The notes under the pieces were generated by a model. The model was not told the origin of the DNA, made no database searches, and saw only the letters and a program-made list of their open reading frames with translations. From Schistocephalus solidus (lineage: Eukaryota; Platyhelminthes; Cestoda; Diphyllobothriidea; Diphyllobothriidae): a stretch of DNA of 64,000 nt. Position 1 is the first letter of the stretch, and each line of letters starts with the position of its first letter. Below are positions 1 through 64,000 of this stretch, in pieces. A program made the translations under genes and the position numbers. The stretch lies in assembly GCA_017591395.1 (NCBI GenBank), contig WEDG01001008.1:1-64000 (forward strand). The letters are read 5' to 3'.

Positions 1-804
1 AGACATGTGGCAGGTACCACTCAGTCCTAACCTTGTTAATTGACAGCTATTACAGCTATTAATTTCTTGCTTTTATGTACTCAAAAAGAACAAGCTCGCC
101 TTATATATTCGCATGTGCTTGGAACTTATAACATTCCGAACTCACTTATTAAATAGTTTACAGCTTTTCCATTATTAGTGAGCAAATTATTCTCTTTATT
201 TTTCTAAAGTGGTTTCTTCCCCGATTACTGGAAAACATCTGTGCTAATTCCAGTTTTTTAATCTGGTTTCCCGCTCTGACATTTATAACTATCGAGGTGT
301 TCATTAAATGCCCTCTATTGCTAAACTCCTTAAAAAACTACTTGCAAAATAATAACGGATTTTTGCATAAGTAAGCAAATTCTCAACACCTTTTTAACAT
401 GGATTTTTACCGGACTGCTCTTGTGAAACCTGCCATGTGTCTTTTATTAATCTTATTACCTTTCTTCGTAATTATAATCTATCTGTATTAGTTATCTATT
501 TTTATCAGTATCAATATCAGTATCAGTATATTTGAGGGAGATTTGGGCGAGTTACCTTTGAATTCCCTTTTTGTACATGCATGTTGTGGTAGCAAAGATA
601 GTATCTCGGTTTGATGCCGAAGCCAATTAATGCAAGCCAACTGGTTGGAACATAGTTGAAAAATAGCAGACAGTGAAAAACTGTCGGCCTTGGGTTTCGA
701 ATGGGGGGCATCGAGGAGGACACCTGGATAACAACCGAAGTGTTGAAGATGCATCCAGGCACTTCCTTACTGGTTGCAGAATCCACCGAGTGGTTTCAAA
801 TGCA
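1..804. other. No gene recognised
   Basis: AT-rich DNA with no supported coding region. Short open frames on the minus strand between 488 and 824 overlap one another and match no family I know. The right edge runs into a LINE 3' end. Confidence 0.5.
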
Positions 805-1005
805 GAAATGGAGAGGTTCTTCACCGGGCACCTGTGTTAACGCGTCCCTGTCCAGAACTTTAATTACTCAATAAGCTGCAGTTTTTTCTCCTGAAAACAC
901 CTGAAACAACGATCAGGAGGTTTTTCACTGTCAGCTTGACCCTCTACTGTATATTTTTTTGACCTTGCCTGTAAACTGGCAATAAATAAATAAAATAAAA
1001 TAAAA
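805..1005 (+). mobile_element. 3' end of a LINE (family 2), + strand
   Basis: This is the reverse complement of the left ends of the copies at 3680-4560 and 12470-12905. The shared part starts near the words AAATGGAGAGG and ends in an (AAATA)n-type tail at about 980-1005. A + strand A-rich tail of short repeats is typical of a non-LTR retrotransposon 3' end. Only the 3' untranslated end is present, as expected for a 5'-truncated insertion. Confidence 0.6.
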
Positions 1006-1559
1006 ATATCCATCCAGGATCGTCCCGGCCCATTGCGCAGTTCGGAACCAAGGTAGGACGTTTATAGACCGCTTGGAATATGGCCGCCAGATTCAGCTGA
1101 TGCGAACACTCATGGTGTCACCAAGGTGCGCAAATATTTTAAGCAGGGAAAACCTCGGGGACCTCCGCATGGGAAATATGGGATAGTGTGAGCCCTTGAT
1201 TGAAAACAATAATATATTAAGAAATGTTACTCAATATGGCTAGGAGCATTCTAACTTCCTTATTTCTGACGTCGCCCTTGCAGATTTCAGTTCCTGTTGT
1301 AAAACTCACCATTGTATCCACTAACTTTCGCTTTAAAGTCTCCAGGGATTCCGACACAACAAAATCCAGAAAAAAGATTATTCCAAGCTTCGAACACTCT
1401 TTTGGAGAAAACGTAATTCCTAGTGTCTAGCATCACCCCATTTACGCGTTATTTGAGAGTATGACCTCTCAAGTTTGTCGTTGTTGTTAACTCGTAAAAT
1501 TGCCTGCGGCAAGACAGCAGTCCTGAACGCGTAGTATGTGGAATGTTAGTATCAGGTTT
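1006..1559. other. No gene recognised
   Basis: A small + strand frame (1224-1430) has no recognisable domain. No structural signal was seen. Confidence 0.4.
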
Positions 1560-2260
1560 CCCCGAACCTATCTATAGCGCAAGGGAAAGAGATTGAGATT
1601 CAACAGACATGTTTCATAAGGCTTTCGGCCCCGTCCAAGAACAAGTTTGGTTGCTCGCCTTTGGACCTTCTGGAAGATGTTGATGCCCTTCACCGCCCAG
1701 GATCTCCAAGCTTGGATTGCGAAATCCAACTGCGGCTGAACGAAGGTTCCGAAGACTTTTGTGAAGAAGTCGTAATTGAAGCCTGAAATAAACTCGTTTG
1801 ATGAGGTACAGCATCGACATCGCTGACTTCGCTTCCTTTGCACGATTTAGAGGGGTTTTTAGCAAGGGCATGATCCGGACTCCCAGGCCCTTTTGGGCAT
1901 CCACTTCTTTTAATGGAATGCCATTTAGTCGGTAAACCATAAGATTCGGTGGTTTGCTTTTCCCGACTCGTTTGATGTTGCACTTGCTACCATTTAACCA
2001 CAAGAGCCAGTCCTTTGACCATTTTTGGAGTCAATTTAAGTTTGCCTGTAAGTTCTCTTTATCATCTGCAGTTTGAATGACGCGCCAAAGTTAGAGAGCA
2101 TCGACAAACATGACAATATCGCAGTTTAGTTCTTTGGCGCAATCGTTGATGTAGACAATGAACAAAAAAGGCTGAGAACAAAGCCTCGGGGAATACCACT
2201 CTCAACCTAAATTTTGGCCAAATTTTTGTCACTGATATGAACAGTTTGCGAGTGTTAGGG
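1560..2260 (-). mobile_element. Decayed CR1/Jockey-type LINE, reverse transcriptase C-terminal part
   Basis: Read on the minus strand, the DNA encodes late reverse-transcriptase blocks: YINDCAKEL, then FVDAL where the catalytic FADD box should be, then LNGIPLKEV and KGLGV. After a frame change come the post-RT blocks FAIQAWRSW and RRATKLV and an LFPLRYR end. The same order occurs in the better copy at 8740-13620. The catalytic aspartates are lost and at least two frame changes are needed, so the copy is dead. Confidence 0.75.
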
Positions 2261-3660
2261 TTATCATTATTTATAAAAAAAACTTTGGAGGTGGGTAATT
2301 AAGTTGGAAGTAATTGTGGTTTGGAGGGTAACTGCCAACTGCGCCAGAACTATTGGTATAAGGAACGTCATTAACAAAAGGCTGAGAGGGATATATAAAA
2401 GATGTAGGAATAAACCTTTTCGGCATCGAACAAGCATAGTGGTTAAGACCGGGATATGCCTGTTGGTAGTTAAAACGGAATGACGGAAAGTTAGGTGGAA
2501 TATAGAGGCTGATGGGAGAGGGCAAGCAGCTATAAGAATTAAGTGCTGGAAAGTCGGGTCTTGCATATCGGTTAACATGGTAAAGGTTATTTGCCTATTG
2601 GAGAAGCTTGGTTAGTTTTGGAGAAGGCGGTATTCGATTACTGAGAACTGTGCTTTTTTGCTTTTCGGTCTGGGTTAGATTTACGTCCTTCGGACAACCT
2701 GCCTTTGATGATATAATTGGGGGAATAAGATGACCTGTGGGAGTTATGGGAAGAGCTAACTTGTAGAGGGTTAAATAAGTTTTCTTTTAATTCAGATGAT
2801 TGCGGAATTTGTATTTTTAAGAACGTTATGTATGCTATGTGGCTTTAAAAATTCACGGAGAGGCCTGGAGAACTGCGTGTAGAGGGGAAGCTGTCAGCCC
2901 TATGTGCTTTAGACGGGTTAGACGGTATAAATGCTATAGATTGGGTTGCGGACATTACAGGGGCTGAAAGCACCGGAAATGTAGTATTCGGCCGCGGGGA
3001 AATAAAGTAGAAGGTTGAGTGGAGGGGCTGACAAAACAGGACATCTGTGGAGATGAATTAACCGGTGAATTGAGGTTAGTGGAAATATGAAGAGACATGT
3101 GAATATTAGGTTGAGAAATTGATGACAGGAAGGACCCATTTCTTCGCTCCATTGGTATATGATCTCGACAAGGGAAACATCTATCGCCATGTAACATTTG
3201 ATTTTTTTGCTAGCGTTTATCTGTAAATAGGGTTTTAAAAGGCTCTGCCGATCTCCATTATATATACTGAATTAATTTGTCAGTTCCAAATAGTGAGAAG
3301 TGCAACCTCATTGAGCAAAGATTGAGTCCACCTCAACTGTTGAAAACAATTTAACTAAGATAGGAGGATTCTTGCTACGCGAAGAGAGGCGTTTTGCTTT
3401 CACTCTTTTGTAGTTGAAACCACCCGAGTACAAAAAGTCCATAGCAACGTAAACTGGGCGTCGGTGTATGGGAGCATTTTAAGGAGAAAATCATGATTAC
3501 GTTTCTGTCTATCAAAAGCCTCGCTGGTGACCAAGTGAACAAGCGAATCGAGACGTCTGCAATCCTGAGAGGGAACATCAGATATGCTTCAATCGAACAG
3601 GTTGCCGAGTATAGATGAAATGGATCCAAACTTCATCCTGAAGTCATTGCAGTTCTGTTA
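2261..3660 (-). pseudogene. Degenerate ORF1-like region of a LINE
   Basis: Several minus-strand frames look once-coding but are broken. Near 3300-3480 the words VKAKRLSSR and PPILVKLFS resemble the nucleic-acid-binding ORF1 protein of flatworm LINEs. Serine/proline-rich stretches follow (about 2830-3197), and a tyrosine/proline-rich 84-residue frame ends at 2271. The region lies directly 5' of the RT fragment at 1560-2260 on the same strand, so it may be that element's ORF1 with the endonuclease deleted. The Tyr/Pro-rich end could instead be an unrelated host exon; I cannot tell. Confidence 0.4.
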
Positions 3661-3679
3661 AGTGGACAGATCTAGCTGC

Positions 3680-4560
3680 TAAGCTTTTTATTTTATTTTA
3701 TTTATTTATTGCCAGTTTACAGGCAAGGTCAAAAAAAATATACAGTAGAGGGTCAAGCTAACAGTGAAAAAAACTCCTGGTCGTTGTTTCATGTGTGTTC
3801 AGGAGAAAAAAACTGCAGCTTATTGAGTAATTAAAGTTCAGGACAGGGACGCGTTAACACAGGTGCCTGGTGAAGAACCTCTCCATTTAGTGTTACGGAT
3901 CCGGTATTCTGCACCAGCTGGTATGTCGGCGAGCGGGCGTTCGCTGTCGACTGAGAAATAAGCCGATTGAGGTCTGCAGAGCCAGTAATTTCTCCCCTCA
4001 GCATGAAGACCGGCACAGGATTCAAAGTCCATGAACGCCATCAGAACCGAAGAGAGCTTCAACAGAGTCAGCACCCAAAAGTTTTGGAAGGTGTCCTGAA
4101 TGTAGAAAACTAGTGACAGTTCGCGTTAACAAGGGATAGCTTTGCTGAATTTCGATACTTCTAGGTAGCTTATTCCAGATTGCTATAGCGTTTACCGAAA
4201 AATACTGTCGGTATCTAACTGTGCGTGCCAAAGGAAGAAATAAAAATACATCTCGATGACTGGTGCGCCGAGAGTGGTCGAGGTGCCTCAGAGATGTAAG
4301 GGGGTTAAATGTACGACTGTTTAGTAGTTTAAACAGTAAAAATAGTCCCTTCTATAATCTACGAAGCCATAGCGGGTCAAGGCTTGTAAGCTCACAGCGT
4401 TGTTGGTAGGACAGGTTTCGGTGATCTGAATAGAAAACTCTTTTTGTAAAGATGTGCTGGACTATGGGTTGTACATTTGAATCAACTTTTGAGACTGCTA
4501 GGTGTATTCAAGCAACGTTTTGGTCCCGAGGCATGTAGTTTGCAACAAATTGAGGTTGTT
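3680..4560 (-). mobile_element. LINE family 2, C-terminal RT region and 3' tail
   Basis: Minus-strand translation gives blocks typical of a LINE polyprotein end: QQRCELTSLDPLWLRR, then RTVRYRQYF, then IAIWNKLPRSI, followed by a non-coding 3' region. The 3' end is at low coordinates, with an (AAATA)n tail read on the minus strand (about 3680-3710). One stop lies in the YQQRC block. Sister copies lie at 805-1005 (opposite strand) and 12470-12905. Confidence 0.7.
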
Positions 4561-6104
4561 GGTTTCATCTTTTGTCGAAAATATAATTACGATCTACGCA
4601 GGATACACAGGGTACAATAAGTTTATGCTGATATTGATTTAAAACCGGTTGATATGATGATAATAAAAATAGTCGCTGAAAATAAATTTTTATTTGAAAT
4701 TTGATAATGTATATGAAATTTTAACCTAAATTCTATGTTAGCACTTTATAATTCTACTTTTTCAACGTGGATTAATAGGGACCGCAATTAAGGCTAAGTC
4801 GGGTGAAGCCGTGTGAGACTGAATATTTCCCACTTTTGTAAAATATGACAACCACAGGTATTTTTAGTTGTCATAAGGCTATAAATACCAAAAGTTATCA
4901 ACACTTTAGCCAATAAATAAAGCAAGAAACAAGGAAATCAGTTATAAGTTGAGAACGAGAAATGAGGCTATGTCGGGTGAACAGTATGACACTGTATAGT
5001 TCAACCTATTGTTAAAGACAAATACCACAGGTATGCGCATACGATTAAGGGTTAGAAGTGCAATAATTTTATCTACAATCAAGCCAATAACGTCAGTATG
5101 AACGAAAAAATAGGTTCAAGATTTGAGATTTCACTTAGCTTTCGAAAATCGACCTGAGCGCCTTGACCTTGGGCTGGGTTTTCCTATCTAATATTTATGC
5201 TAATGACCTCAAATGCAAGTATTCCTTCTCTAAGTCTACCACCGAACGTTGCCTAGAACGAATTTTTTCGTACTTATATGCTCTTTTGGCATGGAGATAT
5301 ACATAAATAATGGAATTCTCACCTTCTAAGTGTCGCTAGATGTGTTTTGGGCCTGCAAGACTGCTGCAACCTGTTATTTTTAAAGGTGCCCTATAACTGA
5401 AAATTCATCCACCAAAAAATTAAATCTTTCACCTCATAACGATAGAATTACGGCCAAAACTTCTCAGATTTGCGGCGTTTTTTCTTATAATTTATACCTT
5501 CCTGAAATTAAATGAAGCCTTTATCGCGAAGAAGTCAAACAATCGCATGGCACTCACTGATATGATTAGGATCTCACTCGATCCCATTCTGTTCACCAAG
5601 CAGCCTGCTACTGGTATTAACCGAACTTTGTGTCATAGGACACATGACACATATAATACAAAGGTATGTTACTAAGTGTTCAACGGGCAAGACGCAGACA
5701 GCTGTTCCACGGTTTCATGTTGAGTGTCGCGCGCTTGTTTTACTTCTGTATATATACTCACTGCTCAAGGCACATGACGTAGTGATGAGCGGTAACAACC
5801 GTGAAAACAGCTGTCTGTGTCTCTGCCACTTGCAGGCTTAGCAACACATCCTTGAACTTTTATCGTATATTTGTACTTCCCATTCTTGAGTTTTACTGTC
5901 CTTTTTTTCTGTTTAATGAATGAATCAAGCCATTCAAAATTGCAAATGTCCAAAGACATTGTAGGAAAAACTCCTCACTTCGACTCCAACTCTTTCCAAT
6001 ACTTCCTACTCAACTAGATTCCAGCTGAAAAAGCTAAAATATATTTTGGTCGGGAGACTGGAAGCAGGCTTTTTTCTCCTTTTTCGACTTAATAATGGCT
6101 CGAA
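4561..6104. other. No gene recognised
   Basis: AT-rich unique-looking DNA. Small frames at 5644-5841 (+) and 5765-5959 (-) overlap on opposite strands and have no domain signature. Confidence 0.4.
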
Positions 6105-6335
6105 TCTCCCCAAGCTTTCTGTCATTACTCGCGTTAGTCTTCCTTACAATGTAAGAAATTCGGCAATAATTATACCTCCCCTGCATCCTCCACATCTAAA
6201 CGCTCTCTATTCTTTTGCTTCTAGGCATGGCTTTCTTTAGAATAAGTTGCCAGTTAATAGGAAGTCGTTAGCTAGTCTATCCGCATTCAGGCGAAGAGTG
6301 CACATTTATTTGAACACTGATTCTACTAACCTTTT
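6105..6335 (+). mobile_element. LINE C-terminal remnant, + strand
   Basis: Plus-strand frames give FYSFASRHGFL-like and NKLPVN followed by SLSAFRRRVHIYL. This is the WNKLP-to-end block found at the C-terminus of CR1/Jockey-type polyproteins. One stop replaces the tryptophan before NKLP. Only the last ~70 residues are recognisable. Confidence 0.5.
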
Positions 6336-6984
6336 ATTTTTCCTCATCTTTTTCAAAGCAGCTTTCTCCATGACTCAGAGAAAGGAACACCGTCAATTTA
6401 ATGGAGTTTCTAAAACGATTTTTTCTACCTCGAGTCCCCCAGGAAACATGATATCTCCTTATACCACCAGTCATTCAAACTATGGAAGTCATTTTGGACT
6501 AAAACAGTCAATAATGCTCCCGTTTCTTTAGATACTTTACTATCATCAGAATTCAATTCTGTATTCTGATACGCTGAGGCCTCACTTACATCGACGTCTT
6601 TTTCGTGAGACATTTTTTTCTAAGCGCCTTAGTGATCAAAAATGAACAATATCGACATTTAATTATCTCATTCTGAAATGCTACTGCAGTATTAGCCTAA
6701 TCTCCACCCTCTTATTTTATTTTTCCTAAGCTGTTTTCTTTTCTACCCTCTTTTCGAAAAATGGAGGCCCATTGAACTCTGCCTCCATTTTCAATGTAGG
6801 AGTTTTTCACTATCTGTTTACCAGTTCACAATAAATTTCCAAAACATCGTTAACTATTGGCCCTAAGAGACAAGTTTTCCCTTCATTATTACATATTTGT
6901 AAATTTAATCTGCAAAAATTTTCAAATTTTTTCGGTACTAACGCTTTCTTTCAACAGTACCTTTCCGGTGCTAACCAAATATTT
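6336..6984. other. No gene recognised
   Basis: Opposite-strand frames at 6247-6531 and 6425-6613 have no family resemblance. AT-rich spacer. Confidence 0.35.
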
Positions 6985-8480
6985 ATTCTAAATATTACAA
7001 TAGTTTCCCCGACAAAATGAGTATCTAGTTTGCATTCTCAAATGTGTCAACAGTTTGTGAAGGGACCACCTCGTCAGGGATTCCATTCCATGCTTTAACG
7101 ACTCTCTGTAAAAATACGTTCCGACGGATGTCCGTGTGAACAAACTTCCACTGCAGTTTAAAGGATGACCCCGCAGACGTTCCGTCCCTAGCAAATTCAA
7201 AGAATTCAGCAAATTCTAGGGCACATTGGTGACCATCCGGTAGGTTTGGATGAGGTTAGCGCGTAGGGACTTGTACTTCAGAGGAAAAAAATCATGTTCA
7301 GCCAGTCTGGCTTCATAAGTCATACGACAGCTTATTTACCATCTTCGAAGCCCTTGCCAGTATTCGTTCCAGCTTTAGATAATCCTTCTTAAACCACGGA
7401 TGCCAGGTCTGGACGGCATACTCCAAGTGAGATTTTACAAATTTCCCGTAGGGTTTTTGATATATTTCCACATCAATCTGCACAAATCCACGTCTGATCG
7501 CAAATTAGACCTGTGTCGCGCGTTTAGCTGCCTTTAACACTGTTAAGCTGGTTTAAGTGAGGATTTTATTAGAACACCACGGTTCTTATGTTCCTCGACA
7601 GTTGAAAGGGACTGCCCATTGTGAAGGTATTGGTACGAATCATCATCATCACTGGTCCTTCTGGTACAGAGTCTTAGGGCCATACACTTCCCAACGTTAG
7701 CACACAAGAGCCAAGGAACAGACCAGCTGCAAAGACTGTTGAGACTCTCTTGAAGTGCGTGCTTATCGGCATCAGACCTGATGGCCCTCCACAATTTAAC
7801 ATCGTCGGCATAAATGTCGGCCCTCCAACCCAGGTCGTCGACATAGTCGTTGATGTAGACTAAGAAGAGTAACGGCCCTAAGACGGAGCCTTGGGAAATA
7901 CCACTTAGAACTGGAGTAAGTGTTGACTTGAGGTACCGATGCACACAGTTTGCAATCTTCCTGTAAGAAAATCTGCGATCCATGTCAGCATTCGTCTTAT
8001 GCCAATTTCAGATAATTTATAGATACGACGTTTGTGTGGGACACCGTCAAATGCCTTCTTGAATTCAGTGTAGATGACGTCGAACCTACCAGCTTCTTCC
8101 AATGCGTGAGTCCACTGCTCAATCGAGAGCAATAAACTGGAAAGACAAGAGCAATTATGTCTGAAGCCATGCTGGAGCTCTGAGGGTAATAGGTTTTCCT
8201 CCATAAATTTATTAGTCACCTTCTTATAGATTATATTTTTTACAGCAAGTGGAGGTAAGGCTGACAGGCCGATAATTATTGACATAAGATCGAGCCCCAC
8301 TCTTTTATATGGGGGTTATATTTTGCTGTTTTCCATTCGGATGGCAGTTTCCTTGATTCAAATGACAAATTGAATATATGCGTTAGGGTTTGGAGAGGTC
8401 ACCCACCAATTTTTTAAAGAAATTTTGACCGTATATCGTCCGGACAAGATGCCTTGGCTTCCTTCAGATTTTTTTCAGCC
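6985..8480 (-). mobile_element. CR1/Jockey-type LINE copy A, reverse transcriptase
   Basis: Minus strand, 5' to 3': PDDI and LPSEWK at about 8340-8450; a palm segment at 7905-8300 with the AFDGVPH block; then GISQGSVLGPLLFLVYIND and the catalytic box IYADDVKLW in the frame 7543-7983; finally the C-terminal block GTERLRGHP and AWNGIPDEV-like words at 7000-7200. The YADD aspartates are intact, but the frame breaks between 7983 and 8300, again near 7540, and near 7150, so it is inactive. Copy B follows on its 5' side, 3' end first. Confidence 0.85.
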
Positions 8481-9261
8481 TCGCTTTACAAGTGGAGCCG
8501 GAAGTATGTGTATTCAAGCACTTCACTGGCATTTACCACAGCCCTTTTGACATGGTTAAACCGAAGCTCAGTTTCTCTAGTGAATACTTTTTTTCAGTTC
8601 AGTTCAGTGTATTTGAGGAAAAATAGGCTTACGCCTTTTGAAATCCCTATTTTGTTACATAAAAGTTGCAAGAATAAGAAGCAAATTAAAGAAGTAGCAG
8701 TCAAGTGAATGCAGGCAGGTTTACGTGGTACACTGATATTGTTAAGGTTAAGTAGTCACATAGTCTTCGTGGTACTGTAACATATGTATGTCAAGCCGAT
8801 GTTTGAATGTATACCCAGACTGGGACATAACAATCGCCTCAGGTAGGTTATTCCACGGTTCCACGACACGGTTGGTGAAAAATACTTCCTCACATCCAAT
8901 CTTACTTGGGGCACACTTAGTTTGAATGGATGACCTCGGAGATTTTTCGTAGTGGCGAGTTGGAAAAAGTCATCACATAGGAGGGCACAATCCATGCCAC
9001 GCACGATACGGAAGGTTTGTATCAAGTCTCCGCGCAACTGCCTATAACTCAGAGGATAGAGCTTTAGGTTATTTAGACGAATCTCATATGGCAGTTCAGA
9101 TTGACTCTACTAATTTTTGTGGCTCGCCGCTGCACCTCTTCGAGCATGTTGTAGTCCTGTTAGCGTCCACTGGTCGCTCCAGGCTTGGATCGCATATTCA
9201 AGATGTGGCCTTTACAAACGTACCAAAGACTTTTAGAAAAGCAGTCTTCATCGAAAAACTT

Positions 9262-10330
9262 TTAAAATGCCCGCTTGATAGCGTACAGTATTGAATTGGC
9301 GGATTTAGCTGCCTTGGAACATTGCGTAGAAGGCTTCAGGTTGTCTTTCATCCAAACTCCAAGATCCTTCTGTGTGTGTGCTTCTCGGAGTGGTAAACCG
9401 TTCAAATAGTAGGGTCGCATATCAATGACCTGATTTCGATTTCCCAGACGTAGCAGGGTGCATTTGTTTGAGTTGAAGGACAGAGCCATTTGCGGGACCA
9501 CTCTGTCCAATCGACGAAGATTTTCTTGGAAATTGTCTGCATCAGCAGCATTGTGGATAACTTTCCAGATTTTTATATCGTCCGCAAACATAGCAAAGTT
9601 ACAGTCCAATTCCTGTACACAATCATTAATGAACAAGAGAAATAGGATCGGACCGAGCACTGAACCTTGTGGGACTCCACCTCGATGACTGTGCGCTTTG
9701 ATCGCGATCCGCCTACACAGACCACTCTGGGAACGACCGACGAGAAAAATTCTTGATCCACGTAAGAAGTTTGCCGCCAATACCGAACATTCTCAACTTG
9801 TGAAGGAGACGCTGGTGTGGAACACTATCGAAGGCCTTCTGGAAATCAATGTAGGCCACGTGCACAGTGTCTTTGCATCGAGTGCTTTTGTCCAGCTTTG
9901 CATCGTATAAAAGTAAGTTCGTAACACACGATCTCTCCCCTACGAAAGCCGTATTGTCGCAGTCGATAAGAGGTTACGGGTTTCCTAAATAAATCATCAA
10001 TTCCTTTTTGACAACCTTTCTCCATAACCTTGCAACAGATTGAGGTCAGGCTGACAGGCCTGTAATTTGTAGCAAAATGCACGACTACCACTTTTGTGAA
10101 GCGGTGCGATGTGGGCTGTCTTTCCAGTCGCAGGAAGAATTCCCGCATCGAACGATTTCTGGCACAGCAACGATAGCGGTTTCGCCAGCTCTCGAGCAAG
10201 TTCGAGGAGTTAGGAGGCGAAGAACCGACCTAAGTGCTCGGCTTTCTCATTATTTTCAACGACTTCTGCACCATTCCCATCGACATGTACTGCGACCGGG
10301 TCCTTGTTTTTTTAATCGACTATTGTTATA
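9262..10330 (-). pseudogene. Reverse transcriptase of LINE copy B
   Basis: RNA-directed DNA polymerase of a target-primed retrotransposon. The 172-residue frame 9262-9780 has GGVPQGSVLGPILFLLFIND, the catalytic FADDIKIW box with both aspartates, then NSNKCTLLRLG, YYLNGLPL and KDLGV. The upstream finger/palm part lies in another frame (9846-10199) with NYRPVSLT. The frame change near 9790-9850 breaks the protein. No start codon for the complete protein can be assigned. Confidence 0.85.
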
Positions 10331-10559
10331 ATGGAATAAAATTTTGGGCTTATTGTCAGCCTGCTGGATAATTCCGGATTCATAGTTCTTCCTTGCCTTA
10401 CTTGGACATAATTTAATTGGTTATGTAATTCCTCGAGATTGTCTGCTCACCCTGCTTCCCTGAATAACTACCATTATTTTTTTTCTTTAACTGCCTGTTA
10501 TGTTCTCTTGTTAACCAGGCAGGGCGCATAGCCTTTTTCGCACCTTCACTGGACAACAG

Positions 10560-11030
10560 CGCTTAATTAGATCGAGTGAAATCATGTTGAACGATCGCCG
10601 GTCATCCCCCGGATTCCCTTTGAGCAAACAATCCAATTTGACCGACATCCGTTTTTTTTCTTCTTCGCGTGAAAATCAGCCTTCCATATTTTTCGCTTGC
10701 CTTCAGTCCTCCACTGGCGTTGAGAATAGAGTGAGCAATCCCATAGCAGTGTCGTATGGTCACTCTTACCAAGAGGTGCAATAGAATGCACTTAATCAAT
10801 GTTAGAGATGTCCTTCGTAAATACTATGTCCAGGGCAATTGGCCTCTCGAAATCTCGTTGTTAAGTTACCCTTCTGGGCCCGAGGTTGGTCGAGAGGGAG
10901 ATACATTAGCTTGTGGCAAAAGTAGTTGGTGCACCGTCGACTGTCAGATTTACCCAGTCTACAGTATGTGCATTGAAATCTCCAGCAATAAGAATTTCCT
11001 GGTGACTTGCAACTTCCTTGATCGAATAAA
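10560..11030 (-). pseudogene. C-terminal half of APE-type endonuclease, LINE copy B
   Basis: The minus strand at about 10910-11030 encodes EILIAGDFNAHTVDWVNL. It contains GDFNAH, the DxN signature of apurinic-like LINE endonucleases that nick the target DNA. The following TVDGAPTTFATS precedes frameshifted sequence toward 10560. Its N-terminal half lies beyond the inserted copy at 11031-11755. Confidence 0.75.
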
Positions 11031-11755
11031 TGTTTAAAGGCAGCTTAATGCGCTACACAGGTCTTATTTGCGCTCAGACGTGGATTTGTGCAGATTCATA
11101 AGGAACTCTTCCGAAAAACCTACGGGGTATTTGTTTGATCTCACTTGGAATATGCCGTCCAGGCCTGGCATCCGTGGTTTAAGAAGGATTATCTACAGCT
11201 GGAACGAGTGCAGGCGAGGGCTACGAAGATGGTCAAGAATCTTAGTCATCTGCCTTACGAAGCCAGACTGGTTGAACTTGATTTGTTTCCTCTAAATTAC
11301 AGGCAACTACGCGGTGACCTCATCCAAACCTACCGGATTGTCAGAGGCCGCGATTGTGCTCTAGAATTTGCTGACTTCTTAGAATTGGCTGGGACGGAAC
11401 ATCTGCGGGGTCATCCCTTTAAACTGCAGAGGAAGTTTGTCCACACGGAAGTCCGTCGGAACGCCTTTTCGCAGAGGGTCGTTGGAGCATGGAACGGACT
11501 CCCTGACGAGGTGGTCCTTTTCAGAAACTGTTGACACATTTAAATTCAAACTAGATACTCATTTTCTGAGAAACTATTGTAAATATAATGAAGATTGTGT
11601 AAACAGTGGCAGCTTGCGCCTGGCCCCACATATCGATGACCCTACATTTTCATTTGTCAGATTTATCACTGTAAACGTTTGTACTATTGACATTTTTGCA
11701 TGTGAATAGGGAGCTCAAGGGCGAAAGTCTACTTCCCTCAATAAAGTGACTTAAA
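11031..11755 (+). mobile_element. CR1/Jockey-type LINE copy C, 3' end, inserted in copy B
   Basis: A + strand 129-residue frame (11145-11534) covers the C-terminal block: [52 protein letters not shown] and [11 protein letters not shown] short 3' region ends in tandem GTGACTTAAA words, a typical CR1-type 3' terminus. It is less decayed than copies A and B. It splits copy B's endonuclease on the opposite strand, so it inserted later. Confidence 0.8.
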
Positions 11756-11759
11756 GTGA

Positions 11760-12130
11760 CTTAAATGAGTGATTCTTCAGCTGCACTTGGAATGTTTGGA
11801 GGTCTGTAGATTGTCAAGAATAGAAGATTTTTGTGAACAATTATTTTTTAATCTTTATCCAGAGAAATTCATATTCAAGGAATAGGGCGTGCACTCGTTC
11901 AACCGCCGAGCTACCTGTTCTTACGTATAAGGACACTCCACCTCCCTGTATATTTTTGCAGTCTCTTTGAAAGAACTAGAATCAATCTATCAAAACCTCC
12001 CTATCCGCGATTTCGGCTTTGAGCCACGTTTCCGTAATGGCAACGATACGGGGCTTTTGTCTGAGAATAGTGCCTTGTGTTCATCTATTTTCGAAAGGAG
12101 ACTCTGAGCCTTGATATAAAAACATCTCAA
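11760..12130 (-). pseudogene. N-terminal half of APE-type endonuclease, LINE copy B
   Basis: Minus-strand frames contain IKAQSLLSKIDE, which resembles the conserved N-terminal NAQSL block of LINE endonucleases. They continue through GVSLYVRT-like words and end in TIYRPPNIPSA just before the junction. The continuation (endonuclease C-terminal half) is found at 11030 and below. At least three frame changes and stops. Confidence 0.65.
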
Positions 12131-12282
12131 GCTACACTGGGTGACTCCTCCATATAGACTATAGCTCTATATATATATATATATATATATATATTGAATG
12201 TATTGAATGCTAGAACTATAGACTATAGCTACACTGGGTGACTCCTCCATATAGACTATAGCTATATATATATATATATTGA
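12131..12282. repeat. Local duplication with (TA)n tracts
   Basis: The words CTACACTGGGTGACTCCTCC and ATAGACTATAGCT occur near 12133 and again near 12229. Each is followed by a (TA)n run (12167-12194 and 12263-12280) and TTGAATGTATT. This is a ~96 bp tandem duplication that includes a TA microsatellite. Confidence 0.75.
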
Positions 12283-12469
12283 ATGTATTAAATGCTAGTT
12301 TCTGTCATTGCTTTCCGAGATTAACTGTTGTCCATCCGCCCAGGCTGAGGTCTAGTGAGTGGTCGTCAACCTAGTTCTGGAGCGCCTTCCTTTTGTTACG
12401 CGTGCTCTGTACAGTTGGGTTCTTCGTATTTAGTGTCCTTCGTCTCGGTAAATACCAGCCTTGATTATT

Positions 12470-12905
12470 TTTATTTTTATTATTTTATTGCCAATTTTAC
12501 AGGCAAGGTCATATACAGTAGAGGGTCAAGCTGACAGTGAAAAACTCCTGATCGTTGTTTCAGGTGTTTTTCAGGAGAAAAACTGCAGCTTATTGAGTAA
12601 TTAAAGTTCTGGACAGGGACGCGTTAACACAGGTGCCCGGTGAAGAAACTCCTCCATTCAGTGTTACGGATCCGGTATTCTGCACCAGCAGGTATGTCGG
12701 CGAGCGGCTGTTCGCTGTCGACTGAGAAATAAGCCGATTGAGGTCTGCAGAGCCAGTAATATTGCCGTCAGCATGAAGACCGGCACAGGATTCAGAGTCC
12801 GTGAACGCCATCAGAACCGAAGAGAGCTTCAACAGAGTCAGCACCCAACATTTCTGGAAGGTGTCCTGAATGTAGAAAACTAGTGACAGTTCGCGTAAAC
12901 AAGGT
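12470..12905 (-). mobile_element. LINE family 2, 3' end, minus strand
   Basis: Nearly the same sequence as 3690-4130: A-rich tail on the minus strand at about 12470-12490, then a 3' region ending in the CTGTCACTAG-type block near 12885. It lies between the endonuclease and ORF1 parts of copy B, so it is a secondary insertion. Confidence 0.7.
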
Positions 12906-13620
12906 TCTGCCACAAGAAGGACCTCTTCGTCACTTTTATGTCCCCATCCATTATTTGGAACAATTTTACCGCCTTTTTGATTCTCCTCTTCAATTCGGTT
13001 CTCAGCATTTTCATTTGTGCCTTTCGTTGGTTCTTAATCCGGCTGAAGAAAAACATAGCCCGGTGTGAGCAATGGAACGTCATTCTCCGTTCTAGGAGGT
13101 GTGAAGCCTAAATGGCATTTTCAAGAAGGATTTTAAGAGGCCTCATTGATGATAGTTCATTTGAAACGCCCGCTTTCCTAAACGGAATGTTCTGTGCACG
13201 TTAACGCATTCGCCATCTTGAAGAAGTGAATTTGAGTATGCTCGGAAAATACTGAGGTCATGTTCTACCATTTCCTTTGCGATCAAAGGAGTGACCTCGG
13301 GAGCCCCCTTAAGAACGGGATTTCATTTTCGGCTGTTATATCTGTTTAGTGACTTGGTGCTCTGATTTTTGATATGGAATCTTTATCAGGAAGAATTCTA
13401 CTGGTTGATGATGCCATTTTGCATCAGTACTAGCAACGTTTCGTTAAATTAATGGTGAGCCCCTTTGGGAACTTTGACAATTTGTTCTGCACTTACTCCT
13501 ATATCACCAGCAGAGGATTCCGCTTGAGCATCGATCGGTAAGAAAGAGCGTTGTTCAGAGTTGGAACTCGTTTTTTGTGAATTCATCTTGGCCTTTTCGA
13601 CTTCGAATTCTTCATCTTCG
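12905..13620 (-). pseudogene. ORF1 remnant of LINE copy B
   Basis: Minus-strand frames include LLQDGECVNVHRTFRLGKR, resembling the conserved FRLGKR block of ORF1 nucleic-acid-binding proteins in flatworm LINEs. KVVL-like words follow, then a lysine/arginine-rich stretch (12880-13083). Upstream (13560-13620) an acidic frame reads EDEEFEVEKAKM. Stops and frame changes are frequent. ORF1 assignment is inferred from the FRLGKR block and from position. Confidence 0.5.
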
Positions 13621-14691
13621 GTCCTTCAAATTCGACGAGCTTTTCAACGTCGCCCTTTGTCGTATCATCCAGCAACTATGCCACACATGCTTGTGTATCC
13701 ACAGCATTTCTGCTTCTGCGTTACCTGGAAGACATTGGTAAGATACATGAGCTGGTTTTGAGCACACTTTCGAAAGAAGGAAATGTCTGCTGATTTATTG
13801 AACTCTGTAGACGCAATGTCTTTTAGCTATACATTAGGTATGCTTGAAGAAGCTATATTTGCATACGTTATTTCACACCCGTACACTTTTCGTCCCTCGT
13901 AGATGATATTCATTAGTGTCATCAGGCATTTTTACCCGGTCGGCAGGAGAATTAGTAACAGAATATAGTGTCTTTGCCATCCTTTTCTGCTTTTGTATAA
14001 TTTTGCCATATATCTGTGTGAATGTTGCGGAGTGAGTTGGGTGCGTCGCAACGTGTCTTTCGACAAGTGTGCGACTCCCGACCGCGACATCATTTTTTCA
14101 GTGCAGATGAATCCCTGGACGCTCCGTTTTACCGATAATTCTTACAATTCTATGCAAAATGCCTTTAATTTATAAATCTTTTTAAATAAACGGACTAGGG
14201 GTGCAATGATACTCATCTGTCAGACTTCTAAGAAGCATGCATCGACTCAGCCTTTGTGAGACTTCTCCTTCCCCGATTGAGAGCAGATTAATGCAGCACA
14301 CCGTTGGCGTGGAATTCTGGGAGCAGGTGAACGTTGAAGCTTGTATGTCTCTGCAGGGATAACCCTCCGGGACGGGAAGAATCCACAGTGAAGGAATATT
14401 TGATAGCCACAGAAGCGTCAAGTCGAAGTAACTTCTTTCAAGTCTACCTCTTTCTCTGTATATTTCTGCATCGCTGCGGTCATTATTTTTGTCCCTTCTT
14501 CAAAAGAGACTATCTTTATTGCTGGTTTATTCTTCCTAGTTCATAAGCCAGTGATAATTAGGAACTTTGATAAAGTGGTCAAAATAATCAATCAAAATTA
14601 ACTTGTATATATTTGACAACACGAGATTGAACTACTGACCAGTGGCGTCTCCATAATCACGCTGCAGCGCCATAAACGAAACTCTTCCCAA
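13621..14691. other. Intergenic region upstream of CFAP57
   Basis: Candidate promoter and 5' leader space for CFAP57. I see no clear TATA element or CpG-rich block. The frames at 13993-14175 (+), 14182-14421 (-) and 14334-14546 (+) have no recognisable domain. Confidence 0.4.
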
Positions 14692-15156
14692 ATGGCAAGT
14701 GGCATCGCACAACTCAAACACGCCTTCGGTTTCCGAACTGGCATAAACAATGCGTTGGCCTTTAAAGACGAACAAACTCTTGTGTATCCTTGCGGAGCTA
14801 ACCTAGTTTTATATAACATTGATCACAAAACCCAAAAATTTATTCATGGTCTGGAAAAATCTGATGGAATGACATCAATGGCCATGAGTCCCAACCGAAG
14901 ATATGTAGCTCTGGCAGAAAAAACGGAGGAAAGACCACTTATTGTCATATATGATCTTAATTCACTGAAAAGACGGAAGACATTGTATGATCCGGAGCTT
15001 CAAAGTGATGAATTCATAAGCATATATTTTTCCCCGGATTCAATGCATTTAATTTCACAAGGAGGAGCACCTGATTGGAAACTATCATACTGGGTGTGGC
15101 AGAAAAACAAAATCATTGCCTCTACAACAACCTCTATGGGGAACCCCATTCACGAG
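14692..15156 (+). CDS. CFAP57: CFAP57 exon 1
   Basis: Residues 1-155, beginning [15 protein letters not shown] and covering the first WD40 blades ([22 protein letters not shown]). Ends CACGAG before donor GTATAA, phase 0. Confidence 0.95.
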
Positions 15157-18100
15157 GTATAATTGTTAATAACCCATTGTAATATATTTCAGGTGTCCAT
15201 TAATCCTAACGACAGTACACAAATGTGCGTTACAGGAAAAGATAATTTCAAAGTTTACGGACTTAATGATGGAGTTATAAAACAAATTGGGCTTAGCAAA
15301 ATTGATCCACAACACTTCTTATGCCACGCGTGGATAAATGAGGAACAGCTAGCTGTTGGAACAGCCAAAGGAACGTGGATATTAATAACGAATGGGGAAC
15401 CTTATCGAAGAGCATACGATATGAAGGTGAACATACTAAAAGAGGGTGAACAGTTTGAAGACAATCAGTGAGTCATTAGCACGAGGCATCCTACGCCAAA
15501 CTTTCCTTATATTAAAGTCCGATCGACGCCCTTTTTGTTGTTAGTATCTCCACCAAAAAGCTAATTATTGTTGGCTCCTCATCTCAAATTCGAAATATAT
15601 TGAACTTATCGCCTAGAAAATATTTCTGTGAATAAATGGCGAAAAGGTTTGGCCCCAAGATCGTAAAAAAATCCGAATCACTATACGTACGTAAAGCACA
15701 TTGTTTTTATTGAAATAAATTAATATTTTATTATATCACCTCAATAGGTCATTCCGCCAAAGCGATCGGTAGCATGTTTTAACGATTAACGGGCAACTAG
15801 ACATCAAGTATGATTATTTTAAAGTCAGCTCGCCTTACGTTTTGGATTACTCCAATACCAGCCTTTTAATTAAACTTAGAACCACAATGATTATCTTTCC
15901 AAAACGTTAAAAATTGTACCAGGTGTACCTAAGATTTTCTGCTTTTCATAAGAAAAACCTCTTATTTAAACTTTGCCATTTTCTGACTCTTAAGGCAGGA
16001 GTTGGAAGATGAAAGTCAGTTAATCACAATGGAAAGCGCAACTGCAATCGTGGCATCATCAAAACATATTTTTGTTGCGTGTGGTCCCGGATTAGTACAC
16101 TGCTTTGAGAAGGAGGTGGTGCCGACTAAAAGGGTGCGTAACAAGCAACAGAAGAATAACAATGTGCACTTTCCTACCCAAATATACCGACGAACTAAAG
16201 AAATACGCATCCCCGCAAATCCAAACAGTAGCTCAGATACTGGTTCATCTAGTCAGCAGATGGTATCAAAACTCGTCATAAGCCCATCAGAAGAGACCTT
16301 GATTGCCAGTACTACGTCTCATCAACTATATCTATATATACTGGTGTCTCCTGACATGGCATGAGCGGAAAAACACGAAGTTGGCACCTACTTAGGAAAA
16401 AGACCAAGGAGGACATAAAAATCTGGAGTTGCACAAGCAGCAAAATGAAGAGGCAGAACAACCTTGTGAAATAGACCACTTTGAGCTGCTGGCACAAGCT
16501 TTCCACGAAGATCGCATCTTAGGTTTGGATTGCTGCATTCGAAAACCATTAATTGCAACATGCGCTGCCGATAGAACAGTGAGGATCTGGAATTTTGAAA
16601 CAAAGTCAGTTATCTTCTCCAAGTGTTTTAATTGTTTAACTTTCGCCTAAAATGTACTTTTTAAAAGTTATATTCAAGACTTATGTATGCATTTTCAGTT
16701 TGTCCAAAAGTTGCACTCAAACGATATTTACTTAAAAACGTATCAAAGCAGTAAACATATTTGTGCCTGTAACTTTGTATCTAAAGTTAGTTTCCTAAAG
16801 GATTCTTGGCTTTCAATTTTAGCAGGAAACAAGGGATTAAAATTGGTTAATGAAGCAAAAAATGTTTCGCAAAAATCATAGTTATAAAAGGAAGCCCCAT
16901 TAATTCGTGATTTGACTTTATAAGCCACAACTGAATTACACTAGGACCTGAGTTCAAGAACAAAACCGACTGTATTGAAAAATCTGCAATTAAAATATTG
17001 AATTAGGACATTGGTTTTATTGAAAATTACTAACATAAAAGGTTACCATCAGTCAAGGAGAATCCATATCCCGAGGCTGATGCATCACACGTTTTAATTT
17101 TGAAGCAATAGATCAATAGGCAGTTACCCATAGCACTCTATCCGTTTGAGCTGCCGTGCTTTGCCTTCAGTCGGATGAGCTCCTGAATACAATAAGTCTC
17201 GTCAAAATAACGTTCACTCATAAACTCCTAGTTATTAGACAAAATGAGCAATTCCATTTTTATTTGACACGCCGAATATAGAAACCAACCAGATACTCGC
17301 ATAGCTCCCTTAGGCAGAACGTTGAATAAATATTCACAGTTGTTCACTAGATGTCCGTTAAAAAAGCCGCAGTAAAACAGCACCAGGAGTTGGAATATCA
17401 TTAAGTAAGGATGATTAATGCTTCTTGATAGTTGATAACTCCTAGATGCACGATGGCCTAGATAGGCCGTCGACTCGAAGAGCCAGTGCTAACTTCAACT
17501 GCCCAATCTTTTCTGCGATCCCAAAAAAAACACTTAAAACTTATCTTACCTACTTATATTTTTCCGAAGTTTGTTGATGAAACTATCAACATTTTGCTTA
17601 AGACATCACTTTTAAGTGCATTTTTCCTCTTATTGTTTTCAGATCTGTCTGTTTAACAAAACTCCTACTATTTAAATCGAACATGCTGAGTTAAAACCGT
17701 ATTCGCGAACAATTTTGCTTTTAAGACTCCGATAGCTATCCACTAATAAAAAATTGTTTTCTCACGCAGATAACTGTTTATCTATAGACGTTGATAAGTT
17801 AAGGTTGCGGATGAACAGACTTTCTCATTAAACCTAAAGTAGGGACACGTTTTATTTCTGTTCTCCGGACTACCACAGATAACTACTTTTAAGATTTTTA
17901 ATATTTTGTAGGTCATGGTGTTTGTATTTATCTATGCCGGTAATACGACACTTTTACAGGAAACCAAAACATGGTTCAATACAGAGTCTAAAGAACTTAC
18001 TATCAGTCATGAAAATATTTTAAGTATTTTAACTATAATTGCATAACATCAATTAGTAAATCAATTAATTTAACCTGGGATATATTTTTTGTTTGGCTCA

Positions 18101-20756
18101 GACATTTAGATCTGTACAAAGAATTTGCCGAAGAAGCCTACAGCATCGCTCTTCATCCAAACGGCCTACACGTTCTTGTGGGGGTTTAGTGACAAACTGC
18201 GTCTAATGAATTTGCTTTTTAAGGATATTCGCCCTTTCAAGGAGTTTCCGATTCGTGGCTGCAAAGAGGTACTTTTCCGTTTAATTGAGTAGACCTATCT
18301 CATTAGCCTTTTTACCTTTCAACTTTTTTTCCCAACATTCTGCAGTTGAAAACGAAATTTTTTATGTGGAAAAACTTGTCTTATTTAGTCCTTAATAACT
18401 TCTGTTTATTCTCCAATAATCTCTAGTGTGCTTTCAGTAGAGGTGGAGCTCTGTTTGCAGCAGTGCACGGAAACACCATCCAGATATATTCCTTCATGGA
18501 GTTTACAAATTTGCACAATCTGAAGGCTCACAACGGAAAAATCCGCTGTCTTCTCTGGACTAACGAAGATCAAAAACTCATTTCGTGTGGTATGGATGGT
18601 GCTGTCTATGAATGGGACGTAAACACGGGTAAAACGCTCTATTACGTATTTATTCCTACTGCGAGTTTACGGTTTTCTCTACGGTCGCACTAGGATGTAA
18701 TGCCTTTAGTAAACGGCACATGGAAGTGAAATTCCTTGATTTAACATGATTGCAAGATCGAATACAGAATTTCCCGTCTGTGTTACACCTCCTTTCTGAT
18801 GTTTGCGTAGACACTTCACTAACCATAAACATTCAGTATTTGAAAGCTGCCATCAGCAATCGCAGTGGAGATTGTTAATCAGACAGTTATACTCAAACCG
18901 AGGGTCAGGAAACTTAGGACTTGACCACTGCTCTGTCGGACGTTGAACCAAACAAGAGGTTTACCCCAGCAGCCTTTTGTCCTTATTTGTAACGGTTCTT
19001 TATTCAAGCACATAGTTTTTGTCAGGGTTGTGACACCCTCGTTTACTTTTTGCGAATATTCAGGCGAGATAAGTCAGCATTTTTAGTATGCATAGAAATC
19101 ATTCAGATGGCTCAAAGACGAGGAAAGTTCACAAAAACGTATGCATTTTAAGGTTTAAAAAGCCGATATATTATCCCCCTGCCCACGGCAGATTACGGAT
19201 ATTAACAACTGGTAGAAAATAATATTGCCACGATTTCTGAAAACTTTGTTAAGGGCGCACCGATCCGATTATTTGGCTACATCAGGGCAAGTTGGGTGCC
19301 ATACACACTAGTAAAAGCATAAAAAGTATTATCCCCCGAGCAATATAAGCGGTATTATTCAGTTGAAAGGGTATTCATGCTTTTTCAAATTTCCTTAAGC
19401 ACGTACATAAATCCCTCAACGTTCTTTAAAGCATACTACGTTGATATGTTTATTCACATTACTGGTCCATAAATATTGCTAAAAAGCCGCGAAAAAAAGT
19501 GACTTATATGAAGCTTATTCCGGCCAAAAACCATGAAAATTCTGGCGAGAGATCAATAAGAAAAATCACTATCTAGCCGTTAAATTCCAGCCTTCCAAAA
19601 ATCTCAGTGGTAGCATCTTTTAACCTTATATAAAGTCTGTTATTATGGGCGCTTCCACATATTCGAATGTAACAGAATACAAGAATTTTAAGCCCACTCC
19701 AGATGTTTTTGCAAATCTCAAGAACGCATTTAACGTGAATGGTGCCACTATGTGCAGTGGTATGAAAAATACCAGTAAGAAATGTCATTTTGTAGCAGTC
19801 GTCCATCTGCCTGGTAGGAAAGCCTACACGGGTTTTTTTAGTTCTTCGCAAGAAGCTTATAGTATCAATTAAATAAATGAACTTCGCTGATATTTTGATA
19901 GTGAAACCTTTTTAGACATTGAAAAGAGCATTTTATAAAAATAAGCATATTGTGTACATCATTTCGTCAGGATATGATTTTACCATTACAGCCTTATTTA
20001 TGCCACATTCTCTAATGGAAAGCACAGGCCTTTTCGTATAATTTTATCCTTTCTGTGAAATGTTTCTTTATTCCAATTCCTATGTATTGGGCCTCTTACG
20101 AAGATAATTTATAAAACCAGTGGTATTGCAACTCTTAAAATTTGCGCAAAAACATCATCATGGTTGTTATTTACTTCTAAGTGCTTATTTTTCACTTTTC
20201 AACAGGCAGAAGAATTAGCGAAAAATGTTATGAAATCTTGCAGCTATAGCTGTGTTACCGCAACCAAGGACGGCTCACGCACATATGCCGTGGGATCAGA
20301 CAGAAAAATTAAAGAAATAAGTGATTCAACGGTGAGTTTGATGTGGTACGGCCACTTGTTATTCTGCATCGAACATCTGACTATTACTCCCAGTCAGTAC
20401 GTGTTTATTGGAGGGCCTAAGGAATTCATGGTTCGTTAAGGACATTTAGTTAAACATCCTTTCAGTTGTACATACTGTCGACATCTATCAAAAGCACATC
20501 TTTCAAGAGTATCTTCAATCGCGACATCCTGCATAGATGTCTCAGCTTATCCTTTCAGCCTTTTCATCTGAGTTACGACAAAGCGCATGTTAGGACTATT
20601 GCAGTTCAGATAAACTTCTTGCAAACCGATTAGACTTTGTCTAAAACATAGAAGTAGATTATAAAATACATATACTGACTCAATGCAAACTTTAAAATAA
20701 GAAGAAAAGGTTTTACTTGAAGAAAACATTAAAATCAACAATTTTGTGGCTAACAC

Positions 20757-20792
<36 letters not shown>

Positions 20793-23700
20793 ATAGCAAA
20801 AGCTGAAACTTTATACTGTACCTTATTACTATGCCCTGCATAACACCGAGTGGCCGTCTTATTCTTTGTGCGTGCTTAATTTCCAAAATGGATCTCGTGT
20901 CATGTTAAAACCGAAATAAACCAAAACATTGGCATTTCCCTTTCAAGCCATTTGGGTAAGATTGGCTGCATATAGTTAAATCGTACCCGAATGGCTTTGA
21001 TGACTACGAGAGTGCCGTTTCATTTTATTTTTTTTTCAGATAGCTTTGGAAGTTGATTCACCAGACATGTTACTAACTGCTGTCGCACTGTCAAGCACAG
21101 GCAGAATGCTGTTTTGCGGAAGCAAAACAGGCCTTGTTAGGTCTTACAAGTTTCCTTTCACTGGAAATCCTGAGTGGGAAGATTATGTTGGCCATTGCGG
21201 TCAAATTGCCAAAATGAGGATCACCATGAATGATGAATACTTGATTACTGTTTCTGATGACAGTTCTATCATGGTGTGGGAGCTTCAAGAACGAGAAGGA
21301 CGCAATGTGAAGCTGGAGAAAGAAATCGCCTGGGCAGAGGAAATACTAATTACGAAAACCGACCTGGAGGAGAAGGTGAGCCTCGCCCAATCATTAATAT
21401 TCGTGAAAACATTAGTCCACTGTTTAATTGTAAGTAGCACTAATATATAGATTTAAACCAGACTTTCCAAAATTACTGTAAGCAGCCTCAACAAAAAAAA
21501 CGTAAAAGGTTTACGCCCATACTGTCGCGTGGGCAACACACTTTATTGTGCTAGTTCGGCTTATCTTGAATAGACGCAGAATTTATTCCAGTATTTAGGA
21601 CCTATCGAAATGACTTTAGCATGCTATGTTGTCAGCCATTTAGTTTCCGGCACAGGACACCTTGCACTAGCGGAAGAACCGTTGTCGTAGTAGAATGTGC
21701 GTGTAGCACATTACTTTATTCCGAGTCTATATGAGATAACAATGCCAAAAAGTCAAATGAACTATAAATTACGACGTTAGCGCTAACTTTGAATGGTAAA
21801 GAACACTAGAATTTACCTTCATAGAGAGAGCATTACTAGCCTTTTGCTACAATTTAACGGTTGTACAGAAAGCGATTGTGAAAAGTGTATTGCTTACAAT
21901 AATCTTGCATAAAATGGCCTGTTCTTGAAGACTTATATTTAAAAGTACAAGTACGTTCTAGTTAAAAGTCTTACAACTTGAACCTTGTGAACTCTGATAG
22001 TATTGGTGGGTTTTCGAAAGAACCGCTGTGTTTGTTCGACAAAGTTTACTGTTACTTTCCTATTTTTATGGACACAAACACTAACGTCCAAAGAAAGAAG
22101 GCTCGTTGGAAAATTGAGGTTAACTCGTGAATTTTCAAGCTTGTTACACCAACCCGTCGTCTGCAGAGTTACTTAAAAGGCGTGCATACTAGACTATACC
22201 TGTGTATCTCGAAGCAGACGTTTCACGGAGTTTCGCTCTTTGATTCTGCTTCTAACGGAATTATTAATTTCCTTTGAACACTTAACCTTAAGAGGGCATA
22301 TTTTTCTGCAGCATCCTTATGCAAAAAGAAGATTCCGCCAAACATGCTAAGTACTTTCTTGGAAAGATAATCTTTCTACTTTTAAGTGCCGTGTACTGAC
22401 CCATCCTGATTAAGGCATAAAGTATGGAGCATTGTATTTGGTCATCGAGCAGTTGCAGGGACATTGGAATGGTCATTCGTACTGCGACTATTTGACTGAA
22501 GCTCAAATTACGAGCGCTGGTGCACCCAACTTTTGGGGTATCACGGGCTGATGGTGGTTCATCAGCCAAGAATGACCGCAGTAGTTTCCTTATACTTGTT
22601 GGCGATGTTCCTTATTACTTTACTCGAAATGCGGATTTCTAGAAAATTATCCCGACAGAGTGACTAACAGGTGCTCAGTTGGAATCTGTCTTCTCCCGGT
22701 GCTTGAGTTTTCTGTATAGTAGGCATCAAATCTTATCGTTATTAGTTTGGTAGGAGAAGTCCTAGCATGACAGTCGAGGATGCACGAGAATCCGAGAACT
22801 CTGACCTGCGAGTTCCAAACAGTGAATAAATTATATTTTAGGTGAAACCCCATGTGAGGCTGCAACCTCTTTCGTTATGCCAAATGTAACAACAAACTAG
22901 CATCCGCGAAGATTTCTTTGAATTTGTCTTTCTACCTACCGAATGCTTTGATATAAAAAGCAAACTGTTCTTTTCTGACCTATTTTGGTCTCCAGTTTCA
23001 TCAGCTAGATAATTGGATTCTGCGTCCCTCCGCTCAAAAGTGTGACTCAATCCAATCCTTCTGACACCTTTAAATCACCCTGCTATCATTTCTTTCCAGA
23101 CTTCCGTCATGTCTGAATTGAAGACCAGAGTTGAAGAGCTTAAAATGGAGAATGAATATCAACTTCGTCTGAAGGACATGAATTACAGTGAACGAATAAA
23201 AGAACTCACCGAGAAATTCATTAAGGAGATGGAATCGTTGAAGGTGAAGAATCAGGCTCTTCGCATTGAAAAGGACAAAGAGGAGGCCAAGCATGGTGAA
23301 CAACTGCAGGAAGTTATGGAAATGCATACCAAGGAGTTGGAGGAAATTGAAAAGAATTTCAACGAAAAGTTTCTGGCAGAGCACGAGAAGAGCGTGGAGC
23401 TCCAGGAGAAGGCACAAAAGATGCAAGAATCCTATGAGAGCCAGATAAGTGAGATGACTGCAGCTAGGGACAAGATGTTGGAGGAGTTGACCAGTTTCTT
23501 TGAGAACAAGTTGAATGAGAAGGGTCAGCTGATGGAGATTCTGAAGAAGGAAAATCGGGAACAGGTGATGGAACATGAGGTAACCAAAAGACTCATTGAG
23601 GAAGACGCGGACCGTGAAATCCTTGACATGAAGATAACCTACGAGCGTCGCCTGCGCGAAGAACGTGAGGCTAATGCCCGATTACGTGGTGAATCAGGAA

Positions 23701-26700
23701 TCATGAAAAAAAAGTTTGCCAGCTTACAGAAGGAAATCGATGATCATAAGGAGGAAATTAAAAAGTTCCATGGGGAAACACAGAAGCTAAATGGAATAAT
23801 CAGGAATTTGGAGAAGGATGTCCAAGGCCTGCGGAAAGAAATTCAGGAGCGGGATGAGACTATTCAAGATAAGGTAGGGTTTGCCAAATTAGACTTGTCA
23901 GAGGTATTTAAGAAGGCACATCTGAAACAAGGTTGAGCAAGATAACCGTAGTATTTTTGGAACATGGTAAGATAAATAGGAGTTCTGCTAAACTGTAGGT
24001 AAAGCATTACCAACTAAGTAAGGCGAATATATTAGTTCAAACAAAAGTAGGTTAGTCAATAGTGGAAACTTTTCCGCCTCGTTGGATTTCGACTACGGAT
24101 CCGTAGTAGTCTGCGATGGTCTTCCACCACTTGCTAAATAATAGATCCGATAGATACAATAGTTGAACCAAAATACAGAGACTAGACACCTTGATAAATG
24201 GCAAACTTTTTTAAATTTTAACCAATTACTCTTAAATTTTTGAATTATGAAACAACGTACAGAAAAATTAATTGATAATTCAACGTGATGGACTGAGACC
24301 CCCACATACAAGATTGGAATTTGACACCATCCACAATGTTCATAATAGGACTGTACTTATCTAGTTGCAAAACTTGTTTCATGTTTTGCAATGCTAAATG
24401 AAAGGAAGATTATCGTAGTTTCGGGATTGAGCGAAGTATAGTGACAACAAAAAAGTAAGCGATGGTGGCAGGATAGTTCAGTAATTTGTAGACGTACTCA
24501 ACGTCTTTATATGCCGTTCTGTCAACGTCTTTGTTAGTTATCTATTCTGTGAAAAGCTGCCAATTCATGACTTCTGTTTCGACTAATAGGAGAAGAGAAT
24601 TTATGACCTGAAGAAGAAGAATCAAGAGCTAGAGAAGTACAAATTTGTCCTCAACTACAAGATTACGGAGTTAAAGAAGCAGATCGAGCCTCGAGAAACT
24701 GATATTAAAAACTACAAAGAACAAATTCAAGAGGTATGTTACGTGCATGAATTGATTCTCTTCTTAAATGCATGCTGGGTTGCTGAACGAGATTTGGGAG
24801 AGCACGTGAAGGAATCTTTCTGGGCCACTTCCACGACCGTTTGACTATTGATAGTTACCATATTTTTCTGTTTTTGGCGGTAGAGCAGGGCAGTTAAGAA
24901 TAGGAGGGTCATTAGCAAAAACAAAAGCACACTTTCAAGCAAACATATATACTGTTTCAAGTAGGGAAAATTTAGTCTACTGCATTGTTTCGGAAAACTT
25001 GAAATAGGAATGTTGCCAAGGACAGAGGACTCGATACGGTCGCCTACGACCGATTTGCCCTCAGTGTCTATTGACAGTTTGATCAGCAAGTTCGACGATT
25101 TCCACTGTGTGCTCCACGGCGTGGTGTTGCAGGAACGGTGACTTGCGCGTGAATTAAATTATAGTGAGAAGAGACTTATGCTGCATCTACCGCACTCTCT
25201 CCAACTCTCTCACCTGGGCGCGGTGTCATGATCAAGTCAAGATGACCGGAGGTGAGAGGGGGCGCAGGTGGTCGGCGCGGATGAAGCCATTCCAAAGCGT
25301 GCCACCGCACCTGCCTCGGATCCCATGGAGTGGGAGTGCCACATTAAGAAGCGTCTATTACTACATCAGACATACGCGAAGGACCATGTACTTTGAATGA
25401 TTTCCACACGGGAGGAGTGTTTACTGATTTATCCTTATTATAGGAGCTAAAATAAACGACCCCGTTTTGCTCGAGAAATGCGGTCACTCTTGGCAACACC
25501 GGATCGGGAAACTCAATTCTCAACTAATCCAGTGGCAACGTTCAAACACTTAGACCTTGGGCTCGGGTTGGGTTGCAAGTTATTAATGTATTCAAGTAAA
25601 GTAGACATGGAAAGCCTGGTCGCTCCGTATCGGTGGATTTGTCTTTTCGATTATCGTGTGAATTTCTTGGAAGAAAGATTCATTTATTAAAAAATGGATT
25701 TCGTTTGCGAGTGCGATGAAAGAGCTAACCGAAACAGCCTGAGAGCGAGCGAGAAGTACGTACTATGCATATGTGGATTATTGTGTCATTTTTTGCCTTA
25801 TGTATTCAAGAGACAGTGTGGAAGGTCGAGTATTTGGTTTGTTTATCAGTATTTAGCATCATTTGATGGAAATTAAATTTTCACAGTAACTTAAAAACAA
25901 AAAAACTTACCCATCTGTTTAAGGGTTCAATTTTTTATTGAGCAAGACAGTAGTAGATGACACTAGAACGACGGAGTATTTAAATCGTTCAAAATGGAGA
26001 GTTTAAATAGTTATACATGCATTTCAAGAATACCGATAACTACGTGAAAAGAAATGCGATCTACTTCTGAAAAAATGCTGAAGGGTCTAAGGCAACAGAA
26101 GTCAATCATAGCAGTGGAAAGTCAGGTTTACTTTTCGTGGTGAATTAGAACCAGGGAGCGCGCAATGACTGAAGGCACAAGCATATCGGATTATGCCCCC
26201 AGAATCACAAACGGATCAAGACGCGAGGCCTAGAAAGCAAAGCATTAACCAGGTCAGTTACTGCGTAGGTCATACCCTTAGCTAACTGCCATTCAACCTG
26301 ATTTTGCGATTATGTGGGTGATAAGATCCCCAGTTGCGTCCCTTCGCGCGCTCTCTCAAGAGCAGGTCGAAATAGTAATACAGGGTGTAGGGGCAGGCAA
26401 GATTCCTTAAAGAGCCGCTTATTGTTCAGTTTGCTTAAAAACGTACAAATGGGAAGAAGAAGACTCAGTTTAACCTTCGGCAGCTGAATACTCATGCCAC
26501 CTTTCTTCTGGAGCGCGATCAATGGAACTGGAAGTTGATCTGCAGGTTGCTCTGTCGGTGGATTGTTGTGAAGGCCAGCTCACACTACTTCTTCGTTGCC
26601 ACTTCTTCCTTTTTTGTCAGAAACGGCAAGTTTTAACGTTTGAGCTCCCCTGATAGATTGATGCATGTTACCCGATGAAATTTTAGCTCACCTTATTTTC

Positions 26701-29700
26701 CTCCATGGTATGAAAACGGTTTCAAAAGAGTGTTCAGGAGGAGTACTTTCTTGTCATCGACCAGCTGAAAAGACGGCAATTATTCTGTGGAAAGTTGGCA
26801 GGAATTTTAGATAGTGCAGGTAGACGTATGCAAACATCATCTTCTAAAACAAACTCATTTTGGAGGCATTGTTCAAATTAATCGTGCAATTATGCGTAGA
26901 CTAGGGGTTACCCCCTGGATGTAAGGCAAGTAAGCGCAACGGACTTCAACGCGCTCTAAATACAGTGACTTTGTAAAAGTTCTACTCCAAAATCTAACCT
27001 AGTAGAACGTGTACAATAACAGCTGCATCACCTTCGTTGATGAACGCTCAGCGATCGTTAACGGAACTCACTTGTTCCGCTCTGTCTTGGGGCTCATTTT
27101 CGAGCCCCGTCAACAGCCACCCAGTGACTAGTAGTAGTAGAGGCAGATTAACAATGCCAACAAAGACAAGGGAGACTGGAATGCCTATTTCTGGCTAATT
27201 AACCGTCATCAGCCAGTCATACCTCAAGTAGTGCCCCACCTGAGGCTTGAACCCGCCACCTGTTGGTCTGAAGTCCAACGCTCTAACCATTAAGGCACGG
27301 GCTCGAGCCTATTGTTGCACTTCCACGATCACCTTTTAAAGACGAAACCGTAAGTGTGACAGTTAAATTATTCAGAATATCAAACTATGGCGAAGTGTTG
27401 CCAATCCAGCCAAGCACAGTGCATGGTGAATGGAAATACAAATTATCAAGGCTACTTGGCAAGCATACCGTTAAACGACCTTTGACCACGGTCAACGCGG
27501 ACCTTGTACAAGGCCAGCTTGCGTAATCTGATAGCGACCGCTTCTGCTGCTGCTAGCAAACGCTGACCCAGTAGTTTGAAGTTGTCTGGTTGGACCTGTT
27601 AAACCTCACGAAAAGCTTTGCTGGAATCCACTCGATGTCCGGAATCAAAATATGTTCGAGAATGGTGCTGCTTATGCTCCTAATTTCACCTTTTCCCAGC
27701 CGGCCTTGTCCCATATTTATAAACGGAAGTAACCGACACATTCGTCGGATTAAGTCCCAATTTTCAACTGTCATTATGAACGGGTCTTTGCTAGGATTGA
27801 CTGGAAATGGCTCAGGGCAGTTGGTCTAGACGTCTTTTTTAAAATATGAACAATAGACCTTATGAAACACTTTTTTAGTTGGCCGAGCTCCAAGCTCTTG
27901 AATCGTTTTCCCTCCACGCAGTTGCATATCTCACCTCTATTCGTGATCGAAGCAATTCCGTATAGACCATTCGAAGCATCTACTATTGGCATTGTGATCA
28001 AAAGATCTAATGTGACGCAAACATCAAAGCCGCTCACCGTTTGTTGGTCGTTTAGCCTATGTAAATACGCCAAAGCTTCATTATATGTGCGCAGTTTACC
28101 GCATAAACGAGTTCTCCTCGCTTAAGGACCAGGAATCACGTTTAAACCCCAACAAAAATGCCTCATGAAACAGCCTGCTATTGAGCATACAACGTACACG
28201 CGACGTCTGTTAAATGCCGTGTATACTTTCCCATCTACCCCAAACACGCTAGCCAACTGGGGGCATTATTTTAGGATTTACCTTTCTGCCCCTAGATGGA
28301 ATGCGAATTGGAGCGTTTCCATAAGCAAAATGCTGCACTCGAATTGACCATCGTGGAGATGAAACAGAAACGGAAGTCGGGAGACTTAGAGCTGCAGGCT
28401 GAGCGACAGGCCACGCGAGATGTAGAAGCTCTGGTGCGTCGTTTCAAGACCGACCTGTACAACTGTGCCGCCAAGATTCAGGATCCAAAAAGGCCTCAAG
28501 GAGAGTGTGATCGCCCTCTACAAGAAGCACATTCAAGACGATATGGTAAGCAGTTCATTACTTGAGTCCGCCACACTTCACTTACTATTGGCATTATATG
28601 TACCGTAATCCTCTTAGCCACCCAGACAAAGGATTCTGATAGGCAATGTCTCTTCGATCCTGTAATAACGTGAACAATTTCATGAAAACCAACCCAGGTA
28701 TTGCTTTAACACTAAAAAAGCACTACTTCCCACACTGCGGCACAATTAGTGCTTTGGGGTCTTTGCTCCAGAAAAAAAGTAGTATTTTATTGACATATAC
28801 TGCTTTTTTGCAAATACTGTTTAGTTACCAAAGATAACGCATTATAGAGGTCCACGCTACAACAAAGAACACAGACGTGCAACACTGAGTAATTACCTAA
28901 ACATCCCGCTGAACTCCAACTACAGGCAGCAGTTAAGGACCTAGCTACGTACTTAAAGATTTTCGGTGCGCTATGTCGCGACTACCAGGGACTCGGTTTT
29001 TCAGAGGGTTCATTAGTTTTGTCGCAAGTTTTTTTGGTAGTTCACCACTTTTCCAAAATGCGTTTACATCTTCCTCCACAAGCAGTGAAGGGCCCATCAA
29101 GTCCTTTCCCGAAAATTGAATTTGAAGTGTGGTTCTGATGTGAATAAGTAATCTCTTTACCAGCACATATATATCCACAGAGCGTATCGTGGATTAGACT
29201 TAACTAGACGTACCTACACCGAAGTGAAGCTCTGGAATGTTCTGGGAACAACAGAGGGTGGCGAGTGTCGGATTGTCAAATCGATGCAGACATTGGGTAG
29301 AGCGCACTTCGATAAAAAGAACGCCCCTCTATGAGCTTCAATGAGCAAATTCTTTGTTCCCGGCTAGGGATTACTACCGAAGTGCCATGTAACACAATCA
29401 AACCTAAGGCAAACCCGCACTTGTTGGACAGAAAACCGTTTAAAAGTGATTAACCTGCACCAGATCTCTTCAGTATTTTGCCCTCCCAAAAACTTTCTCA
29501 TCGGATATGGGCTATGGAACTGAGAGATAAAGTCAACTATAGGAATTTGCTAGTTTCGTCAGAATTGTGACATTACACCAAAATTTGTCTTCCTCCGCTT
29601 TCTAAGCAATAAAATTCTGACTCCCGTATGCTCTTCAATAATCTTTAGTTTCATCTTTCAGAGGGTCAGTGATAAGAGTTGCCTGGTGGGGACTTCATTT

Positions 29701-32700
29701 TTATAGTTATTTTACTTATCTGGTGTGCAGTTATTGCGTTTGGAGATAAATTATCTGCGTGGGGAAACGCCCCATATTCTCCAGTACGTTTAATTATCAT
29801 TTTAAGCTTTTGGAAGGGTCTGAGTTCTTAGTATACACAAGAGATACGTTATTTGGAATGCAGAGCCAAAGTCTACGCACTAAAAGCCTTCTTTTACAGA
29901 GTTATTAATTTTTTCCTTAACGTACTCGAAAATGCCAGAGTGCGCAAGGTGGGCAGATATATCTCCCAAAATTTCGGAAGTTAATGTCATCATGGTGGTT
30001 CAATCACAGATTGCAGATGTTAAGTTATATCTGATTCTCAGTTATCGCAGTTTTGTAAACTGCATGAAGCAACATGTGTGTTTTCTATAAAACCACTTAT
30101 CCTAATTTGAAAGTACTTTGAGTAAAAGCTAACCTCAACCCCTGTCCAAAGGAGGCTCATTGCGAACAACCCTTAACTCTTCTTATCCCTTGGTCAAGGA
30201 GAATAGGTAACTTAGGCGGAATCTGTCATATGGCTGCCCAAGACAGGACACAGAAACAGGAACGCATCCGCCCGGAATACAGGTGGTCCTGTACTAAACT
30301 CCACGAACTTTACATGTTCATGCGACCTAATGCTGATATTTGCCTCAACTAAAAACCTTAGCTGCAACCCTAATAACAATCCTAACCTTACCCATTCTCC
30401 TGCTATCTCTGGAATTAAGCGTATAGCCACTGTTCCCATATCCCGTCAGAGGGTCATAAAAACGGTCCCTATTGTTACCTCTGGATCTGACATAACGAGA
30501 CTTTAACAAAAAGGCAAAAAAGGCTTTAATGCGTGCCAAATTTCATTTATTCTCTCCGAAGCTGTTCCAGAAACCTCCCGAGGTGGGTTGAGAGACGAGA
30601 AATGACTTGAAAGGATTGCACAGAAAGCTCATGAGTCTCCAAAGAAGATGTTTACTAATTCGAGGAGAAGTTAGTAAGAAAGTTATTGAGCAGCATCACA
30701 AGAAATTCACACTATAAATTGTACTTGTTTTCGGAATATGGTTAAGAATAGTCAATCTGGTTAACGAGATATTATATGCAAGTTGACATCGTTTGACTCA
30801 AGCAAGTAATTTCTGCATCTGTCTTAAGTTGAATATTTAGCATTAAATTATGTTAGCCAGTTTCTCGGGATACGTTTGGACTAATTTCTGGCTGCATACA
30901 AAAATGGCGTCTTCTCAGAAACTTTGTCATTCTTGGTTCTAGGCGAAGGCTGGACCGATTCCCGTGCAAGGGCATTGTGCGACCGGAGGTTAGATGAGAC
31001 ATGCCTATTGCCTTTGTCTAGGAGTATGGCCTTGATGCTTCCACCTTTGCGCAATCGCAGCCGGTGGATGAAATCTTTTTGTTAGTCAGAGTTAGATCAG
31101 ATGATTGTTGCCGACCAAGACCAGAGAGACTGGAATGGCCATTTCTGGCTTATTAGCCATCGTCAGCAAGTCATACCCAGCCCCAGGCGGTGCACCACCC
31201 GAGGATCGCACAGGTGACCCGTTGATCAGAAGTCCAACGCTAGCGATCAGTGAGCGTTCATCAACGAAGGCAAGAGGTAGATCGATAGGATCGGGAGCAT
31301 AAGAACCTTTGATATCGCTCAGTCGATACTTTGATAGAAACAATTCCGCTCAACGAGGTGGCAGACATCAGACTCCATCACCGACGCTATGCTTTGAACA
31401 CAGGCGAATCTAGCATGCAAGCTCAAAATTGATATCTCTTAACCTATTTTAAAGGTTCCTGCTAGCGCATGACTGCCTTCGAAGATTGAAGTAGGCAACC
31501 CTGACGTCAGACAGTGGAGGGTCGTTTTGCTTTATTGGATAAGCAATATTTCCTGAATGGAGGGTACCGACTATGATGCGGAAGCGGAGATGAGGAAGAT
31601 TTATTCATAGTATGCAATCGTCGATAAACTGGAGACCTGACAGCAAAAGAATGGCATTTAAATGCCAGTTACCTAGAATGCTACTACGAATTAAGGGCAT
31701 TCAAATTAAAGGAGCAGAATTTTTAATACACCCTCCCCAAATCCCCACAAGGACGTTGAAATAGCAATGCATGCTTGTGACGAAATCGGTCCCGTGCTTA
31801 GTTCCAGGAAGGGTACAGACTCCCCTTTCCTAACCTGAACCACAACCCAACTCTTATCCTTACCTCTACGCTTAAATCCCTAACCCTCACCCAACCCCTA
31901 AGTTAACCCTAAAAATAACCCTTATTTCTCAGGAATTTAGCGCAAAGCCACCCGTATTATGGACATTTGCTGTTCTGCCGCGTGGAGTTGGGGGGGGGGG
32001 GGGGTTGGAGTATACAATTAATCCTACCAAATGCGTGTTTTCGATTCCAAAGATTTAAAATTACGTTGACAAACTAAGAGGATTTTGAGTCACTGCAATT
32101 CTTTTCAAGGTAACTTTTGCAAACAACCCTAGGCGCGGTATCTCAACGAACTATTTGACCTTCTGTCTTCGTTTTTTTGATTGTAAATTTCTAATGTCTG
32201 TGACTGCATGCGACAGCAAGTCGTGCTTTTCAAAGCACGACTTCGAATAAAACAGTAGACGGGCTCCTCAGTCGCTGCCATCCACTGGCGGTGGAAAGGA
32301 GAAGTTCGCCGATCGATAAACGTACGCACTAATGAACAGTATGAGCAGTCACAGCCAGTTTGTTATTGGATAATTTCTGCCAGAGCCGAACGGCAATACC
32401 TTCATTTTGATACTTTTTGTTGCCTAAGATGAGACAACTCTTCTTACAGCCTCCACACGTTATAGGGAAATAGGTTGGTGTCTCAATTATCAACGGAACC
32501 AACCAAGTCAACAATTATTTCCCAGGACTACTTGAACTTGATTGTGCTGTTTAAGAAGCTGAAAATACCTAGTCGATCTATAGGAGCCAGGGCTATCTTA
32601 AATTTTTCTTGCAATCTGGCCTCTCTCTTTCTTCCAATTAGGTACTCTCACTCCTGACTGTTTGTATTTCAGCGAGGACTGATCGATGGCCAAGTACGGT

Positions 32701-35700
32701 TGTTAATAAGTATTTTGTTGCTTGCTCCGTTCGTTAAATTTTCCAAGTTCAAAGGTTTGTTTCGACAGTCTGACTACTTTGTAATTTCACTTACAGTTAG
32801 GGATACCCCAGGGTTCCATATGTGTTAAGCAACTCAGAATATTTTGGCTTAACGTTGGCTTAAAGTCACTAACCGCCCATCGAAGTGATGAAGCAAAGTG
32901 AACTCCTCTGAGCTCCCAGTCTGGTCTACGTAAGTTGGCCTGAAAAATGAACATACCCCAGATCGTTTCACCACTACCATTCATCAAAGCATCCTTCGGT
33001 GTGTATTTGTGGATCAGACTGGGGTATTTATTCGTGGGAATTTTTACGTTCAGGTTTCCGCTGCCGCAACCGTGGATTTTATTTCGAGCACGTCTCATCG
33101 TAGAGCAGCTAACTGCAGGACTTTTATTTTAGAACTCCCACACTGCAGGTTGTTGACAACAGTTCGATCTATGTGGACGACGGTGATCCCAGTGTTCCCC
33201 GCAGCTTGACGGGCGCAGGGACGGTAACTTGTGCATAAAGTAGCTAATAGTAATAGTACGTTTGCGCAGTATCTTTTACAATCTCCGTTCCTTCGTCCAG
33301 CCGAGTCCGGTGTCAGGACAGGGTCAAAGAGACCAGAGCCGGGTTTCGGGCCCACCTGCGCGTGCCACACACGCCCGGTTCAAGCACAATTTAACCAGGA
33401 TTTCACTTAAAGAAAAAGGGGACGGTTCGGATCCAAAATGCATGGGGATGCCATAAGGACAACATTCAGAAGGAGTCAGGTTCCTTCCACCCCCTGTATA
33501 GCTGAATCTTACCAGTCTCCTTTGAAGTACTCTGGAGGTGGTATCTTGAGGACAAGATGGAGCCTTGTACTTGTTAGCTCTTTCAGCGTCTTGCGCTGTC
33601 CACTGGGTTTGAAGGGACTTTTGTTCGCCCCCATCACTGTCCCAAGCCTGAAGTTTAGCGGTGGGAAATTGGACAGGGACTTTTGTTTGTTCGTCTACTT
33701 TTACCCTGACTTTTCTATCTGCGAGCCACGGTCAGCATGTAGTTTATGTGATCCCAGCATTTGATGAGGGTATATTTTCTAGCCCCTGTCTCCACGAGGG
33801 AGTTAGCAGTATTGTTCCCAAAGAAGGTTTTTATAAATCCAAGAGAATTGCCGATCAACACTTTGGGTAGCGGGTTTAGGTATTTGAAGAGCAAACCGAG
33901 TTAATCTGAGCCGCATAAGGGAAGCTTATCGCCTTTTACAGAGACCTTTTTAAAAGTAGATAGGAGGGAGGAGGAGGAATGGGAAGGAAAAAGAGCAGAA
34001 ATATCAGGTGTATGGACCCACATCACCGGATATTTCATCTGGTTTAGCCTGCCGGTCGAGGTGGTTACCGGAATGTGGCCGCAAGGTTGGGGGGTGGGTT
34101 CCAACTGAGGTGTAGCCACCACCTGCACGAGGCAAAGGATGCGATGGCGAAAACGCTAACTGCACACCCCTACGTTCCACGTCGTAACCACTCACTTGCT
34201 CACAACTTCGCCTAGATAGTATGTACATAGTTTTCCTGGTGCACCGATGGCTGAAACAATATCCAAGAGTTCTGCGCAGAGTACATCCCATTAACTATTC
34301 ATAAGCAGGGTTTGACCGTAGTTGCGGTGGTTATGGCGCGCTCCTATATTGGAGTAGCATAAGTACATAAGTAAAGAATATTTTTAAAAATCAACTTCCA
34401 ATACTTGTAGAAACACAGATGCAGTGCATAAAACGAACCCCATATAATTTGATTACTGTGACTGAGTGAAACGTTTCATTTTTGACTTGGGTACTTGAAT
34501 GAACTACGTATTCCAGTATAAAAAGGTTTGTAAAAATGAAACTTCGAAAATTCTGGACCGACTACTTTTTGCTGCTCAATATATGCAAGTTTATCAACGT
34601 TTTCTATGACGTATACAGCGTTTTTTGTAAGTGCGAAATGCTTTTATAAGCATCGGGTGTCTCTGCTTAGAAAAATATATGCTTCAATTTACTTTGGGGA
34701 AACTGTAATATTTCCTTCCGTCTGATGTCAATCCTGAAGTTGTCACAATTTCCTACACACTAAACATAGTCAATTAAAATCTCGCGCATCTGTTCAAGGA
34801 ACCATGCACGTAGTTATCGGAACAATCAAATGAGTGTATAGAGTACATACTATTAAATTAGTGATTTTTTACGAATTTGTTTTATATAGATGTCGAGATA
34901 CTTTTTGTATTGATTAGTATAGCCGTGTTACTTGTGTAGTATTTTCTAAATAGAATCAGCCTTCCGTAGTCCAGACGCATCGTAGGGTTCGAAGGCATGA
35001 GCGTTACTGTAGTCTCTTCCGCTCCTAATTTGCGTCATTGATGGCTAAGATCCTGTATGCTGCTATTTTACGCAAGCCAACAATCTGCGTACATCGTTTT
35101 TAACCCTGATTAACTTCTGTAATTTATACACGGAGCTATCTATTCACTACATTGTGGTTTGCGATCCAGCCAGATGAATTGACTCTGTAAACCTTCTACC
35201 ATCATCGACGAAGCTTGTTGAAAAGGTGACCTCATCCGGAAAAATCTGAGTTCTACTCTGTAATGATCTTGCCTCAAGCCTTTATGGTCGCCGTCCAATA
35301 ACTCGATCGAATCCTCAAAGGAGAACTCAAACGCAAGGGCGGAGGAGTAGTACTCTCTAATATCCTATTACAGCGTATTTAAGGCAAAAAAGAACGTACG
35401 AGTGTTTACAAGGTTGAGTTGCAATCGGACCAATGCGATAGTTTCCCTGAGGGGCTAGCATCTCGACTGGCCGTCCGACGTAACCGAATGATTGAGTATG
35501 GCACTAATCCCTGTCGGCAACTTGCGCACGGCCTATGGGTGGATCGATAGTAGATTGTGGGAAGAGTCGTCAGGGTGTTGTGTGAGCGAATCTGTTAGGA
35601 AGGCTACTCCTACCACTTCCCCCTTTTGAGCTTAGTCGTACGATTTGAGCCGCGGGTTCACCTGAAACGGAACCGTTTGGGTTCTTTGACCCGATCGTCT

Positions 35701-38700
35701 GAGTGGTTGAGGGAATTTGTTCGACACTCGAACTGCGGTTACTGATCTTGCTTTTAGTAGATGGAATGTGTCCAGTAGTATTTCTAGTGATAGGTTTCTG
35801 GTTGGATGTGATGCGTCAGTACATTTGAACTGATTGGCGTGGTGCACTCAAATGTCTGATCCGACTGGTATCTCGTAGACCGCACTTTCGATGAACACGT
35901 CCATGCGTCCACTTTTCCTGATTGTTCCTGTAATCCTTTGCCACACTGTCTCACCCGGATGGAATAGTCTTTTCGTTTTTCCATGGCGTCGGTTGAGCTG
36001 CTTGTCCATCGGCGCCGGATGGACTGCTCCATCACAAACACTTACAGGTGACAGCGAACGAATTACGTCGAACGGCGTGCGAAGCTTTCTCTACATCAAA
36101 ATTTCTGCAGGAGAGACACCGTGTGGAGCATTCGGGTTTGGGATTACCCGATAGCTCAACAGAAATGTTTCAAGAACCTCTTCCGATGTCCCCTTCTATT
36201 TTGACTTCTGGAGAGCTCGCTTGAACGTGTCGACGAACAGTTCAACCTGTCCTTTGGACTGAGAGTGCTATGGTGGCCAACGCAAGTGGTTAATGCCCGA
36301 CTGCTTGCAGAATCGGGTGAAGGCGGTTGATATGAATTGCCCTCCATTATCTCTCACCAACGTTTCAGAACAACCAAATCTGCTGAACAGTCGCCGAAGA
36401 ATGCTCATTGTGGCTCCAGCTGTCGTGCGTTCCATGTGAAATACTTCCAGCCATTTGCTGTATGCGTTGACGGCGATAAGGAATTTCTGGCCATTGAACA
36501 GTACAGCGTATTCGATATGGACCCTGGGCCATGGGGCTTGTGGGACAGGCCATGCTTTGAGTATAGTCTTCGTTGGCGCCTTGGAGTCAAAGGTGCATTG
36601 GGTGCACGAGTGGGCCCGCTGTCCCAATTGTTGGCCAATGTTAGGCCAGTACATGTAACTGCGAGCGAGAGCCTTCATGCGGCTGATGCCCCGATGTCCC
36701 GTGTAAACCTGCCTCAGGACCCTTGATTGCAGTTTCTGTTGAACCAAGGTCATAGAACAGGATACAGTCATTAACAGTGAACAGAGACTTTCGTCTTTGG
36801 TAGAACTGCTGCAGTTCTCTGGAAAGTTTTGTGGACCACTGAGTGTGATAGTACTTAATGACTGGTCTCAGCAGTGGTTCCTGTTGGGTTGCGTTTCGGG
36901 CTTCTTCAAAAGTAACAGGAAGTGCGCGAATGGAATCCATAAACAGACTGGCAATCTCTGACCCAACGGAGACGGACAGGATGACTGTGTCCTCAGGTTC
37001 TTTAGTACGCGAATTGATTAAGCGCAAGAGTGCTTCTGCCTGTCCAGCTATCGAAGTCGTAGTCAAGCAGCATGGTCGCCCAGTGCTGAAGAAGGTTTGC
37101 CGAGTCCATAGAAATGCCTTTTCTCGAGCCGAAAGTTGCAAGAAGAGGCATATGTTCTGTAAGAAGGGTGAAATGACAGCCATAAAGCGTCTTGTGCAAC
37201 TTCTTCATGGCGAGGATAATGGCCAAGGCCTCCTTCTCGATCTGTCTGTAGTTGCGTTCGGCAGATGTTAGCGACCTTGCTGCATGACAAATAGCCTTTT
37301 CTGCGCTGTCGGGGGAGACGTGCTAACTTACGGTGCCGATTCCATAGTTGAAGGCGTCCGCTGCACGACAATCTTCAGATCGGGGTTAACTGTGTGAGCA
37401 GCAAATCAGAGCTCAACATTGTTTTAACTTCGTCAAAGGCCTGTTGACATTCTTGCAACCAGATCCATTTGACATCTTTCTTGAGTTTTTCATTCATCGG
37501 ATAACGAAGGCGGTCATATCCGGAAGATTTTGGCTGTAGTTACCCATGAGACCCAAGAAAGAGCGTGAGGAATTCATATCTTTTGGTGGTAGCATCTGCT
37601 TGATGGCATCAATGTTATCCGGATCTGGGTGACGACCGTCTTGGTCGATTACGAAACCGAGGTATTTCACAGAAGGCATGAAAAAAATGGTACTTGTCCA
37701 GACGCAGGCGAAAGCCGTAGTCCTAAATCCGATCGAGTACATTCTCCAGGCGTTGCAAACAATTCACCTGGATTTGAGCCATTGACAATTATATCGTCCA
37801 GCTAGGCAGCGTCTCCTTCATTGCCCGTCAGCATTGTGTCCACGGTTTGCTGGAAGATGGCGGGAGTGGGCTTGACACCAAATGGCAAGCGGGTGAACTG
37901 GAACAAGCCACAATGAGTTTTAATAGTCAGAAGTTCCCGGGATTCTTCGGCTACCTCGAGTTTGGAGGTATGCATCAGATAGATCAAGATTTGGCGTAAA
38001 AATTTTCACCATTTAGCTTAGCAAAAGATCTTCCGGCACAGGTAGGGAAACTGATGTTTGTCTAGGGCGGCATTGAGACCGGTAGAGAAATCAGCACAGA
38101 TTCGAACTTTGCCGGTAGCCTTCTTGACGGCCACAATAGGCGCGGCCCATGCGGAGTAATTAACTGGTTGAAGCAAACCAACTTGCGGATAATGCTTAAG
38201 TTCTTGGTCGACCACTGTAGGTGTGGCCTAAGTTACTGGTCGTTTATTTCGAGACACAGGTTTTGCATTCGGTCTAAGACGTAGAATGACCTTCATCCTG
38301 GTGCAGCAACCAAGACCATTTTGGAAAACTGAGGCAAATTTCTCCTGTAGATTAGACATCAACTTTGCAGCCAGCTGATTCGAAATGGCGGACTCAGCCA
38401 AGATAACTGCACACTATTGCAAACATGATCAAGTGGTAATTCCAGAAGACCGAGTTTCTCGATCCATTCAAGGTCAAGTATGTTAAGGTTCGGGCAGTTG
38501 GTGAGGTAGCATGTTCCATTGAATGCAATTCCATCAAAAGAAACGTCACATTCAAGCTCACTCGTGAGCCGGAGAATTCCTTCAGAAACATTTAACGCCT
38601 TCTTCTTTGAGGTGATCATTTAAGGCCGTCCAATCATGTTCCAAGTAGACTCGACGATAAGTGTAATGTCTGAGGCCGAATCAAGCTGGAGGCATACTGG

Positions 38701-41700
38701 TTTGCCATTGATAATAACCGTAACGTACTTCCTCCGTGCCTAAAACTCAGTCTTGAACGTGGCCAGAATGGAGTGCAACTTTGAACCGGAGTGGACTGAC
38801 GAGCATTTGGAACGCCTCATCCTCCTATTGCATACCTTTGATTTGGAGGGTTGGCTTTCTTGACAGTAATCTTCCTTGTGCCCTCGCTTATGGCATGTCT
38901 GACAAACGCACTTCTTAAATGAACAGAGGCGAACGAAATGCCAATCACCGCATTGCTAACTTGTTGTTGGCGGTTTTCTGGGAGTGGAGTCTTGGGAATC
39001 GTGTAGTGACAACGACTTTGTGCGGGTGATAATATGAACGCTGGTGGCGGCAAGTGAGCAACTGGGTTGCTCCGCAACCGCAGAACCACATGTAAGATTA
39101 TTGAGCCACTGACCTTCGGCAGTTAATTTCTACAGAGTGGAGTCGGGGTCCTGTTCAATTTTGCGGAGCAGACGGGTTCTGATTTCAGCATCGCGGGGTG
39201 ACTAAGGAGCGCACACGAAGATGAGGCACTTCAATTAATCTTCTGTCATCGTTCAGAGCTTGAAATTTTCACACCCGCGGTTGACAATACTGGCGAGCGT
39301 CAGAAAATCGTCTGTATCGTTCTTCACCAGTTTGAGGCACTGGTATCGAATATTGAACAGTGATGACTTCTCCCCGAAGATCTCTGAAAGTTGTTTAACG
39401 GTTTCATCGAACGTGAAATCACGAAGGTTCTTCGGCAGAAGCATGACAGTGTACCGCTTGTGCTAGTTGATACCCAATTGGCACACCTTCCATGCATCAT
39501 CGTATTTGGCAAATTCAACGCAAATATCTTCCCAACGCCTTTCCTAAGCATCCAAAGTCACACCGGAATCGTAAATAAATTAAGTGAGGCAAGCAGCAAC
39601 TACGTCCGCTGACGTGGACTGTTTCCCAGAGGTTTCTGGATCGAAAAAATGCAAACTGAATTGTTGCATCATTGATTGCATCATCTCTAAGTGTGCTGCC
39701 TCGAACTGAGCCCGTTGATGCAGGATAGACATTACGTGCTCCGCGGAAATAGACATCTTGAGTTCTGCGTCGCCTCAAGCCTTGAGGGTGGCCGTCCAAC
39801 AATTCGGTCGAATCTTCAAACGAGAACTCAACAGCATGGGCGGAAGAGTAGAAGTCTCCGATATCTTATTACAGTGTATTTGAGGCAAAAAAGAACGTAC
39901 GAGTATTTACAAGGTTGAGCTGCAATCGGATCAGTCCGATAGTTTCCCTGAGGGTTTATCATCTCGACTGGCCGTCCGACGTAACCGAATGATTGAGTAG
40001 AGCACTAATCCCTGTCGGCAACTTGCGCACGGCCTATGGGTGGATCGATAGTAGATTGTGGGAAGAGTCGTCAGGGTGTTGTGTAGTGAATCTGTTAGGA
40101 AGGCTACTCCTTACACGTTCAATAACTGACACAGATAGTCGCATACTAGTTTACGGTAACCAGGCTTATTTTTATCCCTATATCATGGTTAACTCGTTAA
40201 TTCATACCACGTAGTTTGGATAAGGAAGGCATCCGACTTGCTGTACAGGGTGTTTTTATGTCAGTGAGCTGCCGCTCCTCCGTGTGCGCGTATAGTTACC
40301 TATTTCGATGGTATCTTTTTCCTTGGAAAAATGATGCGATGAGCTCTGATGTTCTTTTAATTATGTCCAGAACTCCTAGGGTGACGCCTTACATCAGAAG
40401 ACAAAAACAGCAATTAGGGTTAGAGGGGAATCCAATTCCACTTATCACCACCCCTCCCGTCAACTATCACACCGCCGGAAACGCCTGTCTCGGTTCACAA
40501 ATTGAGGAAGTTCCGGGAAAAGGGACGTTGGGTATGTATAGCGTATCCGTGAGGACTCTGGATTCAGTAATGTTGACTAGATGAAAGCCGACAGATAGGG
40601 CTACGCATTTTAGTGTCGCGCAGAGGCCGCAATAATTAATCACGGCAGGCAGTTGAGAGACCGGAATAGTAAACGAGGGGCATTCTGTGAGCGGAAAAAT
40701 CGCACACACCTCCCTCCTTTCATCTTATTGACTGCCCCCCACCCGGACGCAGCACGACCTCGCTCTATCACTCGGTCCAGTGCATATGCTCTGATTCTCA
40801 CCCCCCAGCCCTTCTAACAGTTGGACATGCATGCATACATCCACACACATCTGACAAGATAAGCTCAAACAGCCAGGCTGTGAGGAGCAAACTACTTTGT
40901 TCCCTAGTCTGCGGTGCCTCTTCAATTAGCGAGTCCTGGTTACCGCAAGCCGCCTTGTCTGTGCTTTTTTTCCTGCGTTCGCCTTAAAGGATTTATCCCG
41001 GCAACCGTTAATGCAGGAGACATGAGATCAATTTTAGTAATGGTAGCCAACATAGACACCGACCTAATTGCTTCCCAGACGCCAGTTTTGATAGATATTT
41101 ATCTCCAGTGGGGGATGTAAATGCGATCAGGAGACTTGATGCTATTAGCTAACAGTTAATGAAATCTTGTTGCTAAGGGGTGAGGGATCAGCCTATCTGG
41201 GACTCGTTAAGATGGGGATTTTTCGACTTACCTTACTGCACCATGTCCTATCCCCAGTCGAATAGACTCGGGCCTGCACTGGTTCAACCTGAGAAAGGAG
41301 GCGGAAGGAATGAGGCCGGTTCCGCCTTACCTGACCCAACTTTAACAAGGATAATGTTCTTTGATTTTTCAACTATGCTTACCTTGTGGTTTTGAAGGTT
41401 GCAGCCTATGATGCAGTCTGCAGCCTCCCCAAAATGGGTTTTTGTAGCACCATACTCCATCACTGATGAGAGGTCAGATTTATTTAGATTTGCCCCACGT
41501 TAGTTGATCGATCAGAATGCCTGAGGCTGATTGCTGGCTCAGAGACTGCGTCCATCTCCTGGGCTTAACCTTGGCTCGCCTTCGTAACGTGGTGGGTGGA
41601 GCAGAGACGGGTGAGGTCGATGTTGCGGGAGCTGGCTTGACTTTAGACCTATTCACGCCTTAATCACCACGCGCATCCGCATGGTTACACTGGCGGTCCT

Positions 41701-44700
41701 AATCGTCTGCGACAGACAAGTTTTCGACTGTTCGCGGCCTTTGCTGATTTCCCGAAGACCTCACTCTTCTTGCTCTGCTATCAGGCCATCTCTACATTCC
41801 TCGCCAAATAGATGTGGTCCTCATATAGCCTGCTGGTTAAACTGCCGTGGTCATGACAGACAAGAACAGGAATCACAAGTAATACAGGGGAATCAGGGCT
41901 AGGGCTAAGGTAAATTTAGTCTGGGACGAAGCCTCAGGTTAAAGCTGGTGTTGCAGGTAACACACGGGAATATTTGCCCTTCCTGGGCTACCTGTCCTGC
42001 GGGGGCGCAGAGGTGTGCATAAACAAGTTGGAAATGAAAAATTGGATTTGTTGGTTACGTTGTTTTTATTTTGCAAAATGTAGAGTTCCTATTTTTTCAA
42101 CCCTCTGAAACCTTGAAACATTCCAGGTAACACCACTTGCCTTCTTTTATACCAACAGACAGCCGAAGCCGCCGTTGGGGCCGACTTACAGAAGGAATTT
42201 GCTCGCCAGCGGGAACATCTGGAACACTCCATGGCGGGACTGCGGAAAAAGTTAGCTAAGGACTCTGAGGTCCACAAATCTGACTACGTCCGCATCATGC
42301 ATGTAAGAATTTCAAAAAATAACGTTTTACAACTGGGGTTCCAGGGCCCTCTGGCTTTGGAGAATATTCCTGATAAACCGCTTTATGCAGATGAAGTCCA
42401 CTTAAAGAATAAGCTCCAACGAAGTAGGATAAACCTGCCGGGAAGCACGAGTGGGTTGGATGGATACAGGCAACCAATATCATAACGTGTATATTCGAAT
42501 GATATATAACGACGTTTTCTGCTTGCTCACATTTACGCACTTTCTTTTCAGTGTAAGTTAGAGGTACTACCTCAAGCAATTTCAACCGAAATTCAAAAGT
42601 ATGCCTTTGATTCAGAAAGATTACTTAATTAGTGGTATAATATTAATTATCTTACAGTATAATATCAAGCCTTTAAGTCATGCCGGGAAGCTGACTTGGA
42701 AACGTGCTCCTTTTCGGTCGCATTCAAAACTGCACTCTGTAAAAAAATAACTAATTAGGTCGGAAAAATTTTCCAATTGATTTTTGTGGCCCATATAAAT
42801 TTTAATAGATTTCGTAGAAAACATGAAAAAAAAACATTATTTCTTGCACTCATTTAGTAGGAAAGTTAGTGAAGAAGGTTGGTCCATTCCCCGGAATCAT
42901 GACTTAATTCGTCTGAGCTTTCGAACTCTTAATGGACTTCATCGTCAAAGATAAAACAGCAATATAAACGAGTAATATTTATGTGGGGGGGGGGGGCAGG
43001 GGCAGGGGCGAATCAGACCTCAGTGGCGCCAGTCCAGAGGTGACTACGTAGGACCCTGTATGCCCGATAAATCGATTTACCGAGTTCTCATTGGTGGCCC
43101 AGGCTTCAATCAATTCTCGCCTTGCCTTGCATCTGGCGTGGGTGATGATCTTCGTGACTGCGAAAGTTAAACTCGTGACCCGTTTCGTAGGTGTGGGCAG
43201 CCTCGTCTCACAGCAAGCTTATGCTCGTGTATGCGCGATCCAAGCGTACGTCCAGTCTGTCCTGTGTAGTTACAGGAACAGGTTTGACGCGGGATGCGAT
43301 ACACTACCCCCCGACTGCTCATTAGGATTTCATTTGTTCTTGATTCTCATGACCTTACTGCAAATGGTAGCTTTGGGTCGGTGTGCAATTCCGACACCAA
43401 GTCCCGCAAAAATGCGCTCGGTTGCTTCTGACACGCCCTTGATGTATGGGATCGCGTGCCATACCGTAGGGGGTTGGTTCTGGTTGGGTCCTCCGGAGGC
43501 GAACAAGTAGGCATCGGCTTATGAATGCCTTCGGATAGCCGTTTCGCATAAACTGGTCGCGAAACTAACGGCCCTCACGTACTTTTTCCACCGGGTTGCT
43601 TCAATGGGTCAAGATGCGTTTGAACAGTGTTCTCACACAGTTTCGTTTATGAGTCACCGGATGGTTGCTGTGAAAATTGAAAAGCTGCTCTGGCTCGCTT
43701 CTACGATCTGTCAAAGTTTCATACACCAAATGTTCCCTTGCGGCCAATAGTCGCCCTGAATGGCAGCCCCACCAATAATCTAGCAAAATGGATGTACTCG
43801 AAACTGAAATTCCTCCAACACAATCCGCCTGCCTCAGTCCGTTCAGCCTCCCAATTCCTGGCAGACCTCCAAGGTTGGAGGATTCAATTGGACGAATTGA
43901 TGGTCTCTTTTGTCGTGACGTCCTTATCCACATCCATCCCGCCGAGTTTAGCACAAGAAGTCTTGCGCAATAAACTTGAGGAGTCACACGACGAAACCCA
44001 GAGTTCTCTCAAAATTGAAAACCTTATGAAGCTATTCGAATTTTGTCAAAAGACCTACTTCACCTTTGCCGGAGAAACCTTTGAGCAGATCAAGGGAGTT
44101 CCAATGGGCTCGCCGATCTCCAGTTTAGTGGCAGAATTGGTCCTACAAGAGCTGGAGAAAATCGCTTTCACCCAACAGCAGCCTATCTTTTGGCGCCGTT
44201 ACGTAAACGACACATTTGTTATCGCGAAGAGGAACATGCAGCAGCATTTCCATGATCACCTTAACTCGATCTTCCCAGATATAGAATTCACGAGGAAGGA
44301 AGAATAAAAGCAGCAGTTCCCCTTCATTGATGTACTTCCCAGGCGACGTCACAAGGGCGAAATAGAAATGGCCGTCTACAGGAATGTGACGAACACCACA
44401 CAGCTTCTCAATTTTTACAGCAACCATCCGGTGGCTCACAAACGAAACTGTGTGAGAACATTGTTCAAACGCATCCAGATCCATTGCGGCAACCCGGCGG
44501 AAAAAGCATGCAAAGCCCGTTACCTCCGCCGATGCCTACGTGTTCGCCCCCGAGGACTCAACCAAAACCAACCCCTACGGTATGGCATGTGATGCAATGC
44601 ATCAAGGGCGTGTCAGAAGCGACCGAGCACATTGTTGCGGAACTTGGTGTCGAAATTGCACACTGACCCAAAGCTACCATGCGCAGTTAGGTCATGAGAA

Positions 44701-47700
44701 TCAAGGACAAATTATATCCTAAAAGCAGTCGGCGGTAGTGTATCGCATCCCGTGCCAAAACTGTTCCTGTAACTGCACAGGATAGGCTGGACGTATGCTT
44801 GGATTGCGCATACACGAGCCTAAGCTTGCTGTGAGACGGGGTGACGGTTTATCGCAAGTGGCTACCCACACCTACGAAACGGGTCACGAGTTTAACTTCG
44901 CTGCCACGAGGATAATCACCCACGCCAGATGCAAGACAAGCCGAGAATTGATTGAAGCCTGAGCCTCCGATGAGAACTCGGTCAATCGATTTATCGATCT
45001 GGCGCCGGCATACAGGGCTCTGACGATGAACGAACAAACTTTTTCTTCTTCAATTATACGCACACCTGGAATTCGGACATTCGCCTCCATTCAGGAAAGT
45101 TAATTTTCTTGAAATTTATACTTTAAGAAAGGGCATCTTTCGAGTTTAAAAATGTTTAAAATTTCCGGATTGTTTTGAACTCAGCCCACCGTTACACTTT
45201 TATTTAGGGTTGCTGAACTACAGGTGGTACACCTTCTTAGGGAAAGCACACATTTCTCTGCGCAATAAGGAAGACGTCATATAGGGCTCACAAAAGTGCG
45301 CGACAAATGTGAACCATGGTTTATACCGTAGAGGCAGCGTTAATAAATGCAAGAGTACGATACTTTATGCATGGAAATTTCATGGTCATAAACAGAAAGT
45401 TTTTATGACCGAAAGATGCCCTCTGCTTAAGTATAAGATTTTTAGAAACGTTATTTACTGATAAATCAGTAAAAGAAATAATATAGTTGTGCGTTTTCTA
45501 TAACATATGTTTAAATTAAGAAGCGTATGGATAATCAATGGGAAAATGTGTACTACGTAAGTAGTATTTTTTACAGAGTGTAATGTTTTAAGACGACTAA
45601 AAATGCTCTCATTAAAAAGTTGTTTTTCTGGCGTGACTGAAATATCGTGCGATTGCGTTACATCATAACTAATAATTAAACTTCACCTGGTTGTCCTTTC
45701 TAGTAGAAAACACATTGCCGAATTTCTACACGTCTACTCTGAACCCCAGCTTCTAACTAGTGTTTATATGCAAGATATCTTTAATAGATTTAGCTGCGAT
45801 GTTCATTTCGACCGCACACATAACCCTAATCCCATCTCCAAGGTTACACCTATATGCGCATTAAGCGGATCTCTCCCGTGTCGTACGGCAAATCTTTTTG
45901 AAGTAACATGTGCAGGCAATCCTATTGTAGCCAGCGTCAGCCTAAAGAGCACGCCCAACCTGCTATGTAAATAGACGATGTGGACGTACTGAAAGGTACA
46001 TTGAATTACCATACAGCTATTTATCCACCGCATTTTGTTCATTGGCAAGAAATGTCGAGTGAAAAGTTTGTTGATGCCTTGCCACGTTCCACATGTCATA
46101 AAAGCGATTTCATTTGTGGGCTTTCGGCGGTAACTGATAGGTAACTAGCTCGGTCACGCCTGATTCTTTTGTCATCGAATGCACTAGGAGTTTTTCAGGC
46201 CGCAACCTTCGTTGGTTCGCAGACAATAAGCGATGTACTCTCCACTCCGCCGCTGCTGGACAGGCTAGGGAGCTCACAGTCAAACTATCGGGTAGATACC
46301 ATCTTCTCTCAGTCTTGTCTTCGCAGATACATGGTGTACGCTGATAAGGTTGGTTGTTTCCAATTGGAATTATTCAGTCGGATTACTAACTACCAATGAC
46401 ATACCGGCTATTATGCTGCTAGTCACTGCTGAATTAGACACATCATACCATGGAAAATTCTTCATAACCAAATAAGAATCCTTCGTTTCAAAGCAATTTT
46501 GTTAGCAACTATGCGTGTAAGCGACGGATTTACTTTTAGAAGACTGAATTTCTGCAACTCATGACCATGTGAATTACACTTCTGCGTTTAGACATGAGTT
46601 GAAACTTATCGGAAACGCAAACTTAGCGGAATAGTTAAAGAATTAATAGGCTTTTGATGTTAGAACTCAATAAAAAAACTGGATGAGTCAGAATTTGGAG
46701 GGCCGAGTGTTAAGTGTCCTAACATTTGATCACTTACAAGCTCAAATGTTCCTTCGCACGGGATAGACTGTAATTTCTTTGAATGAAAAAGCAAGATTTG
46801 CTTGGGAACTTTATGGCACATTCTGTTAGAAGTCCGACATTACTTATTTGTGGTGCTTGGGTTGATGAGAATTAGAATGATATTCGGCTGTAGATAGCTC
46901 AGCAGCCACCATTCTTCAGTTTAGGCGTTAAACTGCGATTTTAACTAACTGACATCCCATTCATCATGGGAAATTTATCGTTCGATGTGCGCCAAGGTCA
47001 TTCCTTCAAAAACACGTTTTCTTCCAAAACTCATGTATGACGGTCCTTGTACTGCCGAATTAGTTTATATTTAAATGGTTATCGCTTTATCCTCTTAGCT
47101 TCTCGATTTTCTCGACATTCCAGAACATCTATGCAATTAATTTGCCAAACAAAACTTCTGTGGGTTGACGGACAGTTGCTCGCAGCTACATTATGACGTT
47201 ATTTTTCACTAAATGGCCTGCTCAAAAGTTGTGGTCATAGTGTGGTTTCAGCTAAATTTCTCAAGTCTTGGCTGAATGACGCCTAGATTACTTGCAAATA
47301 TTTCGGTAACATTTCTTCAGTTTCAACTGTCACAGTTTGAAGAATGCAAACTATATTTAGAGCTGATGGACAACGCACACAATATTTAATTACAGACAAC
47401 AAAAACGCCATGAAAAATATGCTTTTACTTTCGGACAAAATAACGCAGACGCTTGAAGATAAACTAGTATTTTGGCTTTCGCCATGCGCTTTATATATTG
47501 CCCTTTTTTAGGAAAATGTGAACCTTATCGAAGAAATCAATAAACTGCGTGCTGAGTTGAAACTTGGTCGAAACCGTATTAGGGACTTGGAAGCGACCTT
47601 GGGCATCAACCGACGGCAGGGTGAGGCCGCACGGAAGGTACTGGAGAGGATTGTGGGTCGTCGCCCGAACCCCGTGATTGTACAGGAGCTAGAGGAGGCT

Positions 47701-47865
47701 CACCGGGCCCTGTTGTCGCAACAAAAGTTTATGGGCCTACTGCACGAACAAATTCGCAATGAACAGCAATGCTCCCACAATGCGGAAGCCGACCCGAGGC
47801 CCTTGGTCGGACCCAATACCCACCCCCTACCACCAATCGATGGAGGTCCCAAACAGGAGGAGTAA
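14692..47865 (+). CDS. CFAP57: CFAP57 (WDR65), cilia- and flagella-associated WD40/coiled-coil protein, 13 exons
   Basis: Axonemal protein of motile cilia and flagella; the family is linked to inner-arm dynein attachment. Joined exons: 14692-15156, 15193-15467, 15995-16343, 16396-16604, 18102-18268, 18427-18645, 20206-20331, 21040-21375, 23100-23873, 24590-24733, 28296-28545, 42159-42302, 47512-47865. All phases agree apart from one extra base in exon 5 and one in exon 11. The product is about 1269 residues, close to the ~1250 of the family. WD40 repeats fill residues 1-~715 (SVRIWNF-like words such as TVRIWNF, AVYEWDV, IMVWEL) and a charged coiled coil follows from ~700 ([34 protein letters not shown]). 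The start has A at -3 and the family's N-terminus. Introns range from 36 bp to 13.6 kb, the large ones filled with retroelements. Confidence 0.95.
15193..15467 (+). CDS. CFAP57: CFAP57 exon 2
   Basis: Starts VSINP after acceptor TTTCAG, only 36 bp downstream of exon 1. Encodes [12 protein letters not shown] and [15 protein letters not shown]40 material. Ends EDN plus two bases of the next codon before donor GTGAGT. Confidence 0.95.
15470..15990. other. CFAP57 intron 2
   Basis: AT-rich intron between exons 2 and 3 with no recognisable element. Confidence 0.7.
15995..16343 (+). CDS. CFAP57: CFAP57 exon 3
   Basis: The acceptor AG at 15993-15994 leaves one base to complete the split Gln codon, then QELEDESQL. 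Encodes [17 protein letters not shown] and [14 protein letters not shown]. The donor is placed at GTGTCT, phase 0. This 3' edge is less certain than the others. Confidence 0.85.
16396..16604 (+). CDS. CFAP57: CFAP57 exon 4
   Basis: Encodes [20 protein letters not shown], then [20 protein letters not shown], a canonical WD40 repeat. The acceptor is placed at TACTTAG, giving a 52 bp intron 3; an alternative acceptor at 16428 would shorten the exon by 11 codons. Ends two bases into a Lys codon before donor GTCAGT. Confidence 0.85.
16605..18101. other. CFAP57 intron 4
   Basis: 1.5 kb intron. The small overlapping frames at 16687-16928 have no domain signature. No repeat family recognised. Confidence 0.7.
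18102..18268 (+). CDS. CFAP57: CFAP57 exon 5, with a one-base frameshift
   Basis: Acceptor CTCAG; the first base completes the Lys codon, then [19 protein letters not shown]. At 18180-18184 a run of five G shifts the frame and reads into TAG. With four G the frame would continue through the [11 protein letters not shown] block of the family and reach the donor GTACTT in phase 0. Length 167 instead of the expected 166. Confidence 0.9.
18427..18645 (+). CDS. CFAP57: CFAP57 exon 6
   Basis: Starts [13 protein letters not shown] after acceptor CTCTAG. Contains [13 protein letters not shown] and [12 protein letters not shown], one complete WD40 repeat. The donor GTATTT at 18646 keeps phase 0 with exon 7; the last few residues (TLYY) are not conserved, so this edge is provisional. 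Confidence 0.85.
18646..20205. other. CFAP57 intron 6
   Basis: 1.56 kb intron. A 75-codon + strand frame at 19645-19872 starts with ATG but has no splice context fitting CFAP57 and no recognisable family, so it is probably chance. Confidence 0.6.
20206..20331 (+). CDS. CFAP57: CFAP57 exon 7
   Basis: 42 codons, [18 protein letters not shown] through [15 protein letters not shown], between acceptor TTCAACAG and donor GTGAGT. Phase 0 at both ends. Confidence 0.95.
20760..20790. repeat. (AG)n microsatellite in intron 7
   Basis: About 15 consecutive AG dinucleotides. Confidence 0.95.
21040..21375 (+). CDS. CFAP57: CFAP57 exon 8
   Basis: 112 codons after a T-rich acceptor. Encodes the last WD40 repeats ([40 protein letters not shown]) and the transition KTDLEEK into the coiled coil. 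Donor GTGAGC. Confidence 0.95.
21376..23099. other. CFAP57 intron 8
   Basis: 1.7 kb with no recognised element. A 93-codon minus-strand frame (22288-22569) has no known domain. Confidence 0.6.
23100..23873 (+). CDS. CFAP57: CFAP57 exon 9
   Basis: The largest exon, 258 codons, almost all coiled coil: [32 protein letters not shown] and [12 protein letters not shown]. Acceptor CTTTCCAG, donor GTAGGG. Glu, Lys and Leu dominate and there are no prolines. Confidence 0.97.
24590..24733 (+). CDS. CFAP57: CFAP57 exon 10
   Basis: 48 codons, [19 protein letters not shown] to [17 protein letters not shown], between acceptor CTAATAG and donor GTATGT. Too broken by stops outside the splice sites to stand alone as an ORF. 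Confidence 0.93.
25085..25400. repeat. Dispersed repeat R1 (LINE 3'-region-like) in intron 10
   Basis: Shares ordered blocks with 56190-56500: TTCGACGATTTCCAC, GGTGTCATGA with CAAGTC-type words, GGATCCCA and GGAGTGGGAGTGCCA. A more diverged copy lies at 33150-33420. At 56 kb the block lies just 3' of the zinc-finger LINE on its coding strand, so R1 is probably that LINE's 3' region; the strand would then be minus. Confidence 0.6.
27150..27306 (-). mobile_element. tRNA-derived SINE copy in intron 10
   Basis: Minus-strand order: a tRNA-like head (about 27240-27305, with A-box-like TTAATGGTTAGAG and B-box-like GGGTTCAAGCC), then the hammerhead segment, then a CTTGTCTTTGT tail. The most diverged of the well-preserved copies. 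Confidence 0.85.
27174..27218 (-). ncRNA. Hammerhead ribozyme, SINE family, copy 1
   Basis: Core CUGAUGA and GAAA intact, helix I GACUGG/CCAGUC perfect (6 bp). Helix II has GGUU/AGCC with one G-U pair. Helix III is reduced to two pairs (AU/AU) because AUGG/CCAU became AUAG/GCAU. Cleavage triplet AUU retained. Confidence 0.65.
27553..28073 (-). other. Two abutting minus-strand ORFs, unrecognised
   Basis: A 99-residue frame (28073 down to 27774) stops at TAA, which overlaps the ATG of a second 73-residue frame (27774 down to 27553) in the words TAATG. Both have a balanced, protein-like composition (for example [19 protein letters not shown] and [17 protein letters not shown]). They could be one decayed gene or retroelement product split by a one-base shift. 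I recognise no family. They lie antisense in CFAP57 intron 10, just before exon 11. Confidence 0.3.
28296..28545 (+). CDS. CFAP57: CFAP57 exon 11, with a one-base frameshift
   Basis: [20 protein letters not shown] through [20 protein letters not shown]. At 28487-28491 a run of five A breaks the frame. With one fewer A the frame would continue [18 protein letters not shown] to donor GTAAGC. The exon is 250 bases where 249 would keep phase. The match to the family before and after the run is clear. Confidence 0.9.
28546..31089. other. CFAP57 intron 11, left part
   Basis: No gene recognised. Contains short frames only, plus a CCTAACC-rich patch near 30350-30475. Confidence 0.5.
30350..30475. 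repeat. CCTAACC-rich repeat, copy 1
   Basis: Words such as CAACCCTAATAACAATCCTAA and CCTTACCCATT are followed by GGAATTAAGCGTATAGCCAC. The 31800-31975 block has the same layout: CTAACCC-rich, then GGAATTTAGCGCAAAGCCAC. Confidence 0.5.
31108..31262 (-). mobile_element. tRNA-derived SINE copy in intron 11
   Basis: Minus strand: a decayed tRNA-like head (about 31185-31262), then the hammerhead segment and the tail words GGTCTTGGTCGG. The tRNA part has lost most of its A and B boxes, so it is probably an old copy. Confidence 0.75.
31128..31172 (-). ncRNA. Hammerhead ribozyme, SINE family, copy 2
   Basis: Core reads CUGACGA, allowed because position 7 is free. Here helix II is a perfect 5 bp UGGCU/AGCCA, where most copies have a C-A mismatch at the base. 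Helix I GACUUG/CCAGUC has one mismatch at the second pair. Helix III AUGG/CCAU and the AUU site are intact. Confidence 0.7.
31800..31975. repeat. CCTAACC-rich repeat, copy 2
   Basis: Contains CCCTAACCCTCACCCAACCC and GTTAACCCTAAAAATAACCC, then the GGAATTTAGCG block shared with 30350-30475. It resembles the reverse complement of TTAGGG but is irregular. Confidence 0.55.
31990..32004. repeat. (G)n homopolymer
   Basis: A run of about 15 G, flanked by TT on both sides. Confidence 0.95.
32005..33149. other. Intron 11 spacer
   Basis: No gene or recognised repeat. Opposite-strand frames at 32787-33209 overlap one another without domain signatures. Confidence 0.4.
33150..33420. repeat. Dispersed repeat R1, diverged copy
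   Basis: Shares CAGTTCGA, the GGACGGT-AACTTG block, CTCCGTTC/GTCCAG-type words, GGTGTCAGGACAGGGTCAA and CCACCTGCG with the copies at 25085 and 56190, in the same order and orientation. Confidence 0.5.
33690..34290 (-). mobile_element. Fragment matching the 5' region of the zinc-finger LINE
   Basis: Ordered similarity to 59980-60420: ATCTGCGAGCCAC, TTTTCTAGCCCC, GCAGTATTGTTCCC, then GCCTGCCGGTCGAGGTGGTTA and GGAATGTGGCCG, and CAGCCACC-like words. That stretch lies 5' of the endonuclease in the 56-60 kb element, so this is a detached 5' region. No coding capacity. Confidence 0.55.
35264..35615 (-). repeat. 3' LTR of the Gypsy element
   Basis: About 350 bp, shared with 39767-40115, including GGCAAAAAAGAACGTACGAG, CGACTGGCCGTCCGACGTAA and GATCGATAGTAGATTGTGGG. 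Boundaries are approximate; the low-coordinate end is uncertain by about 10 bp. Confidence 0.88.
35632..36771 (-). pseudogene. Gypsy integrase
   Basis: Inserts the element's cDNA. The 167-residue frame 36268-36771 has the zinc-binding end ([20 protein letters not shown], ending CTQC) and the catalytic core. VHIEYA replaces the usual first catalytic Asp with Glu, VRDNGGQF keeps the second Asp, and the QVE word after a frame change is the likely Glu. The C-terminal part ([10 protein letters not shown], then GSD and VHHANQFKC) is in other frames down to 35632. Multiple breaks. Confidence 0.85.
36850..37480 (-). pseudogene. Gypsy RNase H
   Basis: Degrades RNA in the RNA-DNA hybrid. Recognisable words are [15 protein letters not shown]-like and [20 protein letters not shown], then [11 protein letters not shown] in the connection. 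They fall in three frames. Confidence 0.75.
37490..38260 (-). pseudogene. Gypsy reverse transcriptase
   Basis: Palm blocks: [29 protein letters not shown], then [20 protein letters not shown]. In the catalytic box the tyrosine codon before LDDIIV is TAG (37802-37804), so the polymerase is cut at its active site. The thumb block [16 protein letters not shown] follows in frame 37494-37742. Confidence 0.88.
38360..38740 (-). pseudogene. Gypsy aspartic protease
   Basis: Processes the Gag-Pol polyprotein. The minus strand near 38630-38730 encodes [20 protein letters not shown]. The catalytic triplet is DSA where DTA or DTG is usual, and IGRP follows. The frame 38359-38619 continues with [20 protein letters not shown]. 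Confidence 0.75.
38863..38952 (-). other. Gag nucleocapsid zinc knuckles
   Basis: Minus-strand reading gives a second knuckle with full C-x2-C-x4-H-x4-C spacing ([14 protein letters not shown]), preceded by the [10 protein letters not shown] half of a first knuckle whose leading Cys is lost to a frameshift. They bind genomic RNA during packaging in this family. Confidence 0.85.
39090..39756 (-). pseudogene. Gypsy Gag capsid region
   Basis: Starts at ATG (39756 on the minus strand), [20 protein letters not shown], about 10 bases inside the 5' LTR edge. After frame changes, [32 protein letters not shown] and NRGCENFKL form a capsid-like block (39253-39444). At least three breaks. Confidence 0.85.
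39767..40115 (-). repeat. 5' LTR of the Gypsy element
   Basis: Matches 35264-35615 over its whole length. It begins TGTAAGGAG on the minus strand; its inner edge abuts the Gag leader. No canonical tRNA primer-binding site was identified in the few bases between LTR and Gag. Confidence 0.88.
40116..42158. other. Intron 11, right part
   Basis: No supported gene. A 122-codon + strand frame (40216-40584) and others lack known domains. Cytosine-rich and mixed-composition DNA. Confidence 0.45.
42159..42302 (+). CDS. CFAP57: CFAP57 exon 12
   Basis: 48 codons, [20 protein letters not shown] to [12 protein letters not shown], between acceptor ACCAACAG and donor GTAAGA. It lies 13.6 kb downstream of exon 11, beyond the Gypsy element. 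Confidence 0.95.
42985..42996. repeat. (G)n run
   Basis: 12 G followed by CAGGGGCAGGGGC, next to the end of the Penelope-like fragment. Confidence 0.9.
43010..43689 (-). mobile_element. Penelope-like element 3' fragment with GIY-YIG endonuclease
   Basis: Minus strand, 5' to 3': [20 protein letters not shown] (43601-43680), a linker with [16 protein letters not shown], then the GIY-YIG module. The module has [10 protein letters not shown] followed by [13 protein letters not shown] and [15 protein letters not shown] words and ends ELIEAW near 43100-43270. PLEs use this nuclease for target-primed insertion. The reverse transcriptase is missing: the fragment starts where the + strand copy begins. 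Confidence 0.8.
43690..45050 (+). mobile_element. Penelope-like element: reverse transcriptase and GIY-YIG endonuclease
   Basis: A 189-residue frame (43738-44307) carries the PLE reverse transcriptase: [26 protein letters not shown] (the catalytic Asp expected near VVTSLS is not seen, where families have a VSLFTN-type block), then [20 protein letters not shown] and [10 protein letters not shown] with N where a D is usual. A stop at 44306 is followed by [31 protein letters not shown], then the endonuclease [12 protein letters not shown] with a stop in the GRML region. It is in the CFAP57 sense direction in intron 12 and is inactive. Confidence 0.85.
45051..47511. other. CFAP57 intron 12, right part
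   Basis: AT-rich and without recognised coding, apart from the dispersed repeat at 46555-46840. Confidence 0.5.
46555..46840. repeat. Dispersed repeat R2, copy 1
   Basis: About 285 bp similar to 49205-49490: CATGTGAATTACACTTCTGC, TAGGCTTTTGATGTTAGA, AAGCTCAAATG, CCTTCGCAC, GACTGTAATTT and CTTTATGGC. Family unknown. Confidence 0.7.
47512..47865 (+). CDS. CFAP57: CFAP57 exon 13 and stop codon
   Basis: Starts [17 protein letters not shown] after acceptor TTTTTAG and continues the coiled coil (RIRDLEATL). It ends in a poorly conserved proline-rich tail, [13 protein letters not shown], with stop TAA at 47863-47865. Confidence 0.95.
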   Translation, partial: ENVNLIEEINKLRAELKLGRNRIRDLEATLGINRRQGEAARKVLERIVGRRPNPVIVQELEEAHRALLSQQKFMGLLHEQIRNEQQCSHNAEADPRPLVGPNTHPLPPIDGGPKQEE

Positions 47866-48247
47866 TCATTTCCTAAAATTGAACTGACTGATGGTGGGCA
47901 ACCTAGCCTCACGCTCACCGACGCAGTCTGCTTGTCATTGAACACCAGCATCTGTTACCCGTGCGTTAACATTTTCACACCACGTGGACAAAGTTCAAAG
48001 ATACGGGAAGCAGATGGACCACTGCAATCTTATAAATTCTCTGTTCAACGAAAGAAACCTTCCGCTTAAGAGGGAGAGGCGAATTAGACAGGAACGTTGA
48101 ATTGAACATAGTATTGCAGCTTTCTCCCAAGTAACCTTGAACTCATATGACTGCTGTACATTTAACAAGGCAACAACTATACGTTATTTGGACTGTGATG
48201 CTGATGTGAAGGGCACACGTACACGATGTGTGGCTGAAGTTAATGGA

Positions 48248-48253
48248 AATAAA
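48248..48253 (+). promoter_or_regulatory. Candidate polyadenylation signal for CFAP57
   Basis: AATAAA about 385 bases after the CFAP57 stop. Position fits a 3' UTR end, but AATAAA is common in such AT-rich DNA. Confidence 0.3.
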
Positions 48254-48429
48254 TAGGTACTTTTTAGACTCTGCTTTACCCCACATCCTTGTATGTGTTG
48301 TTTGATTTCGCACAAATTATAATGTTCACAAATATATTTGACGGAACCTGCGTTCCTGAACTTTGTAAATGCTGAACTTCCGCTTACAAGAAATAAACTA
48401 AGTTTAGAATTGCCAAATCGCTCCAAGGA

Positions 48430-49204
48430 ATCGACAGCAAAGGCAGGGTCAACAGTACATTAACTTACAAATGACTCTAAAGACATTATTGCTACAGTAA
48501 TAGAGGTTCCTGAATAACGTGTTGCTGTGGTGACAATTAACTTTTCCTTTTCAAAGTTACCGCATTTCAGTTGGCCAGTTAAAACCCCATTATCTGCGTC
48601 AAAGCTCTCTTTCTCGCCACGGAAACCTACTGGTTTAGACCTGAAAATACAGTTAGGAAACATCTCCCCAAGAAACCGATTTTAAGGCCTTGGCGAAGAT
48701 AGTAAAGGGTACTTTATGTCCATCCTGGTACCGGCTGATACTACTATCTGAACATGTTTATTAAGAATATGGTTCCCTAATTCTGCCTACTTCGCAAAAC
48801 CTAATCGAATAAAGCTGAACGAAAGGAGCCAGAATCGTAGGAATTGAAAAAGACAAAATATAAATTGGCTCTGCTAGTCTAGAAAATTTTCATTGCATCT
48901 ACTCACTCTTTTCGGCCCCATCCACTTGAGCCCGCTGTGTCAAAAGATAGTCAAGCAATTTGAAAGCGAGGTGAGGTGCATTGGCTGGCAAGGCTAACCA
49001 GCCCGTCTACGCATTTCACACAAGCAAACACCAACAAGGGGGACTCCGATGTCAGTTGAGTGGGAGTACCATGTAGGCCGCATTAAGAAAGGGTCATTTC
49101 AGCCTGACTCTCTGTTCTGCGCAAACTGTGTTATCTCGTCGGCTGGCAGCCTTCCAAGCCACGGCTCTTAGGGCGAAGTAATGGGTTAGAAGGGTATATT
49201 TCTT
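48430..49204. other. Downstream of CFAP57
   Basis: No gene. The part at 48955-49180 resembles 56390-56610 (GGAGTGGGAGTGCC-like block, CCGCATTAAGAAAG, TTCCAAGCCACGG), a piece of the R1/LINE 3' region. Confidence 0.45.
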
Positions 49205-49490
49205 CTACTCATGAACATGTGAATGCTTCTGCATTTAGATGCGAGTTAAAACTTCTCGGCAATGCAAATTTAGCGGGATAGTTAACGATTTACTAGGCTT
49301 TTGATGTAAGATCTCGATGCAAAAACCTGGACGCGTCAGGATCTGAGGGGCCGGGCATTTACGCATCCAAAAGTTGATCACTAAAAAGCTCAAATGAGCC
49401 TTCGCACAGAATGGATTGTAATTTTTAGACTGAACAAGGAAGATATTGGGTGGGCACTTTATGGCGCATTCTGCAGCCGAAGTTTTCACA
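49205..49490. repeat. Dispersed repeat R2, copy 2
   Basis: Second copy of the repeat at 46555-46840, same orientation. A 170-codon minus-strand frame (49235-49747) runs through it; most of that frame's C-terminal half lies inside the repeat. Product unrecognised. Confidence 0.65.
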
Positions 49491-51378
49491 AGGGTGTCAA
49501 ATGAATGATTCAAGTCTGCCAAAATCCCAAAAAGCGTACGTGCCTTTGTTCGTATGAAGGAACTCCTCGTGTTTATAAAATGTTTTACAGGGTAGGAGTT
49601 GGGTTGCTTCATTTCAAATTCAGGTAAAAAAATTAAAAAATACATTTCCCATAAAACGAGTACGGGAAAAGATGTATTGATGCAGTGGGAGTTACGGAAA
49701 AGACTGAGACCATTCTCAGTCGAACGTATGAACATATACGGATGCATACAATAACCATTCTGGAACAGAGACCTTACTTACAGTGTGTGGTACAACGTAT
49801 GAATTGCTGTGCTTAGTAGGGAGTAATCGGTTCATGGTTATTTTTTTGGGTCGATTTGCAACGTAAATGTTTTTGAGGGAGAATTTAAAAAATCGCAGAA
49901 CAATTTTGGTTAGAAGCCAAAGTGTCTTTATATGAAATTAATTTTTACGCTGCCAAGTGTCACTGCCCAAGGCAATATGTTTTCGCGCGCTGAACTCTGA
50001 AAAAACCTTCATACGAAGGTAAAACGTTTACAGCAAGTGCCTTCGCTTCAAACTACCCGGGCTTTTAAATGCTTTCGAATGGAATCTACAGGTAAGCTGT
50101 GTTAATTTTACGTAACTAAGGAAGTTTACCTTCCTCAAATCCAACGTATCGCTTGCGCTAGGGATGATAACGTTCCGTGTCACGCAGGTCAAATGCGCTA
50201 GCTAATGGCTAATCAGGCAGCGTGACACAACCTTCTGCTTACATCCAGCATATGAACAAAGTGCTCATAAGGTTCTTTCTAAAGTGCATGCTTGGAGCCC
50301 AGCAGGACAAAAATATATCGAAAGCTTTTCATTCAAGTGTGAAGAGTACATTCAAAAGCAAGCATGCTTGCAAGCTGCATTTACTGGCATATGGACCAAA
50401 AACTAACGGACGAAAAATGTACTAGGTGCTCGGAAACTTATTTATGCTCGTCTCATCTTACGTTTCAGGTCTCTTTTTTAAAAACCAAAGAGGTCAACTG
50501 CGTAGGTAGCTTTCGTCTGTTGGCTAACTGCTGACTTCGTAGTTAACTTTGCGGTTCGGATTCCTTGTGTTGGATCCAGCTGCACGAAAGCATTTCACTG
50601 GAGTTACCACACTAATTTCAGCCTGCCGTCACAGGGCAGGAACTTAAGTCCGAGTAAATGGAAATAGCAGTGACCTATCGGATGGCATGTGCGTCACGTC
50701 TGTGTTCTCACATAACCTTGACTAGGGTACGTGGTGATTGGGGGGCTTTTTCAGTAAGCACTGACAGACTTTCCGTGTCATAGCGGGTCTCAGTCATGTA
50801 CTGTACTACATTAATAAAACTGCGGCGTTGACGATGGTCGCCCCTTTCTTGTCGATTGCGATTGTTCGACCAAGACGAAATCGGTCAGATTATCATCTCC
50901 CTGGCGTGCGTCTCTGGCTGGCGATGGCGTCAACCTTGGAAGCTTAAGGCATGGCGAAAAGTGCCCTTGAGCTCATCTCTGGCTCGGCAGTCTTTGGTCC
51001 GCTGGAATAGAATGCCGGCTGGCCAAAGTTGCTTTGAAGAATACAATTGATCGGCCATTTGTGTTGCAGCCAACTTACGCTGTGGATCCATCTGGATCAG
51101 TTATGCTGAATATCGTCCTAACTAGTACGAAGATCTGCTCTGCCTGAAACTTCTGCAACCTTCGAAAATATTTTAAAAATGCTAGCAGTGAAATTCTGCA
51201 TCCAAGTTTTTCCACCACATTGGTGATTTTCGCTGATTTACAAATCCAGGCTCGTATACCACCCTTGTCATATCATTTTGAATAAGAGTATATTCAAAAG
51301 TTTTTAATGAAAATACTGTCAGGAATATGCAATGAAGATGAAGGCACTTGGTATGATGAATAAACAAGCCTTAATTTC
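49491..51378. other. No gene recognised
   Basis: AT-rich DNA. Frames at 50222-50425 and 50856-51050 show no domain. Confidence 0.45.
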
Positions 51379-51393
51379 ATATATATATATATA
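51379..51393. repeat. (TA)n at the left edge of the SINE array
   Basis: Short TA run directly before the first unit. Confidence 0.9.
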
Positions 51394-51533
51394 CGATTGT
51401 GTGCGACTCACCAATCTGCTTAAGGAACATTTATGTTTCGTTGTGCCCTGGAACTCAGACTAGAGCCCTCACAGGCGGTCGCATAGCGACGTGTAGCATG
51501 TGTTGATAATGTGGAACCGACAAAGACAAGGGA

Positions 51534-51578
51534 GACCGGAATGGCCATTTCTGGCTTATTAGCCGTCATCAGCAAGTC
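51534..51578 (-). ncRNA. Hammerhead ribozyme, SINE family, copy 3
   Basis: Core and helix III intact. Helix I GACUUG/CCGGUC has one mismatch and one U-G pair, the weakest helix I of the array. Confidence 0.7.
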
Positions 51579-51842
51579 ATACCCAATCCCAGGTGTGGAT
51601 CACCCGGGATTCGAACCCGCGACCTTTGGTAATTGAGTGTAACACTCTACCATTGAGCCACGGGCCCGTTGTTTTGTCGGTTGCGATCGGGAATATGGAC
51701 TATGAAAGTGTGGTGTTCACCGATCTGGTTATGGAACACTGATGTTCCGCTGTGCCTTGGAGCTCACTTTAGAGCCCTCGCGGGCAGTCACATAGCGACT
51801 TGAGATATATGTTGATAAGATGGAACCGACAAAGACAAGGGA

Positions 51843-51887
51843 GACCGGAATGGCCATTTCTGGCTTATTAGCCGTCATCAGCCAGTC
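51843..51887 (-). ncRNA. Hammerhead ribozyme, SINE family, copy 4
   Basis: Helix I GACUGG/CCGGUC (6 pairs, one U-G), core CUGAUGA, helix II GGCU/AGCC closing AAUA with a C-A mismatch at its base, GAAA, helix III AUGG/CCAU without loop, predicted cleavage after AUU. Confidence 0.8.
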
Positions 51888-52152
51888 ATACCCAATCCCA
51901 TGTGTGGATCAACCCGGGATTCGAACGCGCGACCTTTGGTCATTGAGTGTAACACTCTACCATTGAGCCACGGGCCCGTTGTTTTGTCGGTTGCGATCGG
52001 GAATATGGACTATGAAAGTGTGGTGTTCACCGATCTGGTTATGGAACACTGATGTTCCGCTGTGCCTTGGAGCTCACTTTAGAGCCCTCGCGGGCAGTCA
52101 CATAGCGACTTGAGATATATGTTGATAAGATGGAACCGACAAAGACAAGGGA

Positions 52153-52197
52153 GACCGGAATGGCCATTTCTGGCTTATTAGCCGTCATCAGCCAGTC
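52153..52197 (-). ncRNA. Hammerhead ribozyme, SINE family, copy 5
   Basis: Same ribozyme sequence as copy 4, 310 bp further along. Confidence 0.8.
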
Positions 52198-52461
52198 ATA
52201 CCCAATCCCATGTGTGGATCAACCGGGATTCGAACGCGCGACCTTTGGTCATTGAGTGTAACACTCTACCATTGAGCCACGGGCCCGTTGTTTTGTCGGT
52301 TGCGATCGGGAATATGGACTATGAAAGTGTGGTGTTCACCGATCTGGTTATGGAACACTGATGTTTCGCTGTGCCTTGGAGCTCACTTTAGAGCCCTCGC
52401 GGGCAGTCACATAGCGACTTGAGATATATGTTGATAAGATGGAACCGACAAAGACAAGGGA

Positions 52462-52506
52462 GACCGGAATGGCCATTTCTGGCTTATTAGCCGTCATCAG
52501 CCAGTC
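52462..52506 (-). ncRNA. Hammerhead ribozyme, SINE family, copy 6
   Basis: Same ribozyme sequence as copy 4, 309 bp after copy 5. Confidence 0.8.
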
Positions 52507-52722
52507 ATACCCAATCCCATGTGTGGATCAACCGGGATTCGAACGCGCGACCTTTGGTCATTGAGTGTAACACTCTACCATTGAGCCACGGGCCCGTTGT
52601 TTTGTCGGTTGCGATCGGGAATATGGACTATGAAAGTGTGGTGTTCACCGATCTGGTTAAGGAACACTGATGTTCCGCTGTGCCTTGGAGCTCACTTTAG
52701 AGCCCTCGCGGGCAGTCGCATA

Positions 52723-52726
<4 letters not shown>

Positions 52727-52770
<44 letters not shown>
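52727..52770. repeat. (TA)n between SINE arrays
   Basis: About 22 TA units, cutting the array in mid-unit. Confidence 0.95.
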
Positions 52771-52774
<4 letters not shown>

Positions 52775-52996
52775 GTGTGTGGCTCACCGATCTGCTTAAG
52801 GAACATTTATGTTCCGTTGTGCCCTGGAACTCAGACTAGAGTACTCACAGGCAGTCGCATAGCGACGTGTAGCATATGTTGATAATTTGGAACCGACAAA
52901 GACAAGGGAGACCGGAATGGCCATTTCTGGCTTATTAGCCGTCATCAGCCAGTCATACCCAATCCCAAGTGTGGAACACCTGGGATTCGAACCCGC
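52771..52996 (-). mobile_element. Partial SINE unit, left arm of an inverted pair
   Basis: Minus-strand unit cut inside the tRNA-like head: only the B-box side (GGGTTCGAATCCCAGG) remains at 52980-52996. It is the reverse complement of 53005-53206. Confidence 0.9.
52910..52954 (-). ncRNA. Hammerhead ribozyme, SINE family, copy 7
   Basis: Same ribozyme sequence as copy 4. It lies head to head with copy 8. Confidence 0.78.
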
Positions 52997-53019
52997 TTGG
53001 AACACTTGGGATTGGGTAT

Positions 53020-53064
53020 GACTGGCTGATGACGGCTAATAAGCCAGAAATGGCCATTCCGGTC
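53020..53064 (+). ncRNA. Hammerhead ribozyme, SINE family, copy 8
   Basis: Helix I GACUGG at 53020-53025 with CCGGUC at 53059-53064, core CUGAUGA at 53026-53032. Predicted cleavage after 53058. Confidence 0.8.
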
Positions 53065-53237
53065 TCCCTTGTCTTTGTCGGTTCCAAATTATCAACATAT
53101 GCTACACGTCGCTATGCGACTGCCTGTGAGTACTCTAGTCTGAGTTCCAGGGCACAACGGAACATAAATGTTCCTTAAGCAGATCGGTGAGCCACACACT
53201 TTCATCATATTCCCGATCGCAACCGACAAAGCAACGA

Positions 53238-53309
53238 GCCCGTGGCTCAATGGTAGAGCGTTCGACTCAAATACCAAAGGTCGCGGGTTCGAATCCCAGG
53301 TGTTCCACA
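53238..53309 (+). promoter_or_regulatory. tRNA-like head with internal Pol III A and B boxes
   Basis: A 72 bp tRNA-related sequence with intact A box (53243-53253) and B box (53286-53296), the only intact promoter type seen in the repeat. It ends 15 bp before the hammerhead's helix I, so a Pol III transcript starting here would contain the ribozyme. I treat it as a SINE promoter, not a functional tRNA gene, because it recurs within every full unit. Confidence 0.8.
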
Positions 53310-53324
53310 CTTGGGATTGGGTAT

Positions 53325-53369
53325 GACTGGCTGATGACGGCTAATAAGCCAGAAATGGCCATTCCGGTC
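53325..53369 (+). ncRNA. Hammerhead ribozyme, SINE family, copy 9
   Basis: Best-placed copy: complete Pol III boxes directly upstream and another unit downstream. Predicted cleavage after 53363, 305 bases from the site in copy 8. Confidence 0.82.
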
Positions 53370-53542
53370 TCCCTTGTCTTTGTCGGTTCCAAATTATCAA
53401 CATATGCTACACGTCGCTATGCGACTGCCTGTGAGTACTCTAGTCTGAGTTCCAGGGCACAACGGAACATAAATGTTCCTTAAGCAGATCGGTGAGCCAC
53501 ACACTTTCATCATATTCCCGATCGCAACCGACAAAGCAACGA

Positions 53543-53614
53543 GCCCGTGGCTCAATGGTAGAGCGTTCGACTCAAATACCAAAGGTCGCGGGTTCGAATC
53601 CCAGGTGTTCCACA
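53543..53614 (+). promoter_or_regulatory. Second tRNA-like head with A and B boxes
   Basis: Identical in its boxes to the head at 53238-53309. Confidence 0.8.
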
Positions 53615-53629
53615 CTTGGGATTGGGTAT

Positions 53630-53674
53630 GACTGGCTGATGACGGCTAATAAGCCAGAAATGGCCATTCCGGTC
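53630..53674 (+). ncRNA. Hammerhead ribozyme, SINE family, copy 10
   Basis: Same ribozyme sequence as copy 9. Predicted cleavage after 53668; the unit downstream is cut off by (TA)n. Confidence 0.8.
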
Positions 53675-53700
53675 TCCCTTGTCTTTGTCGGTTCCAAATT

Positions 53701-53703
<3 letters not shown>

Positions 53704-53738
<35 letters not shown>
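53704..53738. repeat. (TA)n at the right edge of the SINE array
   Basis: About 17 TA units. Confidence 0.95.
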
Positions 53739-53742
<4 letters not shown>

Positions 53743-54250
53743 GAGACAACAGAGTTTGGGGGAAACTTAAAACATAAATGTTTCGGGCTTACTTGCCTCA
53801 TTCAGCCAAGCATATTCTTGACCACCAGCTGGGACCGGGAACACAAGCATGCACCCACACAGATGCTGCAGATGGTCCACTACTGGGTTTAGCAGATGAT
53901 TCATAAGCACTTCCTCGAACCAAATCATCTGTGCCTTGCCACCTAACATTCTCTGTCGCTGCAGATCGGGTTGTTATTCACTTAGAAATGGGCTAATACC
54001 GATCCAATTGTCTTTCCAAAGCAAACAATCTTTGTATGGGTGGCAAAGGTCATGAATAGGCAACCACTTACCTGGCTGAAGTCAGCCAAGCTGTAAGAGC
54101 AGAGAGGGGTGACGGAGTTTGGGGGTAACTTGATACAGAACTGTTTCGGGCTTATTTGCCTTCAATCAGCCAAGCATAACCCTGACCACTAGCTGGGACC
54201 GGAAACACAAACATGCACACACAAACGTGGTGCAGGTGGTTCACCACTAC
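53739..54250. repeat. Unclassified repeat R3, two direct copies
   Basis: 53739-53890 and 54098-54250 share GGAGTTTGGGGG-like starts (AGAGTTTGGGGGAAACTT and GGAGTTTGGGGGTAACTT), TGTTTCGGGCTTA, TCAGCCAAGCATA, CTGGGACCGG and ACACAA-CATGCAC words. They begin 359 bp apart. Confidence 0.75.
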
Positions 54251-54479
54251 GTAATTTTTGCAGTTATCAAAACTGAGTATTTTAACGGTCACTGTCAAGA
54301 GGACCTGCGCAAAGACGGCTTCACATACTAAACAGCCAACATAAAAGTCTTGCTTTACTCGATTGGCATCACGCAGGCTACCGTTGATTGAGACAAATTA
54401 ATCAAAAAGTTATTCTAGGCTAACAAAATGCGATGAATACATCTTTATTAATGAATAGGCTGTCTACTACTAGTTGCAA

Positions 54480-54700
54480 AGTTGGCTGTGCGATGGGATG
54501 ACGAATTATCGCAAGTTGCTGTCTACACTCACTAAACGGGCCAATAGCTAAACGTTGCAGCCTTCAAGATAATCACCCACCCCCGAAACAAGATGAGCTG
54601 AAAATTGATTGAAGCCTGGACCATGGATGGGCACTCTATCAATTGATTTATCGATTTGGCACCGGCGTACAAAGCCCTGCGTAGTCACTTCCAGACTTGC
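54480..54700 (+). mobile_element. Penelope-like element 3' end fragment
   Basis: Diverged copy of 44830-45010, the GIY-YIG end: GATGACG-ATTATCGCAAGT, GATAATCACCCAC, TTGATTGAAGCCTG, GGGCACTCTATCAATTGATT and TTGGCACCGGCGTAC. No reading frame survives. Confidence 0.65.
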
Positions 54701-56189
54701 GTTAGACATTATTTATTAGTTCATACCCACTATAACTGTCGCCTGTTTTTTTTTGCTGCTGTTATCTCTAACGATGGACTCCTACAGGAGTTTGAAAACA
54801 CCGAATAATAAAAATTTGGTCTGATGCTTTAGCAGACTTCTCTTTTGCTCACACAATCTCCTGAGATTCGAACCTTCGAATTCATTCGTGACTAATATTT
54901 GCATTAGATACAAATTCACGTCTCAACTGAACATTTTTGCCTTAAAAACTTTTTCTTTAAATTGTGTTTTCACTGGGCAAAAAAGATAGAACTGTCTCGT
55001 ACTGTCAAAAAAATTTAATTGCGCTTTTAGCCAAGCTGCGTTTTATTCTCTCTCTTGGAACGTTTTCACGCAGAGTAAAATGAGCCATTCCCTCATCGTC
55101 TTCTGCTTTTCATATAACTTACTTTACGGTGGTTTCAACCGGACAATTTACTTTGCATGCTTTGTTGAATTTCCCGTGAAGAGTCCTCCATCAACTCTAA
55201 TTTAGTATCCTTCAAGCTCATGAAGTGGACAACTTTTGAAAATTTGTATGCTCTCTAGGGGTGACGTGTTAAGTGAATCTCAAGTAATTTGGCTCTGCAG
55301 TTCATAATCCCCGTTCGCTCTCGATTTTCCTACGAATTCTGTAAGTGCATTGACGTACAGCGAGAACATATGGAAATAATTATTCCTAATCTGCTTTGAT
55401 GAGGTTTACTTAATAGTTCTTTAGTATCTGTAAGCCAGCCTTTGCCCTCTAGCTCCTAAAAACACGTTCCATGTGTCCATGTTTCGTTCGTTTTTAGGCT
55501 GGCGTCTAAAACCATGGATAATTCTCTCTAACAGTTATTTAATTGTTCCGTGCGGGAAAACTTACGGCTGCTCCAGGCAACCAGTCTCGTTTCTAGGCTA
55601 AGAACGAAACAACTATTCTGCTTGAGGTCATTAATTTCAATTAAGCCTTTTATACTGCTGCGTATACCCTACATGCTCCCAAGGATCCGGCTTAGAGACG
55701 CCTTTAAAGCGATCGTGCGCTCTTTTTGAGTCGTCCTCGCATATACAGGTGACAACGGAGAACTTGTGACCGAAGTGTGAAATAATCAGAATAAGTCCAT
55801 ACGTCCTCAGGGCAAAAATCTAACATCCTATTGCAGGCGGGCAAAAAAAACGAATTGGTTTATGACTCTATTAGGATTCTCACTGAGGGCTATATATCCA
55901 CACAAACTTATCCAGTTGCTTAACTTTATCGGATTTGATCACTGTGCCAGAGCATATATTTTCAAAAGTTCGTTTTATTTAGTGGCGAAAGTGTTGTTTT
56001 CCAAGCAGTTACATGGTAGAAAGTCTGGAAGCATCCTTCTGGGCAGCCTAGCCGCCCCTAGGCGTGGAACCACACCCCCTATGTTCGGCATTTGTTATGG
56101 GAGCGCAACCCGAATAACGCCTGCCGTGCCCTGATGTGGCCCCCGTGTTGGTCCAACGCATCTAGCACGTGGCCCGTCTCGAGGGTACA
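54701..56189. other. No gene recognised
   Basis: AT-rich spacer. A 90-codon frame at 55862-56134 has no known domain. Confidence 0.45.
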
Positions 56190-56689
56190 CACACGACAGT
56201 TCGACCGCCGTAGTCCGACGATTTCCACCGTTTGCTCCACAGAAGGATGGTGTAGGGACGGTGAATTGCACGCGGATTTGTTTTAAGTTATAGTAGCCTT
56301 GCGCTGCAGCTACCGCACTCTCTCCTCCTCCCCAACCTGAAACCAGTGTCATGACAGAGTCAAGAAGACCCGAGGTGGGAGAAGACGCAGGTGGCTGGCG
56401 TGGCCGGAGCCCCCTATGGACGAGCCACCAAATATGGCTCGGATCCCACGGAGTGGGAGTGCCATAAAGGCCACATTAAGAAGGAGCCGTTGCAGCCTGC
56501 CTCTCAGTCCACCAGTCTGCCACTCCACACAACACACATTGGACTGAATGCGAGGTTTTCATGCAATTATCAGTTGGTAACCTTCCAACCCACGGCGCTT
56601 ATCGCCCCATGATATTCTCAAGCTAAGATCACACATGCAACTGAGGAACAACATGGAGAAGGAGCCAAGGATCATGCTTGCCTCTGAAA

Positions 56690-57660
56690 CAGTTATGCAG
56701 ATTGAAAGCATGTTTTTGTGGTGTTGCGTGTGATCATGTCAGGTGCGGAGGCTGAGGAGGAGAGATTTAGTGTTGCAGTATAGCCGGCGGTGTCCAAGGG
56801 CAGGGTTTTATGGAGGCGCATGTGACCTAACAGGCCCATGCGGTGTGTGAATGTGCGTGGGCAGTGCGGATAGATGAGTCGGGTAAAGTGGGTGTATTTT
56901 GGTGGTCTTGACACTGGTTCACCAGTTTCTGTGTGATGAGTTCGTAAGTGACCGACCAGGCCGATGCGTGATGTGCACGTGTATTGACAATTAGAACAAG
57001 ATAGGTCGGGAGATGCTGAGTCTGCGGGGATCTTTCCTGTTACCGGTAGTCAAGCTCATGGGAGGAATATGGGATGTGTTGATGGGTGTGTAAGATGTGC
57101 TGGCGTCGCGGTGGATTCCGCTTTCATGTATGCGCATATGACCGAGCAAACCCATGCGGTGAGTGAATGCGTGGGGACGATGAGGGCAAAGGAGGCGACG
57201 GTCTCTGCTCTATGTTGATGCTCCAGGCCCATGCGATGACTGAATGCGCAGGGGCAGTAGAAGCGTCGGTCTCTGCTGTGTGTTGATACTCCAGGCATCA
57301 GTTCGCTAGCCTCTGCGTGATGGATTCGCAAGTAACCGACTAGGCTGATGTGTGAAATGAAGGTGCGATCGCAATGTGGACAGGTTAGTACCAAGTTCTC
57401 ATCGCTGGTACTGGAGGCGGTGATTGTGGTGGTGGCGGGGGAAGTAGGAGGTGGCAGGTAGTCGGAGGTGGTGGCTACTGAGGTGGTGGTGTTCGTTGCC
57501 ATGATCGGCGCAGGGGGTGGAGCAGGGAGGATGCTGTCCGTGATCGTGGGTGGCGGGGCATCGGTGAAGTTGTTATCAGTGGTTTGGGTGGTCGGGGTCA
57601 TGGGGTCTGAGGCAGGTGTGGCAGAGGTTAATTTTATGTGATTGTTGTTGCATTGAGTTC
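56690..57660 (-). pseudogene. Cluster of C2H2-like finger modules, LINE C-terminus
   Basis: Repeated modules of the form CPxCxRTFxHRMGLLGHMRxH: LTCPHCDRTFISHISLVGYL near 57390, FSHRMGL near 57240, further copies near 57150 and 56960, and HCPRTFTHRMGLLGHMRLH near 56850. Low-complexity Thr/Pro linkers (TTTTSVATTSDYLPPPT) lie between modules. Some first-His positions are Tyr and the frame changes between modules. A nucleic-acid-binding tail for the retrotransposon protein is the likely role. Confidence 0.65.
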
Positions 57661-57682
57661 GACGATGTCCAACCAGGCCGAT

Positions 57683-58984
57683 TCACGCGCGGAATGTGTG
57701 TTGAGAGCGTGGGCACGTTGGCAGGGCTTGGACATTGGCGGTGTTGATCCGCGGTGCTTGTAACTTACGAGCTGCCCTTTTGGCCATAGCAGAGGTGATC
57801 CGGTTGGCCTCATAGATTGCTGAACCAGTCTTCACGGATCTTCTCCATGTCGGTATATCCTGGGTGAGGTCATCCCAGATCGCCGGGTTGATTTGCAATT
57901 GCTTCAGAGATTTCTTCAAAGTGTCCTTGAAGTGTCGTTTTTGAACTCCCTGTCGGCGAGCACCCGTAGCGACAGCTCCGTAGAAAAGTCGTTTGGGTAG
58001 TCGCTCGTCATCCATTCTTACCAGGTGGCCGCTCCATCGCAGTTTCACTTGCCTCAGCATACCGAGGATGCTGAGGATTCCAGTCCGCTCCAGGACTTCC
58101 GTGTCCGGGATCTTGTCTTGCCATCTTAGCTTCAGTATTCAGCGGACGCAGCTGAGATGGAAATGATTCAGCTTCCTGGCTTACTTCGAGTAGACCGTTC
58201 AGGTCTCCGCTTTGTAAAGGAGTGTCGTCAAGACGATGGACTTGTGCATCTTCAGTTTGGTGTTCAGGTGAATACCATGGCGATTCCACATGGAGGTCTG
58301 CAGCCGGTCGAAGGCCTGACTAGCTTTGGAGATCCGTTGAGCAACCTCGTCATTGATTCTCGTTTTGCGTGTCAGTGCGCTTCCCAGATAAGTAATTTTT
58401 TTCGCATTTTTGAGATGAGCGCCGTAGACATTGATTCGCGGAGCATTGTATTCTGCGCTGGGTGGCGGCTGTTGCATGCCAACCGTTTTGGCTGTACTGA
58501 TTGTTAATACAAAATTGCCGCAGCCTGCGGCGAAGAGGTCCATGCTATTTTGCATGTCCTCCTCCATCACGGTGTTAAGAGCGCTGTCATCCGCGAAGAG
58601 CAAGTCATAAACTGTAGTCGTAGACACGCGCGTTGGAGCCTGCATACGCCGACTGTTGAGAAGGTGCCCGTCAGTTCTGTAGGCGATGCGGATACCAGGC
58701 TGCTCATCACGGTAGGCGTCCACCAGCATAGCCGAGAACATGAGACTGAACAGGGTGGGAGCAAATACGCAGCCCTGCTTCACTCCGTTGGTCACTGCGA
58801 ATGCTTCGGATACTGTCCCGTTGTCAGTGACGCGCGCCGTCATCTCGCCATGAAGCTGACGCACCATGTGCGTGAACCGCTCAGGACAACCAAATTTCTG
58901 CATGACTTTCCACAGTCCGTCACGATTCACCGTGTCAAAGGCTTTCGTTAGATCCACGAAGGTAGTGTATAGGTGAGTTCGCAT
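57683..58984 (-). pseudogene. LINE reverse transcriptase and C-terminal domain
   Basis: The 261-residue frame 58199-58984 begins MRTHLYTTFVDLTKAFDTVN and contains the palm block TNGVKQGCVFAPTLFSLMFS and the catalytic box DLLFADDSALN with both aspartates, then ITYLGSALTRKTRINDEVAQ and KLKMHKSIVLTTLLY. A stop and frame change near 58195 separate it from the C-terminal part 57683-58060, LRWSGHLVRMDDERLPKRLF and PTWRRSVKTGSAIYEANRI, which ends in a first finger-like CPRSQHTF. Confidence 0.9.
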
Positions 58985-59223
58985 CTCCTGGCATTTTGGA
59001 TTTCTCTCTCAGGTCTTCCAGTTTGTGGGTTATTTGGTTGCTGAAATCAAAACAGTGAGCAGGCAAATTTAACAAAAGTGTATTTTACTTACCTGGCGGT
59101 CACTTCCCTTGGCGCCTTCGTAGGGGGTTCACATCTAAGCCTCATCTGGGAGATGTCGAAGCGGTGATCTGTCCAACCATCAACATCGTGGAACACCTTG
59201 ATTACTAGCAAATCCTATCGATC

Positions 59224-59819
59224 TCACTTCCGGACAAGAACATAGTCCAGCAGCTGCCAGCGCCGCGACCAAGGGTGCATCCATATGGCCTTCTCCCGCA
59301 TCGGAAGGCAGAAGAAGGCGTTGGTCAGCAGGAGACGGTGTTCCGCACACGTTCGCAGAAGAAGGAGTTCGTTATCGGTACAGCTACCGAGACTGTGGGG
59401 ACCCAGCACTCCCTGTCAGGCAACGTGGTCCGTCCCGACGCGGGCGTTGATGTCACCAAGGACAATTAACTTGTCCGCCTTCGGCACAGTCGCCATCAGG
59501 GTGTGCAGGACCTAGTAGAATTTGTCCTTCGCCGCATCAGAGCTCGTCATAAGGGGAGTGTAGGCGTTGATGATTGCGACGAAATTCTCTCCCCGAAGAT
59601 GCAGGCGGAGGCGCATCAGACGATCATTGCTACCCTGCAAAGATAGGGCAGACGTCCCACGATGTCGTTCTGGATGGCAAAGGCAACACCAGCGTCGCGT
59701 CGCTCTGCCTTTAGCTGGCCGCTCCAGAAGAAGGTGTAGCCGACACCCACCTCCTCCAGCTGACCCTGCTTAGAGAATCGGGTCTCGCTGAGAGCAGCAA
59801 TATCCACCTTGTAGCTCAC
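59224..59819 (-). pseudogene. LINE APE-type endonuclease
   Basis: Nicks target DNA for priming. [19 protein letters not shown] has the SETR block with the catalytic-region Glu, then [20 protein letters not shown]. The middle part is out of frame, and the end contains [32 protein letters not shown] with the terminal D-Y block. Confidence 0.85.
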
Positions 59820-60757
59820 AAGTTCCCGTGCGACTAGCGCCGTCTTCCGTTCCGTCTGGTTTCTCCTAGGATTGTCTAAAAGGGACGAACATTCCCGGCT
59901 GCTAGTGTAAGCGGACTCACCCGTGCAGCCCGGAGGGTATGGCGCGGGGATGGGGACGGGGTATTGTTGTTTGTCAGAGTTTTACGATCGTGTATTTTGC
60001 GATCTGCGAGCCGCAACCCGTTGCAGCTGACATGATACCCAGCGTGTGTTTAGGGCACCTTTTCTAGCCCCTTCCTCCGTGAGGATGCAAGCAGTGCTGT
60101 CCCTAAATAGGGCTGCTAGAACATCCCAGGCTGCTGCCGAACTCCACTATGTGTCACGGTTTTGGTTAAGGGAGAAAGTGACCCGGGTTAGTCTGGGCCA
60201 CCTACGGGGTTGTTGTCGCACCCACCGTAGAACTTTTTGAGAGGGGGGAGGTGGGAAGTTCAGGAGTCAGACATACCGGTTGTGGATGCACACACAGAGC
60301 ACTGGAGACCCGCACCTGATTCAGCCCGCCGGTCGTGATGGTTGCCCGGAGTGTGGCCGTGTGTCTGGTAAGTGCAGGCAGACTGCCTAGCACTGACAGC
60401 CACCTGCGACGAAGCCGCGCATTAGATGAGTGACCGGCTCGGCCTGTAGACTGGCACCTGGGGGAGGGAAGTGCGAGTGATGTCGACTCTGTGGACTGTA
60501 ACGGTGGATGGGCACTCAACAATTGCGTTATAGAACATAATTGTTCCGATGGTACCCTGAGGCTCACTCTAGAGTCACGACAGCAGCCACAAAGCGGTTA
60601 GAACTGCAGGTTAAATGAAATTATCGCTTCAGACAAGGAAGATTGGAAGGTCCGTTCTGACCTATTAGCCGGCCTACCTAGCATTAGGAGTGTACCCCTA
60701 AAGCCGTTAGGCAGCTAAGTATATAGGCAGAATAACATGACCGACAAAGACAAGGGA

Positions 60758-60802
60758 GACTGGAATGGCCATTTCTGGCTTATTAGCCGTCATCAGCCAG
60801 CC
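60758..60802 (-). ncRNA. Hammerhead ribozyme, SINE family, copy 11
   Basis: Helix I GGCUGG/CCAGUC: the A-U pair of other copies is G-U here, so pairing is kept at a changed position. Core, helix II, helix III and AUU site as in copy 4. Confidence 0.78.
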
Positions 60803-61066
60803 AAACCCAACCCCAAGCGCTGTGGACCCCAAGCCTCGAACTCGTGACCTTGTTGGACAGACGTCTAACGCTCTACCCCATGTGCCACGACCTCGTTGAC
60901 TTGCCGGTTCCGATCGGAAATATTAACAATGGTAGTGGGGCGCTCACCGATCGGTTACAGGACTCACTCGTCCCGTTGTGTCTTATGGCTAACTCTCAAG
61001 TCCCACCAGCAAACGTAAGGAAGCTAAGTATATAGGCAGAATAACATGACCGACAAAGACAAGGGA

Positions 61067-61111
61067 GACTGGAATGGCCATTTCTGGCTTATTAGCCGTC
61101 ATCAGCCAGCC
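61067..61111 (-). ncRNA. Hammerhead ribozyme, SINE family, copy 12
   Basis: Same helix I variant as copy 11. Predicted cleavage sites of copies 11 and 12 are 309 bases apart. Confidence 0.78.
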
Positions 61112-61374
61112 ATACCCAACCCCAGGAGCTGCGGCGCCCGAGCCTCGAACTCGCGACTTTGTTGGGCAGAAGTCCAACGCTCTACCCACTGCGCCACGAG
61201 CTCGTTTTCTTGCCGGTTTCGATCGGGAATATTAACAATGGTAGTGGGGCGCTCACCGATCGGTTACATATATATACTTAGCTGTCTTACGGCTGCTGGC
61301 GGGGCTTGAGAGTTAGCCCCAAGGCACAACGGGACGACTGAGTCCTGTACCCGATCGTTGAGCGCCCCAATACC

Positions 61375-61377
<3 letters not shown>

Positions 61378-61420
<43 letters not shown>
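61378..61420. repeat. (TA)n between the two ribozyme-repeat families
   Basis: About 21 TA units separating the SINE array from the inverted 355 bp unit. Confidence 0.95.
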
Positions 61421-61424
<4 letters not shown>

Positions 61425-61795
61425 AAGACATTATACCGTACTTCCGACATAGGTACTAGCTAAAAGCCCAGACACATGTTTTGCCGATGTTTCTGCTGCT
61501 GCGTGACACAGCAACGAGGGGTTCGGCTCCTCAGTGGGTCCCCAGCGTTCTCTATGCGGTTTCTGGTATATGGACTCAGAGAATAATCGGGGAAATAATT
61601 TCTGAAATTATTAAGTGCAGGACATGGAGTCAGGTGATTCGGACATGACTTTTAGGGTCAGACCCGAAATTTCAATGAACATTTGGGTCGAAGACAATCA
61701 ACCACTGTGGAATAACCACGTAATGCCCATTCTACAAACAAGTAGTACTACAAGTAGTATGAATCTTATATGGCAAAGACATTATACCGTACTTC

Positions 61796-61799
<4 letters not shown>
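61421..61799 (-). repeat. Inverted unit of the 355 bp ribozyme repeat
   Basis: Reverse complement of the + strand monomers that follow, slightly more than one unit long (the GGCAAAGACATTATACCGT block occurs at both ends, 61421 and 61771). It faces the array across a (TA)n tract, making a head-to-head pair. Confidence 0.93.
61467..61538 (-). ncRNA. Hammerhead ribozyme, 355 bp family, inverted copy with broken core
   Basis: Helices I and II intact, but the GAAA core reads AAAA: invariant G12 is A. Helix III changes to ACAU/GUGU-like with one G-U pair. Predicted inactive. Confidence 0.75.

Positions 61800-61832
<33 letters not shown>
61800..61832. repeat. (TA)n at the centre of the inverted pair
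   Basis: About 16 TA units. Confidence 0.95.
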
Positions 61833-61835
<3 letters not shown>

Positions 61836-61966
61836 CGGATCTGACCCTAAAAAGTCATGTCCGAATCACCTGACTCCATTTCCTGCACTTAATAATTTCA
61901 GAAATTATTTACCCGATTATTCTCTGGAGTCCATATACCAGAAACCGCATAGAGAACGCTGGGGGA

Positions 61967-62038
61967 CCCACTGAGGAGCCGAACCCCTCGTTGCTGTGTC
62001 ACACAGCAGCAGAAACATCGGCGAAACACGTGTCTGGG
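61967..62038 (+). ncRNA. Hammerhead ribozyme, 355 bp family, copy 1
   Basis: Type I hammerhead in order: helix I CCCA (61967-61970), core CUGAGGA (61971-61977), helix II GCCGA, a 9 by 9 internal loop, a distal hairpin UGCUGUG/CACAGCA with loop UCA, helix II UCGGC, core GAAA, helix III ACAC/GUGU with no loop, C17 at 62034, helix I UGGG (62035-62038). All invariant core bases and the G10.1-C11.1 and A15.1-U16.1 pairs are present. Predicted cleavage after 62034 (GUC). Confidence 0.9.
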
Positions 62039-62320
62039 CTTTTAGCTAGTATCTATGTCGGAAGTACGGTATAACGTCTTTGTCATATACGATTCATACT
62101 ACTTGTAGTAGTACTTGTTTGTAGAATGGGCATTACGTGGTTATTCCACAGTGGTTGATTGTCTTTGACCCAAATGTTCATTGAAATTTCGGATGTGACC
62201 CTTAAAAGTCATGTCCGAATCACCTGACTCCATGTCCTGCACTTAATAATTTCAGAAATTATTTACCCGATTATTCTCTGGAGTCCATATACCAGAAACC
62301 GCATAGAGAACGCTGGGGGA

Positions 62321-62392
62321 CCCACTGAGGAGCCGAACCCCTCGTTGCTGTGTCCCACAGCAATAGAAACATCGGCGAAACACGTGTCTGGG
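62321..62392 (+). ncRNA. Hammerhead ribozyme, 355 bp family, copy 2
   Basis: Core and helices as in copy 1. Differences are confined to loops: distal hairpin loop UCC for UCA, and AUAGAAACA for GCAGAAACA. Cleavage predicted after 62388. Confidence 0.88.
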
Positions 62393-62674
62393 CTTTTAGC
62401 TAGTATCAATGTCGGAAGTACGGTATAACGTCTTTGCCATATAAGATTCATACTACTTGTAGTAGTACTTGTTTGTAGAATGGGCATTACGTGGTTATTC
62501 CACAGTGGTTGATTGTCTTCGACCCAAATGTTCATTGAAATTTCGGGATCTGACCCTAAAAAGTCATGTCCGAATCACCTGACTCCATGTCCTGCACTTA
62601 ATAATTTCAGAAATTATTTACCCGATTATTCTCTGGAGTCCATATACCAGAAACCGCATAGAGAACGCTGGGGA

Positions 62675-62746
62675 CCCACTGAGGAGCCGAACCCCTCGTT
62701 GCTGTGTCACACAGCAGCAGAAACATCGGCGAAACACGTGTCTGGG
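62675..62746 (+). ncRNA. Hammerhead ribozyme, 355 bp family, copy 3
   Basis: Ribozyme identical to copy 1; one G fewer in the run just upstream. Cleavage predicted after 62742. Confidence 0.9.
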
Positions 62747-63030
62747 CTTTTAGCTAGTATCTATGTCGGAAGTACGGTATAACGTCTTTGCCATATAAGA
62801 TTCATACTACTTGTAGTACTACTTGTTTGTAGAATGGGCATTACGTGGTTATTCCACAGTGGTTGATTGTCTTCGACCCAAATGTTCATTGAAATTTCGG
62901 ATCTGACCCTAAAAAAAGTCATGTCCGAATCACCTGACTCCATGTCCTGCACTTAATAATTTCAGAAATTATTTACCCGATTATTCTCTGGAGTCCATAT
63001 ACCAGAAACCGCATAGAGAACGCTGGGGGA

Positions 63031-63102
63031 CCCACTGAGGAGCCGAACCCCTCGTTGCTGTGTCACACAGCAGCAGAAACATCGGCGAAACACGTGTCTG
63101 GG
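63031..63102 (+). ncRNA. Hammerhead ribozyme, 355 bp family, copy 4
   Basis: Ribozyme identical to copy 1. Cleavage predicted after 63098. Confidence 0.9.
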
Positions 63103-63386
63103 CTTTTAGCTAGTATCTATGTCGGAAGTACGGTATAACGTCTTTGTCATATACGATTCATACTACTTGTAGTACTACTTGTTTGTAGAATGGGCATTAC
63201 GTGGTTATTCCACAGTGGTTGATTGTCTTCGACCCAAATGTTCATTGAAATTTCGGATCTGACCCTAAAAAAAGTCATGTCCGAATCACCTGACTCCATG
63301 TCCTGCACTTAGTAATTTCAGAAATTATTTACCCAAATATTCTTTGGAGTCCATATACCAGAAACCGCATTGAGAACGCTGGGGGA

Positions 63387-63458
63387 CCCACTGAGGAGCC
63401 GAACCCCTCGTTGCTGTGTCACACAGCAGCAGAAACATCGGCGAAACACGTGTCTGGG
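63387..63458 (+). ncRNA. Hammerhead ribozyme, 355 bp family, copy 5
   Basis: Ribozyme identical to copy 1, although the monomer around it has several substitutions. Cleavage predicted after 63454. Confidence 0.9.
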
Positions 63459-63502
63459 CTTTTAGCTAGTATCTATGTCGGAAGTACGGTATAACGTCTT
63501 TG

Positions 63503-63504
<2 letters not shown>

Positions 63505-63568
<64 letters not shown>
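63505..63568. repeat. (TA)n at the right edge of the 355 bp array
   Basis: About 31 TA units. Confidence 0.95.
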
Positions 63569-63571
<3 letters not shown>

Positions 63572-63607
63572 TCGAATGTTCGAGAATATGCGAGGCCCAG
63601 GTAATTG

Positions 63608-63713
63608 TATTGAAGAAGACGGGAAGGCGTTCTCTGGGACCAGAATTTTATTCATCCGACGTCGGATGAATAAAATTCTGGTCCCAGAGAACGCCTTCCC
63701 GTCTTCTTCAATA
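63608..63713. repeat. Perfect 106 bp palindrome
   Basis: Two 53-base arms with no spacer, centred between 63660 and 63661 at CATCCGAC/GTCGGATG. Arms contain GACGGGAAGGCGTTCTCTGG and its reverse complement. A (TA)n run (63712-63724) borders the right side. Confidence 0.95.
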
Positions 63714-63724
63714 TATATATATAT

Positions 63725-64000
63725 TAATATATGTCGTAGAGCCTGCCAGTTTATCAATGAGGCCTCTATTTACTCCATAAAGAGCAAATCAGTAGGTAGC
63801 AGTTTGCGAAAACCTTTTGTGGATATATCGAGTCTGGCCTTTTTTCTTTCATATACCTGTAAATTCTGAATCCTATCGAAGAACATTCTCATACATCTTC
63901 GTTCATGGGCTACCAGACGGTTTTGAGCTGTTTCATGCATTTTCGTTAACCATTGTCACAATTTCACGTCACCTGACAACCATATAAATTAAGGGTGGTT
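63725..64000. other. No gene recognised
   Basis: Short open frame at 63725-63869 only; the window ends here. Confidence 0.4.

Follow-up and report, generated by a model that had tools for sequence, protein, structure and literature searches.

A 354-bp hammerhead repeat of the tapeworm Schistocephalus solidus has the sequence features of an animal retrozyme and bears a footprint of reverse transcription at (AT)n

We analysed 64,000 nucleotides of Schistocephalus solidus DNA (assembly GCA_017591395.1, contig WEDG01001008.1, positions 1 to 64,000, forward strand; hereafter the window). Judged by its sequence features, a 354-bp repeat of this diphyllobothriidean tapeworm is a retrozyme of the animal kind. 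Its arrays have favoured 3′ ends at (AT)n and scattered 5′ ends, and thus they show a footprint of reverse transcription. A sequence-only reading of the window had called the repeats retrozyme-like units, and the features of animal retrozymes that we tested, taken from the available part of PMC7229834, bear this out. We consider it likely that Penelope-like machinery uses the two ends of an (AT)n break to start reverse transcription of one RNA circle; the cleavage, the circle, the enzyme and the simultaneity are what we infer. The insertion anatomy of the arrays is new, whereas the class of element is already published. That reading also knew of no description of the repeat. We found no tapeworm hammerhead paper in the open-licence literature, among the matches listed, but the class itself is described and platyhelminths are named in the accessible text of PMC7229834. 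For the head-to-head and (AT)n anatomy of retrozymes, we found no description in the open-licence literature among the matches listed, as far as the available parts of those sources go.

The features of the 354-bp family in the window are as follows.

61378-61419, no strand: (TA)n run that abuts the 3′ end of the antisense copy
61416-61801, reverse strand: antisense retrozyme copy (1.09 monomers) whose 3′ end lies at unit position 55; (AT)17 separates it from the array, to which it is head-to-head
61800-61833, no strand: (AT)17 between the 5′ ends of the sense array and the antisense copy
61834-63509, forward strand: sense retrozyme array of 4.7 monomers of 354-356 bp; 5′ end joins (AT)n, 3′ end at unit position 55
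61967-62038, forward strand: hammerhead 1, with CCCA/UGGG stem I, CUGAGGA, GCCGA/UCGGC stem II with an inner hairpin, GAAA and ACAC/GUGU stem III; predicted cut after 62034
62321-62392, forward strand: hammerhead 2, with three changes in the stem II loops; predicted cut after 62388
62675-62746, forward strand: hammerhead 3; predicted cut after 62742
63031-63102, forward strand: hammerhead 4; predicted cut after 63098
63387-63458, forward strand: hammerhead 5; predicted cut after 63454
63505-63566, no strand: (AT)n run that abuts the 3′ end of the sense array

Tandem Repeats Finder recovered the 354-356 bp repeat claimed earlier, with a period of 354, 4.7 copies and 97% matches over 61832-63509. 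The earlier account did not mention the antisense copy, a second family of hammerheads or the (AT)n runs that adjoin the ends of the arrays. The array is non-coding, its longest stop-to-stop frame being 103 aa; a protein search with a 103-aa antisense frame of the unit returned one Schistocephalus solidus protein, over 21% of the query at 100% identity. The unit has a GC content of 43%, and its circle is predicted to fold at -87 to -98 kcal/mol, highly self-paired. Variants in the array show a four-gamete pattern. In the antisense copy, G12 of the hammerhead core is changed to A (complement of 61482). The sense array and the antisense copy both end at position 55 and are split by (AT)17, thus this pair looks like two insertions. 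Two exact patterns gave 0 matches in viral contigs.

A complete type I hammerhead had been claimed for all five monomers, and our descriptor matched five out of five with every core base present. C3 falls at 61971, 62325, 62679, 63035 and 63391, and stems I, II and III have 4, 5 and 4 bp; all five hammerheads show CUGANGA and GAAA cores, GUC at the predicted cut, and three helices with stem I open. Over 40 dinucleotide shuffles of the window, the descriptor averaged 0.15 matches per window when set loosely and had none with stems of 4/5/4 bp. The 15 hammerhead matches found by scanning the window all lie in the two repeat families (five in the 354-bp family and ten in the 305-bp family). A looser scan, in which longer loops were allowed, also struck three unrelated places (13043, 7077 and 6549), and therefore the descriptor discriminates with tight loops only.

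The covariance-model check proposed in the sequence-only reading gave a divided answer: Rfam model RF00163 (Hammerhead_1) aligns all five copies at 22.8-22.9 bits, but none reaches the gathering score of 34. The E value was 0.006 in a 728-bp search holding two copies and 0.11-0.12 in 14 kb; these values are counted over 4227 families and would be about 4000 times smaller for one family alone. The low score is probably caused by stem II, which spans 45 nt. The repeat adds a hammerhead form that the standard Rfam threshold misses.

Stem III (ACAC/GUGU) has zero bases left for a loop. Two pairs may close an ACGU loop, or the pairing may be between two molecules. In the predicted fold, stem I runs far past the core and a hairpin lies inside stem II. 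Minimum-energy folds of about 120 nt recovered stems I and II of the five sense copies and not stem III, whose bases were paired with part of the core; the fold of the antisense copy differs from these five. GGGG in stem I (unit positions 283-287) and CCCC in the stem II loop (306-309) might form a pseudoknot, which would replace the usual loop-loop contact.

Four of the five hammerheads had been described as identical over 72 nt despite differing surroundings. This identity is not evidence of selection. Among the four full monomers, 3 of 19 variable columns lie inside the 72-nt hammerhead, which is about its share of the length, and across 182 copies the mean minor fraction was 0.022 in the hammerhead, 0.017 in its core and 0.027 elsewhere. 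Stronger purifying selection on the hammerhead than on the rest of the unit is unsupported by either measure.

The species' own assembly comprises 603.7 Mb in 8019 contigs. A 23-base pattern from the 5′ part of the hammerhead, with up to two mismatches, has 7110 matches genome-wide, and its reversed control has 0. A DNA search of this assembly with the 86-nt hammerhead, by a method that skips very common words, returned 0 matches. We read 42 regions, drawn from 41 clusters among the matches listed, and covered the rest of the genome by pattern counts. The whole hammerhead is present in 145 of the 182 copies used, and 114 of these 145 match the reference at each of the eleven core letters scored. 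Helix pairs are kept in 89-99% of cells, each pair being scored in 80-149 of the 182 copies; conservation is lowest in outer stem I, one pair of which is disrupted in roughly half of the copies. Compensation was seen at one pair of the stem II hairpin (T-A, with T-G in 36 and C-G in 17 copies). The 354-bp family thus has tandem units within 150-450 bp, a dispersed distribution, a high copy number and a hammerhead in each unit, the traits by which metazoan retrozymes are recognised.

The ends of the arrays are informative about how they arose. Unit positions are numbered from the hammerhead cut, and we compared 81 arms from 43 loci (the 42 regions and the window), 76 of them clear of region edges. 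Arms and their pairing in these loci, divergence and concordance all rest on blastn, by which arms below 30 nt or with E above 1e-3 go unseen and small gaps are possibly misplaced. The sense 3′ ends of the 76 arms lie at position 55 in 29 cases, at 239 in 24 and elsewhere in 23. An (AT)n run of at least four repeats occurs within 22 nt outside the 3′ end in 49 of the 53 arms that end at 55 or 239. Over all 76 arms, such runs lie outside the 3′ end in 57 and outside the 5′ end in 16, compared with 3.3% of 20,000 random non-arm positions. Fifteen of the 23 arms that end elsewhere are without (AT)n. The 5′ ends are scattered, with 23 of 76 falling in 147-190. Any target-site duplication would be hidden by the (AT)n flanks.

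Genome-wide, we counted 1025 (AT)n junctions at site 55 and 742 at site 239, with up to one mismatch; the controls gave 1 and 0. Position 259, which has an identical CATATA, gave a single junction, and we therefore rejected the idea that microhomology alone sets the 3′ ends. The circle is predicted to fold with positions 47-54 in the loop of a hairpin and with most of 232-243 unpaired, whereas the TATA at 256-259 lies within a helix that prolongs the extended stem I. The repeat could be ordinary satellite DNA spread by unequal exchange, with the hammerhead as a passenger, and tandem arrays of up to about 13 units and the mixing of variants within some arrays would agree with this. The arrays are, however, dispersed, head-to-head in order and flanked by (AT)n, and their two favoured 3′ ends are hard to reconcile with such an origin, which we regard as very improbable.

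Arms that abut one another (gap of 12 or less) are head-to-head in 24 of 24 cases, with no tail-to-tail and no same-strand pairs. Wider neighbours, within 150 nt, include two tail-to-tail cases (L042 and L057) and the head-to-head pair of the window, all three with (AT)n between the arms. Another locus (L059) has two same-strand cases across a stretch that is or contains (AT)n, and one more (L065) has a same-strand case without (AT)n. Inverted overlaps of at least 4 bp occur at 8 of the 24 head-to-head junctions, compared with 1.7% in simulation; blastn may overextend these overlaps by one or two bases.

The two arms of a head-to-head pair tend to end at different start points. This comparison covered 100 exact site-55 junctions and 80 exact site-239 junctions, those listed as far as contig C650. 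Head-to-head neighbours within 3 kb combined 55 with 239 in 20 of 20 cases (P 7e-7 against independent choice, for which the expected chance of a mixed pair is 0.494); the intervening sequence was read for those of the 20 that lie among the fetched loci. The same lists hold ten other neighbours within 3 kb that are not head-to-head (three ++, five -- and two +-). In the loci that were read, 11 of the 12 classed head-to-head pairs are mixed and one is 55/55 (L051, with one end at a contig end), a count that omits the 12 of 24 pairs having an arm that ends elsewhere. The two samples overlap by five loci. Two 239/239 pairs (C679 and C682) lie beyond the contigs compared.

Head-to-head arms could also be made during one-sided insertion, by self-priming or by template switching onto antisense RNA. 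Self-priming was proposed by the authors of the rotifer Penelope work (PMC3846280, available part), and the excess of inverted overlaps at the junctions would fit. The classed pairs, however, have both outer ends at start points, most with (AT)n outside, and the two arms differ in length and in their 5′ coordinate, so that neither is a fold-back copy of the other. We rejected fold-back self-copying because the arms differ in length and end point, and we hold one-sided insertion by either route to be quite improbable.

If both arms were copied from one template, they should share variants, and they do. Concordance was scored over 13 columns in which loci differ from one another. It was 0.88 for the two arms of head-to-head pairs (19 loci), compared with 0.93 within arms (37 arms) and 0.68 between different loci. 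With permuted partners the concordance was 0.685, and 0 of 500 permutations reached 0.88. Concordance was weak at L060 (0.50), L059 (0.71) and L066 (0.75), and the L062 array of about 13 units has mixed variants and a concordance of 0.78. Raw divergence was 0.0247 within arms, 0.0448 between the arms of a locus and 0.0479 between loci, and the distances between arms had a mean percentile of 0.38, where 0.5 would mean no closer than other loci. The divergence and concordance tests excluded arms below 85% identity and copies of fewer than 60 columns. Given the mixing at L062 and the four-gamete pattern in the window, a single circle does not account for all arrays, and for these two template switching or later exchange must be invoked.

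As 27 of the 29 site-55 arms continue past the cut site, the template was presumably not the cut linear monomer. A monomeric circle would have one site 55 and one site 239, and therefore two primers on it would have to take one each. A multimeric template would not impose this rule. On this reading, the one-of-each rule would be the genomic signature of a monomeric circle as template.

The template may instead have been an uncut multimeric transcript, with the same element and enzyme, so that arrays copy existing arrays. The heterogeneity of the L062 array and of the array in the window would be expected from such copying. A purified lizard Penelope-like element inserts equally well with a dead hammerhead and inserts unprocessed RNA in vitro (PMC11167929); therefore the ribozyme may not be needed for insertion. 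A multimer is also compatible with the pairs of the second family (three mixed and three same-site). However, it holds many copies of both start points, and same-site pairs should then be about as frequent as mixed ones, whereas 20 of 20 and 11 of 12 pairs are mixed. We therefore judge copying from a multimer to be unlikely.

We have proposed a model in which a circle is the template. Tandem units would be transcribed, and the type I hammerhead of each unit would cut the RNA to monomers of about 355 nt, which would then be closed into circles. A Penelope-like reverse transcriptase/endonuclease would cut an (AT)n microsatellite on both strands, and both DNA 3′ ends would prime synthesis on one RNA circle, one each at unit positions 55 and 239. 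Synthesis would stop short of a full turn of the circle in some cases and continue for up to about 13 turns in others. Joining of the two first strands, often via short inverted homologies, would leave head-to-head arrays flanked by (AT)n. Several elements of the model are seen directly in the sequences: the core and helices of the hammerhead, 3′ ends gathered at two points, (AT)n on the flanks, arms in head-to-head order, a preference for one of each start point, and variants common to both arms. For the full form of the model, in which a single circle of about 355 nt is primed at both start points by one cut (AT)n site and a dimeric Penelope-type enzyme carries out symmetric two-ended rolling-circle target-primed reverse transcription, we put the chances at even.

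Candidates for the machinery are present in the genome, and the window holds a fragment of one family.

43681-44304, forward strand: Penelope-like reverse transcriptase fragment, from a candidate autonomous partner family

A protein search with this frame gave 91 matches, of which 89 are named and come from Spirometra, Sparganum, Dibothriocephalus and Schistocephalus. Rfam found no hammerhead near the fragment. Elsewhere in the genome, tandem Penelope-like elements (L079 and L080) have open frames of 949-955 aa and units that are 99.1-99.9% alike, and thus they have probably been active recently. RVT_1 scored above the cut-off in one of the two frames, and the GIY-YIG match was weak (E 0.052). 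A minimal hammerhead-like motif lies at the start of the Penelope-like frame in both (L079 5400-5900 and L080 4550-5049), with U4 changed to C in each; by eye, the ATG is at stem II and the putative cut is 28 nt after it. Rfam gave no hammerhead match on L079.

The footprint of retrozyme insertion, and the footprint only, fits Penelope-like machinery: the target is AT-rich, both strands are extended and the start points are internal and defined. The lizard element favours AT-rich DNA, both strands of which it cuts and extends, and it has two internal start sites; from the published numbers, its hammerhead cut would be 85-92 nt ahead of the main start (PMC11167929). According to the available part of PMC3846280, head-to-head is the commonest arrangement of rotifer Penelope elements, one inverted end may bear a tail, a microhomology junction was found in one case, and one family shows mostly direct copies alone. 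The retrozyme might have been mobilised by another reverse transcriptase, such as that of a LINE; other RVT_1 frames lie within the window, and sea-anemone retrozymes show 15-bp duplications like those of LINEs (PMC4918200, in the part available). As insertion on two strands at AT-rich sites from an internal start is Penelope-like biochemistry (PMC11167929), we consider mobilisation by another reverse transcriptase improbable.

The window contains a second, tRNA-headed family.

51399-52725, reverse strand: array A, 309-bp units with a tRNA-like head and a hammerhead candidate
52765-52996, reverse strand: copy B, head-to-head with C and with its 3′ end at (AT)22
53002-53704, forward strand: array C, 305-bp units that are 100% identical, with A and B boxes at unit positions 242 and 285; 3′ end at (AT)17
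53020-53064, forward strand: hammerhead candidate with a C.A mismatch at 10.1-11.1

Copies B and C form a head-to-head palindrome with (AT)n on both flanks. In the unit tested, the A and B boxes are exact and the tRNA-model scores reach 28.8 against 29 bits; the hammerhead candidate follows the tRNA-like head, and its C.A pair lies at the base of stem II. An old fragment of the family at 31166 has U-A at 10.1-11.1 and a mismatch in stem I. Within 50000-64000, an Rfam search with matches reported up to E 10 did not detect a hammerhead in the 305-bp family, and blastn found no match between the 354-bp family and the 305-bp units at 1e-4.

Abutting pairs of the second family, read by eye, are head-to-head in 11 cases, tail-to-tail in 0 and same-strand in 1. 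Their 3′ ends fall mostly in two classes, 23-42 and 141-152, and a census at one site, the 152 junction, gave 630 matches genome-wide with a control of 0. The one-of-each rule is absent from this family, in which three pairs are mixed, three are same-site and five are unclassed. Three further same-site pairs (C163, C406 and C1271) were seen by eye in a single-site list, which could show no mixed ones.

We compared both families with known systems. Like the metazoan non-LTR retrozymes in the available text of PMC7229834, the 354-bp family has a type I hammerhead in each monomer, tandem units in the range of 170-400 nt, a GC content below 50%, no coding capacity, a highly self-paired monomer and Penelope-like elements in the same genome. 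It differs from them by its 45-nt stem II region with an inner hairpin. Its arrays, moreover, are head-to-head at (AT)n and have two start points, an anatomy that this text does not describe for metazoan retrozymes. With the schistosome SM-alpha/W36 repeats it shares a flatworm host, a similar length (about 335 bp there) and a type I hammerhead (PMC8490949, available part). However, no sense-strand B box was found within two mismatches, and the pol III promoter by which SM-alpha repeats are recognised is thus lacking on that strand; the antisense strand has an exact A box and a one-mismatch B box, 100 nt apart. The second family shares its layout and a tRNA-derived head with schistosome repeats, which carry a full tRNA (PMC4918200, in its accessible part).

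Short helices III with palindromic loops that act as dimers have been described in salamanders (PMC7229834) and elsewhere (PMC3088659), in the available parts of both sources. As in the axolotl and newt satellite hammerheads, helix III of the 354-bp hammerhead is short and its palindromic loop favours dimers, but its palindrome has eight bases (ACACGUGU) and its stem II is long. One axolotl family has a mismatch at the base of stem II, as in our second family (PMC7229834, same portion). Tandem and head-to-head copies and AT-rich targets are common to the 354-bp family and Penelope-like elements (PMC11167929; PMC3846280, available part), as are two internal start points and a hammerhead near a start point (PMC11167929). 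Penelope-like elements, in contrast, encode their enzyme, and their start points are 30-40 nt apart whereas those of the retrozyme are 184 nt apart (PMC11167929).

The available part of PMC7229834 leaves open the route by which retrozymes re-enter the genome, the use of RNA circles as template and mobilisation by Penelope-like elements. The S. solidus genome offers a countable footprint, with about 1770 array ends at two exact start points, so that these questions become testable. It also adds tapeworms to the retrozyme hosts that we found in print, with two families that share no blastn match.

Two further observations concern the window. Just past the (AT)n run, 63617-63702 form a long inverted repeat, with a microRNA-like match below threshold. 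At 23046-23936, and probably including frames from 14617 on, lies a host gene that resembles cilia- and flagella-associated protein 57. The protein search covered the exon at 23046-23933, the remainder being judged by eye, and the sole tapeworm among its named matches is Hymenolepis, over 13% of the query.
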